Translations under genes and position numbers: made by a program
Notes under the pieces: model-generated
The model's database searches: none
Seen by the model: only the letters and a program-made list of their open reading frames with translations
What the model was told of the DNA's origin: nothing
DNA from: Lacunisphaera sp.
GTDB lineage: Bacteria; Verrucomicrobiota; Verrucomicrobiia; Opitutales; Opitutaceae
DNA length: 64,000 bases
Assembly (NCBI GenBank): GCA_009695095.1
Contig: SIBQ01000012.1
Location: forward strand, 1-64,000
Direction of reading: 5' to 3'
Shown here: positions 1 to 64,000 of the stretch, piece after piece
How the letters are laid out: the number at the start of each line of letters is the position of its first letter
Numbering within the stretch: the first letter of the stretch is position 1

Positions 1-24
1 AACTACGCCGCTCAACTTCCTGCT

Positions 25-65
25 GTCCCGACGGAGGGAGGCCGGAGGCCGACCGGAGTCGGGAC
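25..65. repeat. REP-like palindrome, copy 1
   Basis: An imperfect 41-base palindrome whose outer arms GTCCCGAC and GTCGGGAC match exactly and whose centre is AGGCCGGAGGCCGACC. The same design (CCTC/GAGG arms around GGCCGGAGGCCGACC) recurs at 51821-51869 and, shorter, at 27960-27992. This is typical of dispersed bacterial REP elements. No transposase is adjacent. Confidence 0.55.
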
Positions 66-414
66 AACGCAAACCCAACCCAACACATCAACCCATAACA
101 GGCGCCCAGACTAACCCTCCGGGTGGCTCGAAAAGTTGAGGCCGGTCAAACTCCTTCAGCGGGTTGTAGAAGACATCCGAGTCAGGACTCTTGGTGTCCG
201 CTCACCCCGCTTGACCATCAAGTTCAACCTTCCGTATTGTAACGATTCGCTTAGTTGGATTGATTCAAAAGATCACTCCAAAGACTGCAAAATCACCGGC
301 GGCACTAACCTAATCCAAGTCCCTGTAACAGATGCTAAAAAAAAGCACAAATAACTCATTTCTCAGTGTAAGATATATGTTACAGGAAACTCAGAATACC
401 ACGCTGGAGTAGTC
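66..414. other. Leader region of trpE, no convincing gene
   Basis: About 350 bases with no gene I can support. A 72-codon frame beginning with TTG at 136 is open, but it has no recognisable family, no ribosome site and unusual AT-rich codons. Bases 102-147 (CAGACTAAC...GGCTC.AAAA...GGTCA) resemble 58251-58295 near the other end of the window, suggesting a shared decayed mobile-element end. The AT-rich stretch from 330 to 400 probably carries the trpE promoter. GGAG at 406-409 lies five bases before the trpE ATG. Confidence 0.5.
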
Positions 415-1854
415 ATGCAAGTCTTCCCAACGCGCGAGGAATTCCTGCGCCTGTGCAGACAGGGCAACGTCGTTCCGGTCCGGACCGACCTGCTGGCCGA
501 TTTGGAGACACCCGTCTCGGCCTACGCCAAGCTCCGGGGCAGCGGGCCGGCGTTTTTGCTCGAGTCGGTCGAGGGCGGCGAACACGTCTCGCGCTACAGC
601 TTCATCGGCTGCAACCCGCGCAAAATCCTTTCGGCCAAGCCGGGCGCTCCCGACCCGCTCGCCGAATTGCAAAAAGAGCTGGCCGGCTACCGGCCCGTCA
701 GCGTGCCCGGTCTGCCTCCGTTCACCGGCGGTGCGGTCGGTTATTTGGGCTACGAATTCATCCACAGCGTGGAGAAATCCGTGCCGCTCGCCGCGCGGGA
801 CGAGCTGGGCGTGCCAATGATGTGGTTCATGCTCTGCGACTCGATCCTGGCCTTCGACCGGGCGCACCAGACCATGAGGCTGATCGTCAACGCTCACGTC
901 GGCACCGATGCCGGCGCCGCCTACGACGCGGCCTGCGCGGAACTGCACCGCATGCAGGCCGCCCTCGCCCGGCCGACGCCGCTCACTTCCTCTCCTCTGA
1001 GTGACACCGTCGCCGCCAAGGTTCCCGCCGGAAATATCCCGCAAGACGCCTTTGAAAAAATGGTCAGGGACTCCAAGGAATTCATCCGGGCCGGTGATAT
1101 TTTCCAGATCGTCCTTTCCCAGCGTTTCTCCCGGCCGTTCTCCAAGTCGCCGCTCGATCTCTACCGCGCCCTGCGCACGGTGAATCCGTCGCCCTACATG
1201 TTCCTGCTGGAGACCGGTGACTTCGCCCTGGTCGGAGCTTCGCCCGAGGTCCATGTGCGCCTCACCGGTCGCAAGGTGGAGATTCGGCCTATCGCCGGCA
1301 CGCGCCCGCGCGGCTCGACTCCGGCCGGAGACGCCGCCCTCGAAGAGGAATTGCTGGCCGACGAGAAGGAGCGGGCCGAGCACCTCATGCTGGTCGATCT
1401 CGCCCGTAACGACATCGGACGCGTTTGCACCTATGGCTCGATCAAAGTGCCGGAGTTCATGACCACTGAGCGCTACTCTCACGTTATGCACATTGTGTCA
1501 CAGGTGGAGGGACAACTTGCGCCAGATCGCACCGCTTTTGACCTCATGCGCGCCACTTTTCCCGCCGGCACCGTCAGCGGCGCCCCCAAAATCCGCGCCA
1601 TGCAGTTGATCGCCGGCATGGAGGCCACCCAACGGGGCAGTTACGCCGGGGCGCTCGGTTATTTCAGCTACAACGGCAATTTAGATTCCTGCATAACCCT
1701 CAGGACGGCACTGATTAAGGCCGGGCATATCCACATCCAGGCCGGGGCGGGCATCGTGGCGGATTCAGTGCCATCGGCCGAGTATCAGGAAACGATCAAC
1801 AAGGCGTCGGCCTTGTTCAAAGCCATTAGCTTGGCCGATATGCTCACTAGCTGA
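415..1854 (+). CDS. trpE: Anthranilate synthase component I
   Basis: Converts chorismate plus ammonia (or glutamine-derived ammonia from TrpG) to anthranilate, the first step of tryptophan synthesis, in the cytosol. The 479-residue length is normal. The N-terminal anthranilate synthase domain covers about residues 20-165 and the chorismate-binding domain about 205-465. Visible signatures are NPSPYMF (tryptophan feedback and substrate region), HIVSQVEG, GTVSGAPKIRAM and the C-terminal GAGIVADSVPSAEYQET. The ATG at 415 has GGAG five bases upstream. No trpG follows; the next gene is a sigma factor, so the glutaminase subunit must be encoded elsewhere. Para-aminobenzoate synthase PabB is a related alternative, but the overall pattern favours TrpE. 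Confidence 0.95.
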   Translation: MQVFPTREEFLRLCRQGNVVPVRTDLLADLETPVSAYAKLRGSGPAFLLESVEGGEHVSRYSFIGCNPRKILSAKPGAPDPLAELQKELAGYRPVSVPGLPPFTGGAVGYLGYEFIHSVEKSVPLAARDELGVPMMWFMLCDSILAFDRAHQTMRLIVNAHVGTDAGAAYDAACAELHRMQAALARPTPLTSSPLSDTVAAKVPAGNIPQDAFEKMVRDSKEFIRAGDIFQIVLSQRFSRPFSKSPLDLYRALRTVNPSPYMFLLETGDFALVGASPEVHVRLTGRKVEIRPIAGTRPRGSTPAGDAALEEELLADEKERAEHLMLVDLARNDIGRVCTYGSIKVPEFMTTERYSHVMHIVSQVEGQLAPDRTAFDLMRATFPAGTVSGAPKIRAMQLIAGMEATQRGSYAGALGYFSYNGNLDSCITLRTALIKAGHIHIQAGAGIVADSVPSAEYQETINKASALFKAISLADMLTS

Positions 1855-1949
1855 GCATCCGCGCGGCACAGAACCGCGTATTGTCTGTCTTAACAGGCAT
1901 CTGGGAATTTCCTCCCGCCTTCCGGCATCTAATGTGCATGGAGAACGGG

Positions 1950-3077
1950 ATGAGTCCCAGCCTCCCAACGCCCAGACCAACCGCCATGCCTCACCGCGAA
2001 AAGACTCTCCGCTCCACACCGGCAGCAGTCGCGACACCTGTGGATCGAGCCAGGCCCAGCGTCCACATCCCCTCGCCCGACGAGGGTCTCGGTCTCCGCC
2101 CGGAAATCAAGCCCGCGGCCGCGCCTTCCCAATTCGACCAAGCCTCGCCCGTCGACCGCCGCGATGAACGCTCCAACCTCCAGCTTTATCTCAACAAGAT
2201 CCGCCAGACTCCCCTCCTGACCATCCAGGAGGAGATCAAGCTCGCCGCCCGCATCAAGCGCGGTGACAAGGCGGCCCGCGACCACATGATCGAGGCCAAC
2301 CTGCGCCTCGTGGTCAAAATCGCCTACGACTACAACCAGATGGGCCTCCCGCTCATGGACCTCATCAGTGAGGGCAACCTCGGCTTGATCAAGGCCGTCG
2401 AGCGCTTCGACCCCGCCAAGGGTGGCAAGCTCTCCACCTACGCCGCGTGGTGGATCAAGCAGTCGATGAAGCGCGCCCTGGCCAACCAGTCCAAAACCAT
2501 CCGTCTGCCCGTCCACCTTGTGGACAAGATCTCTCGCATGCGGAAGATGATCGCCAAGCTCACCGATGAGCTTGGCCGCGAGCCCGAGAATGAGGAAATA
2601 GCCGCTGAGCTGCAGATTCCGACCGAAAAGGTCGCGCTGCTCAAAACCGTCAGCGTGCGTCCCGCCTCGCTCGACGCCCCCGTCGGCGAGCACTACGACT
2701 CGGCCACTCTGGGCGATCTCGTCGGCGACGAGAGCGCGGTCAGCCCCTACGAGGGACTGGGCGAGAAGAATCTAAGGGAAGACCTCAGTGCCATGGTCAA
2801 CGCGCTGGAGCCCCGCGAGGCCAACATCATCAAGCTCCGCTTCGGCCTCGATGGCGAAAGCGAACTCACCCTCGAGGAGGTGGGCCGCAAATTCAAGGTC
2901 AGCCGCGAACGCATCCGTCAGCTCGAGTATCTAGCACTCGGCAAAATCCGCCGCCAGCTGCAGAGCCATAATAGGATTCGCACTGCCGGCGAGGTGGAAC
3001 AGGAGACCCTGGCCGAGCATCGCGCCGAGGTCATACGCGAGTTCATCGCCAAGCAGCCCGTCTCCTCCAAGAGCTAA
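1950..3077 (+). CDS. RNA polymerase sigma-70 factor, RpoD/SigA group
   Basis: Directs RNA polymerase to promoters. The 375-residue product has a variable proline-rich N-terminus of about 80 residues, then region 1.2 (LQLYLNKIRQTPLLT), region 2 (NLRLVVKIAYDY, DLISEGNLGLIKAVERFDP, STYAAWWIKQSMKRA), region 3 and region 4 ending in the helix-turn-helix TLEEVGRKFKVSRERIRQLE. Region 1.1 of classical RpoD is absent or very short, so this could be the primary sigma or a group 2 paralogue. I place the start at 1950 because GGAG at 1940-1943 lies six bases before this ATG; the frame stays open upstream to 1881. It begins 95 bases after trpE. Confidence 0.9.
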   Translation: MSPSLPTPRPTAMPHREKTLRSTPAAVATPVDRARPSVHIPSPDEGLGLRPEIKPAAAPSQFDQASPVDRRDERSNLQLYLNKIRQTPLLTIQEEIKLAARIKRGDKAARDHMIEANLRLVVKIAYDYNQMGLPLMDLISEGNLGLIKAVERFDPAKGGKLSTYAAWWIKQSMKRALANQSKTIRLPVHLVDKISRMRKMIAKLTDELGREPENEEIAAELQIPTEKVALLKTVSVRPASLDAPVGEHYDSATLGDLVGDESAVSPYEGLGEKNLREDLSAMVNALEPREANIIKLRFGLDGESELTLEEVGRKFKVSRERIRQLEYLALGKIRRQLQSHNRIRTAGEVEQETLAEHRAEVIREFIAKQPVSSKS

Positions 3078-3194
3078 GGCCGGCCACAACGCAGTAAATT
3101 TGGTCACCGCCTAAAGCACGAGTCGCCCGGTTTCGCTGTCCAGCAGATTGCGGGCGCGCTTCGGGGATCAATGCTAGGTTTGTTATCAAAGCGC

Positions 3195-3284
3195 CTGTGA
3201 TTCCGAGCGTAGCAAAGAATCCATCTGTCCAAACATGATGCCTTGTGCTTGGCCGTAAATTTTTCGCTACGCTCAGAATTACAG
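3195..3284. repeat. Inverted repeat with TTCTGAGCGTAGCGAA-type arms
   Basis: The left arm (3195-3217) reads CTGTGATTCCGAGCGTAGCA. The right arm (3260-3284), in reverse complement, reads CTGTAATTCTGAGCGTAGCG. The arms are separated by about 42 bases, forming a long cruciform or transcript hairpin. A related TGTCATTCTGAGCGAA element lies at 5773-5843. It sits between the convergent sigma factor and rpsA genes. Confidence 0.6.
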
Positions 3285-3302
3285 TACCGATGGTGTTGCG
3301 CG

Positions 3303-3358
3303 TGGAGGGTCCCTCTCCTGACGGGCCGCGGCCGGGCGGGAGACCAGCCCTCCAATCA
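3303..3358. repeat. GGAGGG...CCCTCC dispersed palindromic repeat, copy 1
   Basis: A GC-rich imperfect palindrome bounded by TGGAGGGT and AGCCCTCCAA with a GGGCCGCGGCC-type core. A similar unit lies at 22014-22068 and a looser one near 46853-46911, all between genes. It differs from the other two palindromic repeat families in the window. Confidence 0.45.
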
Positions 3359-3365
3359 TGCCCCA

Positions 3366-3402
3366 AATAAAAAGGGCGCCCGCGGTAAGTGGGCGCCTTT
3401 TG
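3366..3402 (-). terminator. Rho-independent terminator of rpsA
   Basis: Read on the minus strand, GGCGCCC, a loop of about nine bases and GGGCGCC form a perfect seven-pair stem, followed by CTTTTTATTT. An AAAAG/CTTTT extension with one bulge lengthens the stem. It lies 25 bases past the rpsA stop codon. Confidence 0.8.
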
Positions 3403-3427
3403 AAGTTCGCTCGCCGACTGCGCCGGT

Positions 3428-5101
3428 TCAGTCTTTCTTGGATGCCTCGTCGAAAATATCGCCGAGGTTCGTAAGGTCGGAGGCGCCGGTGGTCTTGGCG
3501 AACTGATCGTAGGTTACCGTCTCAGCTGCGAGCTGCTCGGCCGAGTAGTTCGCGGCTTTGATGCTCAGGCCGATGCGGCGCTGCTCGCGGTCGATCTTGA
3601 TGACGCGAGCGGACACTTCCTGGCGAGGCTTGAGCACGTCCTTCACCTTGTCGACGCGGTCTTCCTGTATCTGGCTGATGTGCACGAGACCATCGATGCC
3701 GTCCTTTAATTCGACGAAGGCGCCGAAGGTCGTGATTTTGGAGATTACGCCGGGCACCACGTCGCCGATGCGGAAGAAGCTGTCGATGTCGGTCCACAGG
3801 TCGGTGACGAGGTGCTTCATGCCGAGGCTGATGCGCTGCAGGTTCGGGTCGACGTCGAGGACGATAGCGTCCACCTCATCACCCTTCTTGAGCATCTCGG
3901 ACGGATGGTTGATCTTGCGGGTCCAAGACATGTCGGAGACGTGCACCATGCCGTCGATGCCCTCCTCGAGTTCGACGAAGGCACCGTAGGTGGTTATATT
4001 GCGCACCTTGCCGCGGACGCGGGCGCCCATCGGGTAGTTGTGGCGGACCATGTCCCACGGGTTGGGTTCGAGCTGGCGGAGGCCGAGGGAAATTTTATGC
4101 CCCTCCTTCTGGATGCCGAGGACAACCGCATCGAGCTCCTGGCCGACTTTGAGCAACTCTGAGGGCTTGGTGATTCGCTTGGTCCAGGACATCTCGGTGA
4201 TGTGGACGAGACCCTCGACGCCGGGCTCAAGCTCGATGAACGCGCCGTAGGGCACAAGATTGACGACCTTGCCGTGGATCTTGGAGCCGACGGGGAACTT
4301 GTGGTCGATGTTGTCCCACGGATTGTTCTTGGCCTGCTTGAGGCCGAGAGAGACGCGCTCTTTCTCGCGGTTGATGTCGATGATCATCACCTCGATCTCC
4401 TCGCCCTGTTTAAGCATCTCGGACGGATGGCCGATACGGCCCCAGCTCATGTCAGTGATGTGCAGCAGGCCGTCCATGCCATCGAGGTCGATGAACGCGC
4501 CGAAATCGGTGATGTTCTTGACGACGCCCTTGCGGATCTGGCCGGGCTGCAGCTTCTCCAGGAGGTCGCGGCGCTTGTTGATGCGCTGCTCCTCGATGAG
4601 CTCGCGGCGGGAGAGCACGATGTTCTGCCGTTCGTAATTGATCTTGAGGACCTTGAAGTCGTAGGTCTGGCCGACGTATTGATCCAGATTCTTGGGCGGC
4701 TGGATGTCGATGTGCGAGGCGGGCAGGAAGGAATCGACACCGATCGAGACGATCAGGCCGCCCTTGACCTTTGCTTTGACGCGGCCGGCGACGACGGCGC
4801 CCTCCTGGCACTTCTGGAGGATGTTTTCCCAGTTCTTCCTCTGCTGGGCCTGCTCGTAAGAGAGAATGGGGTTGCCTTCCCTGTCCTCGAGCTTCTCAAG
4901 GATGACCTCGATGGTGGAGCCAATCTGCAATTCGCCGAGGTCAGCGAATTCGTTGGCGGAGATGATGCCTTCCGCTTTGCCGCCGATGTCAACGACGACT
5001 GCATTGGCGCGGATTTCGGTGATGACACCCGAGACGATGGAGCCTTCCTTCAGCTTGTCGAAGGAGCTCTGGGCGAGCAGTTCTTGCATTAACGAACTCA
5101 T
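3428..5101 (-). CDS. rpsA: 30S ribosomal protein S1
   Basis: Binds mRNA and the 30S subunit so that messages with weak ribosome sites can be translated. The 557-residue protein contains six S1 (OB-fold) repeats starting near residues 19, 100, 185, 270, 355 and 440. The last four carry the typical GAF(I/V)EL...GLVHI pattern, while the first two are divergent, as expected for the ribosome-binding half. Length matches the family. The ATG at 5101 has no evident Shine-Dalgarno sequence, which is common for rpsA and fits autoregulation, though that is an inference. A strong terminator follows. The gene is convergent with the sigma factor gene. Confidence 0.95.
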   Translation of the reverse strand: MSSLMQELLAQSSFDKLKEGSIVSGVITEIRANAVVVDIGGKAEGIISANEFADLGELQIGSTIEVILEKLEDREGNPILSYEQAQQRKNWENILQKCQEGAVVAGRVKAKVKGGLIVSIGVDSFLPASHIDIQPPKNLDQYVGQTYDFKVLKINYERQNIVLSRRELIEEQRINKRRDLLEKLQPGQIRKGVVKNITDFGAFIDLDGMDGLLHITDMSWGRIGHPSEMLKQGEEIEVMIIDINREKERVSLGLKQAKNNPWDNIDHKFPVGSKIHGKVVNLVPYGAFIELEPGVEGLVHITEMSWTKRITKPSELLKVGQELDAVVLGIQKEGHKISLGLRQLEPNPWDMVRHNYPMGARVRGKVRNITTYGAFVELEEGIDGMVHVSDMSWTRKINHPSEMLKKGDEVDAIVLDVDPNLQRISLGMKHLVTDLWTDIDSFFRIGDVVPGVISKITTFGAFVELKDGIDGLVHISQIQEDRVDKVKDVLKPRQEVSARVIKIDREQRRIGLSIKAANYSAEQLAAETVTYDQFAKTTGASDLTNLGDIFDEASKKD

Positions 5102-5357
5102 GATGACTGTGGTCGGAATGACGGGCGTTTACTCCTCGGCGCTCGCCTTCCGGCGTGGATCCTTGCGAATCCGTTGGTTGAGGGTTGGACTGTCGAACAA
5201 GCCGGCGGGAGTCTCGCGGCAGCACCGGCTTGACCTAAGAACGCCGCGAAAAAGGTGAAAGTCCTCCATCCCCCCAGTGTCAGCAAGCGAAATAATTAGC
5301 CATTCTTGGCCGATTCCGATGAAGCCTCTCATACATAACATGCTGTAGTGTAGTTAT

Positions 5358-5761
5358 TTATAGCATTAAGAAGCTGTGGTCCTGCAACTTCTGCTGGCTC
5401 GTGCCCCCGACAGACGAGCTTTGGATGGACTGGATCAGCGTTAGCTCGATCTCGGTTTTGCCCGGGCCGGGCTCGTTCAGGTGCAACCTGGCGACCAGTT
5501 GTTTGGAATCACCAAACGCCACGCTGGAATTGCTCCGGCCTAACGCATCAATCCGGTCGGAACTGGAACGGGTCATGACAAAGTCCAGTCGCTTGAAGGC
5601 CTGCTGCGCTGCGGCCAGGACCGTGGTCTGGTCGCCTTGGAAAATCTGTGTTTTGGTGGCACGATGCCTAAACGGTCCTGCATACGGGATGACATGGACT
5701 CGCAACCCGAGACAATGAGCATGGCCAACGCCAGAAGGAAAGAGGCTTGATTGAGTTTCAC
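5358..5761 (-). pseudogene. Small lipoprotein, frameshifted by one base
   Basis: From a GTG at 5761 the frame encodes a lipoprotein signal (hydrophobic LALAMLIVSGC, with C as the lipidation site) and continues ESMSSRMQDRLGIVPPK. It then loses its sense at the run TTTT at 5651-5654 (AAAA on the coding strand). Adding one A joins it to the frame reading TQIFQGDQTTVLAAAQQAF... to the stop at 5358, giving a coherent protein of about 135 residues. The product would be an outer-membrane or periplasmic lipoprotein of unknown function. The lesion may be a real mutation or a homopolymer sequencing error. Confidence 0.6.
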
Positions 5762-5772
5762 GTCTCAAGGCG

Positions 5773-5843
5773 TGTCATTCTGAGCGAATCTAAAAATCCA
5801 GATGAACGATGATGTTGGGTTATCAGCTTCGTTCATAATGACA
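5773..5843. repeat. Inverted repeat with TGTCATTCTGAGCGAA arms
   Basis: TGTCATTCTGAGCGAATC at 5773-5790 pairs imperfectly with CTTCGTTCATAATGACA ending at 5843. It belongs to the same general family as the 3195-3284 element and lies between aguA and the lipoprotein gene. Confidence 0.5.
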
Positions 5844-5855
5844 GGAAAGGATATT

Positions 5856-6953
5856 TTATAGAGGCTGCTGCTGCGAGATGCAGTGCAAAGTGCCGAGGCC
5901 CCCGATCAGGTGGTAGCAATCGATGGGAATGACTTCGCGACCCCTAAAGCAATCACCAAGTATGGTGCACGCCTCGGCGTCGCGCTTTTTTTGGCGGAAC
6001 TGCGGCACCAGTACCGCCCCGTTGATGATGAGATAATTTGCGTAGCTTGCCGGCACCCGCTGACCGCGAAATCCGAACGGCTTGGGCATCGGCAGCGTGA
6101 CCAGGTCGAACTTTCGTCCGGCCGGCGTGCGGAAATTTTTCAGCCGCTCCAAATTCACCTCGAGCGGCTTGTGATTCACATCGCGTGCGTTCGGCTCCAC
6201 CACAGTCACGAGTCCGTCGGTCTTGAAGAAGCGCGTCAGGTCGTCGATGTGGCCGTCGGTGTCGTCGCCCGCAATCCCCTCGCCCACCCACAGCACCTGC
6301 TTCACCCCGAGATAATCCTGCAGGTTCCGCTCAATCTGCGCCCGCGACAACCGCGGATTGCGGTTCCGGTTCAATAGGCACTGCTCGCTCGTGAGCAGCA
6401 GCCCGCGGCCATTGACGTCGATCGAGCCGCCTTCCAGCACCATCGAGTTCGCAAACCGCCGCAGCTGCAATTTTTCGGCGATGCGCGCTGGAATCCGGTT
6501 GTCGAGGTCGTAGGGCGGATACTTTCCGCCCCACGTGTTGAACTGCCAGTCAGTCACGGCCACCTCGCCCGTCCGGTCATGCCGCACGAAAATCGGCCCG
6601 TGGTCGCGGCACCACGCGTCGTTCGTGGGGTGATTGTAGAATGTGACCCGCGTGAGGTCAGCCCCGGCCTGAGCGCACAGTCGCTTCGCCCGAGGCTGCA
6701 GCCGCGCCAGGCAGTTGATGCGCACCGGTTCAAACCGGCTGATCTGCGCCACAATTCCCGCAAACAACCCCGGGATCGGCCGGAACTGCCCGGGCCAGGT
6801 TTCCCGATTGTGCGGCCACGAGAGCCACACAGCGGCTTGCATCTCCCACTCCGCCGGCATGCGAAACCCCAGTTTCGCCGGGGTTTCAATTATTGATTTA
6901 CTGTTTTGGATTTTAAATTGATTTATTGAGGTAGGGCGCGCCGTTGCTGTCAC
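5856..6953 (-). CDS. aguA: Agmatine deiminase
   Basis: Hydrolyses agmatine to N-carbamoylputrescine and ammonia. The 365-residue protein shows the family's N-terminal GFRMPAEWE...WLSWPHN, the central WCRDHGPIFV and EGGSIDVNGRG segments, GDDTDGHIDDL, and the C-terminal nucleophile cysteine in GTLHCISQQ. Length is normal. The start is uncertain: the conserved region begins about 25 residues inside the GTG at 6953, and that upstream part overlaps a TAGGGCGCGCC intergenic repeat, so a shorter start is possible. It lies 28 bases downstream of aguB, forming a two-gene agmatine-to-putrescine operon. Confidence 0.93.
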   Translation of the reverse strand: MTATARPTSINQFKIQNSKSIIETPAKLGFRMPAEWEMQAAVWLSWPHNRETWPGQFRPIPGLFAGIVAQISRFEPVRINCLARLQPRAKRLCAQAGADLTRVTFYNHPTNDAWCRDHGPIFVRHDRTGEVAVTDWQFNTWGGKYPPYDLDNRIPARIAEKLQLRRFANSMVLEGGSIDVNGRGLLLTSEQCLLNRNRNPRLSRAQIERNLQDYLGVKQVLWVGEGIAGDDTDGHIDDLTRFFKTDGLVTVVEPNARDVNHKPLEVNLERLKNFRTPAGRKFDLVTLPMPKPFGFRGQRVPASYANYLIINGAVLVPQFRQKKRDAEACTILGDCFRGREVIPIDCYHLIGGLGTLHCISQQQPL

Positions 6954-6981
6954 GGACGGTCCGGCGGTCCGGTCCTCCCCC

Positions 6982-7857
6982 TCAGTCGATAAAACGTTTG
7001 GTCAGGTCACCGTAGGCGTCGATGCGGCGGTCACGCAGGAACGGCCAGTGCGTGCGCATGACATCCACCTGGCCGAGATTGATCGGCACGAGCAGAATCT
7101 CCTCCTTGTGCACGCTGGCTTTGGCCAGGATTTCCCCGCTGGTGCCGGCGACAAAGCTCTGTCCCCAAAACTCGATGCCGTCGCCGCCGACGGGCTGCTC
7201 AGTGCCGATGCGGTTCGCCACCGCCACATAGCAGCCGTTGGCGATGCCGTGCGAGCGCTGGATGGTTTCCCACGCGCCATGCTGGTTGGCGCCGAATTCC
7301 TTCTTCTCCGCAGGATGCCAGCCGATAGCAGTCGGATAAAAAAGTATCTCCGCGCCCTGCAAAGCGGTCAACCTTGCGCCCTCCGGATACCACTGGTCCC
7401 AGCAGATGAGCACGCCGATCTTGCCATACTTCGTCTGCCAGGCGCGAAAACCCGTGTCGCCCGGCGTGAAGTAGAATTTCTCGTAGTAGAGCGGATCATC
7501 CGGGATGTGCATTTTTCGATATATGCCCAGCACCTTGCCGTCGGCATCGATAACGACTGCCGTGTTGTGATACAGCCCCGCCGAGCGCTTCTCGAACAGC
7601 GAGGCGATAATCACGACCTTGTGCTTTTTGGCCAGATGCTGAAACGCCGCTGTGCTCGGCCCCGGGATGCTCTCGGCGAGTTGGAAATAATCGTGGTTCT
7701 CGCTCTGGCAGAAATACTGCGAACGGAAAAGTTCCTGCGTGCAAATGAGCTGCGCCCCCCTCTTCGCCGCCTGCTCGGCCAGCGCGAGGGCTTTCTTGAG
7801 ATTATCCGCCGGATTGGTGGAGCATGCATGTTGCAGAAGTCCCAAGGTGACATTCAT
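6982..7857 (-). CDS. aguB: N-carbamoylputrescine amidohydrolase
   Basis: Cleaves N-carbamoylputrescine to putrescine, CO2 and ammonia. The 291-residue nitrilase-superfamily protein contains the Glu-Lys-Cys triad in TQELF, YRKMHIPDDP and LICWDQWYPEGAR. The start is placed at the ATG at 7857, giving MNVTLGLLQHAC, the usual nitrilase N-terminus. An upstream GTG at 7911 is in frame but adds an unconserved extension. It is transcribed with aguA, and together they convert agmatine to putrescine. It is divergent from the response regulator at 7991. Confidence 0.93.
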   Translation of the reverse strand: MNVTLGLLQHACSTNPADNLKKALALAEQAAKRGAQLICTQELFRSQYFCQSENHDYFQLAESIPGPSTAAFQHLAKKHKVVIIASLFEKRSAGLYHNTAVVIDADGKVLGIYRKMHIPDDPLYYEKFYFTPGDTGFRAWQTKYGKIGVLICWDQWYPEGARLTALQGAEILFYPTAIGWHPAEKKEFGANQHGAWETIQRSHGIANGCYVAVANRIGTEQPVGGDGIEFWGQSFVAGTSGEILAKASVHKEEILLVPINLGQVDVMRTHWPFLRDRRIDAYGDLTKRFID

Positions 7858-7990
7858 CTGCACAAGCGAACGGCTCCGGTGAGGCAATGACAAGAAATCT
7901 CTCTCCCGCAACCGCCTGCAAGACCTGCGAACAAGGCTTTGACAAGGCGCAGGTTAATTGTAAAAGTACCCCGGTCACCCCTCTTCACCA

Positions 7991-8725
7991 ATGTGCGCTG
8001 AACCCCGTCCCTTAATTGTTGTCGTCGAAGATGAGGAAGAGCTCTCCAAGGTCATCACCCAGCACTTGGAGGATGCCGGCATGAACGTGCAGACTTACAA
8101 TCGCGGCGCCCCCGCTTTGCGCTTTCTGCAGCACAATTTCGCCAACCTTCTCCTCCTCGACATCCACATGCCCGAGACCTCCGGTTTCGAGCTGCTGAAG
8201 CAACTCAAGGAGCAGGACATCAACACGCCCACAATTTTTCTTACCGCCAACACCCAGGACGAGGCCAAGGTCAAGGGCCTCAACATGGGCGGCGACGACT
8301 ACATCACCAAGCCCTTCAGCTACGCCGAACTGGTGGCCCGCATCCACGCCGTTCTCCGCCGCGCCGAGAGCAAGACCGATTTCAACGTCACCAAGAACAA
8401 CCGCACCATCGACGGCCCCTTCGAATTTCTAGGCACCAAGGTTCACCCCGAGCGCCTCGAGCTCGAGTTTCCCAACGGTGCCGTGTTCAAGACCGGCCGC
8501 AAGGAGCTCGGCATCCTCGCCTACCTCCACACCCATGTCGGCGTCGTCATCACCCGCAAGGAGCTCATCCATTCTGTCTGGGGCATCCACGCCGACATCC
8601 GCAGCCGCTCGCTCGACCAATACATCGTCAAGGTGCGGGCTGCCTTCGAAAAGAACGGCCTCTCGCTCGACTGCTTCAAGACCGTGCACGGCATCGGCTA
8701 CATCTTTGAGCCGCCGGCGAAATAG
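7991..8725 (+). CDS. OmpR/PhoB-family response regulator
   Basis: A two-component regulator of 244 residues. The receiver domain (about 1-122) has the acidic pocket EDEE at 13-16, the phosphoacceptor Asp57 in LLLDIHMP, Thr85 and Lys107 in ITKPF. The C-terminal winged helix (about 145-240) ends with the typical VRAAFEKNG...TVHGIGYIFEPP. No histidine kinase is adjacent, so its partner must be elsewhere. It is divergent from aguB across about 130 bases. A 50-codon ORF follows 15 bases after the stop and is probably cotranscribed. Confidence 0.92.
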   Translation: MCAEPRPLIVVVEDEEELSKVITQHLEDAGMNVQTYNRGAPALRFLQHNFANLLLLDIHMPETSGFELLKQLKEQDINTPTIFLTANTQDEAKVKGLNMGGDDYITKPFSYAELVARIHAVLRRAESKTDFNVTKNNRTIDGPFEFLGTKVHPERLELEFPNGAVFKTGRKELGILAYLHTHVGVVITRKELIHSVWGIHADIRSRSLDQYIVKVRAAFEKNGLSLDCFKTVHGIGYIFEPPAK

Positions 8726-8740
8726 ACGGGAGACATGTTC

Positions 8741-8893
8741 ATGGACAAGAAAACCCAGATGAAGGAAATCATCGCCAAAGTAGGCCGCGAGCGCGCCATC
8801 AGCATGGTGATGCAGCCCTACAACACGGAACTGTTAACCACCCTCTTGAACCGGCTCGAGGAAGGCAAAAAAGACCATGATCGGCGGCTTTAA
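8741..8893 (+). CDS. Small protein of unknown function, 50 residues
   Basis: A 50-codon ORF lies 15 bases after the response regulator. GGGAG at 8728-8732 sits eight bases before the ATG at 8741 (an ATG at 8735 is in frame but too close to it). The product is charged and probably helical, with MDKKTQMKEIIAKVGRERA near the start and LLTTLLNRLEEGKKDHDRRL at the end. I recognise no family. Placement, ribosome site and codon use like its neighbours support a real gene, perhaps an accessory of the regulator; that role is a guess. Confidence 0.55.
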   Translation: MDKKTQMKEIIAKVGRERAISMVMQPYNTELLTTLLNRLEEGKKDHDRRL

Positions 8894-8962
8894 GAGGCGC
8901 GCCCACCTGGCGGACGCGTTGGCTCGGGTGTCGGAAGTCTGCGATCTGACATAAGCGGACAC

Positions 8963-8986
8963 TCAGAACAGCTTTTGCTGTTCTGA
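8963..8986 (-). terminator. Perfect 10-bp hairpin at the exonuclease stop codon
   Basis: TCAGAACAGC, four T residues, GCTGTTCTGA: a perfect ten-pair stem that includes the stop codon of the minus-strand exonuclease. There is no U-tract, so it could act as a 3' mRNA stabiliser or weak terminator rather than a classical intrinsic terminator. Confidence 0.4.
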
Positions 8987-9847
8987 ATATCGCTGCCTGG
9001 CTTCCGCCAGGCTCGACTTCATCTCAAGCGATCCCAGTAGCTTGAAAAGCCTGCCCGCCTGCGGCTCCTCCGGTCCCACGTGCAGCAACGGCGACTCCGT
9101 CCGTAGCGTCGTTAACTTCAGGTTCATCCGCAGCTTGTCCGCCTCCTTCGCCACCACCTCACGGAATCGCTCCGGCCTCAACTCCCCCGCGTGTGCGATG
9201 ATGCCCTCCAGCGTCTTGAACTCCGCAAACCACTTCACCGCCGTCTTCGGGCCCACGCCGTTGATGCCGGGGATGTTGTCCGACGTGTCGCCGATCAGCG
9301 CCAGGTATTCGGCGATCCGCTCTGGCGGCACGCCGAATTTCTCCACGACCCCCGCAGAGTCCAGCACCCGCCAGCCGAGCTTCGGGTTCGCCGTCGGCGG
9401 TGGCAGCAGGATCTTGATCCGCCCGTCCACGCACTGCGCGAAATCCTTGTCAGCGCTCACGATCAGCACCTCGTGCCCCGCGCTTGCCAGCGCCCGCGCC
9501 TGCGACGCCACCAGGTCGTCCGATTCCACGCCGGCCAGCTCCACGCCGACCAGGCCCATCGCCCGCGTCAGGTCCTTGATGACGGGAATCTGCTTCTCCA
9601 GCGGCTCGGGCGTTTCCTTGCGCTGCGCCTTGTATTCCGGATGTAACGCCAGCCGGTCCTGTGAGCCGCCGAGGTCGAAAAACACCAGCATCGCGTCCGG
9701 CTTTTCCTGGTCCTGCAACCGCCACATCGTCTTAACCCAGCCGTGCAACGCCCCCGTCGGAAAACCGTCCGCGCGCGTCAACTCCGGCATCCCGTAGAAC
9801 GCCCGGAACGCCATGTTGTAGCCATCGATCAGCAGCCACTTTGCCAT
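8963..9847 (-). CDS. Stand-alone 5'-3' exonuclease (PolA N-terminal type)
   Basis: A 294-residue flap/5' nuclease resembling the N-terminal domain of DNA polymerase I or ExoIX, acting on 5' flaps and RNA primers. Metal-site residues are visible in LLIDGYNMAFRAF, VESDDLVAS, SADKDFAQ and GDTSDNIPGINGVGPKTA. The last also forms the helix-3-turn-helix DNA-binding element. It is not a truncated polA: it has a clean start and stop and no polymerase frame follows. A perfect hairpin overlaps its stop codon. Confidence 0.9.
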   Translation of the reverse strand: MAKWLLIDGYNMAFRAFYGMPELTRADGFPTGALHGWVKTMWRLQDQEKPDAMLVFFDLGGSQDRLALHPEYKAQRKETPEPLEKQIPVIKDLTRAMGLVGVELAGVESDDLVASQARALASAGHEVLIVSADKDFAQCVDGRIKILLPPPTANPKLGWRVLDSAGVVEKFGVPPERIAEYLALIGDTSDNIPGINGVGPKTAVKWFAEFKTLEGIIAHAGELRPERFREVVAKEADKLRMNLKLTTLRTESPLLHVGPEEPQAGRLFKLLGSLEMKSSLAEARQRYSEQQKLF

Positions 9848-10177
9848 GCCCCTGAGCGAAACGGAAACCCGCCGCGCGTAAACTAAAAATGCCCCCGTGA
9901 AGGCGCTGCCTAGCGTGTAGTAGTAATCCTAGCCATGTCATTGCGAGCCCAGTGCAGCAGGGCGGGCCGTAGCCTTGGCGAAGACTGATGACGATCCAGC
10001 TATCTGTACTGCCTCGTTGCCTGTTTCAGCTGACGCGAGGGCGAAACCCCATTACACGACCCCGCCGCAAAAGATTGATGATTAAACAAGTAGGGCGCGC
10101 CACGCACCCCCACACTTTTACTATTTCCTGCGCAAGGCCCACCTTGCCTTCTGCCCCCGGTAAACGAGAATTACGCC
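9848..10177. other. 330-base gap with REP-like sequence
   Basis: No gene is seen. TGTCATTGCGAGCCCA from 9936, followed by GGGCGGGCCGTAGCCTTGGC and ATGACGATCC, resembles the TGTCATT...GAGC inverted repeats at 3195 and 5773. TAGGGCGCGCC at 10090-10102 also occurs at the 5' end of aguA (about 6930). The rest is unremarkable. Confidence 0.4.
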
Positions 10178-10548
10178 ATGAATCGCCTCACAGTCTTATT
10201 CCTGCTTGGAGCCCTAATTGGCACCGCCGAGGAAATCACGCTCACCAATGCCGCGATGCTGAGAGCCGAGCGCAGTGTCGTTTCTCTGAAGGCCGGCACG
10301 GTCGTCGAGCTCCTGTCGCGCGACGAAAACACCCTCACCGTTCGCTACCACAAACTGACCGGCACCATTCCCGCCAGCAGCCTAGTGGCCACGGAAACCC
10401 GAAGAAGGAAGAGCCGAACCCCAGCACTCCCCCGCCGGCCCGGAGGGCCGAAACGACCTACGGTAAGGCCGTGGAGAAGGCCAAGGAGAACGCCGGCAAG
10501 CACGACAAGAACATCGTCAAGCCTGTCGACGAGATCCTGGGAAAGTAA
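10178..10548 (+). pseudogene. Small exported protein, frameshifted by one base
   Basis: The ATG at 10178 starts a signal peptide (NRLTVLFLLGALIGTAEE) and a short domain reading AGTVVELLSRDENTLTVRY, like an SH3-type surface or exported protein. At about 10391 (GGCCACGG) one base appears to be missing. Restoring it joins GNPKKEEPNPSTPPPARRAE and KAVEKAKENAGKHDKN to the stop at 10548. The two halves make a sensible secreted protein of about 124 residues. Function unknown. The lesion could be a mutation or an assembly error. Confidence 0.55.
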
Positions 10549-10708
10549 CGCCGAGCCGCGTTCGTCCGAGCGAGCCGTCAACCCCAAGCCCCAAAACCTG
10601 ACCCCATCTGTTTCCCTCTGCCGCTGAAAATCCATCCTTTCGGCATCGGCAGGCATGTCACCCTGGGCATGAAGAAACTAAGTATGACAACGAACACGGC
10701 GAAGACCC

Positions 10709-11971
10709 ATGAGCAACCGGAACAATTTCATTTCATTGGTGGCAGGCGAAGCCTTTTGGGGAATGGCCATGGGACTGGTTTTGACCTCCACGGTGCTCGC
10801 GGTATTTCTGAAGGAAAATGGCGCGGGTCTGGCGATGATCGGTTCGATTTCATCGATTGAATCGGGTGTGGGAGGATCGCTGCAGTTGGTGGGTCTTTTT
10901 CTGTTCACATCGCGTCGCAAGCGCAAACACCAGGTGCTTGGTTGGCACTTGTACGCGGTTGTTCCATTTTTGTTGATGAACGCCACGCTGGCGAGTGCGG
11001 CATCCCATCTTCCTCCTGTGGTTGTGCGCTGGTCCGCGTTGATGTTCTACGGCGGCTACATGGCGGCGCTGGGCGTCGTCGGCGGGGCATTCATGGATTG
11101 GCTTGCTCATGTCTTTAGCGAGCGCGAACGGGGAACGGTCCTGGGAACAAGCATTTGCTTCGCTGGTTTGGCGAGCATGGGAGGGAGCATCCTGGCGGGG
11201 AGACTGATCGGGTTGCATCCCGCACCAAACGCGTATGCGTATCTCTATTTCGGCGCGGCGATGACGGCTATCATCTCCGTCCTCATTTACTGGCGCGTGG
11301 ACGATTCGCCCCTCGAACAGACGGAAGATTCGCCGCGCCCGACCAGTGAAGATGTGAAGCGCTACCTGCATGCGAGCCTTTCCAATCTAAACTTCCGTTG
11401 TTTTCTCGTTTCGAGAAGCCTCGCCACAATCGGATTCTGCATGGTTCCGTTCATCACGGTGCATTTCATGTCCAGTGATGGCGGCGGTCTGTCCAGCGAC
11501 ATCGTAGTGACCTGTGGCTCCGCAATCGCCGTGGGCTGGGCGGCCAGCAGTTTTGTGTTCGGACGCCTCGGCGACCGCGCGGGCCATGCGATTGGTCTTT
11601 TCCTCGGCCTGGTTATCCAAGTGGCAACCCTAGCGGTCTTGTTGTGGGGTGGAGGAAAGTGGGGCTGTGTCACGGCATTCGCCGGTGCCGGCGTTTGCCT
11701 TGGCGCGGGTCTCGTTTCGTATTACAACGCCTTGATGGAAACCTGCCCTCATGACAACCGCTTCGCCCATATCACGATCGGGAATTTCATCATCGGCCTT
11801 GTCGGCATTATCGCCCCGCTTCTAGGGGGAATCGTCGCGGAGCGGTGGGGCGTGCGGACGCTCTTTATGAGCTGTTTCACCATCAGCATAATCGGCCTGG
11901 TGTGGCATGCGCTCTTCGTGCGCGAGCCCCGGAGGGAACTCAGCCTGGCGGAAATGCTGTTGAAAATGTGA
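10709..11971 (+). CDS. MFS transporter
   Basis: A 420-residue integral membrane protein with about 12 hydrophobic segments in two six-helix halves. The intracellular loop after the sixth helix contains the charged segment DDSPLEQTEDSPRPTSEDVKR. GRLGDRAGH resembles the family's GxLaDrxGrr loop motif. The substrate cannot be told. The ATG at 10709 is preceded by a weak AAGACC region. Its TGA overlaps a GTG that begins a decayed flavoprotein gene, so the two were once translationally coupled. Confidence 0.85.
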   Translation: MSNRNNFISLVAGEAFWGMAMGLVLTSTVLAVFLKENGAGLAMIGSISSIESGVGGSLQLVGLFLFTSRRKRKHQVLGWHLYAVVPFLLMNATLASAASHLPPVVVRWSALMFYGGYMAALGVVGGAFMDWLAHVFSERERGTVLGTSICFAGLASMGGSILAGRLIGLHPAPNAYAYLYFGAAMTAIISVLIYWRVDDSPLEQTEDSPRPTSEDVKRYLHASLSNLNFRCFLVSRSLATIGFCMVPFITVHFMSSDGGGLSSDIVVTCGSAIAVGWAASSFVFGRLGDRAGHAIGLFLGLVIQVATLAVLLWGGGKWGCVTAFAGAGVCLGAGLVSYYNALMETCPHDNRFAHITIGNFIIGLVGIIAPLLGGIVAERWGVRTLFMSCFTISIIGLVWHALFVREPRRELSLAEMLLKM

Positions 11972-12200
11972 AAACAGATGTCATCGGCGGTGGCGCCGCG
12001 GGACTGATGTCCGCGATCGAGCGGGAAAGCGCGGTCGCTCCGTGATGCTGTTCGAGTACGCGGATCGGCTGGTATAAACCTGACCTCGGACGACGAGCGC
12101 TGTAACTTCACCAACAGGCATGCTGCGCCGGAGAACCGCATCTCCGCCGATCTGGACCTCTGCAAATCCCTCCCCCTTAAAATCCAGTTTCCTATCAGTG
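11968..12200 (+). pseudogene. Remnant of HI0933-family FAD-dependent oxidoreductase
   Basis: A GTG at 11968 overlapping the MFS stop opens KTDVIGGGAAGLMSAIE, the dinucleotide-binding loop of the YhiN/HI0933 family. After a frameshift the sequence continues RSVMLFEYADR. After another lesion comes RCNFTNRHAAPENRISADLDLCKS, matching the family's conserved SGGGRCNFTN...AAPE block. Coding sense is then lost. Only the first roughly 110 of about 400 residues remain, with several frameshifts and a small deletion. Confidence 0.6.
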
Positions 12201-12228
12201 ACCGTGACGGACAACGTTCCGCGCGGCC

Positions 12229-12520
12229 GTCCGGCTCAGGTTGAAGCTGAGGTTCTTACCGCATGCGTGCATGGGCTCAATCATCCGCTCATCTTAAGGA
12301 TTCAAGAGTATTGCGATTGTTCGCCACAGAGGTAACGAAGTGCGGCCAGCGCATAGATTATCGCGCAGACGAAAATACTGGGAATTCCCATCCACCAACT
12401 GGTTGAGTGCGCCAACGGCAGCAGGCCCCGATCGAACACGGAAATCGTGGGAAAGCCCGTTGCAATCGCACCCAGGCGCTCGGTTCCAGCGCGATGGCCG
12501 GTCACCAGCAAAGCATGCGG
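12229..12520 (-). pseudogene. Decayed second copy of the M20 peptidase 3' end
   Basis: This stretch aligns with 14194-14477, which holds the 3' end and downstream flank of the intact M20 peptidase. On the minus strand it reads GLLPLAHSTSWWMGIPSIFV...YALAALRYLCGEQSQYS, against GLLPLAHSPREWVEIPSIFA...YALTAHRYLSGEQSQHS in the intact gene. Roughly three quarters of bases look identical by eye. The rest of the peptidase is missing. The two copies flank an SDR gene and an IS110 remnant as direct repeats. Confidence 0.65.
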
Positions 12521-12656
12521 CAAACAGGGAACATGCCAGAATTATGCCAAACGCTTGCGCGGGAATAACGAAGGGCAATTGCCAGGTTTGTCGTTCCTGA
12601 TTTTTCAATCAATGGTAGCATTGGTGGCATTCTGGATTCTGACTCCGGAATTCGGG

Positions 12657-13478
12657 CTAATACGCCAACAGCCCTCCATCCACCACCCAGGTGACTCCTG
12701 TTACAAACTTTGCCTGATCGGAAGCAAGAAACGCAACCACGCTGCCGATATCCTCCGGCGCTCCAGCTCCCCAGGGAGTCTGCGGGATAAAACGCGGATC
12801 GACCTGCATGGTCTGAAGTTGATCACGTACCATGGCTGCGGTTTCGACCCGGATGTCGCCCGGGGCGACTGCAATTACGCGGATCCGATGCTGCGCAAGT
12901 TCCAGCGCCATGGTCTGGGTGAGACCGGTCAACGCCGCTTTCGTGGCGCAATAAACCGAGCCGGCTTGTTGTCCGCCAAATGCGCCCACAGAAGAAATGT
13001 GGATGATAACACCCCCTTGCTTCTGCTCCACCATTTGCCGCGCGGCGGCAATCGAACAATGAATGACACCCTTGAGATTGGTGTCCACGATGGCGTCAAC
13101 ATGTTCGGCGGTTTCCTTGAGAAACCAGCTGGCAGCAGGAACGCCCGTCACGGCGGCGTTGTTAATCAGGATATCCAGTCCTCCGAGTGCCGCCACCGCA
13201 TCGCGAACTAATCGCTTGCATTCCGCTGACCGGGAGGTGTCGACGGGAAAGCCAACCAGCTGGGGAGCATGCCCCGCGGTTGCGTGGTTCCCCTTAGACC
13301 CATATTTTTTTAGAAGAGGCTCAAGCTTGGCAACATTCCGCTGTCCCACGGCCACGCGAACACCCTGGCCGAGAAGAGCTTCAACAATGGCTTTTCCAAT
13401 TCCCGCCGCGCCCGCCGTGACAAGCGCGCGCTTTCCCTTGAGTTCACTCAAAGCCATCAATAGAGCGGAATTATTCAT
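12657..13478 (-). CDS. Short-chain dehydrogenase/reductase
   Basis: A 273-residue classical SDR oxidoreductase. The nucleotide loop is TAGAAGIGKA, the NNA motif is LINNAAVTG, and the catalytic Ser-Tyr-Lys lie in IIHISSVGAFGG and SVYCATKAAL. The C-terminal VTGVTWVVDGGLLAY is typical. I chose the ATG at 13478 because AGGA lies just upstream; an in-frame start at 13550 adds an unconserved leader. The substrate is unknown. It lies isolated between the two copies of the M20 peptidase end and is probably part of a composite moved segment. Confidence 0.87.
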   Translation of the reverse strand: MNNSALLMALSELKGKRALVTAGAAGIGKAIVEALLGQGVRVAVGQRNVAKLEPLLKKYGSKGNHATAGHAPQLVGFPVDTSRSAECKRLVRDAVAALGGLDILINNAAVTGVPAASWFLKETAEHVDAIVDTNLKGVIHCSIAAARQMVEQKQGGVIIHISSVGAFGGQQAGSVYCATKAALTGLTQTMALELAQHRIRVIAVAPGDIRVETAAMVRDQLQTMQVDPRFIPQTPWGAGAPEDIGSVVAFLASDQAKFVTGVTWVVDGGLLAY

Positions 13479-13799
13479 AAATCCTAATAGCCTGCTTAGT
13501 TCACAAGTTTTGACTTGATGGGAAATGCGCCACGTCATCCCGGGGTGCAAGATCGTTCGGGAGGAGGGGCTTATATTCCCCGCAGCCTGCCCCGATAGTT
13601 TCCGGGGGCAGCAGCGGAGCGGGGTTAACCCGAAGAGCCTCGACTTCCCCGGCGATTATTACCGCGTGCCCCGTGGACGGCCCATTGGGCGGATATTTTA
13701 CGATGGCTTAGGGAAATATCCCAAACAGGCGGTCGCTCGGATAAATTGCGCACGGATGTCATTCTGGGCAAAAGCGAAGCAGCGGTGTTACTGGGCAAG
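13479..13799. other. Gap with no recognised gene
   Basis: About 320 bases between the SDR start and the IS110 remnant. I see no coding sense. GATGTCATTCTGGGCAAAAG at 13755 weakly resembles the TGTCATTCTGAGC repeats seen elsewhere. The SDR promoter should lie in the first 70 bases. Confidence 0.4.
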
Positions 13800-14184
13800 G
13801 GCAAAGTTGGGCCGGCGAGTAGGCAATTGAGGACTTGCAGCATCTTGCGCATGACCGCGACGAGTGGGTCCATGGAGAGTTTGCCGGCCGCGAGCAGTCG
13901 TCGGTAGAAGGCGCACAGAATCGGGTTGTGCTGAACGGCGGCAACGGCCGCCATGTAGGGCTTAGGCCGAGCCACCGCGCACATGGCGCGTGCGCTGGCT
14001 TTTTGCGCCAGCGCGAGCGAAAGAGGTGACGTCGATCAGAGCGGACAGCTGCGGCGGCTCGATTTCGCCCACTTTGGGCACATCGGCGAGCAGGGTGCGC
14101 CCAAGACCCGTACGCCCATTTGATCACACGTAAACGTGCGGCCTTGCGCCGAAGGGTGTCGTCGTGGTCGATGGGCTCGTCCAT
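13800..14184 (-). mobile_element. IS110-family transposase remnant
   Basis: The minus strand, read across at least two frames, gives DEPIDHDDTLRRKAARLR, then GRTLLADVPKVGEIEPPQLS...LIDVTSFAR, then AAVQHNPILCAFYRRLLAAG, and finally AVMRKMLQVLNCLLAG. These are the C-terminal Transposase_20 landmarks of IS110 elements (helix-hairpin-helix LLADVP, then HNP...FY.RLLAAGK...A..MRK.L..LN). The N-terminal DEDD catalytic domain is absent and frameshifts disable the rest. Confidence 0.7.
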
Positions 14185-14266
14185 CAGGCAGGCGTCTGGC
14201 TCAGGTTGATGTTGAGGTTCTTACGGCTTACGTGCCCGGGTTCAATCAGCTGCTCCTCTCAAGGAT

Positions 14267-15481
14267 TCAAGAGTGCTGCGATTGTTCGCCACTGAGGTAA
14301 CGATGGGCGGTTAGCGCATAGATTCTCGCGCAGGCGAAAATACTTGGAATTTCCACCCACTCTCTGGGCGAGTGCGCCAGAGGCAGCAGGCCCGGGCCGA
14401 ACGCGGGAATCGTGGGCACGCCCGCTGCAATGAACCAGGGCGCGTCGGTTCCTGCGGGGTAGCAGGTCACCGGCGGAACTCGCGGCAGCACCTTGGCGCA
14501 GGCCTTTTGCAACGACGTGGCCAACGGATGGTCCCTCGGGAATTGCGTGGGCAGCACCCCCCATGACTCCCACACAATCTCGGCGCGCAGCTCGGCATCG
14601 CGGCGCCGATGACCGTCCAGCCAGGCCTCGATTTCCGCGCGGAATTTTTGCTGCGTCCATCCCGGCGGGACACGCACGTCGCAACCGAACTCCGCCAAAC
14701 CGGGAACAACGCCGAAGAACACGCCTCCTTGAAGGACGACGCCGGCATTCACCGTGACCCCGGGCCGTTTATACTCCTGGGCAAACCGCCAAAGAAGTTC
14801 CGCCGCCTTCACGCTGGCATTGACCGCTTTGAATTCGTCGCTCAAGCTGCAATGCATCTGATCTCCATACACGCGCACGCGAAAAGGAAATGATCCGCGA
14901 CTGTCCAGTGCGATGAACTCCAGTTCCTTGTGGACGCCGGCGGATTCGCTGATCAGGGCCGCGTCCCCGCGCACATGACCGTTCACCGACAGGAACTCGG
15001 CGCCAAACTTGCTCCCACCCTCCTCGTCCGCAGTGAACATTAGCTGCAACTCGCCGGGCATCGAGTCCCGCACTTCCATGACTGCCGCCGCAGCATACAC
15101 CATCGCGGCAAGCCCACTTTTCATGTCGCTCGAACCCAATCCGTGCAGCCTGCCGTCCCGGATCACGGGATTCAGCGGAGCAAACTCCCACTCCTCAAGG
15201 TTGCCATGCGGCTTCGTGTCCAGATGCCCGTTGAAAATAAGCGTCAGCCCGGGACGGGAGCCCTTCAAGCGCAGCAACAGATTGGGACGCTCCGGCTTCA
15301 AGGCGATAATCTGGGCCTTGCCCAGCCCCAGCGTATCCAACTCTTGCTGAATTCTGCCGACAACCGCCCGCTCATCGCCGGGAGGTGTCGGACTGGGGGT
15401 CGCCACCAGGTCGCGCGCGAATTGCAGAAGGCTTCCCTCTCGGTCGGCGATAAACGCGAGCATCGTTTGCTCAGGGTCCAT
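14267..15481 (-). CDS. M20-family metallopeptidase / deacylase (ArgE/DapE type)
   Basis: A 404-residue zinc-dependent amidohydrolase acting on N-acyl or peptide bonds of small molecules. Metal and catalytic motifs are FNGHLDTKP (His and Asp), GLGSSDMKSGLAAM (bridging Asp), TADEEGGSKFG (catalytic Glu, metal Glu), an ESAG segment, and a late TDAPWF region before the C-terminal FGPG. Length is normal. The ATG at 15481 lies 12 bases after the stop of the sialidase-like gene, so the two form an operon. A decayed copy of its 3' end lies at 12229-12520. The pairing with an Asp-box propeller hints at processing of an N-acylated sugar derivative, which is inference only. Confidence 0.88.
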   Translation of the reverse strand: MDPEQTMLAFIADREGSLLQFARDLVATPSPTPPGDERAVVGRIQQELDTLGLGKAQIIALKPERPNLLLRLKGSRPGLTLIFNGHLDTKPHGNLEEWEFAPLNPVIRDGRLHGLGSSDMKSGLAAMVYAAAAVMEVRDSMPGELQLMFTADEEGGSKFGAEFLSVNGHVRGDAALISESAGVHKELEFIALDSRGSFPFRVRVYGDQMHCSLSDEFKAVNASVKAAELLWRFAQEYKRPGVTVNAGVVLQGGVFFGVVPGLAEFGCDVRVPPGWTQQKFRAEIEAWLDGHRRRDAELRAEIVWESWGVLPTQFPRDHPLATSLQKACAKVLPRVPPVTCYPAGTDAPWFIAAGVPTIPAFGPGLLPLAHSPREWVEIPSIFACARIYALTAHRYLSGEQSQHS

Positions 15482-15493
15482 GCTGCTTGATCC

Positions 15494-16612
15494 TCAATCC
15501 TTCAAACGCAGGCGATGGGCAAGAATTTTCCCTTGACCTTCCTCAACGGTCCAATGCGTCACGAGAACTTCGCCGTTGTTCAGCCGAAGTAATGAAGCCT
15601 GTCCGAACCGCAGCGCCTTGGCGATCACGTGAAACTGCTGCCCATCCGTGTTTCGCTGCGTGCTGGACGCGCCCCAGATCACCGTTTCGTGCAATACTTT
15701 CCACTGGTCGTTGGTAAAGTCGATAATCCGAGCGTAGAGCCCCACTTTCTCCCCACGATGACAGTGGACGCTCACGAGGCGCTCGCCCCCGAGCGACATG
15801 AGGTTGGAGGCCTGGCCCATGTGACCGGTGTCAATCGGATCCGACCAAGTGTAGCCGTGATCGTGAGAAACGACCACCTGATTCGGCAGCTGTTTGCCTG
15901 TCCTGATATCAAAAGCCCAGCAAATCGCCACTAGGCGCCCGGGCTGCATCTCGCAGACGTGTGATTCGTAGGCGGTGATGGTTCGGTTCGGACTGCTGAT
16001 GAATCGTGTGGTGTCGTCCCATGACTTGCCGTTGTCGCGACTGCGCAGCAAGACACCGAACTGGCCGCTGGGATTGGTTCCGTCCGGCATTTTGAATAGC
16101 CCCCCCGTCACGACGATGTCGCCGGACTGCAACTGGAGGCAGCGCGACGGAATCTCCACTAGTTCCGGAGTGCTGTGTGGAAAGACCTTTGGAACAGTCC
16201 ACGTTCGGCCCTCATCCGATGAAAAGGACACGACTTCGTCACCCGACAAACAGCCGTCGGTCTTTGGATCGGCGATCGGCGCCTCCGGATCGGGGCGGTA
16301 AAAACGATACCCCAGCGCCATCAATGAGCCGTCCCGGAGGATTTGCGGCTTCATAAACTCGCTGCTTACCAGCTTTTCGTGTGATTTGTCATACAACGGA
16401 CCTTGCAACTGCCACGTCCTTCCGAAATCCAGCGAACGCGTCACGTAGGTCGCCAGATTGGGCGACTCAAACGCCTCGCCCAGAACGAACAAGCCCAGCA
16501 GTTCGCCCGTGGGAAGCTGCACCAGACCTGGAAAATAGCCGTGCCGGCTCCGCACGTGCGGCTTGGGATTTTCGTACACGACGTGCTGCCCAAGGTATTC
16601 GATTTGTGGCAT
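15494..16612 (-). CDS. Sialidase-like (BNR/Asp-box) six-bladed propeller protein
   Basis: A 372-residue protein with four Asp boxes: SLDFGRTW, SSDEGRTW, SRDNGKSW and SHDHGYTW. These mark successive blades of a sialidase-type beta-propeller. RSRHGYFPGLVQLPTGELL at the N-terminus and NRTITAYESHVCEMQPGRLV later resemble the substrate-arginine and acid regions of exo-alpha-sialidase relatives. No signal peptide is visible, so it is probably cytoplasmic, unlike the exported homologue at 62268. It heads an operon with the M20 peptidase. The true substrate may be another acidic or acylated sugar. Confidence 0.82.
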   Translation of the reverse strand: MPQIEYLGQHVVYENPKPHVRSRHGYFPGLVQLPTGELLGLFVLGEAFESPNLATYVTRSLDFGRTWQLQGPLYDKSHEKLVSSEFMKPQILRDGSLMALGYRFYRPDPEAPIADPKTDGCLSGDEVVSFSSDEGRTWTVPKVFPHSTPELVEIPSRCLQLQSGDIVVTGGLFKMPDGTNPSGQFGVLLRSRDNGKSWDDTTRFISSPNRTITAYESHVCEMQPGRLVAICWAFDIRTGKQLPNQVVVSHDHGYTWSDPIDTGHMGQASNLMSLGGERLVSVHCHRGEKVGLYARIIDFTNDQWKVLHETVIWGASSTQRNTDGQQFHVIAKALRFGQASLLRLNNGEVLVTHWTVEEGQGKILAHRLRLKD

Positions 16613-16794
16613 TTGTTAAAATAAGTTTGTTCACCTATGACCCAAGTGTCGCCAAATGTGCGGAAGGATGGCGGCGGCGGGATAAGTTTCAAGCATGGGT
16701 GGATTAGACAAGAGCATAATTCGGGGAGTTGTGAAAGGGCGGAGCTTCTCCACCTCCGGAAGTGAGCGTCGTCAGGGCGAGGGTTTTCAGCAGC

Positions 16795-17066
16795 TTGGTC
16801 AGGTCGGCGAGACCTTGGTGACATGGAAGCCGGTCTCAGCGCGCAGGAGGGCGGTGGCGGTCTGGCTGGGATAGTTGTTCATCACGCTTTTCGTCGTGTT
16901 GGCCGACAGCAACTAGACGTGCAACCTTGCTGGCACATTGAGTCGGTACAAGGTGATGTATTGGTCGCCGGCCTCGTCGCGACTGGCCAGCCCGGCGGTA
17001 TTGCGCCCGGCAGCGAAATGTCGCAACTCGGCCAAAGCTTCGCGGCCCGAGGCCTGCCGTCCGTAC
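16795..17066 (-). mobile_element. Remnant of a mutator/IS256-type transposase
   Basis: The minus strand reads DQYITLYRLNVPARLHV, a stop, then LLSANTTKSVMNNYPSQTAT and ALLRAETGFHVTKVSP. This fits the C-terminal pattern of mutator-type transposases (TL.RLNVP..L...LLSTN.IENVM.N.R ... TATALL.AE.GFR). Internal deletion and stop codons make it inactive. Family assignment is by eye and moderate. Confidence 0.4.
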
Positions 17067-17070
17067 CCGG

Positions 17071-17208
17071 TTAAAAAATCGATTTCTTGCTCTTGCCCGG
17101 ATAGTCAGGCCCGAAGCCCTCATAATTGTGGACACTGCCGGCGCTGTCCGCCCAAAGCGGGAGGTTGTTCTTGCGAGCCAGCTTCTTGTTGAGCACGGCG
17201 GTGCGCAT
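17071..17208 (-). CDS. Small protein of unknown function, 45 residues
   Basis: The ATG at 17208 opens 45 codons: a basic start (MRTAVLNKKLARKNNLPLWA), a short motif SVHNYEGFGPDYPG and a basic tail KSKKSIF. It follows the 54-residue ORF by 17 bases on the same strand and ends just where transposase debris begins, so its 3' end may be intact or truncated. I recognise no family. Confidence 0.4.
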   Translation of the reverse strand: MRTAVLNKKLARKNNLPLWADSAGSVHNYEGFGPDYPGKSKKSIF

Positions 17209-17226
17209 GAAATCGAAGTCGGTGTG

Positions 17227-17391
17227 CTATTTCCTGCACTCCGGCCCGCACTGCTCCTTGAAGCTGCCAATGCGCAGCATATACTCGTTGACGGCGGTGT
17301 AAACCAAGTCCTCCACGTCGCAGCCGTAGGCTTCGGCGGCGCGCTTGATCGGTTCGGATTCTGCCTGATCCAGATGCATTTTGATATTCAT
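17227..17391 (-). CDS. Small helical protein of unknown function, 54 residues
   Basis: The ATG at 17391 has an excellent ribosome site, GGGGAG eight bases upstream. The product is acidic and probably all-helical, with MNIKMHLDQAESEPIKRAAE near the start, EDLVYTAVNEYMLRIG in the middle, and a Cys-containing tail EQCGPECRK. It resembles the size and style of small DNA-binding antitoxins or regulators, but I see no ribbon-helix-helix signature strong enough to claim that. It is followed 17 bases later by a 45-residue ORF, suggesting a two-gene unit. Confidence 0.5.
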   Translation of the reverse strand: MNIKMHLDQAESEPIKRAAEAYGCDVEDLVYTAVNEYMLRIGSFKEQCGPECRK

Positions 17392-17873
17392 GGCTGTGTC
17401 TCCCCGAGTAGGTGGCTTGGGCTTGTTCTCGCCCTTGCAGGGTGCCGCCACTATGCGTCTGAACCTGCGGTTTGACTCGGCATATATTGACAATAACTGG
17501 GCGAGAGGGTCGCGGCCGGCCGGCCGACTGGAAGCCGGGCGGGGGCTAAACGGAGGCGAAATAAACGGGTCGTGTTGGGCTTGCCCCGATTCCTCGGACC
17601 GGGGTAAAGCCGGCGATGCTATTGGGTCCTGGGTCAGCCCGCACACAGTGTCAGTTGGGATGCCTCGGGAAACGCTAGCAGGCTCGTCGAGAGCCCCCGC
17701 GCTTGCTCAAGCTGTCATTTCTCTATTCGTCAGTCCTGAGTTCTCAAAGTACCACTCCGCTTCCAGCATGGCGCCATGGACATTGATGGTTCCGACCTGT
17801 TGGAGCTGGCGCCTAGTTTCGAGCATGGCGCGCAGTCGCGCGCCGGGAGATTAAGTCCAGCAGGCTGGGGAAG
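17392..17873. other. 480-base gap, no supported gene
   Basis: No recognisable gene. A minus-strand frame at about 17703-17825 reads MLETRRQLQQVGTINVHGAM then LEAEWYFENSGLTNREMTA before a stop, which looks like a protein fragment of unknown family. ACAGTGTCAGTTGGG at 17645 recalls the ACAGTGTCAGTCCGG flank of the repeat at 27908. Confidence 0.35.
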
Positions 17874-19814
17874 TCACAAGCCAGAACGGATCGGTTTGAT
17901 GTGCGCAGAGGCCGCGCAGGCTTCACGGATGCCTTCGAGCGCTCCGGGGTCTTCCATGGTGCTGATGTCGCCGGGATCGCGGCCTTCGACGACCGCCAGG
18001 ATCGCACGGCGCACGATTTTGCCCGAGCGCGTCTTGGGCAGCACGGTCACGAGGCCGATGAAAACGGGCCGCGCGATCGCCCCCAGCGTTTTCACCACAG
18101 CTTCCTCAATCTCACCGATGACGATGGCGCGAGCGACATTCGTCGCATAGCGGTCCGGTTGTTTGAGTACGACAAAGCATTTTACCACCTGGCCCTTCAC
18201 TTCGTCCGTCGCGCCGACCGTGGCGGTTTCGGCGACCGCGGGGTGGGCACAAATGGCTTCTTCGATTTCGCGTGTGCCGAGCCGGTGGCCCGCGACATTG
18301 ATGACGTCATCGGTCCGACCGAGAATGAAATAATATCCCTCTTCGTCCTGCACTGCATAGTCGAAGGTCGCATAAAACGGCTTGCCCGGAAATTGATTGC
18401 AATAGTGCTCGGTAAACACCTGGTCGTCTTTCCAGACAGTGCTCATGCAGCCGGGCGGCAGCGGCAGGCTCAGGACGAGCACGCCTTTTTCACCCCGGTG
18501 CAATGATTCTCCCGTCACGGGGTCCACCACCTGCACGCGATAGCCATAGCTAGGGAAGCCGGGCGAGCCGGGTTTTACCCGCACCGGTCCAAGTCCGGGA
18601 GTAAGCGTGAGGATTGGCCAGCCCGTCTCAGTCTGCCAGTAATTGTCGATGATCTGAACGTGCGGGAGCAATTCACTAATCCAGCGCGAGGTCGGCACAT
18701 CCAGGGGTTCGCCGGCGACAAAAAGGGAGCGCAAGCTGCTCACATCGTGGCGCCGGATGAGCGCGGGATCATGCTTCTTGAGAACGCGCATGGCGGTCGG
18801 TGACACGAACATGACGGTTGCGCGGGCCTGCTCCACGATTTTCCACCAGATCGCACTATCGGGCCGGATGGGCAATCCTTCGTAAATCACGGTCGCCATT
18901 CCGTGAATCAAAGGACCATAGACGCCATATGAATGTCCCACCGCCCAGCCGAGGTCGGCGGCGGAAAAAAACGTCTCCCCGGGCCGGCCGCCGAATATGT
19001 GCTGCATCGATGCCGCCAGAGCCACGGCGCGGCCGCCCGTGTCGTGCTGAACACCTTTGGGCCGGGCCGTCGTGCCGCTGGTATAAAGGAGGTAGCTTGG
19101 CGCGCTGGATTCGAGCCACTCGCAAGGCACCTCGATCCCATCATATTGGCCGGCCAATTCAGTGAAACTCACGTCACGGCCCGGAATGGTGGGCGACGAA
19201 GGGTCCAGACCACGGTCGATGACGAGTACATGCTTCACCTTGGTCCCGGCCAGATTGAGCGCCTCATCGACCAGTCGTTTTAGAGGCACAAGCTTGCCGG
19301 CGCGCATTCCCGCATCACAGGTGATGACCAGCTTGGCGCCGGCATCGTCGATCCGGGTGGCCAGGCTCGGCGCGGCGAATCCGGCAAAAACCGTGGAATG
19401 AATGGCTCCGATCCGCACGCAGGCGAGCATGGCGATCGCGGCTTCCGGCACCATCGGCAGGTAAATGACCGCACAATCGCCGCAACCCAGGCCGAGCGTG
19501 CGCAGCACGGCGGCCATGCGGTTCACCTCACGGTGCAACTGGCGATAGGTCAGCGTGCGCTCTTCGCCCGTTTCCGAGGAAATAAAATAAATCGCCGGCT
19601 GGTCGGCGCGCGCGGCGAGATGGCGGTCCACGGCATTGTAGCAAAGGTTGGTGCGCCCGCCGATAAACCACTTGACGAACGGCGGGCGGGAATAATCACA
19701 CACCTGTTCGAAGGGTTTTTCCCAGTGGATGGCGCGGGCTTGTTCCGCCCAAAATGCATCCGGACGGGACAAGGAATCGTGATAGAATTCCTCATAGGGA
19801 GTGGGAATGCTCAT
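17874..19814 (-). CDS. prpE: Propionate/acetate-CoA ligase (PrpE/Acs type)
   Basis: An AMP-forming acyl-CoA synthetase that activates propionate or acetate in the cytosol. The 646-residue protein has the P-loop-like YTSGTTARPKGV, the adenylate motif DNYWQTETGWPI, and the C-terminal hinge GRTDDVINVAGHRLGTREIEE with a late lysine in KTRSGKIVRR. VAGHRLGTREIEEAI and the short N-terminus YEEFYHDSLSRPDAFW fit PrpE better than AcsA, but acetate as substrate is possible. I start at the ATG at 19814, where the conserved N-terminus begins; the frame is open to 19931 without conservation. Confidence 0.85.
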   Translation of the reverse strand: MSIPTPYEEFYHDSLSRPDAFWAEQARAIHWEKPFEQVCDYSRPPFVKWFIGGRTNLCYNAVDRHLAARADQPAIYFISSETGEERTLTYRQLHREVNRMAAVLRTLGLGCGDCAVIYLPMVPEAAIAMLACVRIGAIHSTVFAGFAAPSLATRIDDAGAKLVITCDAGMRAGKLVPLKRLVDEALNLAGTKVKHVLVIDRGLDPSSPTIPGRDVSFTELAGQYDGIEVPCEWLESSAPSYLLYTSGTTARPKGVQHDTGGRAVALAASMQHIFGGRPGETFFSAADLGWAVGHSYGVYGPLIHGMATVIYEGLPIRPDSAIWWKIVEQARATVMFVSPTAMRVLKKHDPALIRRHDVSSLRSLFVAGEPLDVPTSRWISELLPHVQIIDNYWQTETGWPILTLTPGLGPVRVKPGSPGFPSYGYRVQVVDPVTGESLHRGEKGVLVLSLPLPPGCMSTVWKDDQVFTEHYCNQFPGKPFYATFDYAVQDEEGYYFILGRTDDVINVAGHRLGTREIEEAICAHPAVAETATVGATDEVKGQVVKCFVVLKQPDRYATNVARAIVIGEIEEAVVKTLGAIARPVFIGLVTVLPKTRSGKIVRRAILAVVEGRDPGDISTMEDPGALEGIREACAASAHIKPIRSGL

Positions 19815-20100
19815 ATTGGTGGAAGAAATATTCTGAAGCTGGGGCGACTGGCGAGCACCGGGCTCTGTCTGCGAGTCATGATTTAGTAATCGCGGACAGC
19901 CTGACGCCTCGCGCCTCACTGTCCACCCCATGTAATCCTTCGCACGGGCTGCGTCCAGTTGCTAGTGGCTGGATCTGCATCTTTTGCCTATCAGCCCGGT
20001 TCATGCCCCAGGGAGGAGTGAGGGTGGCAACCTGGCGGCGCCCAGTCCCGGTTGGGCCGCGCCGCCGGACCCAGCACAGCGGTTTCCCACAGGGCGCGGC

Positions 20101-21054
20101 TCAATTGACGAGATTGGTGGGTTTGCCGGCCAGGAAAGCAGCGACGTTTTCGGCGGTGACCTGAGTCAGGCGCCGCCGGGCGGCGAGCGCGGCCCAGGCG
20201 ATGTGCGGCGTGAGCGTGATGTTCGGCGCCTTGAGCAGCGGATTGTCGGCGGTGATCGGCTCCGTGGTGACGACGTCGAGCGCGGCGCCCGCGATCGTGC
20301 CGGCGTGCAACGCCGCGGCAAGATCGGCGTCCTTCACCAGCGGGCCGCGCGAGGTGTTGATGAGGTAGGAGTTCTTCTTCATCCGGGAGAGCAACGCCGT
20401 GTCTACCATGCCGGTGTTTTCGGGCGTGAGATTGCAGTGCAGGCTGACCACGTCGGATTCGGCGAAGAGTTCCGGCACCTCGCGCCATTCGCAGGGATAT
20501 GCCGGCGGATTGCCGCGGCAGATGTCATTGGCGAGCACCTTCATCTTGAAGGCGGCCGCCAGCTCCCCCAAACGGCGGCCGATGCGGCCGAAGCCGACGA
20601 TGCCGATCGTCCGGCCCGCGACCTCGGTGAGCGGTGTGCGCCAGAAGGTCCACTCGCCCAACCTCGTCCATTCGCCCTTTTTCACAAGTTCGCTGTGCAA
20701 CTGGGGCTGCCGGTAGAAATTCAGGATCAGCGCGATCACGAACTCGGCGACGGCGTCCGTGCCGTAGATGGGCACGTTGGAGACCGGGATGTTGCGGGCG
20801 CGCGCGGCCCGCACATCGATGATGTTGTAGCCGGTGGCCAGGGCGGCGATGAACTTCAGCCTGGGCAGCTGGGCGAGTGTCTCGGCGCTGAGGGGGGTCT
20901 TGTTGGTGAGGAGAATGTCGGCGTCTTTCGACCGCTCCAGGATCCGCTCTGATGGCGTGCGGTCATGGCAGACGAACTCGCCAAGCCTCGCGATTCCGTC
21001 CCAGGGATTGTCCCCGGGATTGAGGGTGGCACCATCGAGGACTACGATTTTCAT
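20101..21054 (-). CDS. D-2-hydroxyacid dehydrogenase (glycerate dehydrogenase-like)
   Basis: An NAD(P)-dependent reductase of 2-oxoacids, 317 residues. The cofactor loop is GIVGFGRIGRRLGELA. The catalytic Arg-Glu-His triad is seen in INTSRGPLV, DVVTTEPI and TPHIAWAA. The N-terminal pattern NKTPLSAETLAQLPRLKFIA with GYNIID places it with glycerate/hydroxypyruvate reductase HprA-type enzymes. It stands alone, convergent with nothing obvious and about 280 bases after prpE's ORF start. Exact substrate (hydroxypyruvate, glyoxylate or other) is not evident. Confidence 0.88.
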   Translation of the reverse strand: MKIVVLDGATLNPGDNPWDGIARLGEFVCHDRTPSERILERSKDADILLTNKTPLSAETLAQLPRLKFIAALATGYNIIDVRAARARNIPVSNVPIYGTDAVAEFVIALILNFYRQPQLHSELVKKGEWTRLGEWTFWRTPLTEVAGRTIGIVGFGRIGRRLGELAAAFKMKVLANDICRGNPPAYPCEWREVPELFAESDVVSLHCNLTPENTGMVDTALLSRMKKNSYLINTSRGPLVKDADLAAALHAGTIAGAALDVVTTEPITADNPLLKAPNITLTPHIAWAALAARRRLTQVTAENVAAFLAGKPTNLVN

Positions 21055-21169
21055 AAGGGAAGGAATGAAGGCTGCGTGAAAACGGGGAGGCCGCGCGGGC
21101 GCACAAATTTAGCGCTGATCATTTGCGCGGATTCTGGGGAAGGCAAGGCCGGTGGTCCGGCCAGGAAGG

Positions 21170-21400
21170 TCATAAGAATTTTCGAACTGCCGCCGCCGGC
21201 ACTCGGGCCCGCAGTAACTGCAGTGCCGCGCGGGTGTTATCCAGCCAGCTATTCTCGCGCCCAGCCTGCATGGCGAAAATCTCGGTGGCATATGTCTCAA
21301 GGCGCAAACGGCCTCCCTTTGTGCTGAACACGCCCAGCGTCGTCCGGCTGGCGCCGCAATCCAGGATGATTGCGCGGGAGGAATGGAAAGCGGGCAGCAT
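21170..21400 (-). pseudogene. N-terminal stub of a PilM-like actin-fold protein
   Basis: The frame reads MLPAFHSSRAIILDCGASRT, TLGVFSTKGGRLRLETYATE, then SWLDNTRAALQLLRARVPA before losing sense and stopping. LDCGAS...GVF is the first phosphate-binding hairpin of actin-fold type IV pilus assembly ATPases (PilM), where full proteins exceed 300 residues. Only about 75 residues remain. No other pilus gene is nearby. Identification is by pattern and is moderate. Confidence 0.5.
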
Positions 21401-21464
21401 GGAGATGCGGCCCGTGACGGATTTGATTGCCGGTCTTTCGCCAAAGGTCACGCTCTTTTTTAGG

Positions 21465-21971
21465 ATGCCTCCCCCCCTGCCCTATAAAATCAGTGTCCTA
21501 GTCTTCATCGAGAATGCCGCGGGCGAGCAGCTCCTCCTCCTGCGGGCCCAGCAGCCCAACCTGGGCGTCTGGACCCCCATCGGGGGCAAACTGGAGATGA
21601 CCACGGGCGAGTCGCCCTTCGAGTGCGCGGTGCGTGAGACGCTGGAGGAGACCGGCTTGCGCGTGAGCGCGGCCGACCTGCACCTCTTCGCCATGATCGC
21701 GGAAAAAGCCTACCAGGGCGAGACGCACTGGCTGATGTTTCTCTTCCGTTGCAAGAAGCCCATCGGCGGGCAGCCGCCGGACATCCCGGAGGGGAAATTC
21801 GGGTTCTTCTCGCGGGGAAAAATCAAGGGGCTGCCGATCCCCGAGACCGACAAGGCGGCGCTGTGGCCGATTTTCGACCAATACCGCGACAGCTTCGTCG
21901 CCCTGAAGGCGGATTGCGGGCGTTTTCCCATCGTGGTGACAGTGGAGCAGATTACGGGGGCTGCGCGGTAA
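21465..21971 (+). CDS. Nudix hydrolase
   Basis: A 168-residue Nudix-fold pyrophosphohydrolase. The Nudix box is present as GGKLEMTTGESPFECAVRET followed by LEETGL, with two extra residues between the GG and the first Glu compared with the canonical spacing. A substrate such as an oxidised nucleotide is plausible but not proven. I start at the ATG at 21465, which gives MPPPLPYKISVLVFIENAAG, a normal Nudix N-terminus; the open frame upstream overlaps the divergent pilM stub and is not conserved. Confidence 0.82.
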   Translation: MPPPLPYKISVLVFIENAAGEQLLLLRAQQPNLGVWTPIGGKLEMTTGESPFECAVRETLEETGLRVSAADLHLFAMIAEKAYQGETHWLMFLFRCKKPIGGQPPDIPEGKFGFFSRGKIKGLPIPETDKAALWPIFDQYRDSFVALKADCGRFPIVVTVEQITGAAR

Positions 21972-22013
21972 CTACCGCGCGCTCCCGGCGCCGTAAGCCT
22001 GAACTGACTTGAT

Positions 22014-22068
22014 GGAGTGCCCGCGTCTCTGCGGGCCGGCTCGCAGGGACGCGAGCCCTCCAAGTTGT
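22014..22068. repeat. GGAG...CCCTCC dispersed palindromic repeat, copy 2
   Basis: TGGAGTGCCCGCGTCTCTGC ... GACGCGAGCCCTCCAA: a GC-rich imperfect palindrome with the same borders as 3303-3358, lying between the Nudix and pdhA genes. Confidence 0.45.
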
Positions 22069-22164
22069 AGCCCATGCACCCAATCTTTCGCTTGTCTTCC
22101 CTTTTGATTCCCTAGAGGAAAAACGTCTGCCTCCACGCAGTGCTTAAAACTCAAACCATTATCC

Positions 22165-23256
22165 GTGACCAAGAAATCACCAGCGACCAAAAACACCGAA
22201 GCCACCGCCCGGGATGCTCGGCAAGCACCCATCAATGCGAAGCTGGGAGCAGACGAGAAAATCCAGTTCTACCGCGACATGGTGCGCATCCGGCGCTTCG
22301 AGGAGCGCTGCCTGCGGAGTTACCAGCAGGGCAAGATCGGCGGATTCCTCCACCTCTACATCGGCCAAGAATCCGTGGCGGTGGGCTGCTGCTCGGTGAT
22401 GGGCGACAACGACCACCTCATCACGGCGTATCGCGACCACGGTCACGCGCTGGGCGTCGGCATGGGCATGAACGAGCTGATGGCGGAAAATTTCGGCAAA
22501 TACACCGGTTGCTCCAAGGGCAAGGGCGGCTCGATGCACTATTTCGACCCGAGCCGGCATTACTGGGGCGGACACGGCATCGTCGGCGGGCAGGTCCCGC
22601 TGGGCGTTGGCCTCGCCTACGGGCTGAAATACAAGGGCATCAAGGGCGCCTGCCTGACGTTCATGGGCGACGGCGCCGTCAACCAGGGCGCCGTGCACGA
22701 GTCCTACAATCTCGCTGCGCTGATGGACCTGCCGGTGGTGTTCATCATTGAGAACAACGGCTACTCGATGGGCACGAGCCAGGAGCTTTCCTCCGCCGGC
22801 GCCTCGCTCGCCGGTCGCGCCGAGGGCTACGGCATGAACTGGGCCATCGTCGAAAACGGCTACGATGTCTACGCGGTGCGCGACCAGGTCAGCGCGGCGC
22901 TCAAGCTCGCCCACGACCAATCGAAGCCGAGCGTGCTGGAGATCCGCACTTACCGTTACCGCGGCCACTCGGTCGCCGACCCGGACTCCACTTATCGCGA
23001 CAAGACGGAAATCGAGGAATACAAGCGAACAAAGGACCCCATCATTTATTACCAGACTGCGCTGCTCGCCGAGGGCGTGTTGACGGAGGACATCATCAAG
23101 AAGATCGACGAGTCCGCCCGCGCCGAGGTGGAGACCTCTGCGCAATTCGCCGAGCATAGCCCCTACCCCACCATGGAGGACGTCAAGAAGGACGTCTACT
23201 GGGAGGTCGACAACCCACAGGACAAGAAGTCCACCGGCTGCCTCTTTTTCGACTGA
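22165..23256 (+). CDS. pdhA: Pyruvate dehydrogenase E1 component, alpha subunit
   Basis: The thiamine-diphosphate-binding subunit of E1, which decarboxylates pyruvate and passes the acetyl group to lipoyl-E2. The 363-residue length is normal. Signatures are YRDMVRIRRFEERC, GSMHYF...GGHGIVGGQVP, and the TPP motif GDGAVNQGAVHESYNLA...IENN. YRYRGHSVADPD includes the usual phospho-loop region. The start is a GTG at 22165, without a clear ribosome site. It is 38 bases from pdhB and then E2, forming a three-gene operon with no E3; the only lpd in this window is at 40193. Confidence 0.93.
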   Translation: MTKKSPATKNTEATARDARQAPINAKLGADEKIQFYRDMVRIRRFEERCLRSYQQGKIGGFLHLYIGQESVAVGCCSVMGDNDHLITAYRDHGHALGVGMGMNELMAENFGKYTGCSKGKGGSMHYFDPSRHYWGGHGIVGGQVPLGVGLAYGLKYKGIKGACLTFMGDGAVNQGAVHESYNLAALMDLPVVFIIENNGYSMGTSQELSSAGASLAGRAEGYGMNWAIVENGYDVYAVRDQVSAALKLAHDQSKPSVLEIRTYRYRGHSVADPDSTYRDKTEIEEYKRTKDPIIYYQTALLAEGVLTEDIIKKIDESARAEVETSAQFAEHSPYPTMEDVKKDVYWEVDNPQDKKSTGCLFFD

Positions 23257-23294
23257 GGCCGTCTCTTGTCACTCGTCACTTAGCACTTTTCTAA

Positions 23295-24272
23295 ATGCCC
23301 GTCATCACCTACCGCGAAGCCCTCCGCGCCGCAATGGCCGAGGAACTCGACCGCGACCCCAACGTCGTCATCATGGGCGAGGAGGTCGGCCAGTTTCACG
23401 GCGCATACAAGGTCACCGAGGGCCTGCTCGCCAAATACGGCCCCAGGCGCATCGTCGACACGCCGATCAGCGAGGCCGGCTTCATCGGCATGGGCATCGG
23501 CGGCGCCATGCTCGGCCTGCGCCCGGTCATGGAGCTGATGTTTTTCAGTTTCTACTCCGTCGCGTTCGACCAGATTTTCAACAACGCCGCCAACATCCGC
23601 TACATGTCCGGCGGGCTCATCAACTGCCCCATCGTGATCCGGGGCCCGGCCAACGGCGGCACCAACGTCGGCGCGACCCATTCGCACACGCCCGAGTCCA
23701 TCGCCGCCTACCATCCCGGCATCAAGGTCGTCGTCCCCTCCACCCCTTACGACGCCAAGGGCCTCCTCAAGTCCGCCATCCGCGACAACGACCCCGTGAT
23801 GTTCATGGAAAATACACTCCTCTACGGCGAGTCGGGCGAGGTGCCCGACGGCGAATACCTCGTCCCGCTCGGCTCGGCCAAAGTCATGCGCGAAGGCGGG
23901 GACATCTCCATCATCGGCCACGGCCGCGCCATCCAGATGGCCCTCAAGTCCGCCGACCTGCTCAAGGAAAAGCACAACCTCAATGCGGAGATCATCGACC
24001 TCCGCTCCATACGCCCGCTCGACGTGGAAACCGTCCTCGCCTCGGTGCGAAAGACCAGCCGCGTGCTCCTTGTCGAGGAGGCCAAGCCCTTCTGCTCCGT
24101 CAGCGCGATGCTGGCCTGCATCATCCAGGAAAAGGCCTTCGACTACCTCGACGCACCCATCCGCCGTGTGACCTCCGTGGATGCCCCCGCCATCTACAGT
24201 GCGCCGCTCGAAAAGGAACAGCTTCCCACCCCGCAGAAAATCTTCGACGCCGCCCTCGCCGTGCTGAAGTAA
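23295..24272 (+). CDS. pdhB: Pyruvate dehydrogenase E1 component, beta subunit
   Basis: Partners with PdhA in the E1 heterotetramer. The 325-residue protein has the transketolase pyrimidine domain (ALRAAMAEELDRD, MGEEVGQFHGAYKVT, RIVDTPISEAGFIGMGIG) and the C-terminal transketolase domain (DLRSIRPLDVETVLASVRKT, LLVEEA). No truncation. It lies 38 bases after pdhA and 38 bases before the E2 gene. Confidence 0.94.
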   Translation: MPVITYREALRAAMAEELDRDPNVVIMGEEVGQFHGAYKVTEGLLAKYGPRRIVDTPISEAGFIGMGIGGAMLGLRPVMELMFFSFYSVAFDQIFNNAANIRYMSGGLINCPIVIRGPANGGTNVGATHSHTPESIAAYHPGIKVVVPSTPYDAKGLLKSAIRDNDPVMFMENTLLYGESGEVPDGEYLVPLGSAKVMREGGDISIIGHGRAIQMALKSADLLKEKHNLNAEIIDLRSIRPLDVETVLASVRKTSRVLLVEEAKPFCSVSAMLACIIQEKAFDYLDAPIRRVTSVDAPAIYSAPLEKEQLPTPQKIFDAALAVLK

Positions 24273-24310
24273 CTTAAAGCTTACTGCTTAAACCTTAAAT
24301 CTTTTCTCCC

Positions 24311-25648
<1,338 letters not shown>

Positions 25649-25761
25649 GTTGGAGAAGGCAGACCTGAAAGCGAACCCGGTAACCTGAATTCTCCGGTCT
25701 CAAGTTTCAGCTTCCAGATTTCTCGTCCCCATCAGGTTTCAGGTCTCAGCATTCATGTTTC

Positions 25762-27711
25762 TCATGACTCCGCCCGTTTCCGCGCGTCGGCTTCGATCAG
25801 GGCCTTGAGCGCGGCGAGCGTGGCCTTGGCCTTCGCCTTGGCGGCGGTCAGGTCAGCCAAGGACTTCACCGGCTCCTGAGCGAAGACGTAGAATTTCATC
25901 TTGGGCTCGGTGCCGCTGCGGCGGGCGGCGAATGAGTAGCCGTTGCTGAGCGTCACGAGGTAGAGGTCATGCGCCGGGATGAGTTCTTTGTCGGCGTCGT
26001 AGAACTTCTCGCGGCCGAAATCCTGGAACCGGGTCACCTTCGCTTTGCCAAAGGCCCGCGGCGGACTGTCACGGTAGGCGTCGAGGATGCGCTTGATTTT
26101 CGCCGCGCCGCTGGCGCCCTCGTAGTAGAGGTTGATCACGCCCTCGAGGAAGAAGCCGTATTTCAGGTAAATCTCGTCGAGGTATTCCGGCACGGTCAGG
26201 CCGCGCAACTTCACCCACGCACAGACCTCGGCGAACATGAGGCACGCGGAGTTGCCGTCCTTGTCGCGCACCAGGTCGTTGGGCAGGTAGCCGTAACTCT
26301 CCTCGGAGCCGAACAGGTAGAATGAACTGTGTTTGAGCAGCAGTTCGGCGCGCTGGCGGAAGGGCGTGGCGTCGTAGGCGAAGCCCGGCCCCATTGCTGC
26401 ACAGAGCTTTTCCTCGTAGCCGCGCAGCTTGCCCGCGATCCATTTGAAGCCGGTGAGGGTGTTGATGACCTTGATGTTGTGCCCGTGGCCGATGGCATCC
26501 TGCAACGGCGTGGTCACAAAAGTTTTCACCAGGACGGCTGACTGGCTGCCCGCTAGGGGAATCCAGCCAAGCTCCTTGTATTTGGTGATGCGATAGTCCG
26601 CGAGCAACGCGCCGACCTGGTTGCCGGTGAGCAGATCCATCTTGCCAGCCCGGTTGCGCACAGCCGCGCCCATCCGGTCGGCGTCAGGGTCGGTGGCCAT
26701 CACGAGGTCGTGGCCGCACTTCTCGGCGAGCGCGACGGCGAGCACCAGTGCTTCGGCGTTTTCGGGGTTGGGTGACTTGACCGTCGGGAATCTCGCATCG
26801 AATGCCACCTGCTCCGGCACCTCTGTCACCATCACCCCGGCATGCAACAGCAGCGGCACCGTGGCCCATCCGCCCACGCCGTGAATGTTCGTGAAGACGA
26901 CCCTCAGGGCGGATTGACGCAGCAGCTTTTGGTCCAGCGCCGCCTGCGCGGCCGCGGTCAGGTAGGCGTTGTCGGCCTCGTGCCCGATGATCACCACCTT
27001 GCTGATATCCTTGGCGAGGAACCCGGGCAGAACGGAAAGCGGCACGGCGTCGACCTCGGCGATGATGTTCCTGTCGTGCGGCGACGTGACTTGGGCGCCG
27101 TCAGTGAAGTAGGCCTTGAAGCCGTTGTCGTGCGGGGGATTGTGACTGGCCGTGATAACGACACCCGAGTGGGCCTTGAGGTCACGGACCGAAAAGCTCA
27201 ACTGTGGCGTGGACCGCGGGCCGTCGAAAATCACGGCGGCGCCGCCGAGTCGCGTCCACGTCGAGGCGGCGAGCTCGCAAAAATGCCGGGAGAAATGCCG
27301 CACGTCATACGCAATGACGAGCTTGGGCCGGTCGGGGCACTGTTGGCCGGCGAGGCATTGGCTGATGTAGCGGTAAAGCCCCACCACGGCGCGAATCAGC
27401 GTGAAATCGTTGAGCAGGTTGCTGCCGACATTGGCGTGCTCGGGCGAGCCGTGCTCGTCGATCTTGCCGGTCTCCGCCTTGGCCGCGACCACGCCGATGG
27501 TGCGTCCGCGCATGCCGCCCGTGCCGAACTCGAGATAGCGATAGAAACGGTCGTTGAGCTCGCTCCACCCCCCGCGCTCGACGAGCTCGTCCATGCTTTG
27601 CTGCGCCCAGTCCGGCAGGCCGGCCTGCCGCCAGGCGGTCAGGTTCTCCACCGCGCTGGGCAGCAGCCTTCCTTCCTTGGCGGCTTGCAAGATTTTTTCG
27701 GCGGTGGTCAT
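25762..27711 (-). CDS. Phosphohexomutase (phosphoglucomutase/phosphomannomutase family)
   Basis: Interconverts hexose 1- and 6-phosphates. The 649-residue length is typical of the longer alpha-D-phosphohexomutases. The catalytic phosphoserine is in TASHNPPHDNGFKAY, the metal loop is DPDADRMG, the sugar-binding loop is GSEESYGYLP, and the phosphate-binding C-terminal loop is RRSGTEPKMKFYV. The early FGTGGMRG also matches. I use the ATG at 27711, where conservation begins; the frame extends to 27765 with a poor leader. It is convergent with the PDH operon. Confidence 0.92.
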   Translation of the reverse strand: MTTAEKILQAAKEGRLLPSAVENLTAWRQAGLPDWAQQSMDELVERGGWSELNDRFYRYLEFGTGGMRGRTIGVVAAKAETGKIDEHGSPEHANVGSNLLNDFTLIRAVVGLYRYISQCLAGQQCPDRPKLVIAYDVRHFSRHFCELAASTWTRLGGAAVIFDGPRSTPQLSFSVRDLKAHSGVVITASHNPPHDNGFKAYFTDGAQVTSPHDRNIIAEVDAVPLSVLPGFLAKDISKVVIIGHEADNAYLTAAAQAALDQKLLRQSALRVVFTNIHGVGGWATVPLLLHAGVMVTEVPEQVAFDARFPTVKSPNPENAEALVLAVALAEKCGHDLVMATDPDADRMGAAVRNRAGKMDLLTGNQVGALLADYRITKYKELGWIPLAGSQSAVLVKTFVTTPLQDAIGHGHNIKVINTLTGFKWIAGKLRGYEEKLCAAMGPGFAYDATPFRQRAELLLKHSSFYLFGSEESYGYLPNDLVRDKDGNSACLMFAEVCAWVKLRGLTVPEYLDEIYLKYGFFLEGVINLYYEGASGAAKIKRILDAYRDSPPRAFGKAKVTRFQDFGREKFYDADKELIPAHDLYLVTLSNGYSFAARRSGTEPKMKFYVFAQEPVKSLADLTAAKAKAKATLAALKALIEADARKRAES

Positions 27712-28247
27712 GGAAGGAGAGCGGAGAGCAGGAAGCCAGGAACAAAGAGCCAGACTATGGTTCAATGCTCATTGGCCAATGATCAGTTTTCATTTTTGCA
27801 CACCATGGGCAGTTCAGCATTGAACGATGAAAATGAACGTTGAACAATGAAATACCTCCAGTTGTTCAATATCCAATTGACGGGGCCGTGGGATTGGAGC
27901 CAGGGACAGTGTCAGTCCGGTAGGTTGGTTGACGTGACGGGAGGATGTGGGTTTGGCAATCCCTCGGGGAGAGAGGCGACCGGAGCGAGGGAATGAGGGA
28001 GCGAGTTCGGAGCAGCCTTGTGGGTGCAACCAACGACCTCAACGCCCTGAACCCGATCAACCGTGAGGCCTATCCCTTGAGCTACCCGAAAGGGATCACG
28101 ATCACCGTGACCGGTGTCGGCGGGTCGCGCACCGTTAGCTACGCACCCTGACTGAACCCGCCGGTTGGCTGCTGGCCAGCAAGATCCCGGAACTCTGGGT
28201 AGCATTTAGTCGCGCCCGCTCTCCCGCCTGTCTAGCTTTATGTCTGC
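27712..28247. other. Intergenic region containing REP-like repeat copy 2
   Basis: No gene. Bases 27892-27916 (GGATTGGAGCCAGGGACAGT...) are found in reverse orientation at 51912-51936. TCCCTCGGGG...CGAGCGAGGGA-like arms at 27960-27992 form a palindrome related to 25-65 and 51821-51869. Thus the repeat unit includes both the palindrome and a shared flank of about 70 bases. The remainder (28000-28200) reads open in some frames without recognisable content. Confidence 0.5.
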
Positions 28248-28802
28248 ATGCACCACTATATCGCCTTTCTCCGCGGGATCAACCTGGGCAGGCGCCGGCC
28301 CGAGATGGCCGAGTTGCGTGCGCTCTTCGAATCACTGAAGTTCGCCGACGTGGCGAGCTTCATCGCGAGCGGGAATCTGATCTTTGCCTGCTAAACGGCG
28401 GACAGTCGCAAACTGGAAAAGCAGATTGAAGAGCACCTCAAGAAGTCTCTCGGTTACGACGTCGATACCTTCGTTCGCACGCGGGCGGAGGTGGCGGCCG
28501 CGGCAACCTTCCGGCCATTTCCGATGACCGACCTAGTGAATCCCGGCCACACGGTGCATACCTGCTTTTTGCAGAAAGCACTCAGTGCCGAGCAGGAGCG
28601 AAAACTGCTGGCCTGCCGAACCGACGCAGATGAATTTTACGTCAAAGGACGCGAGTTCTATTGGCTCTGCCGGATAAAATCCAACGAATCAAAGGTCTGG
28701 AACTCGCCGAAGATGAAAGCTGTCAAGCTGCCCTCGTTCTCGATGCGCAACCTGACCACCGTGCGCAAATTCACCGCCCTCTACCCCATTGTTGCCGCCT
28801 AG
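28248..28802 (+). pseudogene. DUF1697-family protein interrupted by a stop codon
   Basis: Translation from the ATG at 28248 gives HHYIAFLRGINLGRRRPEM, then ALFESLKFADVASFIASGNL, the conserved start of DUF1697 (YIAFLRGIN.GG...FIASGN). A TAA follows at codon 49 (28392-28394). The same frame resumes KLEKQIEEHLKKSLGYDV and runs to 28802 with SMRNLTTVRKFTALYP at its end. The family is normally about 180 residues; this would be 184. One base change (for example TCA to TAA) accounts for the break. Function of the family is unknown. Confidence 0.75.
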
Positions 28803-29406
28803 GGCCACGCCGGCGGGTTGCTACAGACGTGTAAACTGGCTGGCCGGAGGCCGGAAGAATTGAACGGTCCAGCCCCTGGCTGCGTCTGTCCCGTTGTAGT
28901 ATGCTAGTGTGTTAGGTGTAGGGCCGTCTAGGGGTAGACGGCCCTACTTACGCCCCCCCTCGCAGCCTCACCGCCGCGGGCAATGATGTTGCCGAGCCTC
29001 GTGTTGGAGATCGTGAACGCAAAGATGGCAAGCCCGGGACACAGGAAGCAGATGGCCATCCTCGTCGAGCACGACGGGATGTGCTCCCGGTGGACAGCAT
29101 ATCGGTATCCGAGCCTGGGCCGTTCCGCCCATCGCCATCTGGCCGATCACCGTGCCCGAAACGGGAGCGGCTGGTCATACGCAGACATGAACTCGAGGCC
29201 CTGCCTCTCCACTATGGCTATCGCCGGATCGCCAAGTCCTTGGCGAAGTCGTTCCATCGCTATGGAATCACCGAGACCGTGGAGCGCGAGGTGAGCGCCT
29301 TCGCATGCGAAGGCCCAGACCGAGGCCACTGGTGGCGCCAGTCCCAAGTGCGGTTTTATTTTTTAAGCATGGCAGATATTCCCGACGCGCGGACATCTGC
29401 CGGCGG
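28803..29406. other. 600-base gap with protein fragments of unknown origin
   Basis: No intact gene. On the minus strand, three different frames in turn give plausible protein-like pieces, for example FLCPGLAIFAFTISNTRLGN near 28985-29045 and DSIAMERLRQGLGDPAIAIV near 29210-29260, as expected for a decayed membrane or transport gene with multiple frameshifts. I cannot name the family. Confidence 0.35.
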
Positions 29407-29967
29407 TCACTTCATCTTATGGTCGGGATCGTTGGCTTTCGTATACCGGTCAAGTTTGGCGGGATCCTTCGGCCAGTCCGGCCGCAGACGCACATCCTGG
29501 TCGCCGGCCACCAAACCCGGCGCGGCATGCCCGCCTTGGGCGGAAGCCGGCCGTATCTCCCACCAGCACTGGCCGCGGTGGTTGTGCTCGTGGTCCACGA
29601 CATAACCGGCCTCGCTAAGCATCGGCCCGGTCCAACCCATGCAATGATCGCAATAATCGCGGTAATTATTCAGTCCGTTGCGCAACAAAAATCCCCGCGA
29701 TGGACAGTCATGGAAGTCCATGCGGTACACATCCTCGCGGTGGGAGATGTTAAACCCAAGACTGGGCGACTCCTCCAGGAGCGTATGACCCCAGTATTTC
29801 AGCATGCCCGGAATCCCCTCGTTACGGATCAGGTCGCGCGCATGACGCTGGGAGTCATGGTTGATGGCCTCGTTCCAATACTCCCGCACCAAGGCGTGCC
29901 CCCCGGTCCGCTCCAGCCAGCCGAAGGTCCACTCGTAGTGGCCACAGAAATCATAACAACCGATCAT
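29407..29967 (-). CDS. Cysteine-motif protein B, ATC-hydrolase-like (paralogous pair)
   Basis: A 186-residue cytosolic protein whose key segment is DCPSRGFLL...YRDYCDHCMGW...NHRGQCWWEI. The layout CP-(about 16)-YC.HC-(about 25)-G.CWW matches that of the upstream protein at 29964. The general pattern resembles the L-2-amino-thiazoline-4-carboxylate hydrolase-like family (conserved CP, a second cysteine pair and a late C), which would imply a cysteine-dependent hydrolase; that assignment is tentative. The ATG at 29967 overlaps the previous stop (ATGA) and has a perfect AAGGAGG seven bases upstream, so equal-stoichiometry expression is likely. Confidence 0.6.
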   Translation of the reverse strand: MIGCYDFCGHYEWTFGWLERTGGHALVREYWNEAINHDSQRHARDLIRNEGIPGMLKYWGHTLLEESPSLGFNISHREDVYRMDFHDCPSRGFLLRNGLNNYRDYCDHCMGWTGPMLSEAGYVVDHEHNHRGQCWWEIRPASAQGGHAAPGLVAGDQDVRLRPDWPKDPAKLDRYTKANDPDHKMK

Positions 29968-30476
29968 AAACAGGCCTCCTTGATTTGTTGCAGATCTTGG
30001 GGCGCGAGGCCGGCGGCAGGCCGCGCATAAGTGTGGCAGCAACTGCCGTTGCCACCGCTGAGCCGCATGGTCAGGCCGGCCGCCTCGGCGCGAGCGGAAC
30101 CGAGATAGTAACAATGCTGGCAATATTCGCGCACAATCTCGCGCCCGCCCGCCCGCAGGTGCTTGAGGGCGGGGCATTCCCGCACCCGCACTTCCACCCG
30201 ATCCGGCTGCTCGACGACCTCCACCGCCGAACCCGGCTCGGCCGCGAAAAATGCCCGCCAGTAACGGGCGACCGCGTTGAGACCGCCCTTCGACCACTGC
30301 CGGTTCACCGGGGCGAAATAGCCGCGACCCATTTCTTCCAGGTAACGCTGCCAGACATCCCGGCCCAGCCGCCTGAGCATGAAGCGAAAGGTCGAATTGA
30401 CCGCGTAGTAGAAGTCCGGGGATCCCTGGGGCTTCGTATCAGTGTACGGCAAGTCGGATGCGACGGGTTGGTTCAT
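29964..30476 (-). CDS. Cysteine-motif protein A, ATC-hydrolase-like (paralogous pair)
   Basis: A 170-residue protein with ECPALKHL...VREYCQHCYYL...GNGSCCHTYAR, the same cysteine architecture as its downstream neighbour. The N-terminal half (PDFYYAVNSTFRFMLRRLGR, DVWQRYLEEMGRGYFAPV) is helical, and the C-terminal half carries the cysteines. I use the ATG at 30476, with GGAG nine bases upstream; an in-frame start at 30506 is also possible. It follows the FGGY kinase gene by 243 bases on the same strand. A heterodimeric enzyme formed by A and B is an inference from the overlap and paralogy. Confidence 0.6.
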   Translation of the reverse strand: MNQPVASDLPYTDTKPQGSPDFYYAVNSTFRFMLRRLGRDVWQRYLEEMGRGYFAPVNRQWSKGGLNAVARYWRAFFAAEPGSAVEVVEQPDRVEVRVRECPALKHLRAGGREIVREYCQHCYYLGSARAEAAGLTMRLSGGNGSCCHTYARPAAGLAPQDLQQIKEACL

Positions 30477-30719
30477 AAGAAAATTCTCCAGGGAGGGCCG
30501 GCTCAAACAAGGTGGCGGTAAAATTTACGGGGTGAAAGGGAGCAGTGTGGAAAGCCGGTGCATTGGCAACAATAACTTCACCATCGCCAATGGCATGCCG
30601 GTGCTTCCGCGCGCGACTGGTCGGCGTAAATTGCCGGAATTCCACGCCTGCCCTACTCAGGGGCGCTACACTATCTGGAGTTAGTTTGACCATAGGGGAA
30701 AGCGCGCTGGGCAATTCCG

Positions 30720-32102
30720 CTATGGTCGCTCAAGTCCGAAACGCTTTCCGGCATAAATTGCAACAGCGGGCGCCTGTGGCTCGACTACGCGGTCGCTGTG
30801 AACCATGGCGAGAAGCGCGTCGGTGTGACTGCCATGAACCCCCGCCGCGACTGCGCCAAACGCTGCCGCCCCAAGGCAGGCGCGCTCGTGGCACCGCGGA
30901 GCGATGATGGTGGCATCGAGCATGTCAGCGTTGATTTGCAGCCAGGTATCGCTGCGCGCACCGCCGCCGGTGGCGATCACCCGGCGCACGGCCCGCACGC
31001 CCTGCACTCGGCGCAACAGCGTTCGCTGCGTCGCGCTGATCCGCTCCATCAAACCGCGCACGATCGCGGCATGCCGCAGGTCCGCATCCTCCCCTGCCAC
31101 GGATTCTGGTAAGGCGCCCGGTGACACCGTGGCCGCCAAGGCCACCAACTGAGTAATGCTAAGGTGAGAGGCAAATTGCCGCTGATAGTCTTCGAGCTGG
31201 TTTGCCCCCGCCGGATCAAAGGCTAGCCGATAGAACCTTCCGTCCAAGTGCGGGCCATGGTAACAATCCGCCACCGGCTCGACCGCGTCCACCAGCATCA
31301 TTGCGGCCAAGACGCTACCCGTGGAGATGCTGGCGCCGGCCAGCCGATCAAGACCAGATCCGATCGCGGCCACGTGGTGGTCCAAGCCGCCCACGGCAAA
31401 ACACACCCCGGGCGGCAGGCCTATGAAATCCAGCGCGCGAGGCACGGTCCGACCACACGGTGTCCCTAGCCGCAGCGGAAGTGATAACGCGGTGCGCGGC
31501 ACAGCAAAGAATTCCAGCGCCTCCGTCCACCACTCGCCCTTGGCGGTCGAATAAAGCCCGGTAAATGCCGCCGTGCTCCCGTCACCCACCACCTCGCCCG
31601 TCAACGCAAAGGTAAAATAATCTGACAGTGTCATCACCCGCGCTGTTCGCGCCCAGAGGGCGGGCTCATGGCGCTGATACCAGCGCCACTTTACTGATGC
31701 GCACTCCGGCGCCAGGCCGGCTAAGCCCGTCGTGCGCTGAAATCGCTCTGAGTGAGCAAATTCGCCGACCTCCATATCCAGGGGATGCGCTCTCCGATCA
31801 GTCCAAATGATCAGTGGTGTGAGTGGCTCGTCGTTGCGGTCGAGCAGGACGAACGTGTTGGCTTGCGAAGAATAAGACATCCCCACGATATCCTTCGCGC
31901 TCGCGTTCGCCTGGCGCAGGGCGTCGGCCAGACCTTGACGCAGCAGACGCCAAAAATCGCCCACGGGCAGTTCGCTCCGCCCCGGCAACGGTGACGCTTT
32001 AGCAACGGCAATGCGACCGAGGCCTCTTTGCGCACCAAAAGCATCGAAGAGGCCAACCTTAAAGTAGGTAGTACCGAAATCGATGCCGAGTAACAGGGCC
32101 AT
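30720..32102 (-). CDS. FGGY-family carbohydrate kinase
   Basis: An ATP-dependent sugar or polyol kinase, 460 residues. The N-terminal phosphate loop is LLGIDFGTTYFKVGLFD. The family regions IIWTDRRA, GGLDHHVAAIGSG and SISTGSV are seen, and the C-terminal adenosine-binding segment is VIATGGGARSDTWLQINADM. It is slightly shorter than xylulokinase (about 480-500) and the substrate cannot be fixed. The start is 17 bases after the ceramidase-like gene, so it is in the same operon; two small paralogous cysteine proteins follow. Confidence 0.86.
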   Translation of the reverse strand: MALLLGIDFGTTYFKVGLFDAFGAQRGLGRIAVAKASPLPGRSELPVGDFWRLLRQGLADALRQANASAKDIVGMSYSSQANTFVLLDRNDEPLTPLIIWTDRRAHPLDMEVGEFAHSERFQRTTGLAGLAPECASVKWRWYQRHEPALWARTARVMTLSDYFTFALTGEVVGDGSTAAFTGLYSTAKGEWWTEALEFFAVPRTALSLPLRLGTPCGRTVPRALDFIGLPPGVCFAVGGLDHHVAAIGSGLDRLAGASISTGSVLAAMMLVDAVEPVADCYHGPHLDGRFYRLAFDPAGANQLEDYQRQFASHLSITQLVALAATVSPGALPESVAGEDADLRHAAIVRGLMERISATQRTLLRRVQGVRAVRRVIATGGGARSDTWLQINADMLDATIIAPRCHERACLGAAAFGAVAAGVHGSHTDALLAMVHSDRVVEPQAPAVAIYAGKRFGLERP

Positions 32103-32119
32103 GGCGCAACGGGGATTTA

Positions 32120-33460
32120 TTATTGATCGACTAATAAGGCGAGGGTCGCGGTGACGACCCGCAGACCGTTTTCCGGACTAAACAGCGCGTTTGTTGCTTC
32201 ATATCCCCCGCGAGCGGCTGCCTCGGGCGTGACTATGTAGCCTTGCAGCTCGCCGTTAGCCATCGTGATGACAAAGGTCATGGGAACGCGGGCTTTTACC
32301 TCGAGCGCATATTCCACGAAAAACTCGCCAGGCCAGAAAACAAAATTCCAAGGCCCAAGCTGAATCACTTGAATCTCCGCCGGCGTGCAATTGGCGGCAG
32401 CGACTTCAAGCCGTCCGTCCGCCTTGGCCCGAGCCAGCGCCACCGCCTCCTCTGTGCCAAACCAATCACACTCGGCGGTGCGCACCGCCGCCCGCGGGGC
32501 CTGCGCGGCACGGAGCGCCTCAAACCGCGCCTTGACCTCGTGCGCCCGTGTTTCGGCTTCCTCCATAGAGGGTAAAGCGCGCATTTGCAGTTCGACATGC
32601 GTGCTGCGCACCCGCACCGGCAAGGCTTGGGTGTAGGCGATGCTCGAAAATACTCCTGCGATGGCCACCCCGAGCTTTTCCCCCAGCCGGCGGGCCTCCG
32701 GGAAGGTATTTTCCCTGGTAACGTGACGCGGGCTCTGATTGCCCGAGGCGCCGTTGTGATAGAGGACGGGACAATGTTTTGGCAGTATCCCCCGCGCCCG
32801 CAAATATTGCCGGGTAAAGTGAGGAAAATCGCCGCTGATCAACGTCGAGTCTTCGTGCAGCACGGTGGGGTGCATCGCGTAGACAACCATACAAGCCAGT
32901 GGCCTGTGGTCCGCCATCGCCCGCACGATGAAAACGGGAACCTCCGGATCCGCCGGGCCGGCCGGATCATGGCGGTTCGTGCCCACGCCCTCCGCGCGGG
33001 CAACCGCCAGGCCCGCCTCGGCGGGCAGGGCGGAACGAACTGCCTCACAACCCACCTCAACCATGCTATCGGCCACCCATTTCAAATAAGAGGGATCGGC
33101 TTTCGGGACCACCGGGTCGGCGGTGTTGCTCAAGTAGTCGAGCATCACGGGCCCGGAATGCGTGTGCGTTGCCGTGATGGCAATCGCTCCGGTCGGCACC
33201 CCAGTCCTGATGCTGATGCGACGGCGCACATCGTTAACGAGTTGCTTGCCGACGAAGATCAGGTCATTCGCGATGAAGAGCACCTTCTGGTCCTCATGCC
33301 ACAGGAAGAGCGCCCCGGTCTCCAGCTGATCGTGCACGCCGGTGCTGAAACGCGGCACATGCGGATAGCCAAATAGAAAGACGCTGTCCTGCGGCGTTAG
33401 CATGGCCGTGGCGGCGCCAGCCCAAAGAGTGGGGTCCGCCGAATGAGAACTAGTCTGCAT
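32120..33460 (-). CDS. Neutral/alkaline ceramidase-like hydrolase
   Basis: A 446-residue protein with the N-terminal fold of neutral ceramidases. WAGAATAMLTP opens it. The metal motif THTHSGP, the second histidine segment YAMHPTVLHEDSTLISGDF and YHNGASGNQSPRH are all conserved. It lacks a signal peptide and the ceramidase C-terminal domain, so it is probably a cytosolic zinc amidase/hydrolase acting on a small molecule rather than on ceramide. Relatives in sugar-catabolism clusters have no firm function. It is first gene of the minus-strand operon and divergent from the DeoR regulator, 105 bases away. Confidence 0.8.
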   Translation of the reverse strand: MQTSSHSADPTLWAGAATAMLTPQDSVFLFGYPHVPRFSTGVHDQLETGALFLWHEDQKVLFIANDLIFVGKQLVNDVRRRISIRTGVPTGAIAITATHTHSGPVMLDYLSNTADPVVPKADPSYLKWVADSMVEVGCEAVRSALPAEAGLAVARAEGVGTNRHDPAGPADPEVPVFIVRAMADHRPLACMVVYAMHPTVLHEDSTLISGDFPHFTRQYLRARGILPKHCPVLYHNGASGNQSPRHVTRENTFPEARRLGEKLGVAIAGVFSSIAYTQALPVRVRSTHVELQMRALPSMEEAETRAHEVKARFEALRAAQAPRAAVRTAECDWFGTEEAVALARAKADGRLEVAAANCTPAEIQVIQLGPWNFVFWPGEFFVEYALEVKARVPMTFVITMANGELQGYIVTPEAAARGGYEATNALFSPENGLRVVTATLALLVDQ

Positions 33461-33565
33461 AAGGAACCGCCTAGCGTGCCGCGCGCGCGCTGCGTGTAAA
33501 TGTTATAATATGTTCGTTTTCCTATTTAGTTGACTTTTAATCACATTAATCGGCCTATCGTTTAG
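33461..33565. promoter_or_regulatory. Divergent promoter with putative DeoR-type operator
   Basis: This AT-rich 105-base gap separates the ceramidase-like gene from the DeoR regulator. TGTTCGTTTTCC at 33511-33522 matches the TTCGTTT half-site seen in many DeoR-family operators (for example GlpR and AgaR sites). TATAAT at 33504-33509 and its minus-strand counterpart TATTATAAC could serve as -10 boxes, and TTGACT at 33530-33535 could serve as a plus-strand -35. Autoregulation and control of both operons by the regulator is an inference. Confidence 0.5.
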
Positions 33566-34342
33566 GTGAGAAATCTGCCCCCCGCCGTGCGCCAGACCCA
33601 GATTCGCGAACGCTTTGCCTCGCGGTCGGGGGTGTCCGTCTCGGGGTTGGCGCGCGAATTCGATGTGAGCGGGATGACGATCCGGCGCGATCTCGCCGCC
33701 CTCGAGGGCACGGCGAACATCCAGCGCACCCATGGGGGTGCCGTCCTTACCCAGCGGATGATGCTGGAGTTCGACTACCGCGGCCGCCGCGAGCACAACC
33801 GCGCCGCCAAGCAGGCCATCGCGGCCGAGGCGCGGAAACTCGTGCAGCCCGGCCAGCGCCTGCTCCTTGACACCGGTACTACCACGCTCGAACTCGCCGC
33901 CCTCTTGAAGGACGCCCAAAATCTCACCATCATCACCCCGAGCCTCGCGGTCGCTTCCGAGTTGCAGCATGCACCGGGCGTCGAGGTGATTCTTCTCGGA
34001 GGGGTGATCCGCCGCGGCAGCCCCGACCTGACGGGCCCAGTGACCGAGCACTGCCTCGAACTTTTTGCCGCCGACCTCGCCTTTCAGGGGGCGGACGCCA
34101 TCGGCAACGACGGCACAATCTACAACTCCGATCTCCGCCTAGCCCGCGTGGACAAGATCATGCGCCGGGTGGCAAACCGGTTCTGTGTCCTGGCCGACCA
34201 TACCAAGATCGGCCTTACGGCCCTCGCCCGCAACGGTACGCTGGCCGACGTCGATTATTTTATCACCAACACCGCCGCCCCCGCCGCGGCGCTCAAGCGC
34301 TTCGCCCGGCTCGGGCCTCAGGTCATCACCGTCAGCCCCTAA
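33566..34342 (+). CDS. DeoR-family transcriptional regulator
   Basis: A 258-residue repressor. The N-terminal helix-turn-helix (VSVSGLAREFDVSGMTIRRD, then LAALEG...RTHGGAV) is the DeoR signature. The C-terminal domain contains the sugar-phosphate-binding LLDTGTTTLELAALL and VEVILLGGVIRRGS. The start is taken as GTG at 33566 and is uncertain. Ten bases after its stop the class III aminotransferase begins, so it heads the plus-strand operon while facing the ceramidase-like/kinase operon. A phosphorylated sugar, perhaps the kinase product, is the likely inducer. Confidence 0.88.
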   Translation: MRNLPPAVRQTQIRERFASRSGVSVSGLAREFDVSGMTIRRDLAALEGTANIQRTHGGAVLTQRMMLEFDYRGRREHNRAAKQAIAAEARKLVQPGQRLLLDTGTTTLELAALLKDAQNLTIITPSLAVASELQHAPGVEVILLGGVIRRGSPDLTGPVTEHCLELFAADLAFQGADAIGNDGTIYNSDLRLARVDKIMRRVANRFCVLADHTKIGLTALARNGTLADVDYFITNTAAPAAALKRFARLGPQVITVSP

Positions 34343-34352
34343 ACTTTCCTTC

Positions 34353-35738
34353 ATGAATACCACTCCACTTGAATCCTTCTCCCTCGACTGGGGACGCGTC
34401 GATCTGCAGCGCGTCCCTCATCTGCCTGTCCCGCCACCGGGACCGCTCTCGAAGCACTGGCACGACCGCTGCACGAAGCACTTCAAGGGGCTCAGCAGTC
34501 AGGTGAAGCTATTTCCCGTCTCCTTCGAGTCGGGCGCCGGTTGCGTCCTGCGCGATGTCGACGGCAACGAATACATCGATTTTTCCTCGGGCATCTACGT
34601 CACCACGCTGGGCCACTGTCATCCCAAGATCAGTGAAGGCATCGCCAAGGCCGCCGCGCAGCTGATGAACGCGCACGACTTTACCACGCCCATCAAAACC
34701 GAGCTGATGGAGAAGCTTGCCGCCATCCTCCCGGGTGATCTGAACGGATTCCAGCTCTACGACTCCGGCACCACCGCGGTGGAAGCCGGCATCCGCGTGC
34801 TCCGGGCCGCCACCAGCAAGCACGAGACCGTCAGCTGCTTCAATGATTTCCACGGCAAGACTTACGGCGCCGTCTCGCTCGGCCACATCCGCTCCCACGT
34901 CTACGGCGCGGTCCGGGCCCCCGGCGCGCACATGGTGCCTCGGCCGGATCCCTATCGTCCGGTTTGGGCCAAGCCCGACGGCTCGATCGACACCGACAAA
35001 TATATCGAATTCTACGGCCAATACCTCGACAAGGGCACCATCGGCGCGGTCGCCGGCTTCGTGCTCGAGCCCATCCAAGGCTGGGGTGGCTCCGTCATGC
35101 CACCGGATGATTTTTTCCCGAAACTCCGAAAGTTCTGCGACGCCCGCAAAATCCTACTCATGGCCGATGAGGTGCTCACCAGCTGGGGTCGCACCGGCAA
35201 GTGGCTCGCCATGGAGCACTGGGGTGTCGTGCCCGATGTCGTCACGCTGGGCAAGGGCTTCGGCAACGGTTTCCCTGTCACCTGCGTCGCCGTGCGTGAA
35301 CCGTTCAAGGAGTGCTTCGAGAGCATCTCCGCCTCGAGTAGTTACGGCGGCAACCCCATGGCCTGCACCGCTGCTCTTATCTCCACCCAGATTATTGAGG
35401 AGGAAAATCTACTCGAGCACGCGACGCACCTCGGCAACCTCGCCCTCAAGCGCATGGAGCGCATGAAACAGCAGCACAAAATCATCGGCGATGTTCGCGC
35501 CAAAGGCTGCCTCATGGGCATCGAACTCGTGAAGGATCGCGCCACCAAGGAGCCTTTCGATCAGGCCGGCACCCTGGTTTATCAGAAGGCGTTCCGCAGG
35601 GGCCTCGCCTGGATTCCAGCCGGCCACATCCTCCGCATGAGCCCGCCCATTGTCATGGACGAAACCACGCTGCTCAAGGGCCTCGATCTCATCGACCAAG
35701 CCATCGGCGAAACAGCCCAGGAACTGGGCTATTCCTGA
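34353..35738 (+). CDS. Class III aminotransferase (PLP-dependent)
   Basis: A 461-residue fold type I transaminase related to 4-aminobutyrate and 2,2-dialkylglycine aminotransferases. Landmarks are FSSGIYVTTLGHCHPKI, LYDSGTTAVEAGIRVLRAAT, MADEVLTSWGRTGKW (cofactor Asp) and the Schiff-base lysine in VTLGKGFGNGFPVT. I start at the ATG at 34353; the open frame upstream overlaps the regulator gene. It lies between a DeoR regulator and an aldolase, so the amino donor or acceptor is probably a sugar-derived carbonyl. The precise substrate is not evident. Confidence 0.88.
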   Translation: MNTTPLESFSLDWGRVDLQRVPHLPVPPPGPLSKHWHDRCTKHFKGLSSQVKLFPVSFESGAGCVLRDVDGNEYIDFSSGIYVTTLGHCHPKISEGIAKAAAQLMNAHDFTTPIKTELMEKLAAILPGDLNGFQLYDSGTTAVEAGIRVLRAATSKHETVSCFNDFHGKTYGAVSLGHIRSHVYGAVRAPGAHMVPRPDPYRPVWAKPDGSIDTDKYIEFYGQYLDKGTIGAVAGFVLEPIQGWGGSVMPPDDFFPKLRKFCDARKILLMADEVLTSWGRTGKWLAMEHWGVVPDVVTLGKGFGNGFPVTCVAVREPFKECFESISASSSYGGNPMACTAALISTQIIEEENLLEHATHLGNLALKRMERMKQQHKIIGDVRAKGCLMGIELVKDRATKEPFDQAGTLVYQKAFRRGLAWIPAGHILRMSPPIVMDETTLLKGLDLIDQAIGETAQELGYS

Positions 35739-35757
35739 GCCGCCCACCCTCTTCCGC

Positions 35758-36588
35758 ATGACTGCCTACCGACTCAAGCGACTGTTCCACACACGCACGC
35801 GCCGCTGTTTCGATGTCGCGATCGACCACGGAATTTTCAACGAATACGGATTCCTCGCTGGCATTGAGAACATCGAACACGCCGTTGCCACGGTTGCTGC
35901 AGCCGCACCCGATGCTGTTCAGCTCAGCATCGGCCAGGCCCGGCATCTTCAGAATCTCCTCGGCCGGTTTAAGCCCTCACTCGTACTTCGCGTCGATGTC
36001 GCCAACGTCTACGGCGCGAAGCTACCGCGCAAACTCCACTGTCGCATGATCGACGATGCCGTCGAGCAGGCACTGCGCCTCGACGCTGCGTGCATGTGCG
36101 TCAATCTTTTCCAAATCCCCGGTGAGCCGGAAGTAGGCGAGGACTGTGTGAACAACATCCTCCGGCTCAAACCACTAAGCGACCGCTATGGGATGCCCAT
36201 GATGATCGAGCCCCTCGTCTTCCAGCCTAATGAAAAGACCGGCGGCTACATGGTCGATGGTGACGAGAAGAAAATCATTCCGCTCGTGCGCCAGGCGGTC
36301 GAACTCGGTGCCGATGTCGTCAAGGCTGATCCCACGGCCGACATCGGCATCTATCATAAGGTGATCGAATCAGCAAGCGGAATACCCGTGCTCGTGCGTG
36401 GCGGCGGCAAGGTAACCGATCGGGATATCCTCCAGCGCACCCACGACCTGCTTGCCCAAGGTGCCTCCGGTATCGTTTACGGCCGCAACATCATTCAGCA
36501 TCCGAATCCTGCCGCCATCACCCATGCACTCATGGCCGTGGTGCACGATGGCGCCTCCGCCGCGGAGGCGCTGAAATTCCTCGCCTGA
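35758..36588 (+). CDS. Class I aldolase, DhnA/DeoC-LacD (FbaB-like) family
   Basis: A 276-residue TIM-barrel Schiff-base aldolase. FDVAIDHGIFNEYGFL is the typical start (AxDHG), MIEPLVFQ is mid-barrel, and the lysine in GADVVKADPTADIG is the likely Schiff-base residue. RGGGKVTDRD and GIVYGRNIIQHPNP are the phosphate-binding end. It probably cleaves a phosphorylated ketose to a three-carbon phosphate plus an aldehyde. The ATG at 35758 is 19 bases after the aminotransferase. The 3' end of a second copy survives at 47601, next to nagA. Confidence 0.87.
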   Translation: MTAYRLKRLFHTRTRRCFDVAIDHGIFNEYGFLAGIENIEHAVATVAAAAPDAVQLSIGQARHLQNLLGRFKPSLVLRVDVANVYGAKLPRKLHCRMIDDAVEQALRLDAACMCVNLFQIPGEPEVGEDCVNNILRLKPLSDRYGMPMMIEPLVFQPNEKTGGYMVDGDEKKIIPLVRQAVELGADVVKADPTADIGIYHKVIESASGIPVLVRGGGKVTDRDILQRTHDLLAQGASGIVYGRNIIQHPNPAAITHALMAVVHDGASAAEALKFLA

Positions 36589-36595
36589 TTTTCCC

Positions 36596-37735
36596 ATGAA
36601 ATCTCCGTCAAATTCCTCTCCCGTCCGCATCGGTATCATCGGCGGCGGCCTGATGGGCCGCGAGGCCGCCAGCGCACTCGCCCGGTGGTTCACGCTGGTG
36701 GATTATCCCGTCCGCGCCGTGCTCATCGCGGTCTGCGATCTGCAACCCGGGCTGCTCGATTGGTTCCGGCAGGTGCCGACCGTGAAGCATCTGGATACGA
36801 ACCACCGCGATCTGCTCAAGCGTGACGACGTGGACGTGGTCTATGTGGCGGTGCCGCACCACCTGCACGAGGAGATCTACCTCGATGTGTTGCGCGCGGG
36901 AAAAGACCTCTTTGCAGAAAAACCCTTTGGCATCGACCTTGCCGCTTCGCGCCGCATCCGCGACGAGGCAGTTAAGCTCGGCCGTTTCGTACGCGTGTCG
37001 TCGGAGTTTCCCTTTCTGCCCGGCGTGCACCGCGCGTGGACACTGGCGGCCAGCGGATCGCTCGGCCGGATCATCGAAGCGCGCTGCGCCTTCTTGCATT
37101 CAAGCGATCTCGATCCCACCAAGCCGATCAACTGGAAGCGCCAGGCGAAGTACTGCGGCGAGATCGGCGTCATGGGTGACTTGGGCATGCATGTCACGCA
37201 CGTGCCGCTGCGACTCGGCTGGAAACCGGCGAGCGTTTACGCACAGCTGCAGAAAATCTATCCCACGCGACCCGATGGCAAGGGCGGCACGGCGGCCTGC
37301 GACACGTGGGACAACGCCACGCTGCACTGCACCGCACCCATCGCCGGTCATCCCACTCCGCTCACGCTGGAGATGAAGCGGCTCGCGCCGACCGAGACCA
37401 ACACTTGGATCTTCGAGGTGCTCGGCACCGATCGCGGGGTGCGTTTCTCGACGAAGGAGCCGAAAACTTTTTGGACCTACCGGCGTGACAAGGAACAGTG
37501 GTGGGAAAAGACGGATCTCGGTTTCGGCACGCCGTTCAAGACCATCACCGGCGGGATATTCGAGCCAGGCTTCCCCGACATCCTCCAGCAGATGTGGGCC
37601 GCCTTCATCGCCGAGCGCGCCGGGCTGCTCGGCGACAAGTTCGGCTGTGCCACACCCGACGAGGCGGTGGCGCACCACGAAATCTGGGCCGCCGCCCTGG
37701 TTTCGAATCAGGGGCAGAAGGTCGTCAGCCTGTAG
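36596..37735 (+). CDS. Gfo/Idh/MocA-family oxidoreductase
   Basis: A 379-residue NAD(P)-dependent sugar or cyclitol dehydrogenase. The Rossmann loop is IGIIGGGLMGREAASAL. The family motif is seen as GKDLFAEKPFGID (E-K-P). EIGVMGDLGMHVTHVPLRLG supplies the catalytic Asp-His pair (GDLGMH). It begins eight bases after the aldolase and ends the plus-strand operon. Likely substrate is a sugar, aminosugar or inositol derivative used in the same pathway. Confidence 0.87.
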   Translation: MKSPSNSSPVRIGIIGGGLMGREAASALARWFTLVDYPVRAVLIAVCDLQPGLLDWFRQVPTVKHLDTNHRDLLKRDDVDVVYVAVPHHLHEEIYLDVLRAGKDLFAEKPFGIDLAASRRIRDEAVKLGRFVRVSSEFPFLPGVHRAWTLAASGSLGRIIEARCAFLHSSDLDPTKPINWKRQAKYCGEIGVMGDLGMHVTHVPLRLGWKPASVYAQLQKIYPTRPDGKGGTAACDTWDNATLHCTAPIAGHPTPLTLEMKRLAPTETNTWIFEVLGTDRGVRFSTKEPKTFWTYRRDKEQWWEKTDLGFGTPFKTITGGIFEPGFPDILQQMWAAFIAERAGLLGDKFGCATPDEAVAHHEIWAAALVSNQGQKVVSL

Positions 37736-38067
37736 GGTGGCGTCATTTGTTGCCAGGCGCTTTTACCCATTGCGCCAAACTGAAAATGTCCTCCCTTACT
37801 ACCTGGACAGTTTGCCGCCATAATATCCTGGCGATTGGCGAATGACCGGATGAAGGCGTTTGGCATCTGTGGCTGCAGGCAGCTCGCGCCTGTGACATTC
37901 AACCCGGGGCCGGCCCGGTGCAGCCCATCGCTATCGCATTTTGGCACGATAAACCGCCGCCCAAGGGCACGCCTTGCGTGGGGGGACGTAAAATCTCCAC
38001 CACGTATCAAACCGCATTTCTCGAATCCGAATTCACCGCCAGCCCGGAGTTGCGGCGTGGAACAGGT
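37736..38067. other. Intergenic region between convergent operons
   Basis: About 330 bases between the oxidoreductase stop and the convergent DeoR gene stop. A plus frame at 37918-38085 reads protein-like text (FWHDKPPPKGTPCVGGRKIS, then TTYQTAFLESEF) that may be a gene fragment of unknown family. No clear terminator hairpin with a U-tract is seen. Confidence 0.35.
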
Positions 38068-38844
38068 TCAAGACCGGGGATTTTTTCGCGCGACTTCTAC
38101 CGTGCAGCCCTTGGCGCGGATGCGTTCGTCCGCGGAGGTCGGGATGGCCCCGTCGGTGACCCAAAACTGAAAATCCTCCCAGCGGGCGAATGTCACTCTT
38201 TGGGGTGCCTCCCACTTGCCGATGTCGGCCGCAAGGATTCGGGTTTTGGTGCGCTGCAACAACTGCTGCTTGACCGCCGCCTCGCTCAGTTCTGTCGTGG
38301 CGGCGCCATCATCCGCCGTGATGCCCGAAGCTCCGATCACCGCGTAGTCAAAATGCAGGTTCGCGAGCCAACTCAAGGTCAGGCCGCCGACCAACGCCCC
38401 GCTGACCTCGCGGATTTCACCACCGACGCAAATCAAACGGGTGTTGTTCTTCGACCCCAGCGCGGTGAGCGGCACGGAGTTCGTAAAGATCGTCAGGTCT
38501 TTCCGCAGCAGCAACCGGCGCCCCACTTCCAGGCAGGTTGTTCCCGAATCAACAAAGACCGAGGAGCCGGGAGAAATTAAATCCGAAACGCGCGCGGCAA
38601 TCACCACCTTCGCATCAATCGCCTCCATACTTTTCTGATCAAACGTCGGCTCCCCCTCGAGGTAACTCGAATGGACGATACCCCCGCGGACTCGGACGAT
38701 GCGACCCTGTTTCTCCAGAATCCGCAGATCGCGCTGCACCGTCGCCGACGAGGCGCGCACCAAGTCCTGCAGTTCCCCGGTGGTCATCCGCATGCGGGCC
38801 GCCAGCCCGTTGGCAATCAGCTTGTGTCGTTCCTCGGCAAACAT
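38068..38844 (-). CDS. DeoR-family transcriptional regulator (second)
   Basis: A 258-residue repressor. The helix-turn-helix is MTTGELQDLVRASSATVQRD followed by LRILEKQGRIVRVRGGIV. The ligand domain contains VFVDSGTTCLEVGRRLL and RLICVGGEIREVSGALVG. It lies 95 bases downstream of the sorbose-1-phosphate-reductase-like gene on the same strand and may be the last gene of that operon, so it is the best candidate regulator of the E1-E2-MtlD-E3 unit. It differs clearly from the DeoR at 33566. Confidence 0.87.
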   Translation of the reverse strand: MFAEERHKLIANGLAARMRMTTGELQDLVRASSATVQRDLRILEKQGRIVRVRGGIVHSSYLEGEPTFDQKSMEAIDAKVVIAARVSDLISPGSSVFVDSGTTCLEVGRRLLLRKDLTIFTNSVPLTALGSKNNTRLICVGGEIREVSGALVGGLTLSWLANLHFDYAVIGASGITADDGAATTELSEAAVKQQLLQRTKTRILAADIGKWEAPQRVTFARWEDFQFWVTDGAIPTSADERIRAKGCTVEVARKNPRS

Positions 38845-38939
38845 TGGGATGCTGGCTGTTGATATTCCGATGCCGTGCGGGACATCCTGGGCGGCAGGAC
38901 CTCCCCGTCAAGCGGCGGGGAAGCGAGGCCACAGAAAAC

Positions 38940-40196
38940 TCACGTTTTCCAGGGTGGGTGTTGTTTCAAAAACGCCTGCTCGTCGCTCAGCTTCCAGTGC
39001 TTTGCCGACACCAAGGCGGTCGGACGGATGTGGGGGTAGAGGACGATTTTCCCCTCAGTTTCCGTGTTCTTCACCATCTCCAGCGCCCGCGGCACCTGAT
39101 CCAGGCTGCCGACCATCGTCATGTGAAGTCCCGGATCACACTCTCCGGCTGCCACCATCCGCAGGGTCTCGGCAATATCCGCGGGCGAACCGCCGCTTGA
39201 ACCGACCACGCGGATGTCATCGTAGTGGACCCGCAGCGTGTCGAGGTCGATGATGTGCTCGCCCTTTTTCAGTCCGCCGAAAAGATTGAGCGTGCCGCCG
39301 CGAGCGAGCCAAGCCTGGGCCTGGATTTGCAAGGCGCGAACACCCACCGCCACGATGATATCGTCGGCGCCGCGGCCGTGGCTCAATCCATTCATCAATT
39401 CCAATCCGGCCTCATTGGTGAGGGCGTGCATCTCTACGCCAACGGACTTCGCCCGCACGGACAGCACGTCCCGCACCCATTGCAGCCGCGCTTCGGCGAT
39501 GTCGATCACGATGACGCAGCGCGGCTTGAACCGCAGCGCCGCCTCGGCGTGCATACGCCCCATCGGACCCGCGCCGACGATCAACGTTACGCCGCCCGGC
39601 AATAGACCGAGCCGGGACTCGCGCGGCGATCCAGGCGTTTTTTGAAAAATATGAATGTGGCGGTCCTGTCCGGAAATGGCGCACGAGATCGGCTCGCACA
39701 GCGCCGCCGCAAAAAAGGACATGCCTTCGTCGGGTATCGGCAGCAGGCAGTCGGCCGCGATCGTCTCCTCGGTCACCAGGATATACTGCGCAAAATGCCC
39801 TGGCAGGCAGTAGCCGACCGCCACCTTCTGCATTCCCTCGGCGCTGTTGCGGAAGCGCTCGCGGTGGTTGATCGGGGGATGGTCAACCGCGGGCTGGATG
39901 CAGTAGCGTTTGCCGACGGGAAAGCGGTCGCGGATATTCTTGCCCGCAGCGGCGATCGTGATGCAACCCTCGTCGCCAAGCTGGGCTGGATACTTTTTCA
40001 GGTCCATCCCGTTGATGAACGTGTGCTCGTTTCCCTGGGCGAGGATCTTGAGGTTTGAGGCGCAAACTCCAGCCGCATCGACCCGCGCGAGAAGCTGGTT
40101 TTCGGTGGGCACCGGAACCGGGATCTGCTCGACCTTGAGATTCTCGAAGCCAAGTCCATGCAATCGCACGGCCTGCATGGTTGGTGGAATGTTCAT
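38940..40196 (-). CDS. Zinc-type medium-chain dehydrogenase, L-sorbose-1-phosphate reductase-like
   Basis: A 418-residue MDR oxidoreductase. The family-specific pattern (KRYCIQPAVDHPPINH, CLLPIPDE, ALCEPISCAISG, LIVGAGPMGRMHAEAALRFK, VIVIDIAEARL) matches SorE-type reductases, which reduce L-sorbose 1-phosphate to D-glucitol 6-phosphate. The usual GHE zinc motif reads LGDEGCI, with Asp in place of His. I use the ATG at 40196, which overlaps the lpd stop as ATGA; the open frame to 40607 lies inside lpd. Coupled to a MtlD-like gene, it could complete ketose-phosphate to polyol-phosphate to fructose-6-phosphate conversion. Confidence 0.78.
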   Translation of the reverse strand: MNIPPTMQAVRLHGLGFENLKVEQIPVPVPTENQLLARVDAAGVCASNLKILAQGNEHTFINGMDLKKYPAQLGDEGCITIAAAGKNIRDRFPVGKRYCIQPAVDHPPINHRERFRNSAEGMQKVAVGYCLPGHFAQYILVTEETIAADCLLPIPDEGMSFFAAALCEPISCAISGQDRHIHIFQKTPGSPRESRLGLLPGGVTLIVGAGPMGRMHAEAALRFKPRCVIVIDIAEARLQWVRDVLSVRAKSVGVEMHALTNEAGLELMNGLSHGRGADDIIVAVGVRALQIQAQAWLARGGTLNLFGGLKKGEHIIDLDTLRVHYDDIRVVGSSGGSPADIAETLRMVAAGECDPGLHMTMVGSLDQVPRALEMVKNTETEGKIVLYPHIRPTALVSAKHWKLSDEQAFLKQHPPWKT

Positions 40197-41578
40197 AGCT
40201 TTCTCTTGGGAGGACTGTGGATTGCTTCGCCGTGGACGGAGTGCGCGGCCTCCATCCATACTTCGCCAAACGTGGGATGGGCGTGGATGGTGCGGCCCAG
40301 TTCCGTGGCGGTGAACTCGGCCCGGATCGCCACCGTGGCCTCGGAGATCAGTTCGGTGGCATGCGCGCCGACCGCCGCCGCGCCGAGAATCTGATCGGTG
40401 GACGCGTCGGCGATCCACTTCACAAATCCCCCTGTCTCGTCCACGGCCAGGGCTCGGCCCAGGCCGCGCAAATGAAATTTGCCGACCTTCACCGCCCGAC
40501 CCTGTTTCCTCGCCTCGTCCTCGCTGAGGCCGACGGTGCCGACTTCGGGCACCGTGAAGATGACGTTGGGAACGAGGGTCTCGCCCCGGCGCAGCCTCGG
40601 GCGGCACGCGTTTTCCGCAGCCACAATGCCCTGCGAAGTGGCATAATGGGCGAGCTGCACCTTGCCGGTAACATCGCCAATCGCGAAGATGTGGGCAACG
40701 TTCGTGCGGCCAAACACGTCCGCCTCGAGGAAACCACGCTCGGTGGTTTTCAATCCGGCGTTGGCAAGATTCAAGCCGTCAGTGACCGGCTTCCGGCCAA
40801 TGGCACACAGGAGCATGTCAGCCTGGACGGTCTCGTCCCCAAAGTTACCACGGACTCCGTTGGCATCAGCGGTGATCTGCTCCAGCGCTTTGCCGGTCAT
40901 GACACGAATCCCGAGATTCTTCTCCATGTGCATGCGAACCTCGCGCCGCACGTCGGCATCGAGGAGCAGCAAAATGTCCTCCAGCAATTCAACAACGGTC
41001 ACCTTGACGCCGAGCAACGCCGCCAGACAGGCCAGTTCGCAGCCGATAAATCCGCCGCCGAGAATCATCAGGCTGCCGGGCAGACGGTCAATTTCGAGAA
41101 AGGCGCGGCTTTCCACCACCCGCTCGTGTTTGGGCAGGAAGCCGGGCATGGCCGACACCGAGCCGGTAGCAATGATGATCTTTCTTGCACCAATCGCCGT
41201 CCCGTCGCTCAAGGAGACTGTGTTGCGGTCCCGGAAGGAGGCGACGCCGGTGAATTGCTTTACGCCGTTGGCCGAGAGCAGTTGCCTGATCCCTCCCTTG
41301 AGCTGGCCGACCACCTTGTCCTTGTGGGCGATCATGGCGGCATAATCCACCGTCACGCCCTGCACGCTGATCCCGAAGGTCTGTGCGCGCCTGATCCGGG
41401 CCAGCGTGTCGGCCGCTCCGATCAGCGCCTTGGTGGGGATGCAACCCCAATTCAGGCAGGTGCCGCCGAGCTGCTCCTTCTCAACGATGGCAACCGACGC
41501 GCCGAGCTGGGCCGCGCGGATCGCGGCGGGATATCCGCCGGGACCGGCGCCGATGACGACTAGATCAAATGTTTCCAC
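40193..41578 (-). CDS. lpd: Dihydrolipoamide dehydrogenase (E3)
   Basis: A FAD flavoprotein that reoxidises lipoamide in 2-oxoacid dehydrogenase complexes. The 461 residues include VVIGAGPGGYPAAIRAAQLG, the redox disulfide GGTCLNWGCIPTK, the NAD loop LMILGGGFIGCELA, FAIGDVTG, and the C-terminal His-Glu pair in HPTFGEVWMEA. The gene starts inside the end of the MtlD-like gene (14-base overlap) and its stop overlaps the next start. It is the only E3 in the window and may also serve the PDH set at 22-25.6 kb. Confidence 0.95.
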   Translation of the reverse strand: METFDLVVIGAGPGGYPAAIRAAQLGASVAIVEKEQLGGTCLNWGCIPTKALIGAADTLARIRRAQTFGISVQGVTVDYAAMIAHKDKVVGQLKGGIRQLLSANGVKQFTGVASFRDRNTVSLSDGTAIGARKIIIATGSVSAMPGFLPKHERVVESRAFLEIDRLPGSLMILGGGFIGCELACLAALLGVKVTVVELLEDILLLLDADVRREVRMHMEKNLGIRVMTGKALEQITADANGVRGNFGDETVQADMLLCAIGRKPVTDGLNLANAGLKTTERGFLEADVFGRTNVAHIFAIGDVTGKVQLAHYATSQGIVAAENACRPRLRRGETLVPNVIFTVPEVGTVGLSEDEARKQGRAVKVGKFHLRGLGRALAVDETGGFVKWIADASTDQILGAAAVGAHATELISEATVAIRAEFTATELGRTIHAHPTFGEVWMEAAHSVHGEAIHSPPKRKL

Positions 41579-42824
41579 AATGAATTTTCTCCGTTTTTAG
41601 GTTGTTTTGCGCCTCGGTGATGAGGTCGATCAATTGGGCCTTGCGTCCCGCCGGCTCGTCAGCGGACGGCCAAAGTTCCGCCAGTTGATCGGCTGCGCTC
41701 TTCGGTGATGCCAGCGCCTCAAGGGCGGCGGCGGCGCCAAAAGCGAACTTGCGCGGGACAATCCCCTTATCCAGCGCCAGCCTCATGGTTCCGATCAGGC
41801 GGTCCTCCCATGCGAGTTTGCGGCGGGGGTCGCGGGTGATGCGCTCCGTGCGGTCGCGAAGATACGGGTTGGTCATGCGGGGCAGAAGATCGTCTGTGTA
41901 GGCCCGGAAGCCCGCCGGTGTAAACAGCGGGTCCAGCCCGCGATACCGCGCGATCAGCGCCGCTCCGCTTTCCTCCAGAAACGCCTCCCGGGCGAAAGCC
42001 ATGAGCTTCGGGTCGCCGGCCGCCTCGGACATGAAACGGCTGCCCCGATGTTGCAGCAGGTAGCCGATCAGGGCGTGGACGGCGTTGTGCCCGTAGAGCT
42101 TGGCCTCCTCAAACGGCAGCAGGTCGGTTTTCTCGATAAAAACGCTGATTCCGCGCCGGAACTCCGGGAGATCGATCCGCGTGATCAAAATCCGGTTGAA
42201 TTCCTCCACAAGGAGCGCCCGGGGAAAGCCCTCCACCAAGCAGGCCAGGTTGTCCGCGGCGATCTCCCCGGTGTCGGTGATCACGCCGCTCATTTTTCCG
42301 ACCACCGTGTTCAGAAACTGCCCCGAGCGGCGGATCGCGCCGAGACCGGCGGGTTCGAGCCCTTGGCCGCATTTTTCCTGGAGCATCTCCGCCGCGTGAT
42401 TGTTGTTCTCCGCGGTATAGATGATGCAGGGCGGCAGATCCCGGCGAGCGGCCTTGGCTTGGAGTGCGCGGGCAATCAGTCCGGCAACGGAAGGCTCGCC
42501 GCGCGAAAAGAAATCCACGCTTGGCAGCGCCGTGGCGATTTCAGAGGCCTCGGCCAGCGCCTGCGACAGGATGCGCTCGTCTTCCGGAACCGTCGGATTG
42601 AGTATTTCCACCCCGCTCACCTTCCGGACTTCAATCCCCGTGCGGGTCGCGATGTTGACAGAATAACAACCCTGGGCGCGGCGGACGGCGGCAACCACCT
42701 CCGGCATGACTTCGGCGACCACGAGACGCTCGAATTTGCCCGAGAGGAAAGCCTCGTAAAGAAACAGTCCGCCCTGAATGGCACCGAACCCGAATCCCAC
42801 GAATGTTTTTGGCATGGCGGCCAT
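41565..42824 (-). CDS. Mannitol-1-phosphate 5-dehydrogenase-like polyol-phosphate dehydrogenase
   Basis: A 419-residue member of the long-chain mannitol dehydrogenase family. FVGFGFGAIQGGLFLYEAFL is the Rossmann start (normally GAGNIGRG; here altered). IIYTAENNNHAAEML, SGQFLNTVVGKMSGVI and the catalytic EKTDLLPFEEAKLYGHNAVH segment, with the Lys...N..H set (KLYGHNAVHALIGYL), are all typical of MtlD. Mannitol 1-phosphate/fructose 6-phosphate is the best guess, with glucitol 6-phosphate or another polyol phosphate possible. It lies three bases after E2 and overlaps lpd by 14 bases, inside a lipoamide complex operon, which is unusual. Confidence 0.8.
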   Translation of the reverse strand: MAAMPKTFVGFGFGAIQGGLFLYEAFLSGKFERLVVAEVMPEVVAAVRRAQGCYSVNIATRTGIEVRKVSGVEILNPTVPEDERILSQALAEASEIATALPSVDFFSRGEPSVAGLIARALQAKAARRDLPPCIIYTAENNNHAAEMLQEKCGQGLEPAGLGAIRRSGQFLNTVVGKMSGVITDTGEIAADNLACLVEGFPRALLVEEFNRILITRIDLPEFRRGISVFIEKTDLLPFEEAKLYGHNAVHALIGYLLQHRGSRFMSEAAGDPKLMAFAREAFLEESGAALIARYRGLDPLFTPAGFRAYTDDLLPRMTNPYLRDRTERITRDPRRKLAWEDRLIGTMRLALDKGIVPRKFAFGAAAALEALASPKSAADQLAELWPSADEPAGRKAQLIDLITEAQNNLKTEKIHCGNI

Positions 42825-42827
42825 TTG

Positions 42828-44201
42828 TCACGCCGTCAGGAATTTCCAGAGGCCGAGATCCTCGAGCTTCTGCTTGATCGCGTTCACAAAGCGGGCTCCA
42901 AGGGCGCCGTCCACGACGCGGTGGTCGCATGAAAGCGTAAGCTTCATCACCTGCCGCACGACAACCTTGCCGTCGCGCACCACCGGCGTTGGCAGGGTGC
43001 TCGACACCGCAAGGATGGCGCTTTCGCCGGGATTGATGATGGCGCTGAAGTTTTCCACATCCAGCATGCCCATGTTGGAAATGGTGAAGGTGCTGCCGCT
43101 GAGTTCGTCCGGCGTGGATTTGCCCGCCCGGGCTTTTTCGGCCAACTCGCGCGACCGCTGGGCCAGCGCGCGCAGCGATAACTGCTCGGCCCGCTGGATG
43201 ACCGGCACGACCAGGCCCTGTTCAAGCGAAACCGCGATCCCGAGGTTAACGTGGCTGCGCCAGCTCACGGCCTTGCCGTCGGTCGAGCTGTTCACGTCGG
43301 GAAACTCCTGCAGCGTGAGCACCACGGCTTCGGCAATGAAATCCGTAACCGTGTAAGTCGCACCCGCCGCCTTGAGATGGCCGCGGTAGGCGATGAGATC
43401 GGTCATGTCCACCGCCACCGTGACGTAGAAATGGGGAATCTCGCGGAAGCTCTGCGCCAGCCGTTGGGCGATCACCTGGCGCATCCTGGACATCGGCTTC
43501 GACCTTTCCGCCAGCGCCCGCCGGATATCTTCCACCATGATCCGGTCCGAATCTCCCGAGCTTTCGACCGTCAGAATGTCGATTTTTTCCTTGGCGGCGA
43601 GTGTCTTGGCTGTCGGGGAAATTCGCAGGCGATCATAACCACGACCCGCCAGATACGTCTGCACATCCTTTTCAAGGATGCGGCCACCAGGACCGGACCC
43701 CGTAATCCGCGAAGGATCGATGACGCAGTCCCGCGCCAGGGCGGCGGCGCGCGGACTGATTTTCAAAAAGGACTGGGTTGCCGCCGGCGCGGGCGGAGGA
43801 GAAACTGGAGCCGGCTTGGCGTTTGTGTCGGCCGCGGGGCTGGCCGGAACCCCTGCGGGCACGGCAACGGGTTGCGATGCCTGTATCGCAACGGAAGGCG
43901 CTGGAGCGGCCGGGACCGGTGGCGGGACCACCGTGGGAGCCGCCACGTCAGGAATCGCCTCCCCGTGCTGCCCGAGAAAGCCCACCACGCTTTGCACCGG
44001 GACGTTGACACCCGGTTGGACCAGAATTTTCAGGAGCGTCCCCGCCTCAAAACACTCCACGTCCATGGTCGATTTGTCGGTCTCGATGGTGAAAAGAACA
44101 TCTCCCTTGGCGACCATGTCGCCCTCGCGCTTGAACCATTCGACAATGGAACCCTCTTCGGTCATCTGGCCGAATTTCGGCATTATGATGGGCGTGGCCA
44201 T
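42828..44201 (-). CDS. 2-oxoacid/acetoin dehydrogenase E2 component
   Basis: A 457-residue lipoyl acyltransferase. The lipoyl domain is at 1-80 with Lys43 in IETDKSTM. A Pro/Ala-rich linker runs from about 90 to 145. Two successive subunit-binding-like segments follow: ISPRAAALARDCVIDPSRIT near 150 and ISPTAKTLAAKEKI...DSDRIMVEDI near 195. The catalytic domain ends in LSCDHRVVDGALG. Two E3/E1-binding segments are unusual in bacterial E2. The ATG at 44201 is eight bases after the E1 stop. The acyl substrate (pyruvate, acetoin or branched-chain) is not determined. Confidence 0.9.
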   Translation of the reverse strand: MATPIIMPKFGQMTEEGSIVEWFKREGDMVAKGDVLFTIETDKSTMDVECFEAGTLLKILVQPGVNVPVQSVVGFLGQHGEAIPDVAAPTVVPPPVPAAPAPSVAIQASQPVAVPAGVPASPAADTNAKPAPVSPPPAPAATQSFLKISPRAAALARDCVIDPSRITGSGPGGRILEKDVQTYLAGRGYDRLRISPTAKTLAAKEKIDILTVESSGDSDRIMVEDIRRALAERSKPMSRMRQVIAQRLAQSFREIPHFYVTVAVDMTDLIAYRGHLKAAGATYTVTDFIAEAVVLTLQEFPDVNSSTDGKAVSWRSHVNLGIAVSLEQGLVVPVIQRAEQLSLRALAQRSRELAEKARAGKSTPDELSGSTFTISNMGMLDVENFSAIINPGESAILAVSSTLPTPVVRDGKVVVRQVMKLTLSCDHRVVDGALGARFVNAIKQKLEDLGLWKFLTA

Positions 44202-44209
44202 GGTATGCC

Positions 44210-46510
44210 TTACAAAATGGAGTTGGCGGCGGCGATGATATCCCCGGCGTTCGGCAGGAACGCAGCTTCGAGGATGTGCGACTGCGGCGCGATGCCGTTC
44301 TTGGCACCGACCCGCTTGACGGGGGCGTCGAGGTAATCGAACGCCCGATCCTGGATCGTCGAGGCGATTTCTCCTGTGTAACTGCCGATGGAAATCGCCT
44401 GGCTGGCGACCACGCACCGGCCGGTCTTCTGCACCGAGCGGAGCACGGTTTCGATGTCGAGCGGGACCAGGCTGCGCAGGTCAATGACTTCAACACTAAC
44501 GCCGCGTTCGGCTTTGAGTGTGTCCGCCGCCTTGAGGCAGTCGTGCACCACGGGGCCCCAGGAGACAAAGGTGATGTCGGTGCCCGTGCGTTTGACATCG
44601 GCGACGCCGAGCGGCACGAGGTAATCGTCCTCCGGCACCTGGCCCTTCATGCCATACAGCGCCTGCGACTCGACGAAAAGGACGGGGTTGTTGTCGCGGA
44701 TCGCCGCCTTGAGCATGCCTTTCGCATCATACGGCGTGGCCGGGTAAACCACATACAAACCGGGAATGTGGCAGAAAATGGACTCGAGCGTCTGCGAATG
44801 CTGGCCGCCGTAGCCCTTGCCGGCGCCGGCCGATGCGCGGACGACCAGCGGCACTTCCGTCTGCGCGCCGCTCATGTAATGCCATTTCGCCGCCTGGTTG
44901 CTGATCTGATCGGAAGACATCAGCGCGAAGTCGAAATACATCAGCTCGACCACGGGACGCAGCCCGTTCATCGCCGCGCCGCCAGCCGTGCCGCAAATGC
45001 ACGCCTCGCTGATCGGTGTGTTGAACACACGGTCGCGCCCGAACGCCTCGAGCAGCCCCTTCGTCACCTTGAAAGCACCGCCGTATTCGGCCACATCCTC
45101 GCCGTAATGGATGACGCGCTTGTCGCGGGTCATCTCCTGGGCAAGCGCCTCCTTGATGGCGTCCTTGTAGGTCAATTCGCCGTTGACCCGCTTGATCTCG
45201 GGAAGCGGCCCTTGCAACTCGACCTTGGCAAACTTGGCGGGAACAACGTCGACCTTGGTGTCAGTATACATGAATTTCAGTACGTCCTTGGCCTCGGGAT
45301 CGGCGGCGGCAACGGCGCGTTTGGCGGCGATGGCGTTGCGATCGATCACGCGCTTTTCAACGGCGGCGATGCCGGCGGCGGCAAGCACCTTGGCGGTAAG
45401 CAGCTCCTTCTTGTAGCTCTCAATGGCGTCAACGGCTTTCCACGCAGCCTCCTCCTCCTTGGCGCGGTATTCCGTACGCGGGTCGCTGAGCGAATGCCCC
45501 CAGTAGCGGTAGGTGTCGATGTCGAGGAGCACCGGGCCCTGCCCCTCGCGGCAGAGCCTAGTGGCGCGCTGCACAGCATCGCGCACCGCGAGCACATTCA
45601 TGCCGTTGACGATCTCGGCGTGCATGTTGTTGTTGGCGAAACCCGCGGCCCGGCGCGCAATGCGGTCCACGCCCATGACTTCCTCGTCGCTGCGGTGGGT
45701 CATGCCGTAATGGTTGTTGCAAACCAGAAAAACGATCGGCAACCCGAACTTTCGGGCGTCTGCAAAATGGTTGGTGAACTGGGCTTGAGCGGCAAAATTC
45801 AGCGACTCGAGCACGACGCCGTTGGCGTACGCGCCGTCACCGGCAAAGCAGCAGACGACATTGCCGCGCTGCAGGTAGCGGTTGGCCATCGCCGCACCGG
45901 TGGCAATCGGCACCCCGCCGCCGACGATGGCGTTGGCGCCCAAATGGCCGACGGTGAAGTCAGCGATGTGCATCGATCCGCCGCGGCCACGGCAGTAGCC
46001 GTCGTCCTTGCCGAAAAGCTCGCATATTGTGCGGTAAACGTGCTGCTCCAGCGCCGCCTCGATCAGATCTTCACGCTTGGTCGATTTGCAGCTTTGCACG
46101 CGCTGGCGGAGCTGCTCATCGGTCATCTGGCGGATGGCAACCGTGCCCTTGGCGAGGCTTTCGCCATGGCCGCGGTGCGTGCTGGTGATGTTGTCGGGCA
46201 GCTCCAGCGCACAGCAGGCACCGGCGGCCGTGCCTTCCTGACCGACCGAGACGTGCGTCGGGCCGCGGTAGTTGTATTCCCGAATCGGATCATATGCGCC
46301 GGAACGCAGCTTGACGATCATCTCCTCGAGTTCGCGGATAACCAGCATGTCCTCCAATATCGCCACCGCCTCTTCCGGCGTGATGGTTTTAGCCGCAAGC
46401 TCGGATTTGAGGCCACTCTTGTAGCGGTAGGCGGGAATTTTGCCGCAATCGATGGTGAACGGCTCAAAATTGGGCCGCATGTCGCTGAGATAAGCAGGCG
46501 TCTTCTTCAT
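44210..46510 (-). CDS. 2-oxoacid/acetoin dehydrogenase E1, fused alpha and beta subunits
   Basis: A 766-residue fusion. The alpha half (about 40-400) has the TPP motif GDGAYANGVVLESLNFA...NNHYG and RGRGGSMHIADF. The beta half (about 440-766) has VIHYGEDVAEYGGAFKVTKG, NTPISEACICGTAGGAAMNG, and DLRSLVPLDIETVLRSVQKT. Fused E1s occur in several bacterial phyla for pyruvate, branched-chain or acetoin complexes; the substrate cannot be assigned here. It is the promoter-proximal gene of the five-gene operon, with about 1.1 kb of gene-poor DNA upstream. This is distinct from pdhA/pdhB at 22-24 kb. Confidence 0.9.
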   Translation of the reverse strand: MKKTPAYLSDMRPNFEPFTIDCGKIPAYRYKSGLKSELAAKTITPEEAVAILEDMLVIRELEEMIVKLRSGAYDPIREYNYRGPTHVSVGQEGTAAGACCALELPDNITSTHRGHGESLAKGTVAIRQMTDEQLRQRVQSCKSTKREDLIEAALEQHVYRTICELFGKDDGYCRGRGGSMHIADFTVGHLGANAIVGGGVPIATGAAMANRYLQRGNVVCCFAGDGAYANGVVLESLNFAAQAQFTNHFADARKFGLPIVFLVCNNHYGMTHRSDEEVMGVDRIARRAAGFANNNMHAEIVNGMNVLAVRDAVQRATRLCREGQGPVLLDIDTYRYWGHSLSDPRTEYRAKEEEAAWKAVDAIESYKKELLTAKVLAAAGIAAVEKRVIDRNAIAAKRAVAAADPEAKDVLKFMYTDTKVDVVPAKFAKVELQGPLPEIKRVNGELTYKDAIKEALAQEMTRDKRVIHYGEDVAEYGGAFKVTKGLLEAFGRDRVFNTPISEACICGTAGGAAMNGLRPVVELMYFDFALMSSDQISNQAAKWHYMSGAQTEVPLVVRASAGAGKGYGGQHSQTLESIFCHIPGLYVVYPATPYDAKGMLKAAIRDNNPVLFVESQALYGMKGQVPEDDYLVPLGVADVKRTGTDITFVSWGPVVHDCLKAADTLKAERGVSVEVIDLRSLVPLDIETVLRSVQKTGRCVVASQAISIGSYTGEIASTIQDRAFDYLDAPVKRVGAKNGIAPQSHILEAAFLPNAGDIIAAANSIL

Positions 46511-47600
46511 GCTAAATGATTTATGATTGGTTTGATGTGATTGATAAATTTAGGGATTACGGTATCCGCCGATCGCGTTCAACCCTTGGATCCTTTCCCA
46601 AAAGCAAATTGCCGTGGGAACGTCTGCCTTTTTCTTCACCCCGAAATACCACATCTTGGAGCAGCATGTTCGCAGGAAATTAAGATGCGATGAGCGATAA
46701 TGATTAATTATGAGTTTTATTGACCAATCAGAGCATTTGTCAACCGATTTTTAGCCCGATAACCCACGCCCGTTCACCTTGGAGGCGTTACAGGCTAATT
46801 ATTGAATTGGTTAACAATTATACATATACTTGCACTAGTCCGTATATTTCACGGAGGGTGGATGTAGGCTGGAGGGCGGGACTGAGCCCGGATTCGCGAC
46901 GGGCGCCGTAAGTCATCCGGGTTTGCGGCCACAAATCCACTCGACACGCAGTTTGCGTGTTACGACCGGCCTGCTGGAGTACTTTTAGCAGGTGCAGCGA
47001 CCAAGTTCCGCCCTTGTGGGCAGGCACATGCAATCCGGGCGCTGCTGAAGCGAGCCACGGTGGGCCTGTTCGTTGGTTTTGGCCTGGTCCTCAACAAACA
47101 TGCTGGTCACGTCTTGGAGCAGGAACTCAAAAGGCGCCATGTCCGGCAGAAAGGACTCGACGGCGGGCGTGGGCATGGCCTCACCCGACAACAGCGCGGA
47201 CAAGTACCCCTAGCCCTGCGAGAGTCCCGCCAACTTGGAGTCATCGAGTTTGCCCGCGAGGCGACCACCCCTTGCCGGGGGCCTCGTGCCGGGCGGTGGG
47301 TAGCGCACAGACTCCAGTAGCTATAGCCCACACCGCGAGACTGTTTGTTTTCCGCCGCAAAAAGACACACCGTCAGTGTCGCCGAAAATCCTCCCGCCAG
47401 CAATAGGGTGTCCGGCACTACATCGACTTGCGCCCGGATCTTCCTCTGAAACCGAGGCATACTTTCCCGGCGTTTCCTCCTAAAGTGTTTTCGCCTCAGA
47501 GCCAAACTGCGGAACTTGGGCTAGATAAATCGACTATACAATTCGCCCACTTTTGGTCAGGATTAGGCATGGCAAAATATCATCCTGACCTGGGCGAAGC
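46511..47600. other. 1.1-kb gene-poor region with decayed sequence
   Basis: No intact gene. 46511-46850 is AT-rich and should hold the promoter of the E1 operon on the minus strand. 46853-46911 carries a GGAGGG...GGGCGCC repeat related to 3303 and 22014. On the minus strand 47500-46985 reads protein-like pieces in two frames (MPRFQRKIRAQVDVVPDTLL, then LSALLSGEAMPTPAVESFLP and FVEDQAKTNEQAH), a decayed gene I cannot name. A perfect nine-base inverted repeat, GGTCAGGAT at 47555-47563 and ATCCTGACC at 47582-47590, lies immediately before the aldolase remnant. Confidence 0.45.
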
Positions 47601-47813
47601 GGCGGAGGCAAGGTCGGTGACTGCGAGATCCTCCCGCGCCCGCACGGCCTCCTTGCGCAGGGAACCTCCGGCACTGTTTACGGCCGCAAAATCATCCAGC
47701 ACGCCAACCCGGCCGCAATTACTAAGGCTCTCAGGGGTATTGTGCACGACGACCTGACGGTCGAACAGGCGCTGGCGCTCGAGCAAAGCCAAGTTCTCTC
47801 CCCTCTCCCCTAG
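47601..47813 (+). pseudogene. C-terminal remnant of a second DhnA-type aldolase
   Basis: The frame reads GGGKVGDCEILPRPHGLLAQ, GTSGTVYGRKIIQHANPAAI and TKALRGIVHDDLTVEQALAL to a TAG at 47811. It aligns with the C-terminus of the intact aldolase at 35758 (GGGKVTDRDILQRTHDLLAQ, GASGIVYGRNIIQHPNPAAI). The preceding 200 residues are gone. nagA starts nine bases after its stop, so the ancestral order was aldolase-nagA-nagB-like. Confidence 0.8.
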
Positions 47814-47822
47814 TAGCACCTC

Positions 47823-48995
47823 ATGTCATCCCTGCTGATCCGCAACGTCCGTCTCGTCGAACCAGGCAAACTCATCCGGCCCGGCGATGTGTTGGTGCGC
47901 GACGGCCGTATCGTGGCGATCGGGAGTATCGGCGCCAAGTCCACGGCCGGAGCCGAGATCGTCGACGGCGCGGGACGACTGCTGACGCCCGGCCTGATCG
48001 ACGTCCACACGCACGGGATCATGCATAGCCTATACGAATCCGGTCCGGACGGTCTGCTCGCCGCCGCTCGCGAGTTGGGCCGGTTCGGTGTGACAACCGT
48101 GCTACCCACCATCGTGCCGCAAATTCGTGACGGCTGGCTCGACCGGCTCGGCGAGCTTTCCGCAGCGATTCCGTCGGTGAGTGAGGTCAACATCCCCGGC
48201 CTCCACATCGAGGGACCGTTCATGGCCGTTAGTGGGGCGGGGTGTCCGACGCTGCCCGGCGACCTTGAACTGCTGGAGAAAATTGTTTCCGCATGCGCGG
48301 GACGGCTTGCCGTCATGTCGGTCAGCCCCGACGCGCCGAATATCGTGCCGGTCATCCGCCGGCTGCGGCGGGAGAAGATCACCGTCTTCCTCACGCACAC
48401 GCGGGCGAACGTCGAGCAGACCGAAGCAGCCCTCGATGCCGGCGCGGTGCATGCCACGCACTTCTACGATGTCTTTTATGCGCCGTCCGAGATTGATCCC
48501 GGGGTGCGGCCGGTCGGGGCCGTCGAGTCCATCCTCGCCGATCCGCGGGCCAGCGTGGATTTCATCGCCGACGGCGTGCATGTCCACCCCACCGCCATCC
48601 GCGCCGCCGTGGAGGCCAAGACCTGGATGGGGATTGTTTTGATCACCGATTCCATCATCGGCGCCGGCCTGCCCGCGGGCATCTACGACACCCCCTGGGG
48701 TTATCAGGTAAAAGTCTCGCCCCAGGATGCTGCCCGGCATTCGACCAAGAACTTCCTCGCCGGCAGCGCGCTCACGATGGACCGCGGCATGGCGAATCTC
48801 CTGCGCTGGCTAAAACTGCCGCCGGAGCAGATCTGGGCGATGGGCACGTTCAACCCCGCGCGCCTGCTCGGTCTCAAGCGCAAGGGCCGGCTCGAACCGG
48901 GTGCCGACGCCGACCTTGTGCTCTGGGACGAGGGCCTCACGGCGGCCCGCACCTGGGTCAACGGAATCTCTATCTATGAAAAACCAATCGAATAA
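47823..48995 (+). CDS. nagA: N-acetylglucosamine-6-phosphate deacetylase
   Basis: Removes the acetyl group from N-acetylglucosamine 6-phosphate. The 390-residue amidohydrolase shows LLTPGLIDVHTHGI (first metal histidines), PGLHIEGPFMA (metal Glu), VFLTHTRANVEQTEAALDAG, ATHFYDVFYAP, FIADGVHVHP and the catalytic Asp in LITDSIIGAGLPAGIY. The ATG at 47823 follows an aldolase remnant by nine bases, and the 3' end overlaps the NagB-like gene by 20 bases. Activity on another N-acetylated sugar phosphate is possible, since THFYDVF replaces the more usual THLFNAM. Confidence 0.88.
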   Translation: MSSLLIRNVRLVEPGKLIRPGDVLVRDGRIVAIGSIGAKSTAGAEIVDGAGRLLTPGLIDVHTHGIMHSLYESGPDGLLAAARELGRFGVTTVLPTIVPQIRDGWLDRLGELSAAIPSVSEVNIPGLHIEGPFMAVSGAGCPTLPGDLELLEKIVSACAGRLAVMSVSPDAPNIVPVIRRLRREKITVFLTHTRANVEQTEAALDAGAVHATHFYDVFYAPSEIDPGVRPVGAVESILADPRASVDFIADGVHVHPTAIRAAVEAKTWMGIVLITDSIIGAGLPAGIYDTPWGYQVKVSPQDAARHSTKNFLAGSALTMDRGMANLLRWLKLPPEQIWAMGTFNPARLLGLKRKGRLEPGADADLVLWDEGLTAARTWVNGISIYEKPIE

Positions 48996-49920
48996 ATTCA
49001 CGTTTGCCCCGGCAAGCTTCATTCCTTTTCGGGACACCAAGGCCATCGCCCGCGTGCGCCGGATCAAGCGCGAGGACATCACGAAACACCGCAATCCTGA
49101 TTTCCGCATAACCGTCCTGCCCGGCGCTGATTTCGAGCACCTCTGGATCACGGACATGTTTTTCCGGATCAAGACGGCCATGGAGGCAGGCCGAAACTTC
49201 GTCGCCATTATGCCGAATCCCTGGCCCGGCTACGCCAAGCTCGCTGCGATGCTCAACCGCGACCGGGTCAACTGCCGGCGGCTGCACACGTTCAACATGG
49301 ACGAATACGCCAGCGAACAGGGCCGGATCGCTCCTGAATCGTGGGAGTTCGGCTTTGGCCACTCCTTCAAAAAGTATTTCTGGGCCCAACTGGACCCCAA
49401 GCTCCGCCCGGCGGAGAAGCAGGTGCGCATCTTCACGGACAAGAACCTGAAGGATTACGGCAAAATGCTCGCCGACCTCGGCGGCGCCGACATCTGTTAC
49501 AGCGGTCCGGGCTGGACCGGCCATCTCGCTTTCATCGAGCCTGACGCCCCCGAGTTCGCCGGCTCGCTTGAGGCCTGGAAGAAAATGGGGCCGCGTATCT
49601 GCACGCTCAGCCCCTTCACCCTCGCGCAGAATTCCCTCCACGGCTGCTTCGGCATGAGCGGTGACCTGAGCGCCGTTCCACCCATGGCCGCCACGATCGG
49701 CCCGGCCGAGGTCATCGCCGCCAAGCACCGCATTGATATGCATGCCCTCACCGTCGACGGCTCCTTTGCCTCCTGGCAGCGGCTCACCACCCGCCTCGTG
49801 CTGCACGGACCAGTCACACCGCGCGTGCCCGAATCCATCCTGCAGACACTCCGCACCGATGTGTGGGTGTCGGAGTCGATCGCCGCGAATATCGAGCCGC
49901 GCTGGGACAAGGGCTACTGA
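48976..49920 (+). CDS. Glucosamine-6-phosphate deaminase-like protein (NagB family)
   Basis: Predicted to isomerise and deaminate an aminosugar phosphate to a ketose phosphate plus ammonia. The 314-residue protein is longer than NagB (about 265). NPWPGYAKLAAML matches the phosphate-binding region, LHTFNMDEYASE is the NagB TFNMDEY signature, and YSGPGWTGHLAFIEPDAPEF replaces the usual GIGxDGHIAFNEP. The changed active-site segment suggests a related but not identical substrate. The ATG at 48976 lies inside the nagA end, so translation is coupled. Confidence 0.82.
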   Translation: MKNQSNKFTFAPASFIPFRDTKAIARVRRIKREDITKHRNPDFRITVLPGADFEHLWITDMFFRIKTAMEAGRNFVAIMPNPWPGYAKLAAMLNRDRVNCRRLHTFNMDEYASEQGRIAPESWEFGFGHSFKKYFWAQLDPKLRPAEKQVRIFTDKNLKDYGKMLADLGGADICYSGPGWTGHLAFIEPDAPEFAGSLEAWKKMGPRICTLSPFTLAQNSLHGCFGMSGDLSAVPPMAATIGPAEVIAAKHRIDMHALTVDGSFASWQRLTTRLVLHGPVTPRVPESILQTLRTDVWVSESIAANIEPRWDKGY

Positions 49921-50048
49921 AGTCAGCTGCGACGGCCCGCCTTCCAGATCAAATGGTTGAATCCTCAAAGCTCTTGACACGGTTCGCCTGGCCGACCCGG
50001 ATTGAGGCAAACCTACTTTAAAACCGGCCGGTGGCCGGAGACAACCCC

Positions 50049-50760
50049 ATGCATAACGGCATCTCCCTCAAACTTCCATTGTTTTAAATCGGGCTAAAGG
50101 GTTATCTTCACGGCCGGAAGGCCTTGAAATTGGCAAAAGCCGCCGACCGGATGAGCAAGGATCTTGGCATCACGATCATTTTTGATCCGCAACACGTCGA
50201 CATTCCCGCCATTGCACAGGAAACCAAGCATATCCTGGTTTTCGCCCAGCACATGGATCCGGTGGAGATAGGCCGGGGCGCGGGCGCGGTGCTGCCGGAA
50301 GCCCTGAAGGAAGCGGGAGCGGTCGGGAACGTTGCTCAATCACGTTGAACGGCGCCTCACCCTGAGCGATCTGGCGCGAACGATCCGGCGCGCGGATGCG
50401 GTTGGATTGCTCACGCTCGTCTGTGCTGATTCACCCGAAGAGGCGGCAGCGGTGGCCCAACTGGGCCCAAGCATGATTCTGGCCGAACCTCCGGATCTGA
50501 TCGGAACCACCCGGTCGCTGGCGCGGGAAAACCGGGGGTTTATCACCCGTTCCTTGGAATTGGTGAAGGGAATCAACCCGAACATCATAGTCTTCCACAG
50601 CGCCGGGATCCGGACCGCAGCGGACGTTGTTGACATCATCCGGGCCGGGGCGGAAGCCACCGGCACAACCAGCGGAATAGTGCGGGCAGACAATCCCATC
50701 CGGCAAATGGATGAGATGCTTATCGCCCTCCGGCAAACATGGCAGGAGATGCATCCCTGA
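50049..50760 (+). pseudogene. Triosephosphate isomerase-family gene with a stop and a frameshift
   Basis: From the ATG at 50049 the frame reads HNGISLKLPLF, a TAA at codon 13 (50085), then IGLKGYLHGRKALKLAKAAD, GITIIFDPQHVDIPAI and ILVFAQHMDPVEIGRGAGAV. At about 50327 one extra base shifts the frame; LLNHVERRLTLSDLARTIRR and ILAEPPDLIGT follow, to the stop at 50760. The HMD...GRGAG...LPEALK...G...LNHVERR layout is the triosephosphate/erythrulose-phosphate isomerase (archaeal-type TIM) pattern. Both lesions are small, so decay is recent or the assembly is wrong. Confidence 0.72.
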
Positions 50761-50809
50761 TGACATCCGCCGCAGACCCGACAAGCCCCGGACAGGCGAC
50801 CACGAACTT

Positions 50810-51312
50810 ATGATCATGTTTCACGAAACGTTTTGCGTGCGCAGCGAGAAGCACAAGCCGGTCTTCCATAACGTGACCGCCAGGGTCAGGGACGCCGTGT
50901 CCCGCAGTAGGGCAAAGGATGGCCTGGTGACCGTGTTCTCGCAGCACACGACTTGCAGCGTGATTCTCCAGGAAGAATCGCATGACACCACCCTCGACGG
51001 CACGGAATTCCTGATGCAGGATCTGCTGAATGCGCTCGCGAAATTCACCCTCCATGCGGCCACGAGGGTCATTATCTTCATCCCGGACCACTCCACCTCG
51101 AGCATGCGGTCGGGAACTTGGGCGAGGAGGGCTGGTGGAGCCTGAACACTGATGCCCATCTGCGATCGTGCATCCTGGGCCGTTCGCAAATCATACCCGT
51201 TCGCGACCGGAGCCTAGTCCTGGGGGAATTCGGGCAAATTTATTTTGTCGATTTTGATTCTGTCCGCCAGCGAGAGCGCAAAGTCTTTGTGCAAATCATG
51301 GGGAGCGCGTGA
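50810..51312 (+). pseudogene. YjbQ/UPF0047-family gene with a frameshift
   Basis: The ATG at 50810 opens IMFHETFCVRSEKHKPVFHN, VTVFSQHTTCSVILQEESHD and FLMQDLLNALAKFTLHAA. Around 51065 a base is missing; the next frame reads HYLHPGPLHLEHAVGNLGEE, WWSLNTDAHLRSCILGR and LVLGEFGQIYFVDFDSVRQR to the stop at 51312. These are the UPF0047 landmarks (SQHTTCS...NTDAHLRS...G.IYF.DFD). The family has a small single-domain fold, with weak thiamine-phosphate synthase activity reported for some members. It follows the decayed TIM gene by 49 bases and was probably in the same operon. Confidence 0.75.
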
Positions 51313-51564
51313 TTTTCCTCATCTTAGACACACCGCAATCAGCCCTGCTGGACGCGGTCCGGAAGGCGTCTTGGCGGAACCGGTTATTTGCCGATGACTG
51401 CTGAATTCACGCTCCTGCCCCGGGCGTGGCTGTCTGTCGGCCTGCGCTGGATGGCTGGCTGCTTTAACCGCCTCGTTCGCGTTTGGATCACCGCCCTGAG
51501 GCCTGACACCGAATTTTATGCCGCCAAGGCAGTTAGTCTGGGGCGGAAGAAAGGATCCTAGGCC

Positions 51565-51759
51565 ATGAAAGGCAAAACACACAACCGAGGATAAGATCCG
51601 CATTTTGCGGGCAGCCGATGCCCGCAGGAGCATTGGGGAGTTCTGTCAGGAAAAGAACATCTCCAAGCAAACCTTCCCCCGTTGGAAGCGGCAGTTCAGC
51701 ATGAGGGAGCTTCCAGAGGCCTGCGTGTTCAGCGACGACTTCCGCCAGGACTGCAACTA
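51565..51759 (+). mobile_element. IS3-family OrfA remnant
   Basis: ATGAAAGGCAAAACACACAA, then (after a one-base frameshift) TEDKIRILRAADARRSIGEF, CQEKNISKQTFPRWKRQFSM and RELPEA. This is the helix-turn-helix OrfA of IS3-type elements (EEKIRILREA..G.SI.E.C.E..IS..TFYRWK.QFG). OrfB is missing. The preceding 250 bases (51313-51564) hold nothing recognisable. Confidence 0.65.
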
Positions 51760-51820
51760 GGTCCGGCTCCCCAGTTCGCTCGGCTATAGCTCTCCCCAGC
51801 GCTTCGCCGCACTCGCTCCA

Positions 51821-51869
51821 GCAATCCCTCGCTTCGGTCGGCCTCCGGCCGCGCTCCGCGAGGGATTGC
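51821..51869. repeat. REP-like palindrome, copy 3
   Basis: GCAATCCCTCGC and GCGAGGGATTGC are perfect outer arms around CGGTCGGCCTCCGGCCGCG: a 49-base palindrome. Together with the flank 51880-51936 it is an inverted, diverged copy of 27890-27992. Its core matches 25-65. It lies just upstream of the M20 peptidase at 51961. Confidence 0.65.
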
Positions 51870-51960
51870 CAAGCCCACCTCTTTCTGTCATCTCAACCAT
51901 CCTACCAGACTAACACTGTCCCTGGCTCCAATCCTGCGTCTCCGTCAGCTGCGCTGAACC

Positions 51961-53106
51961 ATGTCTACGCTTTCCCCACCACGATCCTGCGAGGAGCTGC
52001 TTGCCCAAATGGTCTCCATCGAGACCGTGAATCCTGATTTCGGCGGGCCGGCCGGCGGCGAGGCCGCGCTCGCCGCTCACCTGGAAATTCTCGCACGCCA
52101 CTGGGGGCTGAACACCCGCCGCTGCCCGGCCGGGACGGGCGGCGCGTTCAACCTGCTCGTCACCGCCGAGGTCGCACCCGCCGCGGAGTGGCTGCTCCTC
52201 GAGAGCCACCTCGATACTGTCAGCGTGGACAGCATGACGGTCCCGCCATTTCAGCTCACCATCGCCGGCGACAAGTTGCACGCTCGCGGGACGTGCGACA
52301 CGAAGGGCTCGGGCGCGGCGATGCTCTGGGCGCTGCAAGCCTATGCGCGGCAGTCCGGCCGGGCGCGCAACGCCGGCGTGATTTTCTCGGTGGACGAGGA
52401 AGCGGGCATGGGCGGGGCCCGGGCCTTCGCTGCCCGCGAGCTGCGGGAATTCCAGCGCCTCCGCGGGATCGTGGTGGGCGAGCCCACGCGACTGCGCCCC
52501 GTCATCGCCCACAACGGTGCCCTGCGCTGGCGCAGTATCACGCGCGGAGTCGCGGCGCACTCGGCCGACCCGACGAGAGGCCGCTCGGCCATCACCGCGA
52601 TGCAGAAGGTGGTCGCCGCGCTCGAGAAAATATTCATTCCACTGGCGAATCGCGAGCATCCTCTCACCGGCCGGGCCGCGGCCAGCATCAACATGATCCG
52701 CGGCGGCACGGCGGTGAACATCATTCCAGATTACTGCGAAATCACCTGTGACCGCCGGCTGGTGCCGGGCGAGACGGCCGCGCAGGTGCTCGGCGAACGC
52801 GACGCCGCCCTCGCCGGACTTGCCGTCGAGCACGACCGCCAATACCTCGCCCCGCCGCTGCCGCCTGAAAATTCCGCGACCCTCCACACGTGGCTGCAGC
52901 CGGCGTTCCTCGCGCGGGGCCTTGATCCCGCCGCCATAGGCGCACCCTACGCCACCAACGCCAGTCACTACGCCGCCGCAGGGGCGCAAGTACTCGTGCT
53001 TGGCCCCGGTGATCTGGCGCAGGCGCACACCCGGGACGAATGGCTGGACCGCCGCGCCCTCGCCGCCGCGACGGATCTCTACCTCGCGCTGCTGCAGCTC
53101 CCTTGA
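51961..53106 (+). CDS. M20-family metallopeptidase / deacylase (ArgE/DapE type)
   Basis: A 381-residue zinc amidohydrolase. Metal and catalytic motifs: LLLESHLDTVSVD (His, Asp), ARGTCDTKGSGAAML (bridging Asp), SVDEEAGMGGARA (catalytic and metal Glu), VVGEPTRLRPVIAHNG, and the dimerisation domain starting with GVAAHSADPTRG. It is not close to the M20 at 14267. 417 bases separate it from the enolase operon downstream; shared function (release of an acyl or amino-acid group from a sugar acid) is suggested only by position. Confidence 0.88.
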   Translation: MSTLSPPRSCEELLAQMVSIETVNPDFGGPAGGEAALAAHLEILARHWGLNTRRCPAGTGGAFNLLVTAEVAPAAEWLLLESHLDTVSVDSMTVPPFQLTIAGDKLHARGTCDTKGSGAAMLWALQAYARQSGRARNAGVIFSVDEEAGMGGARAFAARELREFQRLRGIVVGEPTRLRPVIAHNGALRWRSITRGVAAHSADPTRGRSAITAMQKVVAALEKIFIPLANREHPLTGRAAASINMIRGGTAVNIIPDYCEITCDRRLVPGETAAQVLGERDAALAGLAVEHDRQYLAPPLPPENSATLHTWLQPAFLARGLDPAAIGAPYATNASHYAAAGAQVLVLGPGDLAQAHTRDEWLDRRALAAATDLYLALLQLP

Positions 53107-53523
53107 GTCTCATGCCCCAACCCGTCTCTGGGCTCCGTCCCTGGGTTTGCTGACGCCCGAACTCTTGCGACATGAGAGAATGCTGCGCCCCGCAGCGAAG
53201 CTATGGACTCGGAGCTCTTGGTTATTTCCGGCCACCGCACTGTGGCTTCGCGCAGCTTGCCGGGGCATGAAAATTGCGCCGCCGGCACTTGCGGTGGGCG
53301 GCGCGTAAAATATAAAGATCTCCGGAGCGAGCTCGCTCCCATATGATCAGACCAAGTCGAAAGCAGCTTCGGGGTAGTGGACCCAAAAGAGATACAGTGG
53401 GAGCGGCCGGGGGCGTGCAGTGGCATGACTCAATTTGCAGTTGCGGTAGCGCGATATTTAAGCAAGGCAGTGTCAATCAGGAAATGGGCGCTGCGCTGAC
53501 GCCATTCACTCCCAGCTTACCCG
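53107..53523. other. 417-base gap upstream of the enolase operon
   Basis: No gene. It should contain the promoter of the five-gene operon. CTCCGGAGCGAGCTCGCTCC at 53319-53338 contains the short palindrome GGAGCGAGCTCGCTCC (53323-53338), a possible operator. The rest shows no clear signals. Confidence 0.4.
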
Positions 53524-54735
53524 ATGAAAATTACCAAAGTTGTCTGTACTCCCGTGCACATTCCCATGGAGGCGCCCCTGCGCTGGAGCATGGGGGTCGA
53601 GAATGGCACCACGCGCACGATCGTTGAGCTCCATACCGACGAAGGCGTGGTTGGTCTCGGCGAAACGTACGGAGGGGCGAGCACGGCGGCGCGCTTCCGC
53701 AGCGCCGAGCCCTTTTTTATCGGCTACGATCCGCTCGAGGTTTCGCGCATCGTCAAAAACTTCGAGGTGTTCCGCACCACGAGCGAGCAGTCGGCGCTGA
53801 CGATCGAGCTCCGCTATGTCGCGGCCGCGATCGAGATGGCGTGTTGGGACATCATCGGCAAAATTCAGAACAAGCGCGTGTGCGATCTCTGGGGTGGGGC
53901 CGACAGCGAACTCGTGCCGTTCGTGGCCTACCTGTTTTACCGGTATAAGAGCCGCGATGGAAAATTGGGTGGCGAAGACGGACCCGAGAGCATCTGCGAT
54001 CAATACGCCGACCACGTCAGCCGGTTCGGCTTCACCGGCCTCAAGCTCAAGACTGGGGTGCTGAACCCCGTAATCGAGCGCGCGACGGTCAGGCGCCTGC
54101 GCGAAACTTTCGGCGACCAGATCCAGCATTTGCGCGTCGATCCAAACCAGGTCTGGTGCACCGCGACCGCAATCAATGAGCTGAAGAAACTTGCCGAGTA
54201 CGATCTCGAGTATTGCGAGGATCCCACCTTTAATCTCGAGGGCATGTCCCGGGTGCGCGCCACGGTGCCGGTGCCGCTCGCCACCAACATGGCGGTGCTT
54301 AATTTCGACCAGGTCGCCCCCATGCTGCGCATGTGGGCGCTCGATGTGATCCTGGTCGATCCGTATTTCTGGGGTGGCATCACGCAGTGCAAAAAACTCG
54401 CGGCCGTCGCGGAGACATTTGGCTTCGGTCTGGCCATCCACAGCGACCGGGAACTCGGTATTGGCATGACCGCCAGCCTCCATCTTTGGGCGACAACGCC
54501 GTCGCTCTGCCACAAATACGACTCCCACTATCCGTTTCAGGTCGACGACATCATCACCCAGCCGCTGCGCTGGAAAGACGGCTCGGTGGCGCTGCCCAAG
54601 GGCCCCGGCCTCGGCGTCGAAATTGATCGCGACAAGCTTAATAAATATCACCAGCTCTATCTGAAAAAAGGTGACGAGATCGAATTCTTCGATTCCCAGC
54701 GCCCCGGCTGGATTCCCCACGTGCCACTATGGTGA
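53524..54735 (+). CDS. Enolase-superfamily sugar-acid dehydratase, glucarate dehydratase-like
   Basis: A 403-residue Mg-dependent dehydratase. The KxK base motif is GFTGLKLKTG; the three metal ligands fall in LRVDPNQVW, YCEDPTFN and VPLATNM; the catalytic His is in AIHSDRELGIGM. ATNM and HSDRELGIGMTASLH place it in the glucarate dehydratase subgroup rather than mandelate racemase proper. The likely reaction is dehydration of an aldarate or aldonate to a 2-keto-3-deoxy acid. It is the first gene of a tightly overlapping operon (stop overlaps next start by seven bases). Confidence 0.85.
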   Translation: MKITKVVCTPVHIPMEAPLRWSMGVENGTTRTIVELHTDEGVVGLGETYGGASTAARFRSAEPFFIGYDPLEVSRIVKNFEVFRTTSEQSALTIELRYVAAAIEMACWDIIGKIQNKRVCDLWGGADSELVPFVAYLFYRYKSRDGKLGGEDGPESICDQYADHVSRFGFTGLKLKTGVLNPVIERATVRRLRETFGDQIQHLRVDPNQVWCTATAINELKKLAEYDLEYCEDPTFNLEGMSRVRATVPVPLATNMAVLNFDQVAPMLRMWALDVILVDPYFWGGITQCKKLAAVAETFGFGLAIHSDRELGIGMTASLHLWATTPSLCHKYDSHYPFQVDDIITQPLRWKDGSVALPKGPGLGVEIDRDKLNKYHQLYLKKGDEIEFFDSQRPGWIPHVPLW

Positions 54736-55499
54736 GTCTGGCCCAATTGCCACGGCCATTCGTCGTAGGCGTGGTGGTCGAACGCGATTCCGCGGCGGCA
54801 GCCCGCGTGGCAGCCGCCGCTTTCCGGACTGGCGCCGACGCGGTGGAGCTCAATCTCGCTTCGCTGCGCGACAATGCGTGTCTGGACCGGCGTTTCTTCA
54901 CGCGCTGGCGCCGGCCGCTTTACACCTCCTGCCGTCGGGCGCCGTTCATGGCGGTTTACGGCGCAGCATTTGCCCGGCTACCGGCACTCTCCGACGAAGC
55001 GCGGATGGCCCGGCAACTCGCGTTGCTCGACCCGGGGTCCGCGGGGCTCGACATCGAAGCGGACACCTTTGCCTCCAATTGCGACGAGTGGACCGACGAC
55101 CGCACCGCGATCCGGCGTCAACGCGCCGTCGCAGCTGCAGCCCACCGGCACGGCGCGGCCGTGATCTGGTCGTGGCACCCGCCACGCAAACTCACGCAGA
55201 CGGAGGCTTTACGGGGAGCGTGGAAACTGCGGGATCGCGGCGCCGATTTCGTAAAAATTGTCGAGCGCGTGCGCACCCGCGCCGAGGCACTCGACTCGCT
55301 CGCGATCAGCCTTGTACTGCGCGAGAAGCTCGGGAGGCCGTTTGTGTTTCTCGCGCTCGGCGCGGAGGCGGTGCGGTTTCGTCCGTTCATGACGGCGTTT
55401 GGAGCGTCGTATCTGCTCGCACGTCCGCCGGTGGGCGCGAACCGTCTGCCTGCCCAGCCGCTCGTGGCGTCCGCGCGCGCCTTGATCGACCTCAGATGA
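54729..55499 (+). CDS. Type I 3-dehydroquinate dehydratase-like protein
   Basis: A 256-residue TIM-barrel protein patterned like type I dehydroquinase. ADAVELNLASL is the early Glu strand, LYTSCRR follows, the mid-barrel histidine is in VIWSWHPPRKLT, and the Schiff-base lysine is in GADFVKIVERVRTRAEA. The usual (E)xRxD is altered (ELNLASL), so it may act on a different 2-keto-3-deoxy or cyclic acid rather than dehydroquinate. It overlaps the dehydratase upstream by seven bases and the next ORF by four, consistent with a catabolic rather than shikimate role. Confidence 0.68.
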   Translation: MVSLAQLPRPFVVGVVVERDSAAAARVAAAAFRTGADAVELNLASLRDNACLDRRFFTRWRRPLYTSCRRAPFMAVYGAAFARLPALSDEARMARQLALLDPGSAGLDIEADTFASNCDEWTDDRTAIRRQRAVAAAAHRHGAAVIWSWHPPRKLTQTEALRGAWKLRDRGADFVKIVERVRTRAEALDSLAISLVLREKLGRPFVFLALGAEAVRFRPFMTAFGASYLLARPPVGANRLPAQPLVASARALIDLR

Positions 55500-55951
55500 G
55501 AATCTCCGCCGTCGTCAGTCTGCCCACCGGCCAAAATCTGCGACTACTCGCGCCACCCGGCGTCGAGGACCCGGTTTATTATATCAGTCAGGGGATGCCG
55601 CCGGAACTGGATGCGTTGCGCCGCGGACAGGTGCGGGTGGAGCAATGCAGCCAGCGCATCAGCGACGCCGAGGGCGGCCCGCGCAGCCAATTCGTGCCCG
55701 GCCGCGACGTGGCGGGCCCGCTGAAAGATTTCCGCGAGACGTTTCCGGGCAACGGCCAGACCGACATGGCTGCCGTGTTTCTCGCCTGCCGAGAGATCGT
55801 CTCCACGGGCTTCATCCGGCCGGACCGCGTGCTGCAGCTCATCACCGAGCACGGCGAGAACGACGGCTATGGCCTGCTCGGAAATATTTTTGCCATCGCC
55901 TATTTGAAGGGGCTGATGGAGCCGTTATTCGGCAAGCCCGGTTTCCGATGA
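55496..55951 (+). pseudogene. Mannonate dehydratase-like (UxuA) gene with an internal deletion
   Basis: The 151-residue frame starts like a UxuA-family TIM barrel (MRISAVVSLPTGQNLRLLAP, GVEDPVYY...MPPELDALRR) and ends like its C-terminus (GRDVAGPLKDFRETF, NGQTDMAAVFLACREI, ENDGYGLLGNIFAIAYLKGL). Full proteins are about 330-400 residues. Here about 200 central residues, with the metal and catalytic sites, are missing, joined in frame near EGGPRSQFVPGRD. ATGA overlaps tie it to both neighbours, so it may still be translated to keep downstream coupling. Confidence 0.65.
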
Positions 55952-57417
55952 AGGCCGTCATCGCGCAGTTTCTTTTTGAGAGCAACACCTTCAATCCGGC
56001 GGAAGCCGAACTCGCGCTTTTCACCCAGGGCGGCACGTGGCGCGCCGGCGAGCCCGCGGTGCGGACGTGGTCGGGCGAAGCGCCGTCCCGGATAAGCGGC
56101 AGCCTCGGCGTGCTCGAGGCGGCCGGCTGGACGACCGCCCCGGTGTTGGCCGTCATGTGTGGCTCACCCGCGGGTCGACTCAGTCGCGCGTGTTTCGCAC
56201 GGATTCGCGCCGAGCTCGCCTTGGCGCTTCGGACAGCGCTGCCGGCGGACGCGATTGTGCTGCACCTGCATGGCGCGGCCTGCGCGACGGGCGAGGATGA
56301 CGTCGAGGGCAATTTGCTTGCGCTGGTGAGGGAGGAGCTTGGATTCAGGGGGACGCTAGTGGTGTCGCTCGACCTTCACGCCAATATCACCCGGCGTATG
56401 CTGCGGCACGCTGATGCGCTGACGGCTTACCGGACCATGCCGCACACCGACTTTGTTGCGACGGGCGCCCGCGCCGCGCGGCTCGTGCTGCAGGCCGGCC
56501 TCCGCCGCACGCGTACGCTGGCGAAGGTCGCCGCGCTCATCCCGCCGACGGACACGCACGACGCCGAGGGCCGGTTCGCGGAAATTCTGGCCCGCGCCCG
56601 CCAGCTCGAATCGCGCCCGGGCATTGAGGATATCAGCGTGTTTCCCGTGCAGCCGTGGCTCGATGTTGCGGAACTCGGAACAAGCGTTGTCATCACGGGC
56701 ACTAACCCGGTGGAGGCGTGCGCGGCGGCGGCGGAATTGGCGAACCTTTGGTATGCACAGCGCCATGCGTGGCAAGCCGGCGTGCAGCCTTGGTCGGAAA
56801 TCAAGGTGCGGTTGCGGGAGAAGCGTTCGCGGCCGTGGATACTGGTGGATTCGGCTGACGCGACAACCGGTGGCTCGGCTGGTCGCAGCGCCGAGGTGCT
56901 CCGCGAATTGCTGCCGCTGGCAGATGAGCTGCCGGGCGAAGTGCTGCTTTGGGTCGTTGATCCGGCGGCGGTGGTGGCGGCGGAGCACGGCGCCGCCCGA
57001 TTCATCCTGGGCGAGCAGGGCATCGAGCTGACAGCGCAGGTGCGTTGGACGGGGGAGGGACGCTATGTTGCGCGCGGCCGCTCGTACACCGGACAGACTT
57101 TTTCGATGGGCCATGCGGCGGTGCTCAGTGCGGGACGGTTGCGGGTGGTGGTGAGCAGCGCGCCGTCCATTGGGGCCGATCCGGCATTCTATGAGTGCGT
57201 GGGCCTCGCACCCGACGACGCACTGGCGGTGCAAGTAAAGAGCCTTATGGGCTGGCGCGCGGGCTATGCGGCTGAGGCAGGTTGCGGGCTTGTGTTTGAC
57301 GGACCTGGTTGCACGTCCCTTAGCTTTGCCCGGCTGCCGTTCAGCGCGCCCCACCGCGACATTTTTCCCCTCAACGAAAATCCTCAAACTCCGGTAACCT
57401 TATGGCAATCGAGCTGA
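55948..57417 (+). CDS. M81-family metallopeptidase (MlrC-like)
   Basis: A 489-residue protein of the microcystinase C (MlrC) family. VIAQFLFESNTFNP is the typical start (E-N-TF), VLHLHGAACATG and VVSLDLHANITRRM hold the putative zinc ligands, and YRTMPHTDF follows. The C-terminal MlrC domain contains DSADATTGGSAG and TGQTFSMGHAA. Members hydrolyse small peptides or amides. It sits in a sugar-acid operon (ATGA overlap upstream, 16-base overlap with the SDR downstream), so an amide of a sugar acid is a plausible substrate, though unproven. Confidence 0.85.
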   Translation: MKAVIAQFLFESNTFNPAEAELALFTQGGTWRAGEPAVRTWSGEAPSRISGSLGVLEAAGWTTAPVLAVMCGSPAGRLSRACFARIRAELALALRTALPADAIVLHLHGAACATGEDDVEGNLLALVREELGFRGTLVVSLDLHANITRRMLRHADALTAYRTMPHTDFVATGARAARLVLQAGLRRTRTLAKVAALIPPTDTHDAEGRFAEILARARQLESRPGIEDISVFPVQPWLDVAELGTSVVITGTNPVEACAAAAELANLWYAQRHAWQAGVQPWSEIKVRLREKRSRPWILVDSADATTGGSAGRSAEVLRELLPLADELPGEVLLWVVDPAAVVAAEHGAARFILGEQGIELTAQVRWTGEGRYVARGRSYTGQTFSMGHAAVLSAGRLRVVVSSAPSIGADPAFYECVGLAPDDALAVQVKSLMGWRAGYAAEAGCGLVFDGPGCTSLSFARLPFSAPHRDIFPLNENPQTPVTLWQSS

Positions 57418-58139
57418 CCGACCTAGTGTGCGTGGTGACGGGCGCGGGCGAAGGCGTGGGCCGCGGCCTGGTCCATGGTTTTGTCAAACGCGGTGCGCGC
57501 GTCGTGGCGGGCGTGCTCAGTCTGGATAAATCGGCGGCGATCGTCTCACCGGCCCACCCTGTGAAACTTGACGTGACGAAGGCAGACGAGGTGTGCGCCG
57601 CCGTGGACACGATCGTGGCGCATTACGGACGCATCGACGTGTGGATCAACAACGCCGGTATCTATCCACGCCAGCCGGCGGACGAAATGAAATTTGCCGA
57701 CTGGCGCCAGGTGCTCGACACGAATCTCGACGGGGTGTGGCGGTGCTGCGAAGCGATTATTCCGCACCTGAAGCGCCAGGGTAGCGGAGTTATCATCAAC
57801 GTCGGGAGCATCCAACTTCGGCTTGGCAGCGCCCAACTCACCCACTATCTCGCGAGCAAGGGCGGACTTGTCGGGCTGACGCGCGGCCTTGCGCGCGATC
57901 TCGGGCCCCATGGCATCCGTGTTAACTGTTTACATCTCGGCGCCGTCCTAACCGAGGGTGAGCTGCGATCGTTTTCCGACTCGGCGGCACTTTTGAAAAC
58001 CGTCGAGGAAAGGCAGGCGCTGCGCGGCCGGCTTACACCGGAGACGGTCGAACCGGTGTTCGCGTTCTTCGCGTCTCCCGAAAGCCGCGACATTACCGGC
58101 CAGTGCCTGGCTGTTGACCGTGGCTGGAGCCACGACTGA
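57402..58139 (+). CDS. Short-chain dehydrogenase/reductase
   Basis: A 245-residue classical SDR. The cofactor loop is VVTGAGEGVGRGL; NNAGIYPRQP, the catalytic Ser in INVGSIQLRLG, and the Tyr-Lys pair in HYLASKGGLVGL are all present. The C-terminal QCLAVDRGWSHD is typical. It is the last gene of the enolase operon, overlapping the M81 gene by 16 bases. It probably oxidises or reduces a hydroxyl of the sugar-acid intermediate. Confidence 0.87.
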   Translation: MAIELTDLVCVVTGAGEGVGRGLVHGFVKRGARVVAGVLSLDKSAAIVSPAHPVKLDVTKADEVCAAVDTIVAHYGRIDVWINNAGIYPRQPADEMKFADWRQVLDTNLDGVWRCCEAIIPHLKRQGSGVIINVGSIQLRLGSAQLTHYLASKGGLVGLTRGLARDLGPHGIRVNCLHLGAVLTEGELRSFSDSAALLKTVEERQALRGRLTPETVEPVFAFFASPESRDITGQCLAVDRGWSHD

Positions 58140-58192
58140 CTCAGGACCGGAGCCAGATGAAAAAGCAGCCGGCGAAGTTACAATGTGTTCGC

Positions 58193-58246
58193 TGAGGTGA
58201 CCCCCGAAACCTAGTCCACTCGCAGTGTTAGCCTGGAGCTGTCAGA
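58193..58246. repeat. IS-end-like direct repeat, unit 1
   Basis: A 54-base unit starting TGAGGTGACCCCCGAAACC and ending GGAGCTGTCAGA. It recurs at 58301-58354, exactly 108 bases later, with about five mismatches. The TGAGGTGACCCC start is in the style of IS3-family inverted-repeat ends, so these are probably abandoned insertion-sequence termini. Between the units lies CAGACTAAC...TTCGGGGTCAGGTCAG, related to bases 105-147. Confidence 0.55.
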
Positions 58247-58300
58247 ATGGAGCCCAGACTAACACCGAAGGCGGCTCAAAAATTCGGGGTCAGGTCAGGT

Positions 58301-58354
58301 TGAGGTGACTCCCGGAAACTAGTCCACTCGCAGTGCTAGTCTGGAGCTGTCAGA
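58301..58354. repeat. IS-end-like direct repeat, unit 2
   Basis: The second 54-base copy of the unit at 58193 (TGAGGTGACTCCCGGAAAC ... GGAGCTGTCAGA). The following 240 bases (58355-58597) contain no gene. Confidence 0.55.
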
Positions 58355-58597
58355 GAGAACTATCACCAGCCTTGGCTCTGTTTCAGACGAACACGTCATA
58401 CGGGCAAACCCCTGCAAACCCCACTAAAACCCACCAAATCCCCCCTGCTTGGGTTAAAGGGGGTCACCAGTGACGCTGTAGGCCGCAAGCGCAGTGCCAG
58501 TGGGTGGGCGTATTCGGAGGTGTAGGGCGTAGGAACCCATTACGGCCCCTATCTTAATAGTCTCCAATAAAAAGCCCCGCCGTGGAGAGAGGCAATG

Positions 58598-58686
58598 CTT
58601 CAATGAGGCCGCGCCGATGAAGGCGCGGAGACCCGCGACCATCGGCCACAATAGCCTCCGACCGGGTCCTTCAATGAGGCCGCGCC
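58598..58686. CRISPR. Relic CRISPR unit: one full repeat, one spacer, one half repeat
   Basis: Bases 58598-58633 form a 36-base unit starting CTTCAATGAGGCCGCGCC with an internal stem CCGCGCC/GGCGCGG around GATGAA. In reverse complement it ends CCTCATTGAAG, a typical CRISPR repeat terminus. A 35-base non-repeated spacer (58634-58668) follows, then the first 18 bases of the repeat again (58669-58686), after which sequence switches abruptly to a truncated gene. Repeat and spacer lengths fit a type I array. No cas gene is in the window. With only one and a half repeats, the call is tentative. Confidence 0.5.
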
Positions 58687-58842
58687 ATATTTCAGCTGCA
58701 CCCGCGCATCTGCTTGCAAGACCGTCGGAATGTTTTGGGCACGAATACTCGCCTGCGGTGATGCTGGGGCAGCCCGCAAATTTGCACCCACGGCCGCACT
58801 CAAAAAGCCGGCGATCGTTAAGCGGTAAATAAATATATGCAT
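58687..58842 (-). pseudogene. N-terminal stub of an exported protein
   Basis: The ATG at 58842 begins four bases after the isomerase stop and encodes a signal peptide (HIFIYRLTIAGFLSAAVGAN, then LRAAPASP) and about 25 mature residues (IRAQNIPTVLQADARVQLKY). The gene then breaks at the half CRISPR repeat at 58686. Family unknown. Its position shows it was the third gene of a minus-strand operon. Confidence 0.55.
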
Positions 58843-58846
58843 AAGC

Positions 58847-59695
58847 TTAAACCGCTGCGCGCCACTGCTTGCGCAAATCAACGCCTAGGGTTTGGGCATC
58901 GCGCCACGTATCACTGAAACAACTTAAACCATAAGACGGGGCCGCATGCCCAATCTCCGGGACCACCAATACCGGGGTGCGAGCTTTCTGTCCCTGTAAA
59001 TGCGCGAATAATGCTGCGCAGTAGACCTGCCAGTCACGGTACTCAGGCGTGCGCCGGCCGGCCGCATTTAAAACGGAAATTTGACAATGATGGCCATTAA
59101 AAGGCCGGAGATGAAATTGCGTAGCGGCTGCTAACAACTCCGCGGGCTCACTGAGCCGCTCCCAATAAGTTCCTGAAGCTAGATGACGAATAATCGCAAA
59201 ATGCGAGTGATCGAGACACAGCGGTAATACTTCCTTAGTCACCCGGCGATACCCACGGGCTAAGGCCACCGTCGCCTCTGGGGTCTCAGTAAAAGTATCG
59301 CGGTGCGTCTCAATGGCGAACGGCAACGTGAGCTCTTGGGCTACGGCGCGAATGCGTAGCGCTAACTTAACGGCATCCGCGACGGGTGTATCATAATCAC
59401 CTAATTGAATATCAATCGCCACCGCCCCCAGCGCCTTCGCCGCCTGCAGGGCTGGCGCAATTTTTTGAGCGGCGTCAATACTCGTCACCGCTAAATAGCG
59501 GAGCGTGCCGCGCTCAGCCACATAGGGCTGCGGCGGAGCAAAGACTCCATCGAAACCAGCCGATTGAATCATGGAGAATTTCTTCGCCCACGACCATTCC
59601 CGCGCTTTGGTCGGATATTGCCGCAACGACCAGAGCGTCGCAAAAACCCACAAAGGCCGCTCCGCCGGCCGAGATCGAGTGGGCGTCGTTTTCAT
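58847..59695 (-). CDS. Sugar phosphate isomerase/epimerase-like TIM-barrel protein
   Basis: A 282-residue xylose-isomerase-like TIM-barrel protein. FSMIQSAGFDGVFAPP, AVAIDIQLGDYD, PFAIETHRDTFTETPE (probable metal Glu), VLPLCLDHSHFAI (Asp-His) and LRPFNGHHCQIS (His) are the expected barrel-end metal motifs. The substrate is unknown. Its ATG overlaps the stop of the NHL remnant upstream (ATGA), and a truncated exported-protein gene follows after four bases. Base composition is less GC-rich than at 20-58 kb, which hints at a different origin. Confidence 0.72.
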   Translation of the reverse strand: MKTTPTRSRPAERPLWVFATLWSLRQYPTKAREWSWAKKFSMIQSAGFDGVFAPPQPYVAERGTLRYLAVTSIDAAQKIAPALQAAKALGAVAIDIQLGDYDTPVADAVKLALRIRAVAQELTLPFAIETHRDTFTETPEATVALARGYRRVTKEVLPLCLDHSHFAIIRHLASGTYWERLSEPAELLAAATQFHLRPFNGHHCQISVLNAAGRRTPEYRDWQVYCAALFAHLQGQKARTPVLVVPEIGHAAPSYGLSCFSDTWRDAQTLGVDLRKQWRAAV

Positions 59696-59899
59696 CGCCG
59701 AATATATTTTTGGGCCCGCTTGCCAATAATATCACCCGCGTAGATGTTGCCCTTGCTATCAATCGCCATGGTGTGAAACCAATTCAGCTCGCCCGGCTTT
59801 TCCTGCCCATCCACTCCTTTCGGGATCATCGTCAACTGCAGCAAACCCAGCAGCAGCGAGAAGTACTAACACTAGCAGTGAGTTGAGTTTAAAATTCAT
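59692..59899 (-). pseudogene. NHL-repeat exported protein reduced to its two ends
   Basis: The ATG at 59899 gives a signal peptide NFKLNSLLVLVLLAAAGFAA. After a one-base shift the frame reads IPKGVDGQEKPGELNWFHTM and AIDSKGNIYAGDIIGKRAQK before a TGA that overlaps the isomerase start. The latter is a C-terminal NHL-repeat blade (MAIDSKGNIYAGD). A normal protein of this type has over 300 residues, so most of it is deleted. Confidence 0.6.
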
Positions 59900-59903
59900 A
59901 GTG

Positions 59904-60338
59904 TCACTTCCCCTTCTGCAGCTTCGCGAATAGCTCACGAGCCAAGTCCATTGCCTTCTCTTTCTGCGAGTCAGTCATTCCTTTTTCAACAATAGCTAGA
60001 TTCTCCTTCGCTTTCTCGTACCCCTTTGCTCCCGCGATATTCCACCAAACGTGAGCCTGCACTAAGTCCTTCGGCACGCCTGTGCCGTTGGCGTACGACA
60101 CGCCGAGATTGGATTGCGCAGCGGCATGCCCTTGGTCTGCCGCCTTGCGATACCACTTCACAGCTTCAGCGTCGTCCTTCGGCACGCCTTCGCCAAACTC
60201 GTACATTATGCCGAGGTACCTTTGCGCAAAGGCATCACCCGCCTCCGCCTTCTTCTTTGTCTCGGCAAATAAATCCTCCGCCGCAAACCCTGCGGTCGCC
60301 AGCAGCGCAAACAACACGGCGAATCGGCAAATCTTCAT
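59904..60338 (-). CDS. Exported Sel1-repeat protein
   Basis: A 144-residue protein with a signal peptide (KICRFAVLFALLATAGFAAE) and at least two Sel1 repeats (DAFAQRYLGIMYEFGEGVPK, then AEAVKWYRKAADQGHAAAQS, NLGVSYANGTGVPKDLVQAH). The C-terminus is a charged helix (KEKAMDLARELFAKLQKGK). Sel1 solenoids mediate protein-protein contacts, here probably in the periplasm. The gene ends four bases before the NHL remnant. Confidence 0.83.
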   Translation of the reverse strand: MKICRFAVLFALLATAGFAAEDLFAETKKKAEAGDAFAQRYLGIMYEFGEGVPKDDAEAVKWYRKAADQGHAAAQSNLGVSYANGTGVPKDLVQAHVWWNIAGAKGYEKAKENLAIVEKGMTDSQKEKAMDLARELFAKLQKGK

Positions 60339-60419
60339 GGCTGCATACTAATCCCCGAACCAAGCGATACGAGTCCAATTAGAGCGAGCCGATTGCACAA
60401 TGCGCTGCGCGTCAGTTGT

Positions 60420-61082
60420 TCAGTCTGCACGGGATTCCGCCAGCCGTATCGCCGTCACTGGGTGCAGCTCCCACAGCGTTGCCGCCTTCTGACCGTGCTT
60501 GCCCCGTCGCGGTCCACCGGGATGGGTAACGTGGGCATCATCGTAGAACAGTTGGCCGGTCACATCGACCAGGATGGGCTTCTTGACGATGGTGCTGCCT
60601 TCGCTGGGCTTCTTGCCGTTCAGCGCGTTCTTCTTCAGGAAAGCCCGAACATCCGCCACCGCCTTCCGCAGTTCTGCCGATCTAACGAAGGCCGGGTCAT
60701 CTATCGGCACCTCCACGATAAGGCAGTCATCACCCGACTCCTTGCTGGCGCTGATCTGGAAATGGTAATCCCCATCGTTCTCGCGGGCGACAATATGCAG
60801 CCAGCCACGAACGGTCAGAATGTCGCCTTCCTTCACCCCTAGCTTGTTTGCAAAGGCCGGATAGCGGTCATGGGCATACAAGTGGTCATTCATCTTCGGA
60901 TGCGGCACTGGATCGGGCAGTGCGATGAGGTCAGCAAATGGGACGGTCTTGCCGTGCGCCATGTCGGTCCCGGCGGGCACGCTGGTCTTGATACTCCACC
61001 GCTCCACGCCCGGCTTGATGTCCTTGGCGAGAAGCGCACTAAACAGGACGAAACCAAGCAGGAGCAGACGCGGGGAATTCAC
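60420..61082 (-). CDS. Exported protein of unknown function
   Basis: About 220 residues from a GTG at 61082 that gives a clear signal peptide (NSPRLLLLGFVLFSALLAKD). The mature protein contains an OB-fold-like strand run (DILTVRGWLHIVARENDGDY, HFQISASKESGDDCLIVEVP) and the C-terminal motif GPRRGKHGQKAATLWELHPV. This combination occurs in uncharacterised bacterial exported proteins and recalls a nucleic-acid-binding fold; I do not assign a function. The frame is open to 61178, so the start is uncertain. Confidence 0.65.
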   Translation of the reverse strand: MNSPRLLLLGFVLFSALLAKDIKPGVERWSIKTSVPAGTDMAHGKTVPFADLIALPDPVPHPKMNDHLYAHDRYPAFANKLGVKEGDILTVRGWLHIVARENDGDYHFQISASKESGDDCLIVEVPIDDPAFVRSAELRKAVADVRAFLKKNALNGKKPSEGSTIVKKPILVDVTGQLFYDDAHVTHPGGPRRGKHGQKAATLWELHPVTAIRLAESRAD

Positions 61083-61180
61083 GGGTGCAGATATATTCGA
61101 AGGCCGTCTTGCTGACAATGGGGATTCACGGCCAACAAAACGGCTCGCCCTTCCGATGTGAACCGATGTGCGGCCCAAGG

Positions 61181-61208
61181 AAAAAGCCCCGCCGTTTCGG
61201 GCGAGGCT
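61181..61208 (-). terminator. Rho-independent terminator
   Basis: On the minus strand AGCCTCGCC, a CGAAAC loop and GGCGGGGCT form a nine-pair stem (one G-U) followed by TTTTCC. It lies 35 bases after the stop of the SHOCT fragment. The first 15 bases of this block (AAAAAGCCCCGCCGT on the plus strand) recur at 58570-58584 near the CRISPR relic. Confidence 0.7.
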
Positions 61209-61243
61209 GGAGGATAAACTGATGCTACCAGAGAGCGATGGTT

Positions 61244-61362
61244 CTAAGGCTTCTCAATGATGTCACGTCGCTTCTTCTCGTATTCCTCATTAGTAATTGC
61301 CCCCGCCTTATGAAGTCGCTCCAGTTCAGCCAACCGAGCATCAGGTGTTGCGGCAGGCGCCT
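61244..61362 (-). pseudogene. C-terminal fragment with a SHOCT domain
   Basis: The minus strand reads APAATPDARLAELERLHKAG, then AITNEEYEKKRRDIIEKP and a TAG at 61244. L.ELERLHKAGAIT.EEYE.KR..II is the SHOCT short helical domain found at protein C-termini. Upstream of 61362 the sequence changes, so the rest of the gene is missing. A terminator follows. Confidence 0.65.
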
Positions 61363-61407
61363 ACGCATTTATGGCTATATTAGACAAATAGTGATCGACC
61401 GGCGATC

Positions 61408-62190
61408 TCACCAGGCTGTCCATCCACCATCTACGACAAGGTTGTGCCCGGTGACATACGAGGCGCTGTCTGTAAGCAAGAAGAGCGTCGGGCCAACAAT
61501 TTCAGGGTTTTGCCCAATTCGGCGCAAAGGAGAGCGTTCGGCTAATCGCTGGATAAATTCTGGGGAATCCTTCTGCGTTGAAAGATGTGGGAAGGGGCCC
61601 GGGGTGATACAATTAAAACGAATAGCTTCAGGCCCATAATGCACGGCAAGATACCGCGACATCTGGAGCACAGCGGCCTTGCTGGCGCCGTAATCGATTG
61701 GATTCGGCTTGATCGGCTCTGGATAGTTTCTGGGATCTGGCGAAACCACACCATACATACTAGAAAATAGTATGATACTACCTGATCTCCTTGCGCGCAT
61801 GCGTTCGGCAAGGTTCCGACAAAGAACAAATGTTGGGATCAAGGCTTGCTGGAATGTTTTCAGGAATTCTTCCGGAGCAAGATCGACCATTGATTTGTTG
61901 GCACCGAAAGATGCATAGGGGAGGTGCACCACGCCATCGGGCAGCCCATGCTTTGCGACAGTAGCTTCGATCATCGCCGGCAAAGACAACGTATCTGAGA
62001 GGTCATGGGCTAATCCAATGGTCTTAGTGAGCTTTCGCTCTTGGACTAGGGCCTCGGCGCGAGGCCCGATATCGAAACAGACTACCTTACGACAAAGTGG
62101 GTCAAGCGCAGTGCTAATCGCAGAACCAAAATATCCGGCACCACCTGTAACCCAAATTATCTTATCTTTGAGAGAATACCAGGGATTCAT
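61408..62190 (-). CDS. Short-chain dehydrogenase/reductase
   Basis: A 260-residue SDR. The nucleotide loop is WVTGGAGYFGSAIS, the catalytic Ser lies in IILFSSMYGVVSPD, and the Tyr-Lys pair is in IDYGASKAAVLQMS. ASYVTGHNLVVDGGWTAW is the standard end. Phenylalanine replaces the usual Ile in GxFG. I start at the ATG at 62190. It lies 77 bases after the sialidase-like gene on the same strand. Codon use is noticeably less GC-rich than at 20-58 kb, consistent with transfer. Such enzymes often accompany sialic-acid or deoxy-sugar pathways, but the substrate is unknown. Confidence 0.83.
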   Translation of the reverse strand: MNPWYSLKDKIIWVTGGAGYFGSAISTALDPLCRKVVCFDIGPRAEALVQERKLTKTIGLAHDLSDTLSLPAMIEATVAKHGLPDGVVHLPYASFGANKSMVDLAPEEFLKTFQQALIPTFVLCRNLAERMRARRSGSIILFSSMYGVVSPDPRNYPEPIKPNPIDYGASKAAVLQMSRYLAVHYGPEAIRFNCITPGPFPHLSTQKDSPEFIQRLAERSPLRRIGQNPEIVGPTLFLLTDSASYVTGHNLVVDGGWTAW

Positions 62191-62267
62191 TTTGAAATAT
62201 ACTGAAGGACGTGTTTTAAGGGCTTTCCTGTGCTCTATGCAATTATAGGGCGTGAAGCGGTGGGCGC

Positions 62268-63542
62268 TTATTTTGTAACTGTCCAAATTACCGCCCTTGC
62301 TTTGGCGCTCGCGGGTGAATCGGCTAGATCGTCCACTTGATAGTAGGCTGTGAAAACCCGCCCATCGGGGAGCTGCACAGAATTTGGATAGCCGCAGTCG
62401 GTATTAGGCGCATCCCATACCAATTGGAAGCGATTCCCTCGATCCCAAGTCCGTCCATCGTCTCTGCTCGTTACAGCTTGTACGCCAAAAAAAGGGGCCT
62501 TTCGATCTCCATAGCAAAGAAGGATTCTTCCGTCTCTCAATAACAGCAGGTTACCGGGCACTTCACCCGGATCGGTCACGGATCCAAGAGTCTTCCAGGT
62601 ATGTCCTGCATCGGCGGATCCGTGTATGCTAACCGATCTAGCGCTACCTGAAACTGGCCCACCGCGAACGGCAGCCAACAACTTGCCCGAGGGGAGCAAC
62701 AGCAAGCTTGTCTCGTCGCCTTTGCTGATTACCGACTGATCACCCCACGTCTTGCCTCCGTCTCGCGAACGCAAGACGATGCTCTGAAACTCCCGTTCAG
62801 CTTCCGGACGAAATAAATTAGCCCAGCCAGGTCTTTGCGTGAAGCCAACGGTCGCTTGCAACAGAAGGACCCCCTCTGGCAGCTCGATGATTCTACCATG
62901 CGGGCTCCCGAATGGAAAAGGAGACGTATTAACTTTTTCTGGGACACTCCAAGTCCGCCCTCGATCCTGTGAGCGCGTCACATAAACATTTACGTTAACT
63001 GGGTCGTACTGGGTTGGCGTTTCGAATCGGTATATGTGGAAAGACAACATGAGAGTCCCGTCCTTCAACTCCGTAACGAATCCATCCCGAAGGTCTTCCT
63101 CGGGCCTTGATGCTGCTACCCAAACTGGATCCGACCAAGTTTTTCCCAAGTCGGCTGAACGCACAAGCTCAAGGCGCGAACCACCACGAGTAATTCCGTG
63201 TGGTGCTCCCGTGCGGGCAATAACGATTAGCTCGCCGTTTTGGAGCATGGCCACGCTTGGCCAGAATCCCCCCTGCTGCATAATTGTAATTCGCTCCGCG
63301 GCGAATATGCGATACTGCAAAATCTGCTCATCCGCCTTGGCCGGACTCAAAGTGATCTCACGCACCCGCGATGCAACTTCATCGTGGGCCAAGATAGGCG
63401 CTTTAGACTGCGCTTGGAGAATCACTGCTTGCAAACCAATCGTGTAGAGCAGGGCGCAGGCAAACTGCCGGAGAAGAGAGGTATTATATATCTTGGCGAT
63501 ACGAAGGGCTAAGCGAGTTTCAATTTGCGGGCATAAAAGCAT
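62268..63542 (-). CDS. Exported sialidase-like (BNR/Asp-box) protein
   Basis: A 424-residue protein with an N-terminal hydrophobic export segment (FACALLYTIGLQAVILQAQS) and five Asp boxes: SADLGKTW, SQDRGRTW, SRDGGKTW, SADAGHTW and SRDDGRTW. ITIMQQGGFWPSVAMLQNGE fits the first blade of sialidase-type propellers. The start at 63542 is the only early ATG and its ribosome site is weak. It is upstream of, and probably cotranscribed with, the SDR gene. Compared with the cytoplasmic homologue at 15494 it is longer and exported. Activity on sialic acid is not assured. Confidence 0.8.
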   Translation of the reverse strand: MLLCPQIETRLALRIAKIYNTSLLRQFACALLYTIGLQAVILQAQSKAPILAHDEVASRVREITLSPAKADEQILQYRIFAAERITIMQQGGFWPSVAMLQNGELIVIARTGAPHGITRGGSRLELVRSADLGKTWSDPVWVAASRPEEDLRDGFVTELKDGTLMLSFHIYRFETPTQYDPVNVNVYVTRSQDRGRTWSVPEKVNTSPFPFGSPHGRIIELPEGVLLLQATVGFTQRPGWANLFRPEAEREFQSIVLRSRDGGKTWGDQSVISKGDETSLLLLPSGKLLAAVRGGPVSGSARSVSIHGSADAGHTWKTLGSVTDPGEVPGNLLLLRDGRILLCYGDRKAPFFGVQAVTSRDDGRTWDRGNRFQLVWDAPNTDCGYPNSVQLPDGRVFTAYYQVDDLADSPASAKARAVIWTVTK

Positions 63543-63592
63543 TCTAAAGAGCCATTAGAGGCATGTCGAGATATACATAGCCGCTTAGGATG

Positions 63593-63784
63593 CTAGCATG
63601 CGGTAGAAGCGACTTTGGCGGCCTCATCAATCAGACGAAGCTTGGCGACGGTGAAGACGTCGGTCTTTAAGGACTTCCATTTTTGCTTGCCGCTGAGAAT
63701 CCATCTTCCGTAGTAGATGCCACTGGTCCGATTGCGGAGGAGCCCTTGCACTTGTGTTCTTTGCCAGCTTGTCGTGTTGCTCAT
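63593..63784 (-). pseudogene. N-terminal stub of a phage-type integrase
   Basis: AAGGAG lies seven bases before the ATG at 63784, a strong ribosome site. The 63 residues (TQVQGLLRNRTSGIYYGRWI, then KQKWKSLKTDVFTVAKLRLI) match the arm-binding N-terminus of tyrosine recombinases (GLLR...SG.YY.R....GK...SLKTD...AKLRL). The core and catalytic domains are missing. It lies 100 bases from a tRNA gene, the classic integration target. Confidence 0.6.
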
Positions 63785-63882
63785 GTTTTCTCTCCTTTGC
63801 TCTGGATTTGAGCTAAAGTGTAGAAAACATGTGTAGAAGGCAAGATACGTTAAATCAACAAGTCATTTTATATAAACCCTTA

Positions 63883-63957
<75 letters not shown>

Positions 63958-64000
63958 CTTTTTTGGTGCACTACGTTCATATGCTGCGGGGAGCCAGTGG

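Follow-up and report, generated by a model that had tools for sequence, protein, structure and literature searches.

Proteins of the TRAPP/V4R fold function in vesicle transport and in ligand sensing; they include TRAPP/Bet3 subunits such as TRAPPC3 and TRAPPC6 and the bacterial V4R proteins MopR, PoxR, DmpR and MsvR. A Thorarchaeota TRAPPC3 is reported to bind zinc through four cysteines and to dimerise via N-terminal helices (PMC10933270), and conserved cysteines of the V4R domain are reported to be important for redox-dependent DNA binding by MsvR (PMC3729527). Accessory proteins of a different kind assist the sialic acid-type lyase NanA, namely the anomerase NanM and YhcH (NanQ, DUF386), the latter being a Zn anomerase feeding NanA (PMC8141875). 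Here we analyze two adjacent genes, A and B, from a 64,000-nucleotide stretch of Lacunisphaera sp. DNA, the whole of which is referred to as the window (Table 1). As the two proteins occur nearly always together, belong to no named family and are often encoded beside a sugar-acid lyase, they probably represent the two halves of a single, so far undescribed enzyme that assists sugar-acid breakdown.

Table 1. Features of the A-B locus and its surroundings, in window coordinates
Feature	Position	Strand	Remarks
Gene B	29407..29967	-	186 aa; C88-P-S, YCDHC (Y105-C-D-H-C109; C106, H108, C109), C134-W-W
ATGA stop/start overlap of A and B	29964..29967	-	
Gene A	29964..30476	-	170 aa; CP (C101-P102), YCQHC (Y118-C-Q-H-C122; C119, C122), GNGSCC (C146-C147)
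AAGGAGG ribosome-binding site of B	29975..29981	-	within the 3' end of A
Gap, site of the DHDPS/NanA-like lyase gene in G122	30477..30719	-	243 bp
FGGY-family carbohydrate kinase	30720..32102	-	460 aa; adjoins A-B in G122 too
Alkaline-ceramidase-like protein (PF04734)	32120..33460	-	446 aa; A-B neighbour in G122 too
DeoR-family regulator	33566..34342	+	divergent; syntenic in G122
Class III aminotransferase	34353..35738	+	divergent arm; syntenic in G122
DeoC/LacD-family (DhnA-type) aldolase	35758..36588	+	divergent arm; within DNA syntenic with G122
Gfo/Idh/MocA dehydrogenase	36596..37735	+	after the divergent arm

A paired gene family in Verrucomicrobiota

The earlier note had placed a pair of cysteine-motif proteins at positions 29407-33460; the feature is real, but this span takes in four genes and the pair itself occupies 29407-30476. 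The ATGA overlap, the CP...YCxHC...C motif common to A and B with its C(C/W) ending, and the AAGGAGG ahead of B are all confirmed in the sequence, with a spacing of 7 nt between AAGGAGG and the ATG of B. Across 80 related loci, the two genes overlap in 75, and GGAGG lies within 20 nt upstream of B in 47 (as AAGGAGG in 27 of those 47), a shorter GGAG or GAGG in 21, and none of these in 12. Neither window protein matches any Pfam or NCBIfam model at cut-off, and no functional paper on the pair was found in one open-access library, including the ATC hydrolase and thiazoline topics. Comparison with the related locus L001 gave a dN of 0.06 and dS of 1.01 for B, and 0.10 and 0.82 for A, low dN relative to dS that indicates strong purifying selection.

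BLASTP aligned A with B at an E-value of 2e-7 over 92 aa, and a profile-profile comparison scored 96.5% (E 8.5e-10, 145 columns), whereas the negative control, the B profile against the lyase profile, scored 0.1%. Judged from their sequences, A and B are thus paralogues beyond chance, as had been suspected. All 100 B-type sequences aligned, of which 81 are close and 19 divergent, keep C88, C106, H108, C109 and C134, and B has many further invariant polar residues; A has lost cysteines in divergent members. No natural A-B fusion is present among the ORFs of loci L083-L171, and sequence searches with B returned no match below E 0.7 in solved structures and none in plasmids by tblastn.

The earlier note would have judged a heteromeric enzyme unlikely had homologues of A and B never co-occurred; the outcome in our surveys of Verrucomicrobiota genomes is strongly the opposite and supports a two-protein system. 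A was detected in 22 of the 194 genomes searched, and B was also present in all 22, where every one of 26 A places lies within 90 bases of a same-strand B match (one further row, which was B itself, was left out, and B at 3764 in G153 was read by eye). Three genomes (G199, G387 and G388) have exactly one A and one B each, located apart, and in two more (G232 and G346) B is present and A was undetected. Counted from B, 78 of 85 ORFs have a same-strand A within 1.5 kb, although the underlying loci overlap and these counts are not independent. B is present in 56 of 387 sampled genomes of the phylum. The pairing is well supported by gene content and order.

Predicted fold and conserved site

The models of A and B were predicted with pLDDT values of 93.0 and 86.6, respectively. 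The A model aligned with Bet3 over 129 residues (Z 8.3, rmsd 3.6), and the first 18 rows of its structure matches were TRAPP chains, followed by V4R and H-NOX. For B, TRAPP chains also lead, with middling Z scores (TPC6: Z 5.8, rmsd 4.5, 127 aligned), and the best Foldseek match was human Bet3 at E 0.045; the best for A was at E 4e-3, so that no Foldseek match to either model reached E 0.001. BcsD chains also appear among the structure matches and, for B, trehalose-phosphatase chains. These comparisons place the predicted fold of A in the TRAPP/V4R superfamily; for B the assignment is tentative, with support from its homology to A.

Both models share with the TRAPP/Bet3 and V4R proteins a predicted order of helices, two strands, two helices and two strands, with conserved cysteines located in the final hairpin and where helices begin. 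The four cysteines and one histidine invariant in B are candidate residues for a TRAPP-type four-cysteine zinc site, and by analogy with TRAPP subunits, which heterodimerise, A and B may do the same. Unlike described members of the superfamily, A and B match no V4R or TRAPP sequence model (A, B and 24 family members gave no such Pfam hit at E<=1), B has an additional invariant YCxHC, and the two form a free-standing two-gene pair near sugar-acid genes rather than a regulator or a vesicle-transport subunit.

Linkage to a DHDPS-family lyase

The recurrent partner of A-B is a DHDPS/NanA-like lyase. Of the 56 B-bearing genomes, 32 encode it upstream at a distance of up to 3 kb and in the same orientation; three more genomes have it within that distance, two downstream and one on the opposite strand (35 in all). 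The lyase subfamily (E <= 1e-60) is present in 57 of 387 genomes and together with B in 44 (Fisher OR 90, p 4e-35, in a test that ignores the kinship of genomes), and is missing from 12 of the 56 B-bearing genomes. Among the 80 close loci, an HpaI aldolase was found in 35, DHDPS in 13, SDR in 22, Amidohydro_2 in 12 and SGL in 5; 33 loci, some on short contigs, have neither that lyase nor an HpaI aldolase. A-B likely acts in the lyase pathway.

By sequence, the linked lyase is a DHDPS superfamily member (PF00701, E 8e-31), sharing with NanA, DapA and YagE an invariant tyrosine, Y139, and lysine, K167 (17 of 17 sequences), which we take to be the Schiff-base lysine. It differs from these enzymes in mostly carrying GTxGEGP(W/F) and YDRGK-type motifs, and it falls under the NCBIfam cut-offs for both dapA and nanA, scoring, for nanA, 61.6 bits against 382 (TIGR00683) and 80.7 against 281 (NF003164).

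In the same-genus genome G122, ceramidase, FGGY kinase, lyase, A and B are contiguous, while the lyase linked to A-B there was not found at the window locus. Within 30477-30719, the best tblastn match to the G122 lyase (E 0.15) is not above noise, and a nucleotide alignment of the window and G122 junctions is gappy, with no scar placeable; a lyase paralogue is encoded on another contig of the window's genome (G000:C19). The neighbours had been correctly named in the earlier note as an FGGY kinase, a ceramidase-like hydrolase (38.5 bits against a cut-off of 32.1) and a divergent DeoR gene. As for its single operon, the genes are indeed adjacent on one strand, but the 243-bp gap between kinase and A makes a single transcript only putative, and a promoter and terminator scan of 29200-33700 found sites no more often than in shuffles and none in the gap.

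A functional link of A-B to the kinase and ceramidase was not supported by the neighbourhood survey, which covered 80 loci with up to 8 kb on either side of A-B; homologues of the two were found at none of them, and the recurrent partner is the lyase instead. Loci L083-L171, examined later, have both together only at L142, from the same-genus genome, and we rejected a kinase-centred reading, regarding the linkage as local. At a divergent locus, L119, a ceramidase-like protein (29% identical) is encoded about 5 kb from A-B.

Further neighbours resemble the NanA helpers. B is fused to a YhcH-type (DUF386) domain at three loci (L153, L154 and L155) of one genome, G282, which is among those missing the lyase subfamily; the C-terminal part of these proteins scores 104.5-112.3 bits against PF04074 (cut-off 26.5). 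A NanM-like kelch gene immediately follows B at 27 of 75 loci. Of 25 genomes, just one has a stand-alone YhcH gene no more than 10 kb from A-B. No sequence relation of A or B to YhcH or NanM was seen; A-B may do the same job for its lyase, and fusion to an anomerase may point to an adjacent step and not to a shared activity. Near 35 of 40 divergent loci, 142 genes other than A, B and the lyase included BNR_2 (7), SDR (7), GntR (6), AKR (5) and GDSL (5), each found at most once among 136 control genes (top 25 control families listed), which we regard as weak evidence; Epimerase (5 vs 4) and GDP_Man_Dehyd (3 vs 3) were alike in both sets. For the control, one other stretch was taken from each of 20 genomes in this set, and gene calls were home-made, with proteins of <130 or >650 aa left out of both sets.

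Proposed role of the A-B pair

Pairing, paralogy, conserved site, lyase linkage and YhcH fusion come from sequence and the fold from prediction; heterodimer, zinc, ring-opening and substrate class are what we infer. A and B would form one heteromeric TRAPP/V4R-fold protein, most likely dimerising via N-terminal helices as TRAPP subunits do. B would provide the working site (C88, C106, H108, C109 and C134), which probably holds zinc, and A would be a sister subunit in which the fold, though not invariably the site, is retained. The pathway would be the degradation of a 2-keto-3-deoxy sugar acid (ulosonic acid), with the complex acting at the step adjacent to the DHDPS/NanA-like lyase. There it would most likely open the cyclic acid or ready it in some other way, a task that YhcH and NanM perform for NanA, before the lyase yields pyruvate and an aldehyde. 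The lyase gene linked to A-B would have been lost from the window's genome, leaving the paralogue. Our leading, albeit tentative, reading is of A-B as a heterodimer that, with a metal bound by B, makes a cyclic 2-keto-sugar acid ready for cleavage by the lyase. Somewhat more doubtful is the broader proposal that A-B is the first catalytic, obligately two-subunit TRAPP/V4R-fold enzyme, whose metal-dependent ring-opening or dehydration of cyclic sugar acids serves a new DHDPS-type lyase; lyase-A-B would then be a three-gene catabolic module present in more than one class of Verrucomicrobiota, with A and B outside all Pfam and NCBIfam families.

A less likely possibility is that A-B is a missing dehydratase, converting a sugar acid to the 2-keto-3-deoxy acid that is then cleaved by a DHDPS or HpaI lyase. 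The SDR, Amidohydro_2, SGL, HpaI and DHDPS genes around A-B are consistent with this, as is the finding that only one of 25 genomes (G283, compared by eye) has a PF13378 enolase-superfamily dehydratase within 10 kb of A-B. However, a search confined to PF13378 found such a protein somewhere in 20 of these 25 genomes, a keto acid accounts for the YhcH fusion more readily than an aldonic acid does, and we know of no dehydratase with a TRAPP/V4R fold.

It is rather unlikely that A-B is instead a non-enzymatic pair that senses a ligand or redox state and controls the lyase or operon, comparable to V4R in MopR and MsvR. The role of the V4R cysteines in MsvR, the resemblance of both models to ligand-binding folds and matches of the NCBIfam MsvR model to 4 of 24 family members (best E 7e-4) speak for such a role, but no DNA-binding or other output domain was found in A or B with Pfam or NCBIfam, and the many invariant polar residues of B and its joining to an enzyme-type domain, YhcH, speak against it.

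We consider improbable the model of the earlier note, in which an ATC-hydrolase-like pair opens a sugar cyclic amidine, lactam or thiazoline in concert with the FGGY kinase. The likeness has a faint basis, in that PF14196 proteins share with A-B the order of CP, a helix-start cysteine and a near-terminal cysteine (often CC), and PF14196 gives weak matches to 5 of 24 A-B family members (best E 9.5e-4) and to B of the window (14.3 bits, E 0.071), but every score is far under the Pfam cut-off of 28.1 bits, A had no match, and a search of the window's genome gave none. Alignment by hhalign to three PF14196 members (from L132-L134), in the same cysteine register, gave a probability of 5.8% for A (P 0.0065) and 1% for B (P 0.054). 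PF14196 proteins occur in 3 of 145 genomes as one match per genome, with no pairs, unlike A-B. The gene order of G122 and the ceramidase-like protein of L119 fit this model, whereas the 80 close loci that lack kinase and ceramidase and the largely sugar-acid enzymes elsewhere do not, and nothing was found that points to a thiazoline or amide substrate. Least probable of all, the window's A-B could be a relic of lyase loss, given the lyase gene of G122 that is missing here, but purifying selection is strong and the paralogue persists at G000:C19.

The case also illustrates that a single window can mislead, as the key lyase partner is missing here and plain in relatives. For two unnamed protein families, the analysis provides a partner, a likely fold and a role that can be tested. 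Should A-B prove to be an enzyme, a heteromeric metabolic enzyme would join the vesicle-transport and ligand-sensing proteins of this fold, and the lyase-A-B module, directed at an environmental sugar acid, would become accessible to assay.

The paired proteins A and B

Genes A and B of the window overlap by the stop-start sequence ATGA, and the start of B is preceded at 7 nt by AAGGAGG. No Pfam or NCBIfam family reached cut-off for either protein, and both genes are under purifying selection, with dN/dS of about 0.12 (A) and 0.06 (B) versus locus L001. The relationship between the two proteins was apparent in BLASTP (E 2e-7) and in their comparison as profiles (probability 96.5%, E 8.5e-10, 145 columns), whereas the control, B against the profile of the lyase discussed below, gave 0.1%.

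Coordinates of A, B and the B-DUF386 fusions (L, fetched locus; G282, a Verrucomicrobiota genome)
Feature	Location	Strand	Length
Gene A	window 29964-30476	minus	170 aa
Gene B	window 29407-29967	minus	186 aa
B-YhcH/DUF386 fusion, G282	L153:5697-6935		
B-YhcH/DUF386 fusion, G282	L154:1580-2764		
B-YhcH/DUF386 fusion, G282	L155:6487-7452		

With B as query in a public genome collection and the best 80 of 144 matches taken as close loci, A and B were found to overlap in 75 of the 80 (63 share 4 bases, 11 share 7 and one shares 1), with 22 and 46 bases separating them in two more and three holding B without an adjoining A (L015, L044, L046). The B profile matched 56 of 387 genomes of the phylum, 12 strongly (E < 1e-60) and 44 through divergent relatives only, and 28 of 29 short loci from this search (11 strong, 18 divergent) contained an A-type gene. 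All 22 genomes matched in an independent A-profile search of 194 were B-bearing; one of its 27 hits was B itself and the remaining 26 adjoined a B match. The co-occurrence of homologues on which the earlier note had staked its heteromeric enzyme is therefore borne out.

Exactly one B and one A are present in the lone-B genomes G199 (same contig, 61 kb apart), G387 (L044) and G388 (L046; A on another contig in both), an additional A-profile hit in G387 being B itself, while G389 (L015) carries a second, complete A-B pair. A matches are also present in the lone-B genomes G252, G282 and G259, two of the three in G259 overlying its B matches; the A-profile search gave no match in lone-B G232 and G346 (80% complete). 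Judged from these gene distributions, partners that lie apart yet are kept would be expected of subunits or of members of one pathway. Taken together, A-B is a real, recurrent two-protein system, nameless in the libraries searched, and its pairing is near certain.

Predicted fold, conserved site and relation to ATC hydrolases

AlphaFold models, based on 47 aligned sequences for B and 43 for A, had pLDDT values of 86.6 and 93.0, respectively. VIA-align ranked Bet3 first for A (Z 8.3, rmsd 3.6, 129 aligned), the first 18 rows being TRAPP chains, followed by the V4R sensors PoxR, DmpR and MopR and by H-NOX. For B, TPC6 came first with a Z of 5.8, middling taken alone (rmsd 4.5, 127 aligned), above mostly TRAPP chains plus BcsD, V4R, H-NOX and some trehalose-phosphatase chains. 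Foldseek returned no match below E 0.001 for either model, with designed proteins among the best for A. As the same families top both lists, A and B are homologous, and NCBIfam MsvR, a V4R protein, matches 4 of 24 family members, the models likely represent a TRAPP/V4R fold. PMC10933270 describes the Asgard TRAPPC3 fold as four helices and a four-stranded sheet, dimerising through N-terminal helices and able to bind zinc via four cysteines that link sheet to helix round a cavity.

Across 81 close and 19 divergent B-type sequences (100 in all), C88, P89, S90, Y105, C106, H108, C109 and C134 are invariant, whereas across 75 close and 18 divergent A-type sequences (93 in all) P102 is invariant, C101 is present in 90, and C119 and C146 are kept in 84, the cysteine losses falling in divergent members. 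Hence B would be the subunit bearing the site, and A a partner from which it can be lost.

The ATC-hydrolase assignment proposed earlier did not hold in the HMM search, in which B scored 14.3 bits against the PF14196 cut-off of 28.1; five of 24 relatives matched PF14196 (best E 9.5e-4). Profile comparison with three genuine members gave P values of 0.0065 for A and 0.054 for B, a weak signal in the right register, and a distant shared origin is plausible. In the family to which the window belongs, two genomes encode genuine PF14196 proteins (L132, L133) whose CCDH end resembles that of A and whose N-terminus is presumably twin-arginine-like.

Genomic neighbourhood and the linked lyase

The strand of A also carries, upstream of it, genes for an FGGY kinase, which a 243-bp gap separates from A, and for an alkaline-ceramidase-like protein; in the opposite direction run a DeoR gene and those of a class III aminotransferase, a DhnA-type aldolase and a Gfo/Idh dehydrogenase. 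The same-genus genome G122 (locus L142) has the order ceramidase-FGGY-lyase-A-B; its DNA aligns with window positions 36552-30841 at 75.6% over 5.7 kb, and once more from 30451 for A-B, the missing part between being the lyase gene. Homologues of kinase and ceramidase were found in none of the 80 close loci, and among later loci both occur only in L142. Within the genus the two are thus true neighbours of A-B, but neither belongs to the general A-B system. Separately, about 5 kb upstream of the divergent lyase-A-B genes in L119 lies a gene (L119:2130-3350) for a ceramidase-like protein with 29% identity to that of the window. At 53524-58139 the window has a second cluster, in which an enolase-superfamily match (54007-54633) is accompanied by stretches resembling M81 (55942-57375) and SDR (57414-58130) proteins.

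In other lineages, A-B often adjoins a gene for a DHDPS-family (PF00701) lyase; this lyase forms a distinct subfamily with invariant lysine and tyrosine, and its resemblance to NCBIfam dapA and NanA is weak, far under both cut-offs. Across the 387 genomes, 56 have B, 57 the lyase (E <= 1e-60) and 44 both (Fisher odds ratio 90, p 4e-35, uncorrected for kinship), with 12 B genomes lacking the lyase and 13 lyase genomes lacking B. Lyase and B are at most 3 kb apart in 35 of these 44 genomes, with the lyase on B's strand and upstream of it in 32, downstream in two (G097, G153) and on the opposite strand in one (G163); the lyase-B gap is 400-660 bases, about the length of A, in 26 of the 32, and a B directly adjoins the lyase in G173, G296, G302 and G328. 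Of the close loci, 73 extend far enough to show the gene directly upstream, which is the lyase in 12; 35 of the 80 contain an HpcH/HpaI aldolase somewhere, and 47 of the 80 contain one or other of the two. The window genome has a paralogue of the same lyase subfamily at G000:C19:2809-3681, with 47% identity to the query by pairwise search. We consider it reasonably probable that A-B belongs to the lyase's pathway.

The paralogous lyase's surroundings (L139:2791-8518, on G000:C19) encode a GntR/Peripla_BP_3 regulator, an aminotransferase, an M81-family protein and a RidA-like protein. L130 and L129, the latter from the genome that also yielded L111, have B-A-B three-gene arrays adjoining the lyase. 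On L016, a contig of 3.4 kb titled Actinomycetota, there is a lyase-like ORF together with A and B that share 71% and 77% identity with their window counterparts; a binning error is more likely than transfer.

Proposed role in sugar-acid breakdown

A 507-aa protein is encoded directly after B in 8 of 75 loci (L030:3153-4673 and others), with a GHL10 match at most below cut-off and a start inside B's end in some loci. Two A-type proteins (L154:1236-1811, L155:7449-7985) have N-termini resembling export signals, presumably twin-arginine, and no such signal was seen on the coupled B; should the signal on A be real, B would have to be carried along with it.

Three B proteins of G282 carry a C-terminal DUF386 (YhcH/NanQ) domain (104.5-112.3 bits; cut-off 26.5). 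According to PMC8141875, YhcH is a zinc protein supplying NanA with the open form of its substrate, as NanM does in vitro. A NanM-like kelch gene, matching Pfam NANM, directly follows B in 27 of 75 loci, and BNR_2, SDR, GntR, AKR and GDSL are commoner near divergent pairs (5-7 of 142 versus at most 1 of 136 control genes, small numbers). Against a role identical to that of YhcH, G282 is without the lyase subfamily, and G164 was the sole one of 25 genomes with a stand-alone YhcH within 10 kb of A-B. Alternatively, A-B could itself be the dehydratase that makes a 2-keto-3-deoxy acid from a sugar acid before the lyase; this reading stays a candidate since just one of 25 genomes has an enolase-type dehydratase within 10 kb of the pair. 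The DUF386 fusions, the NanM-like kelch gene and the neighbouring families suggest that A-B functions in the handling of cyclic keto-sugar acids.
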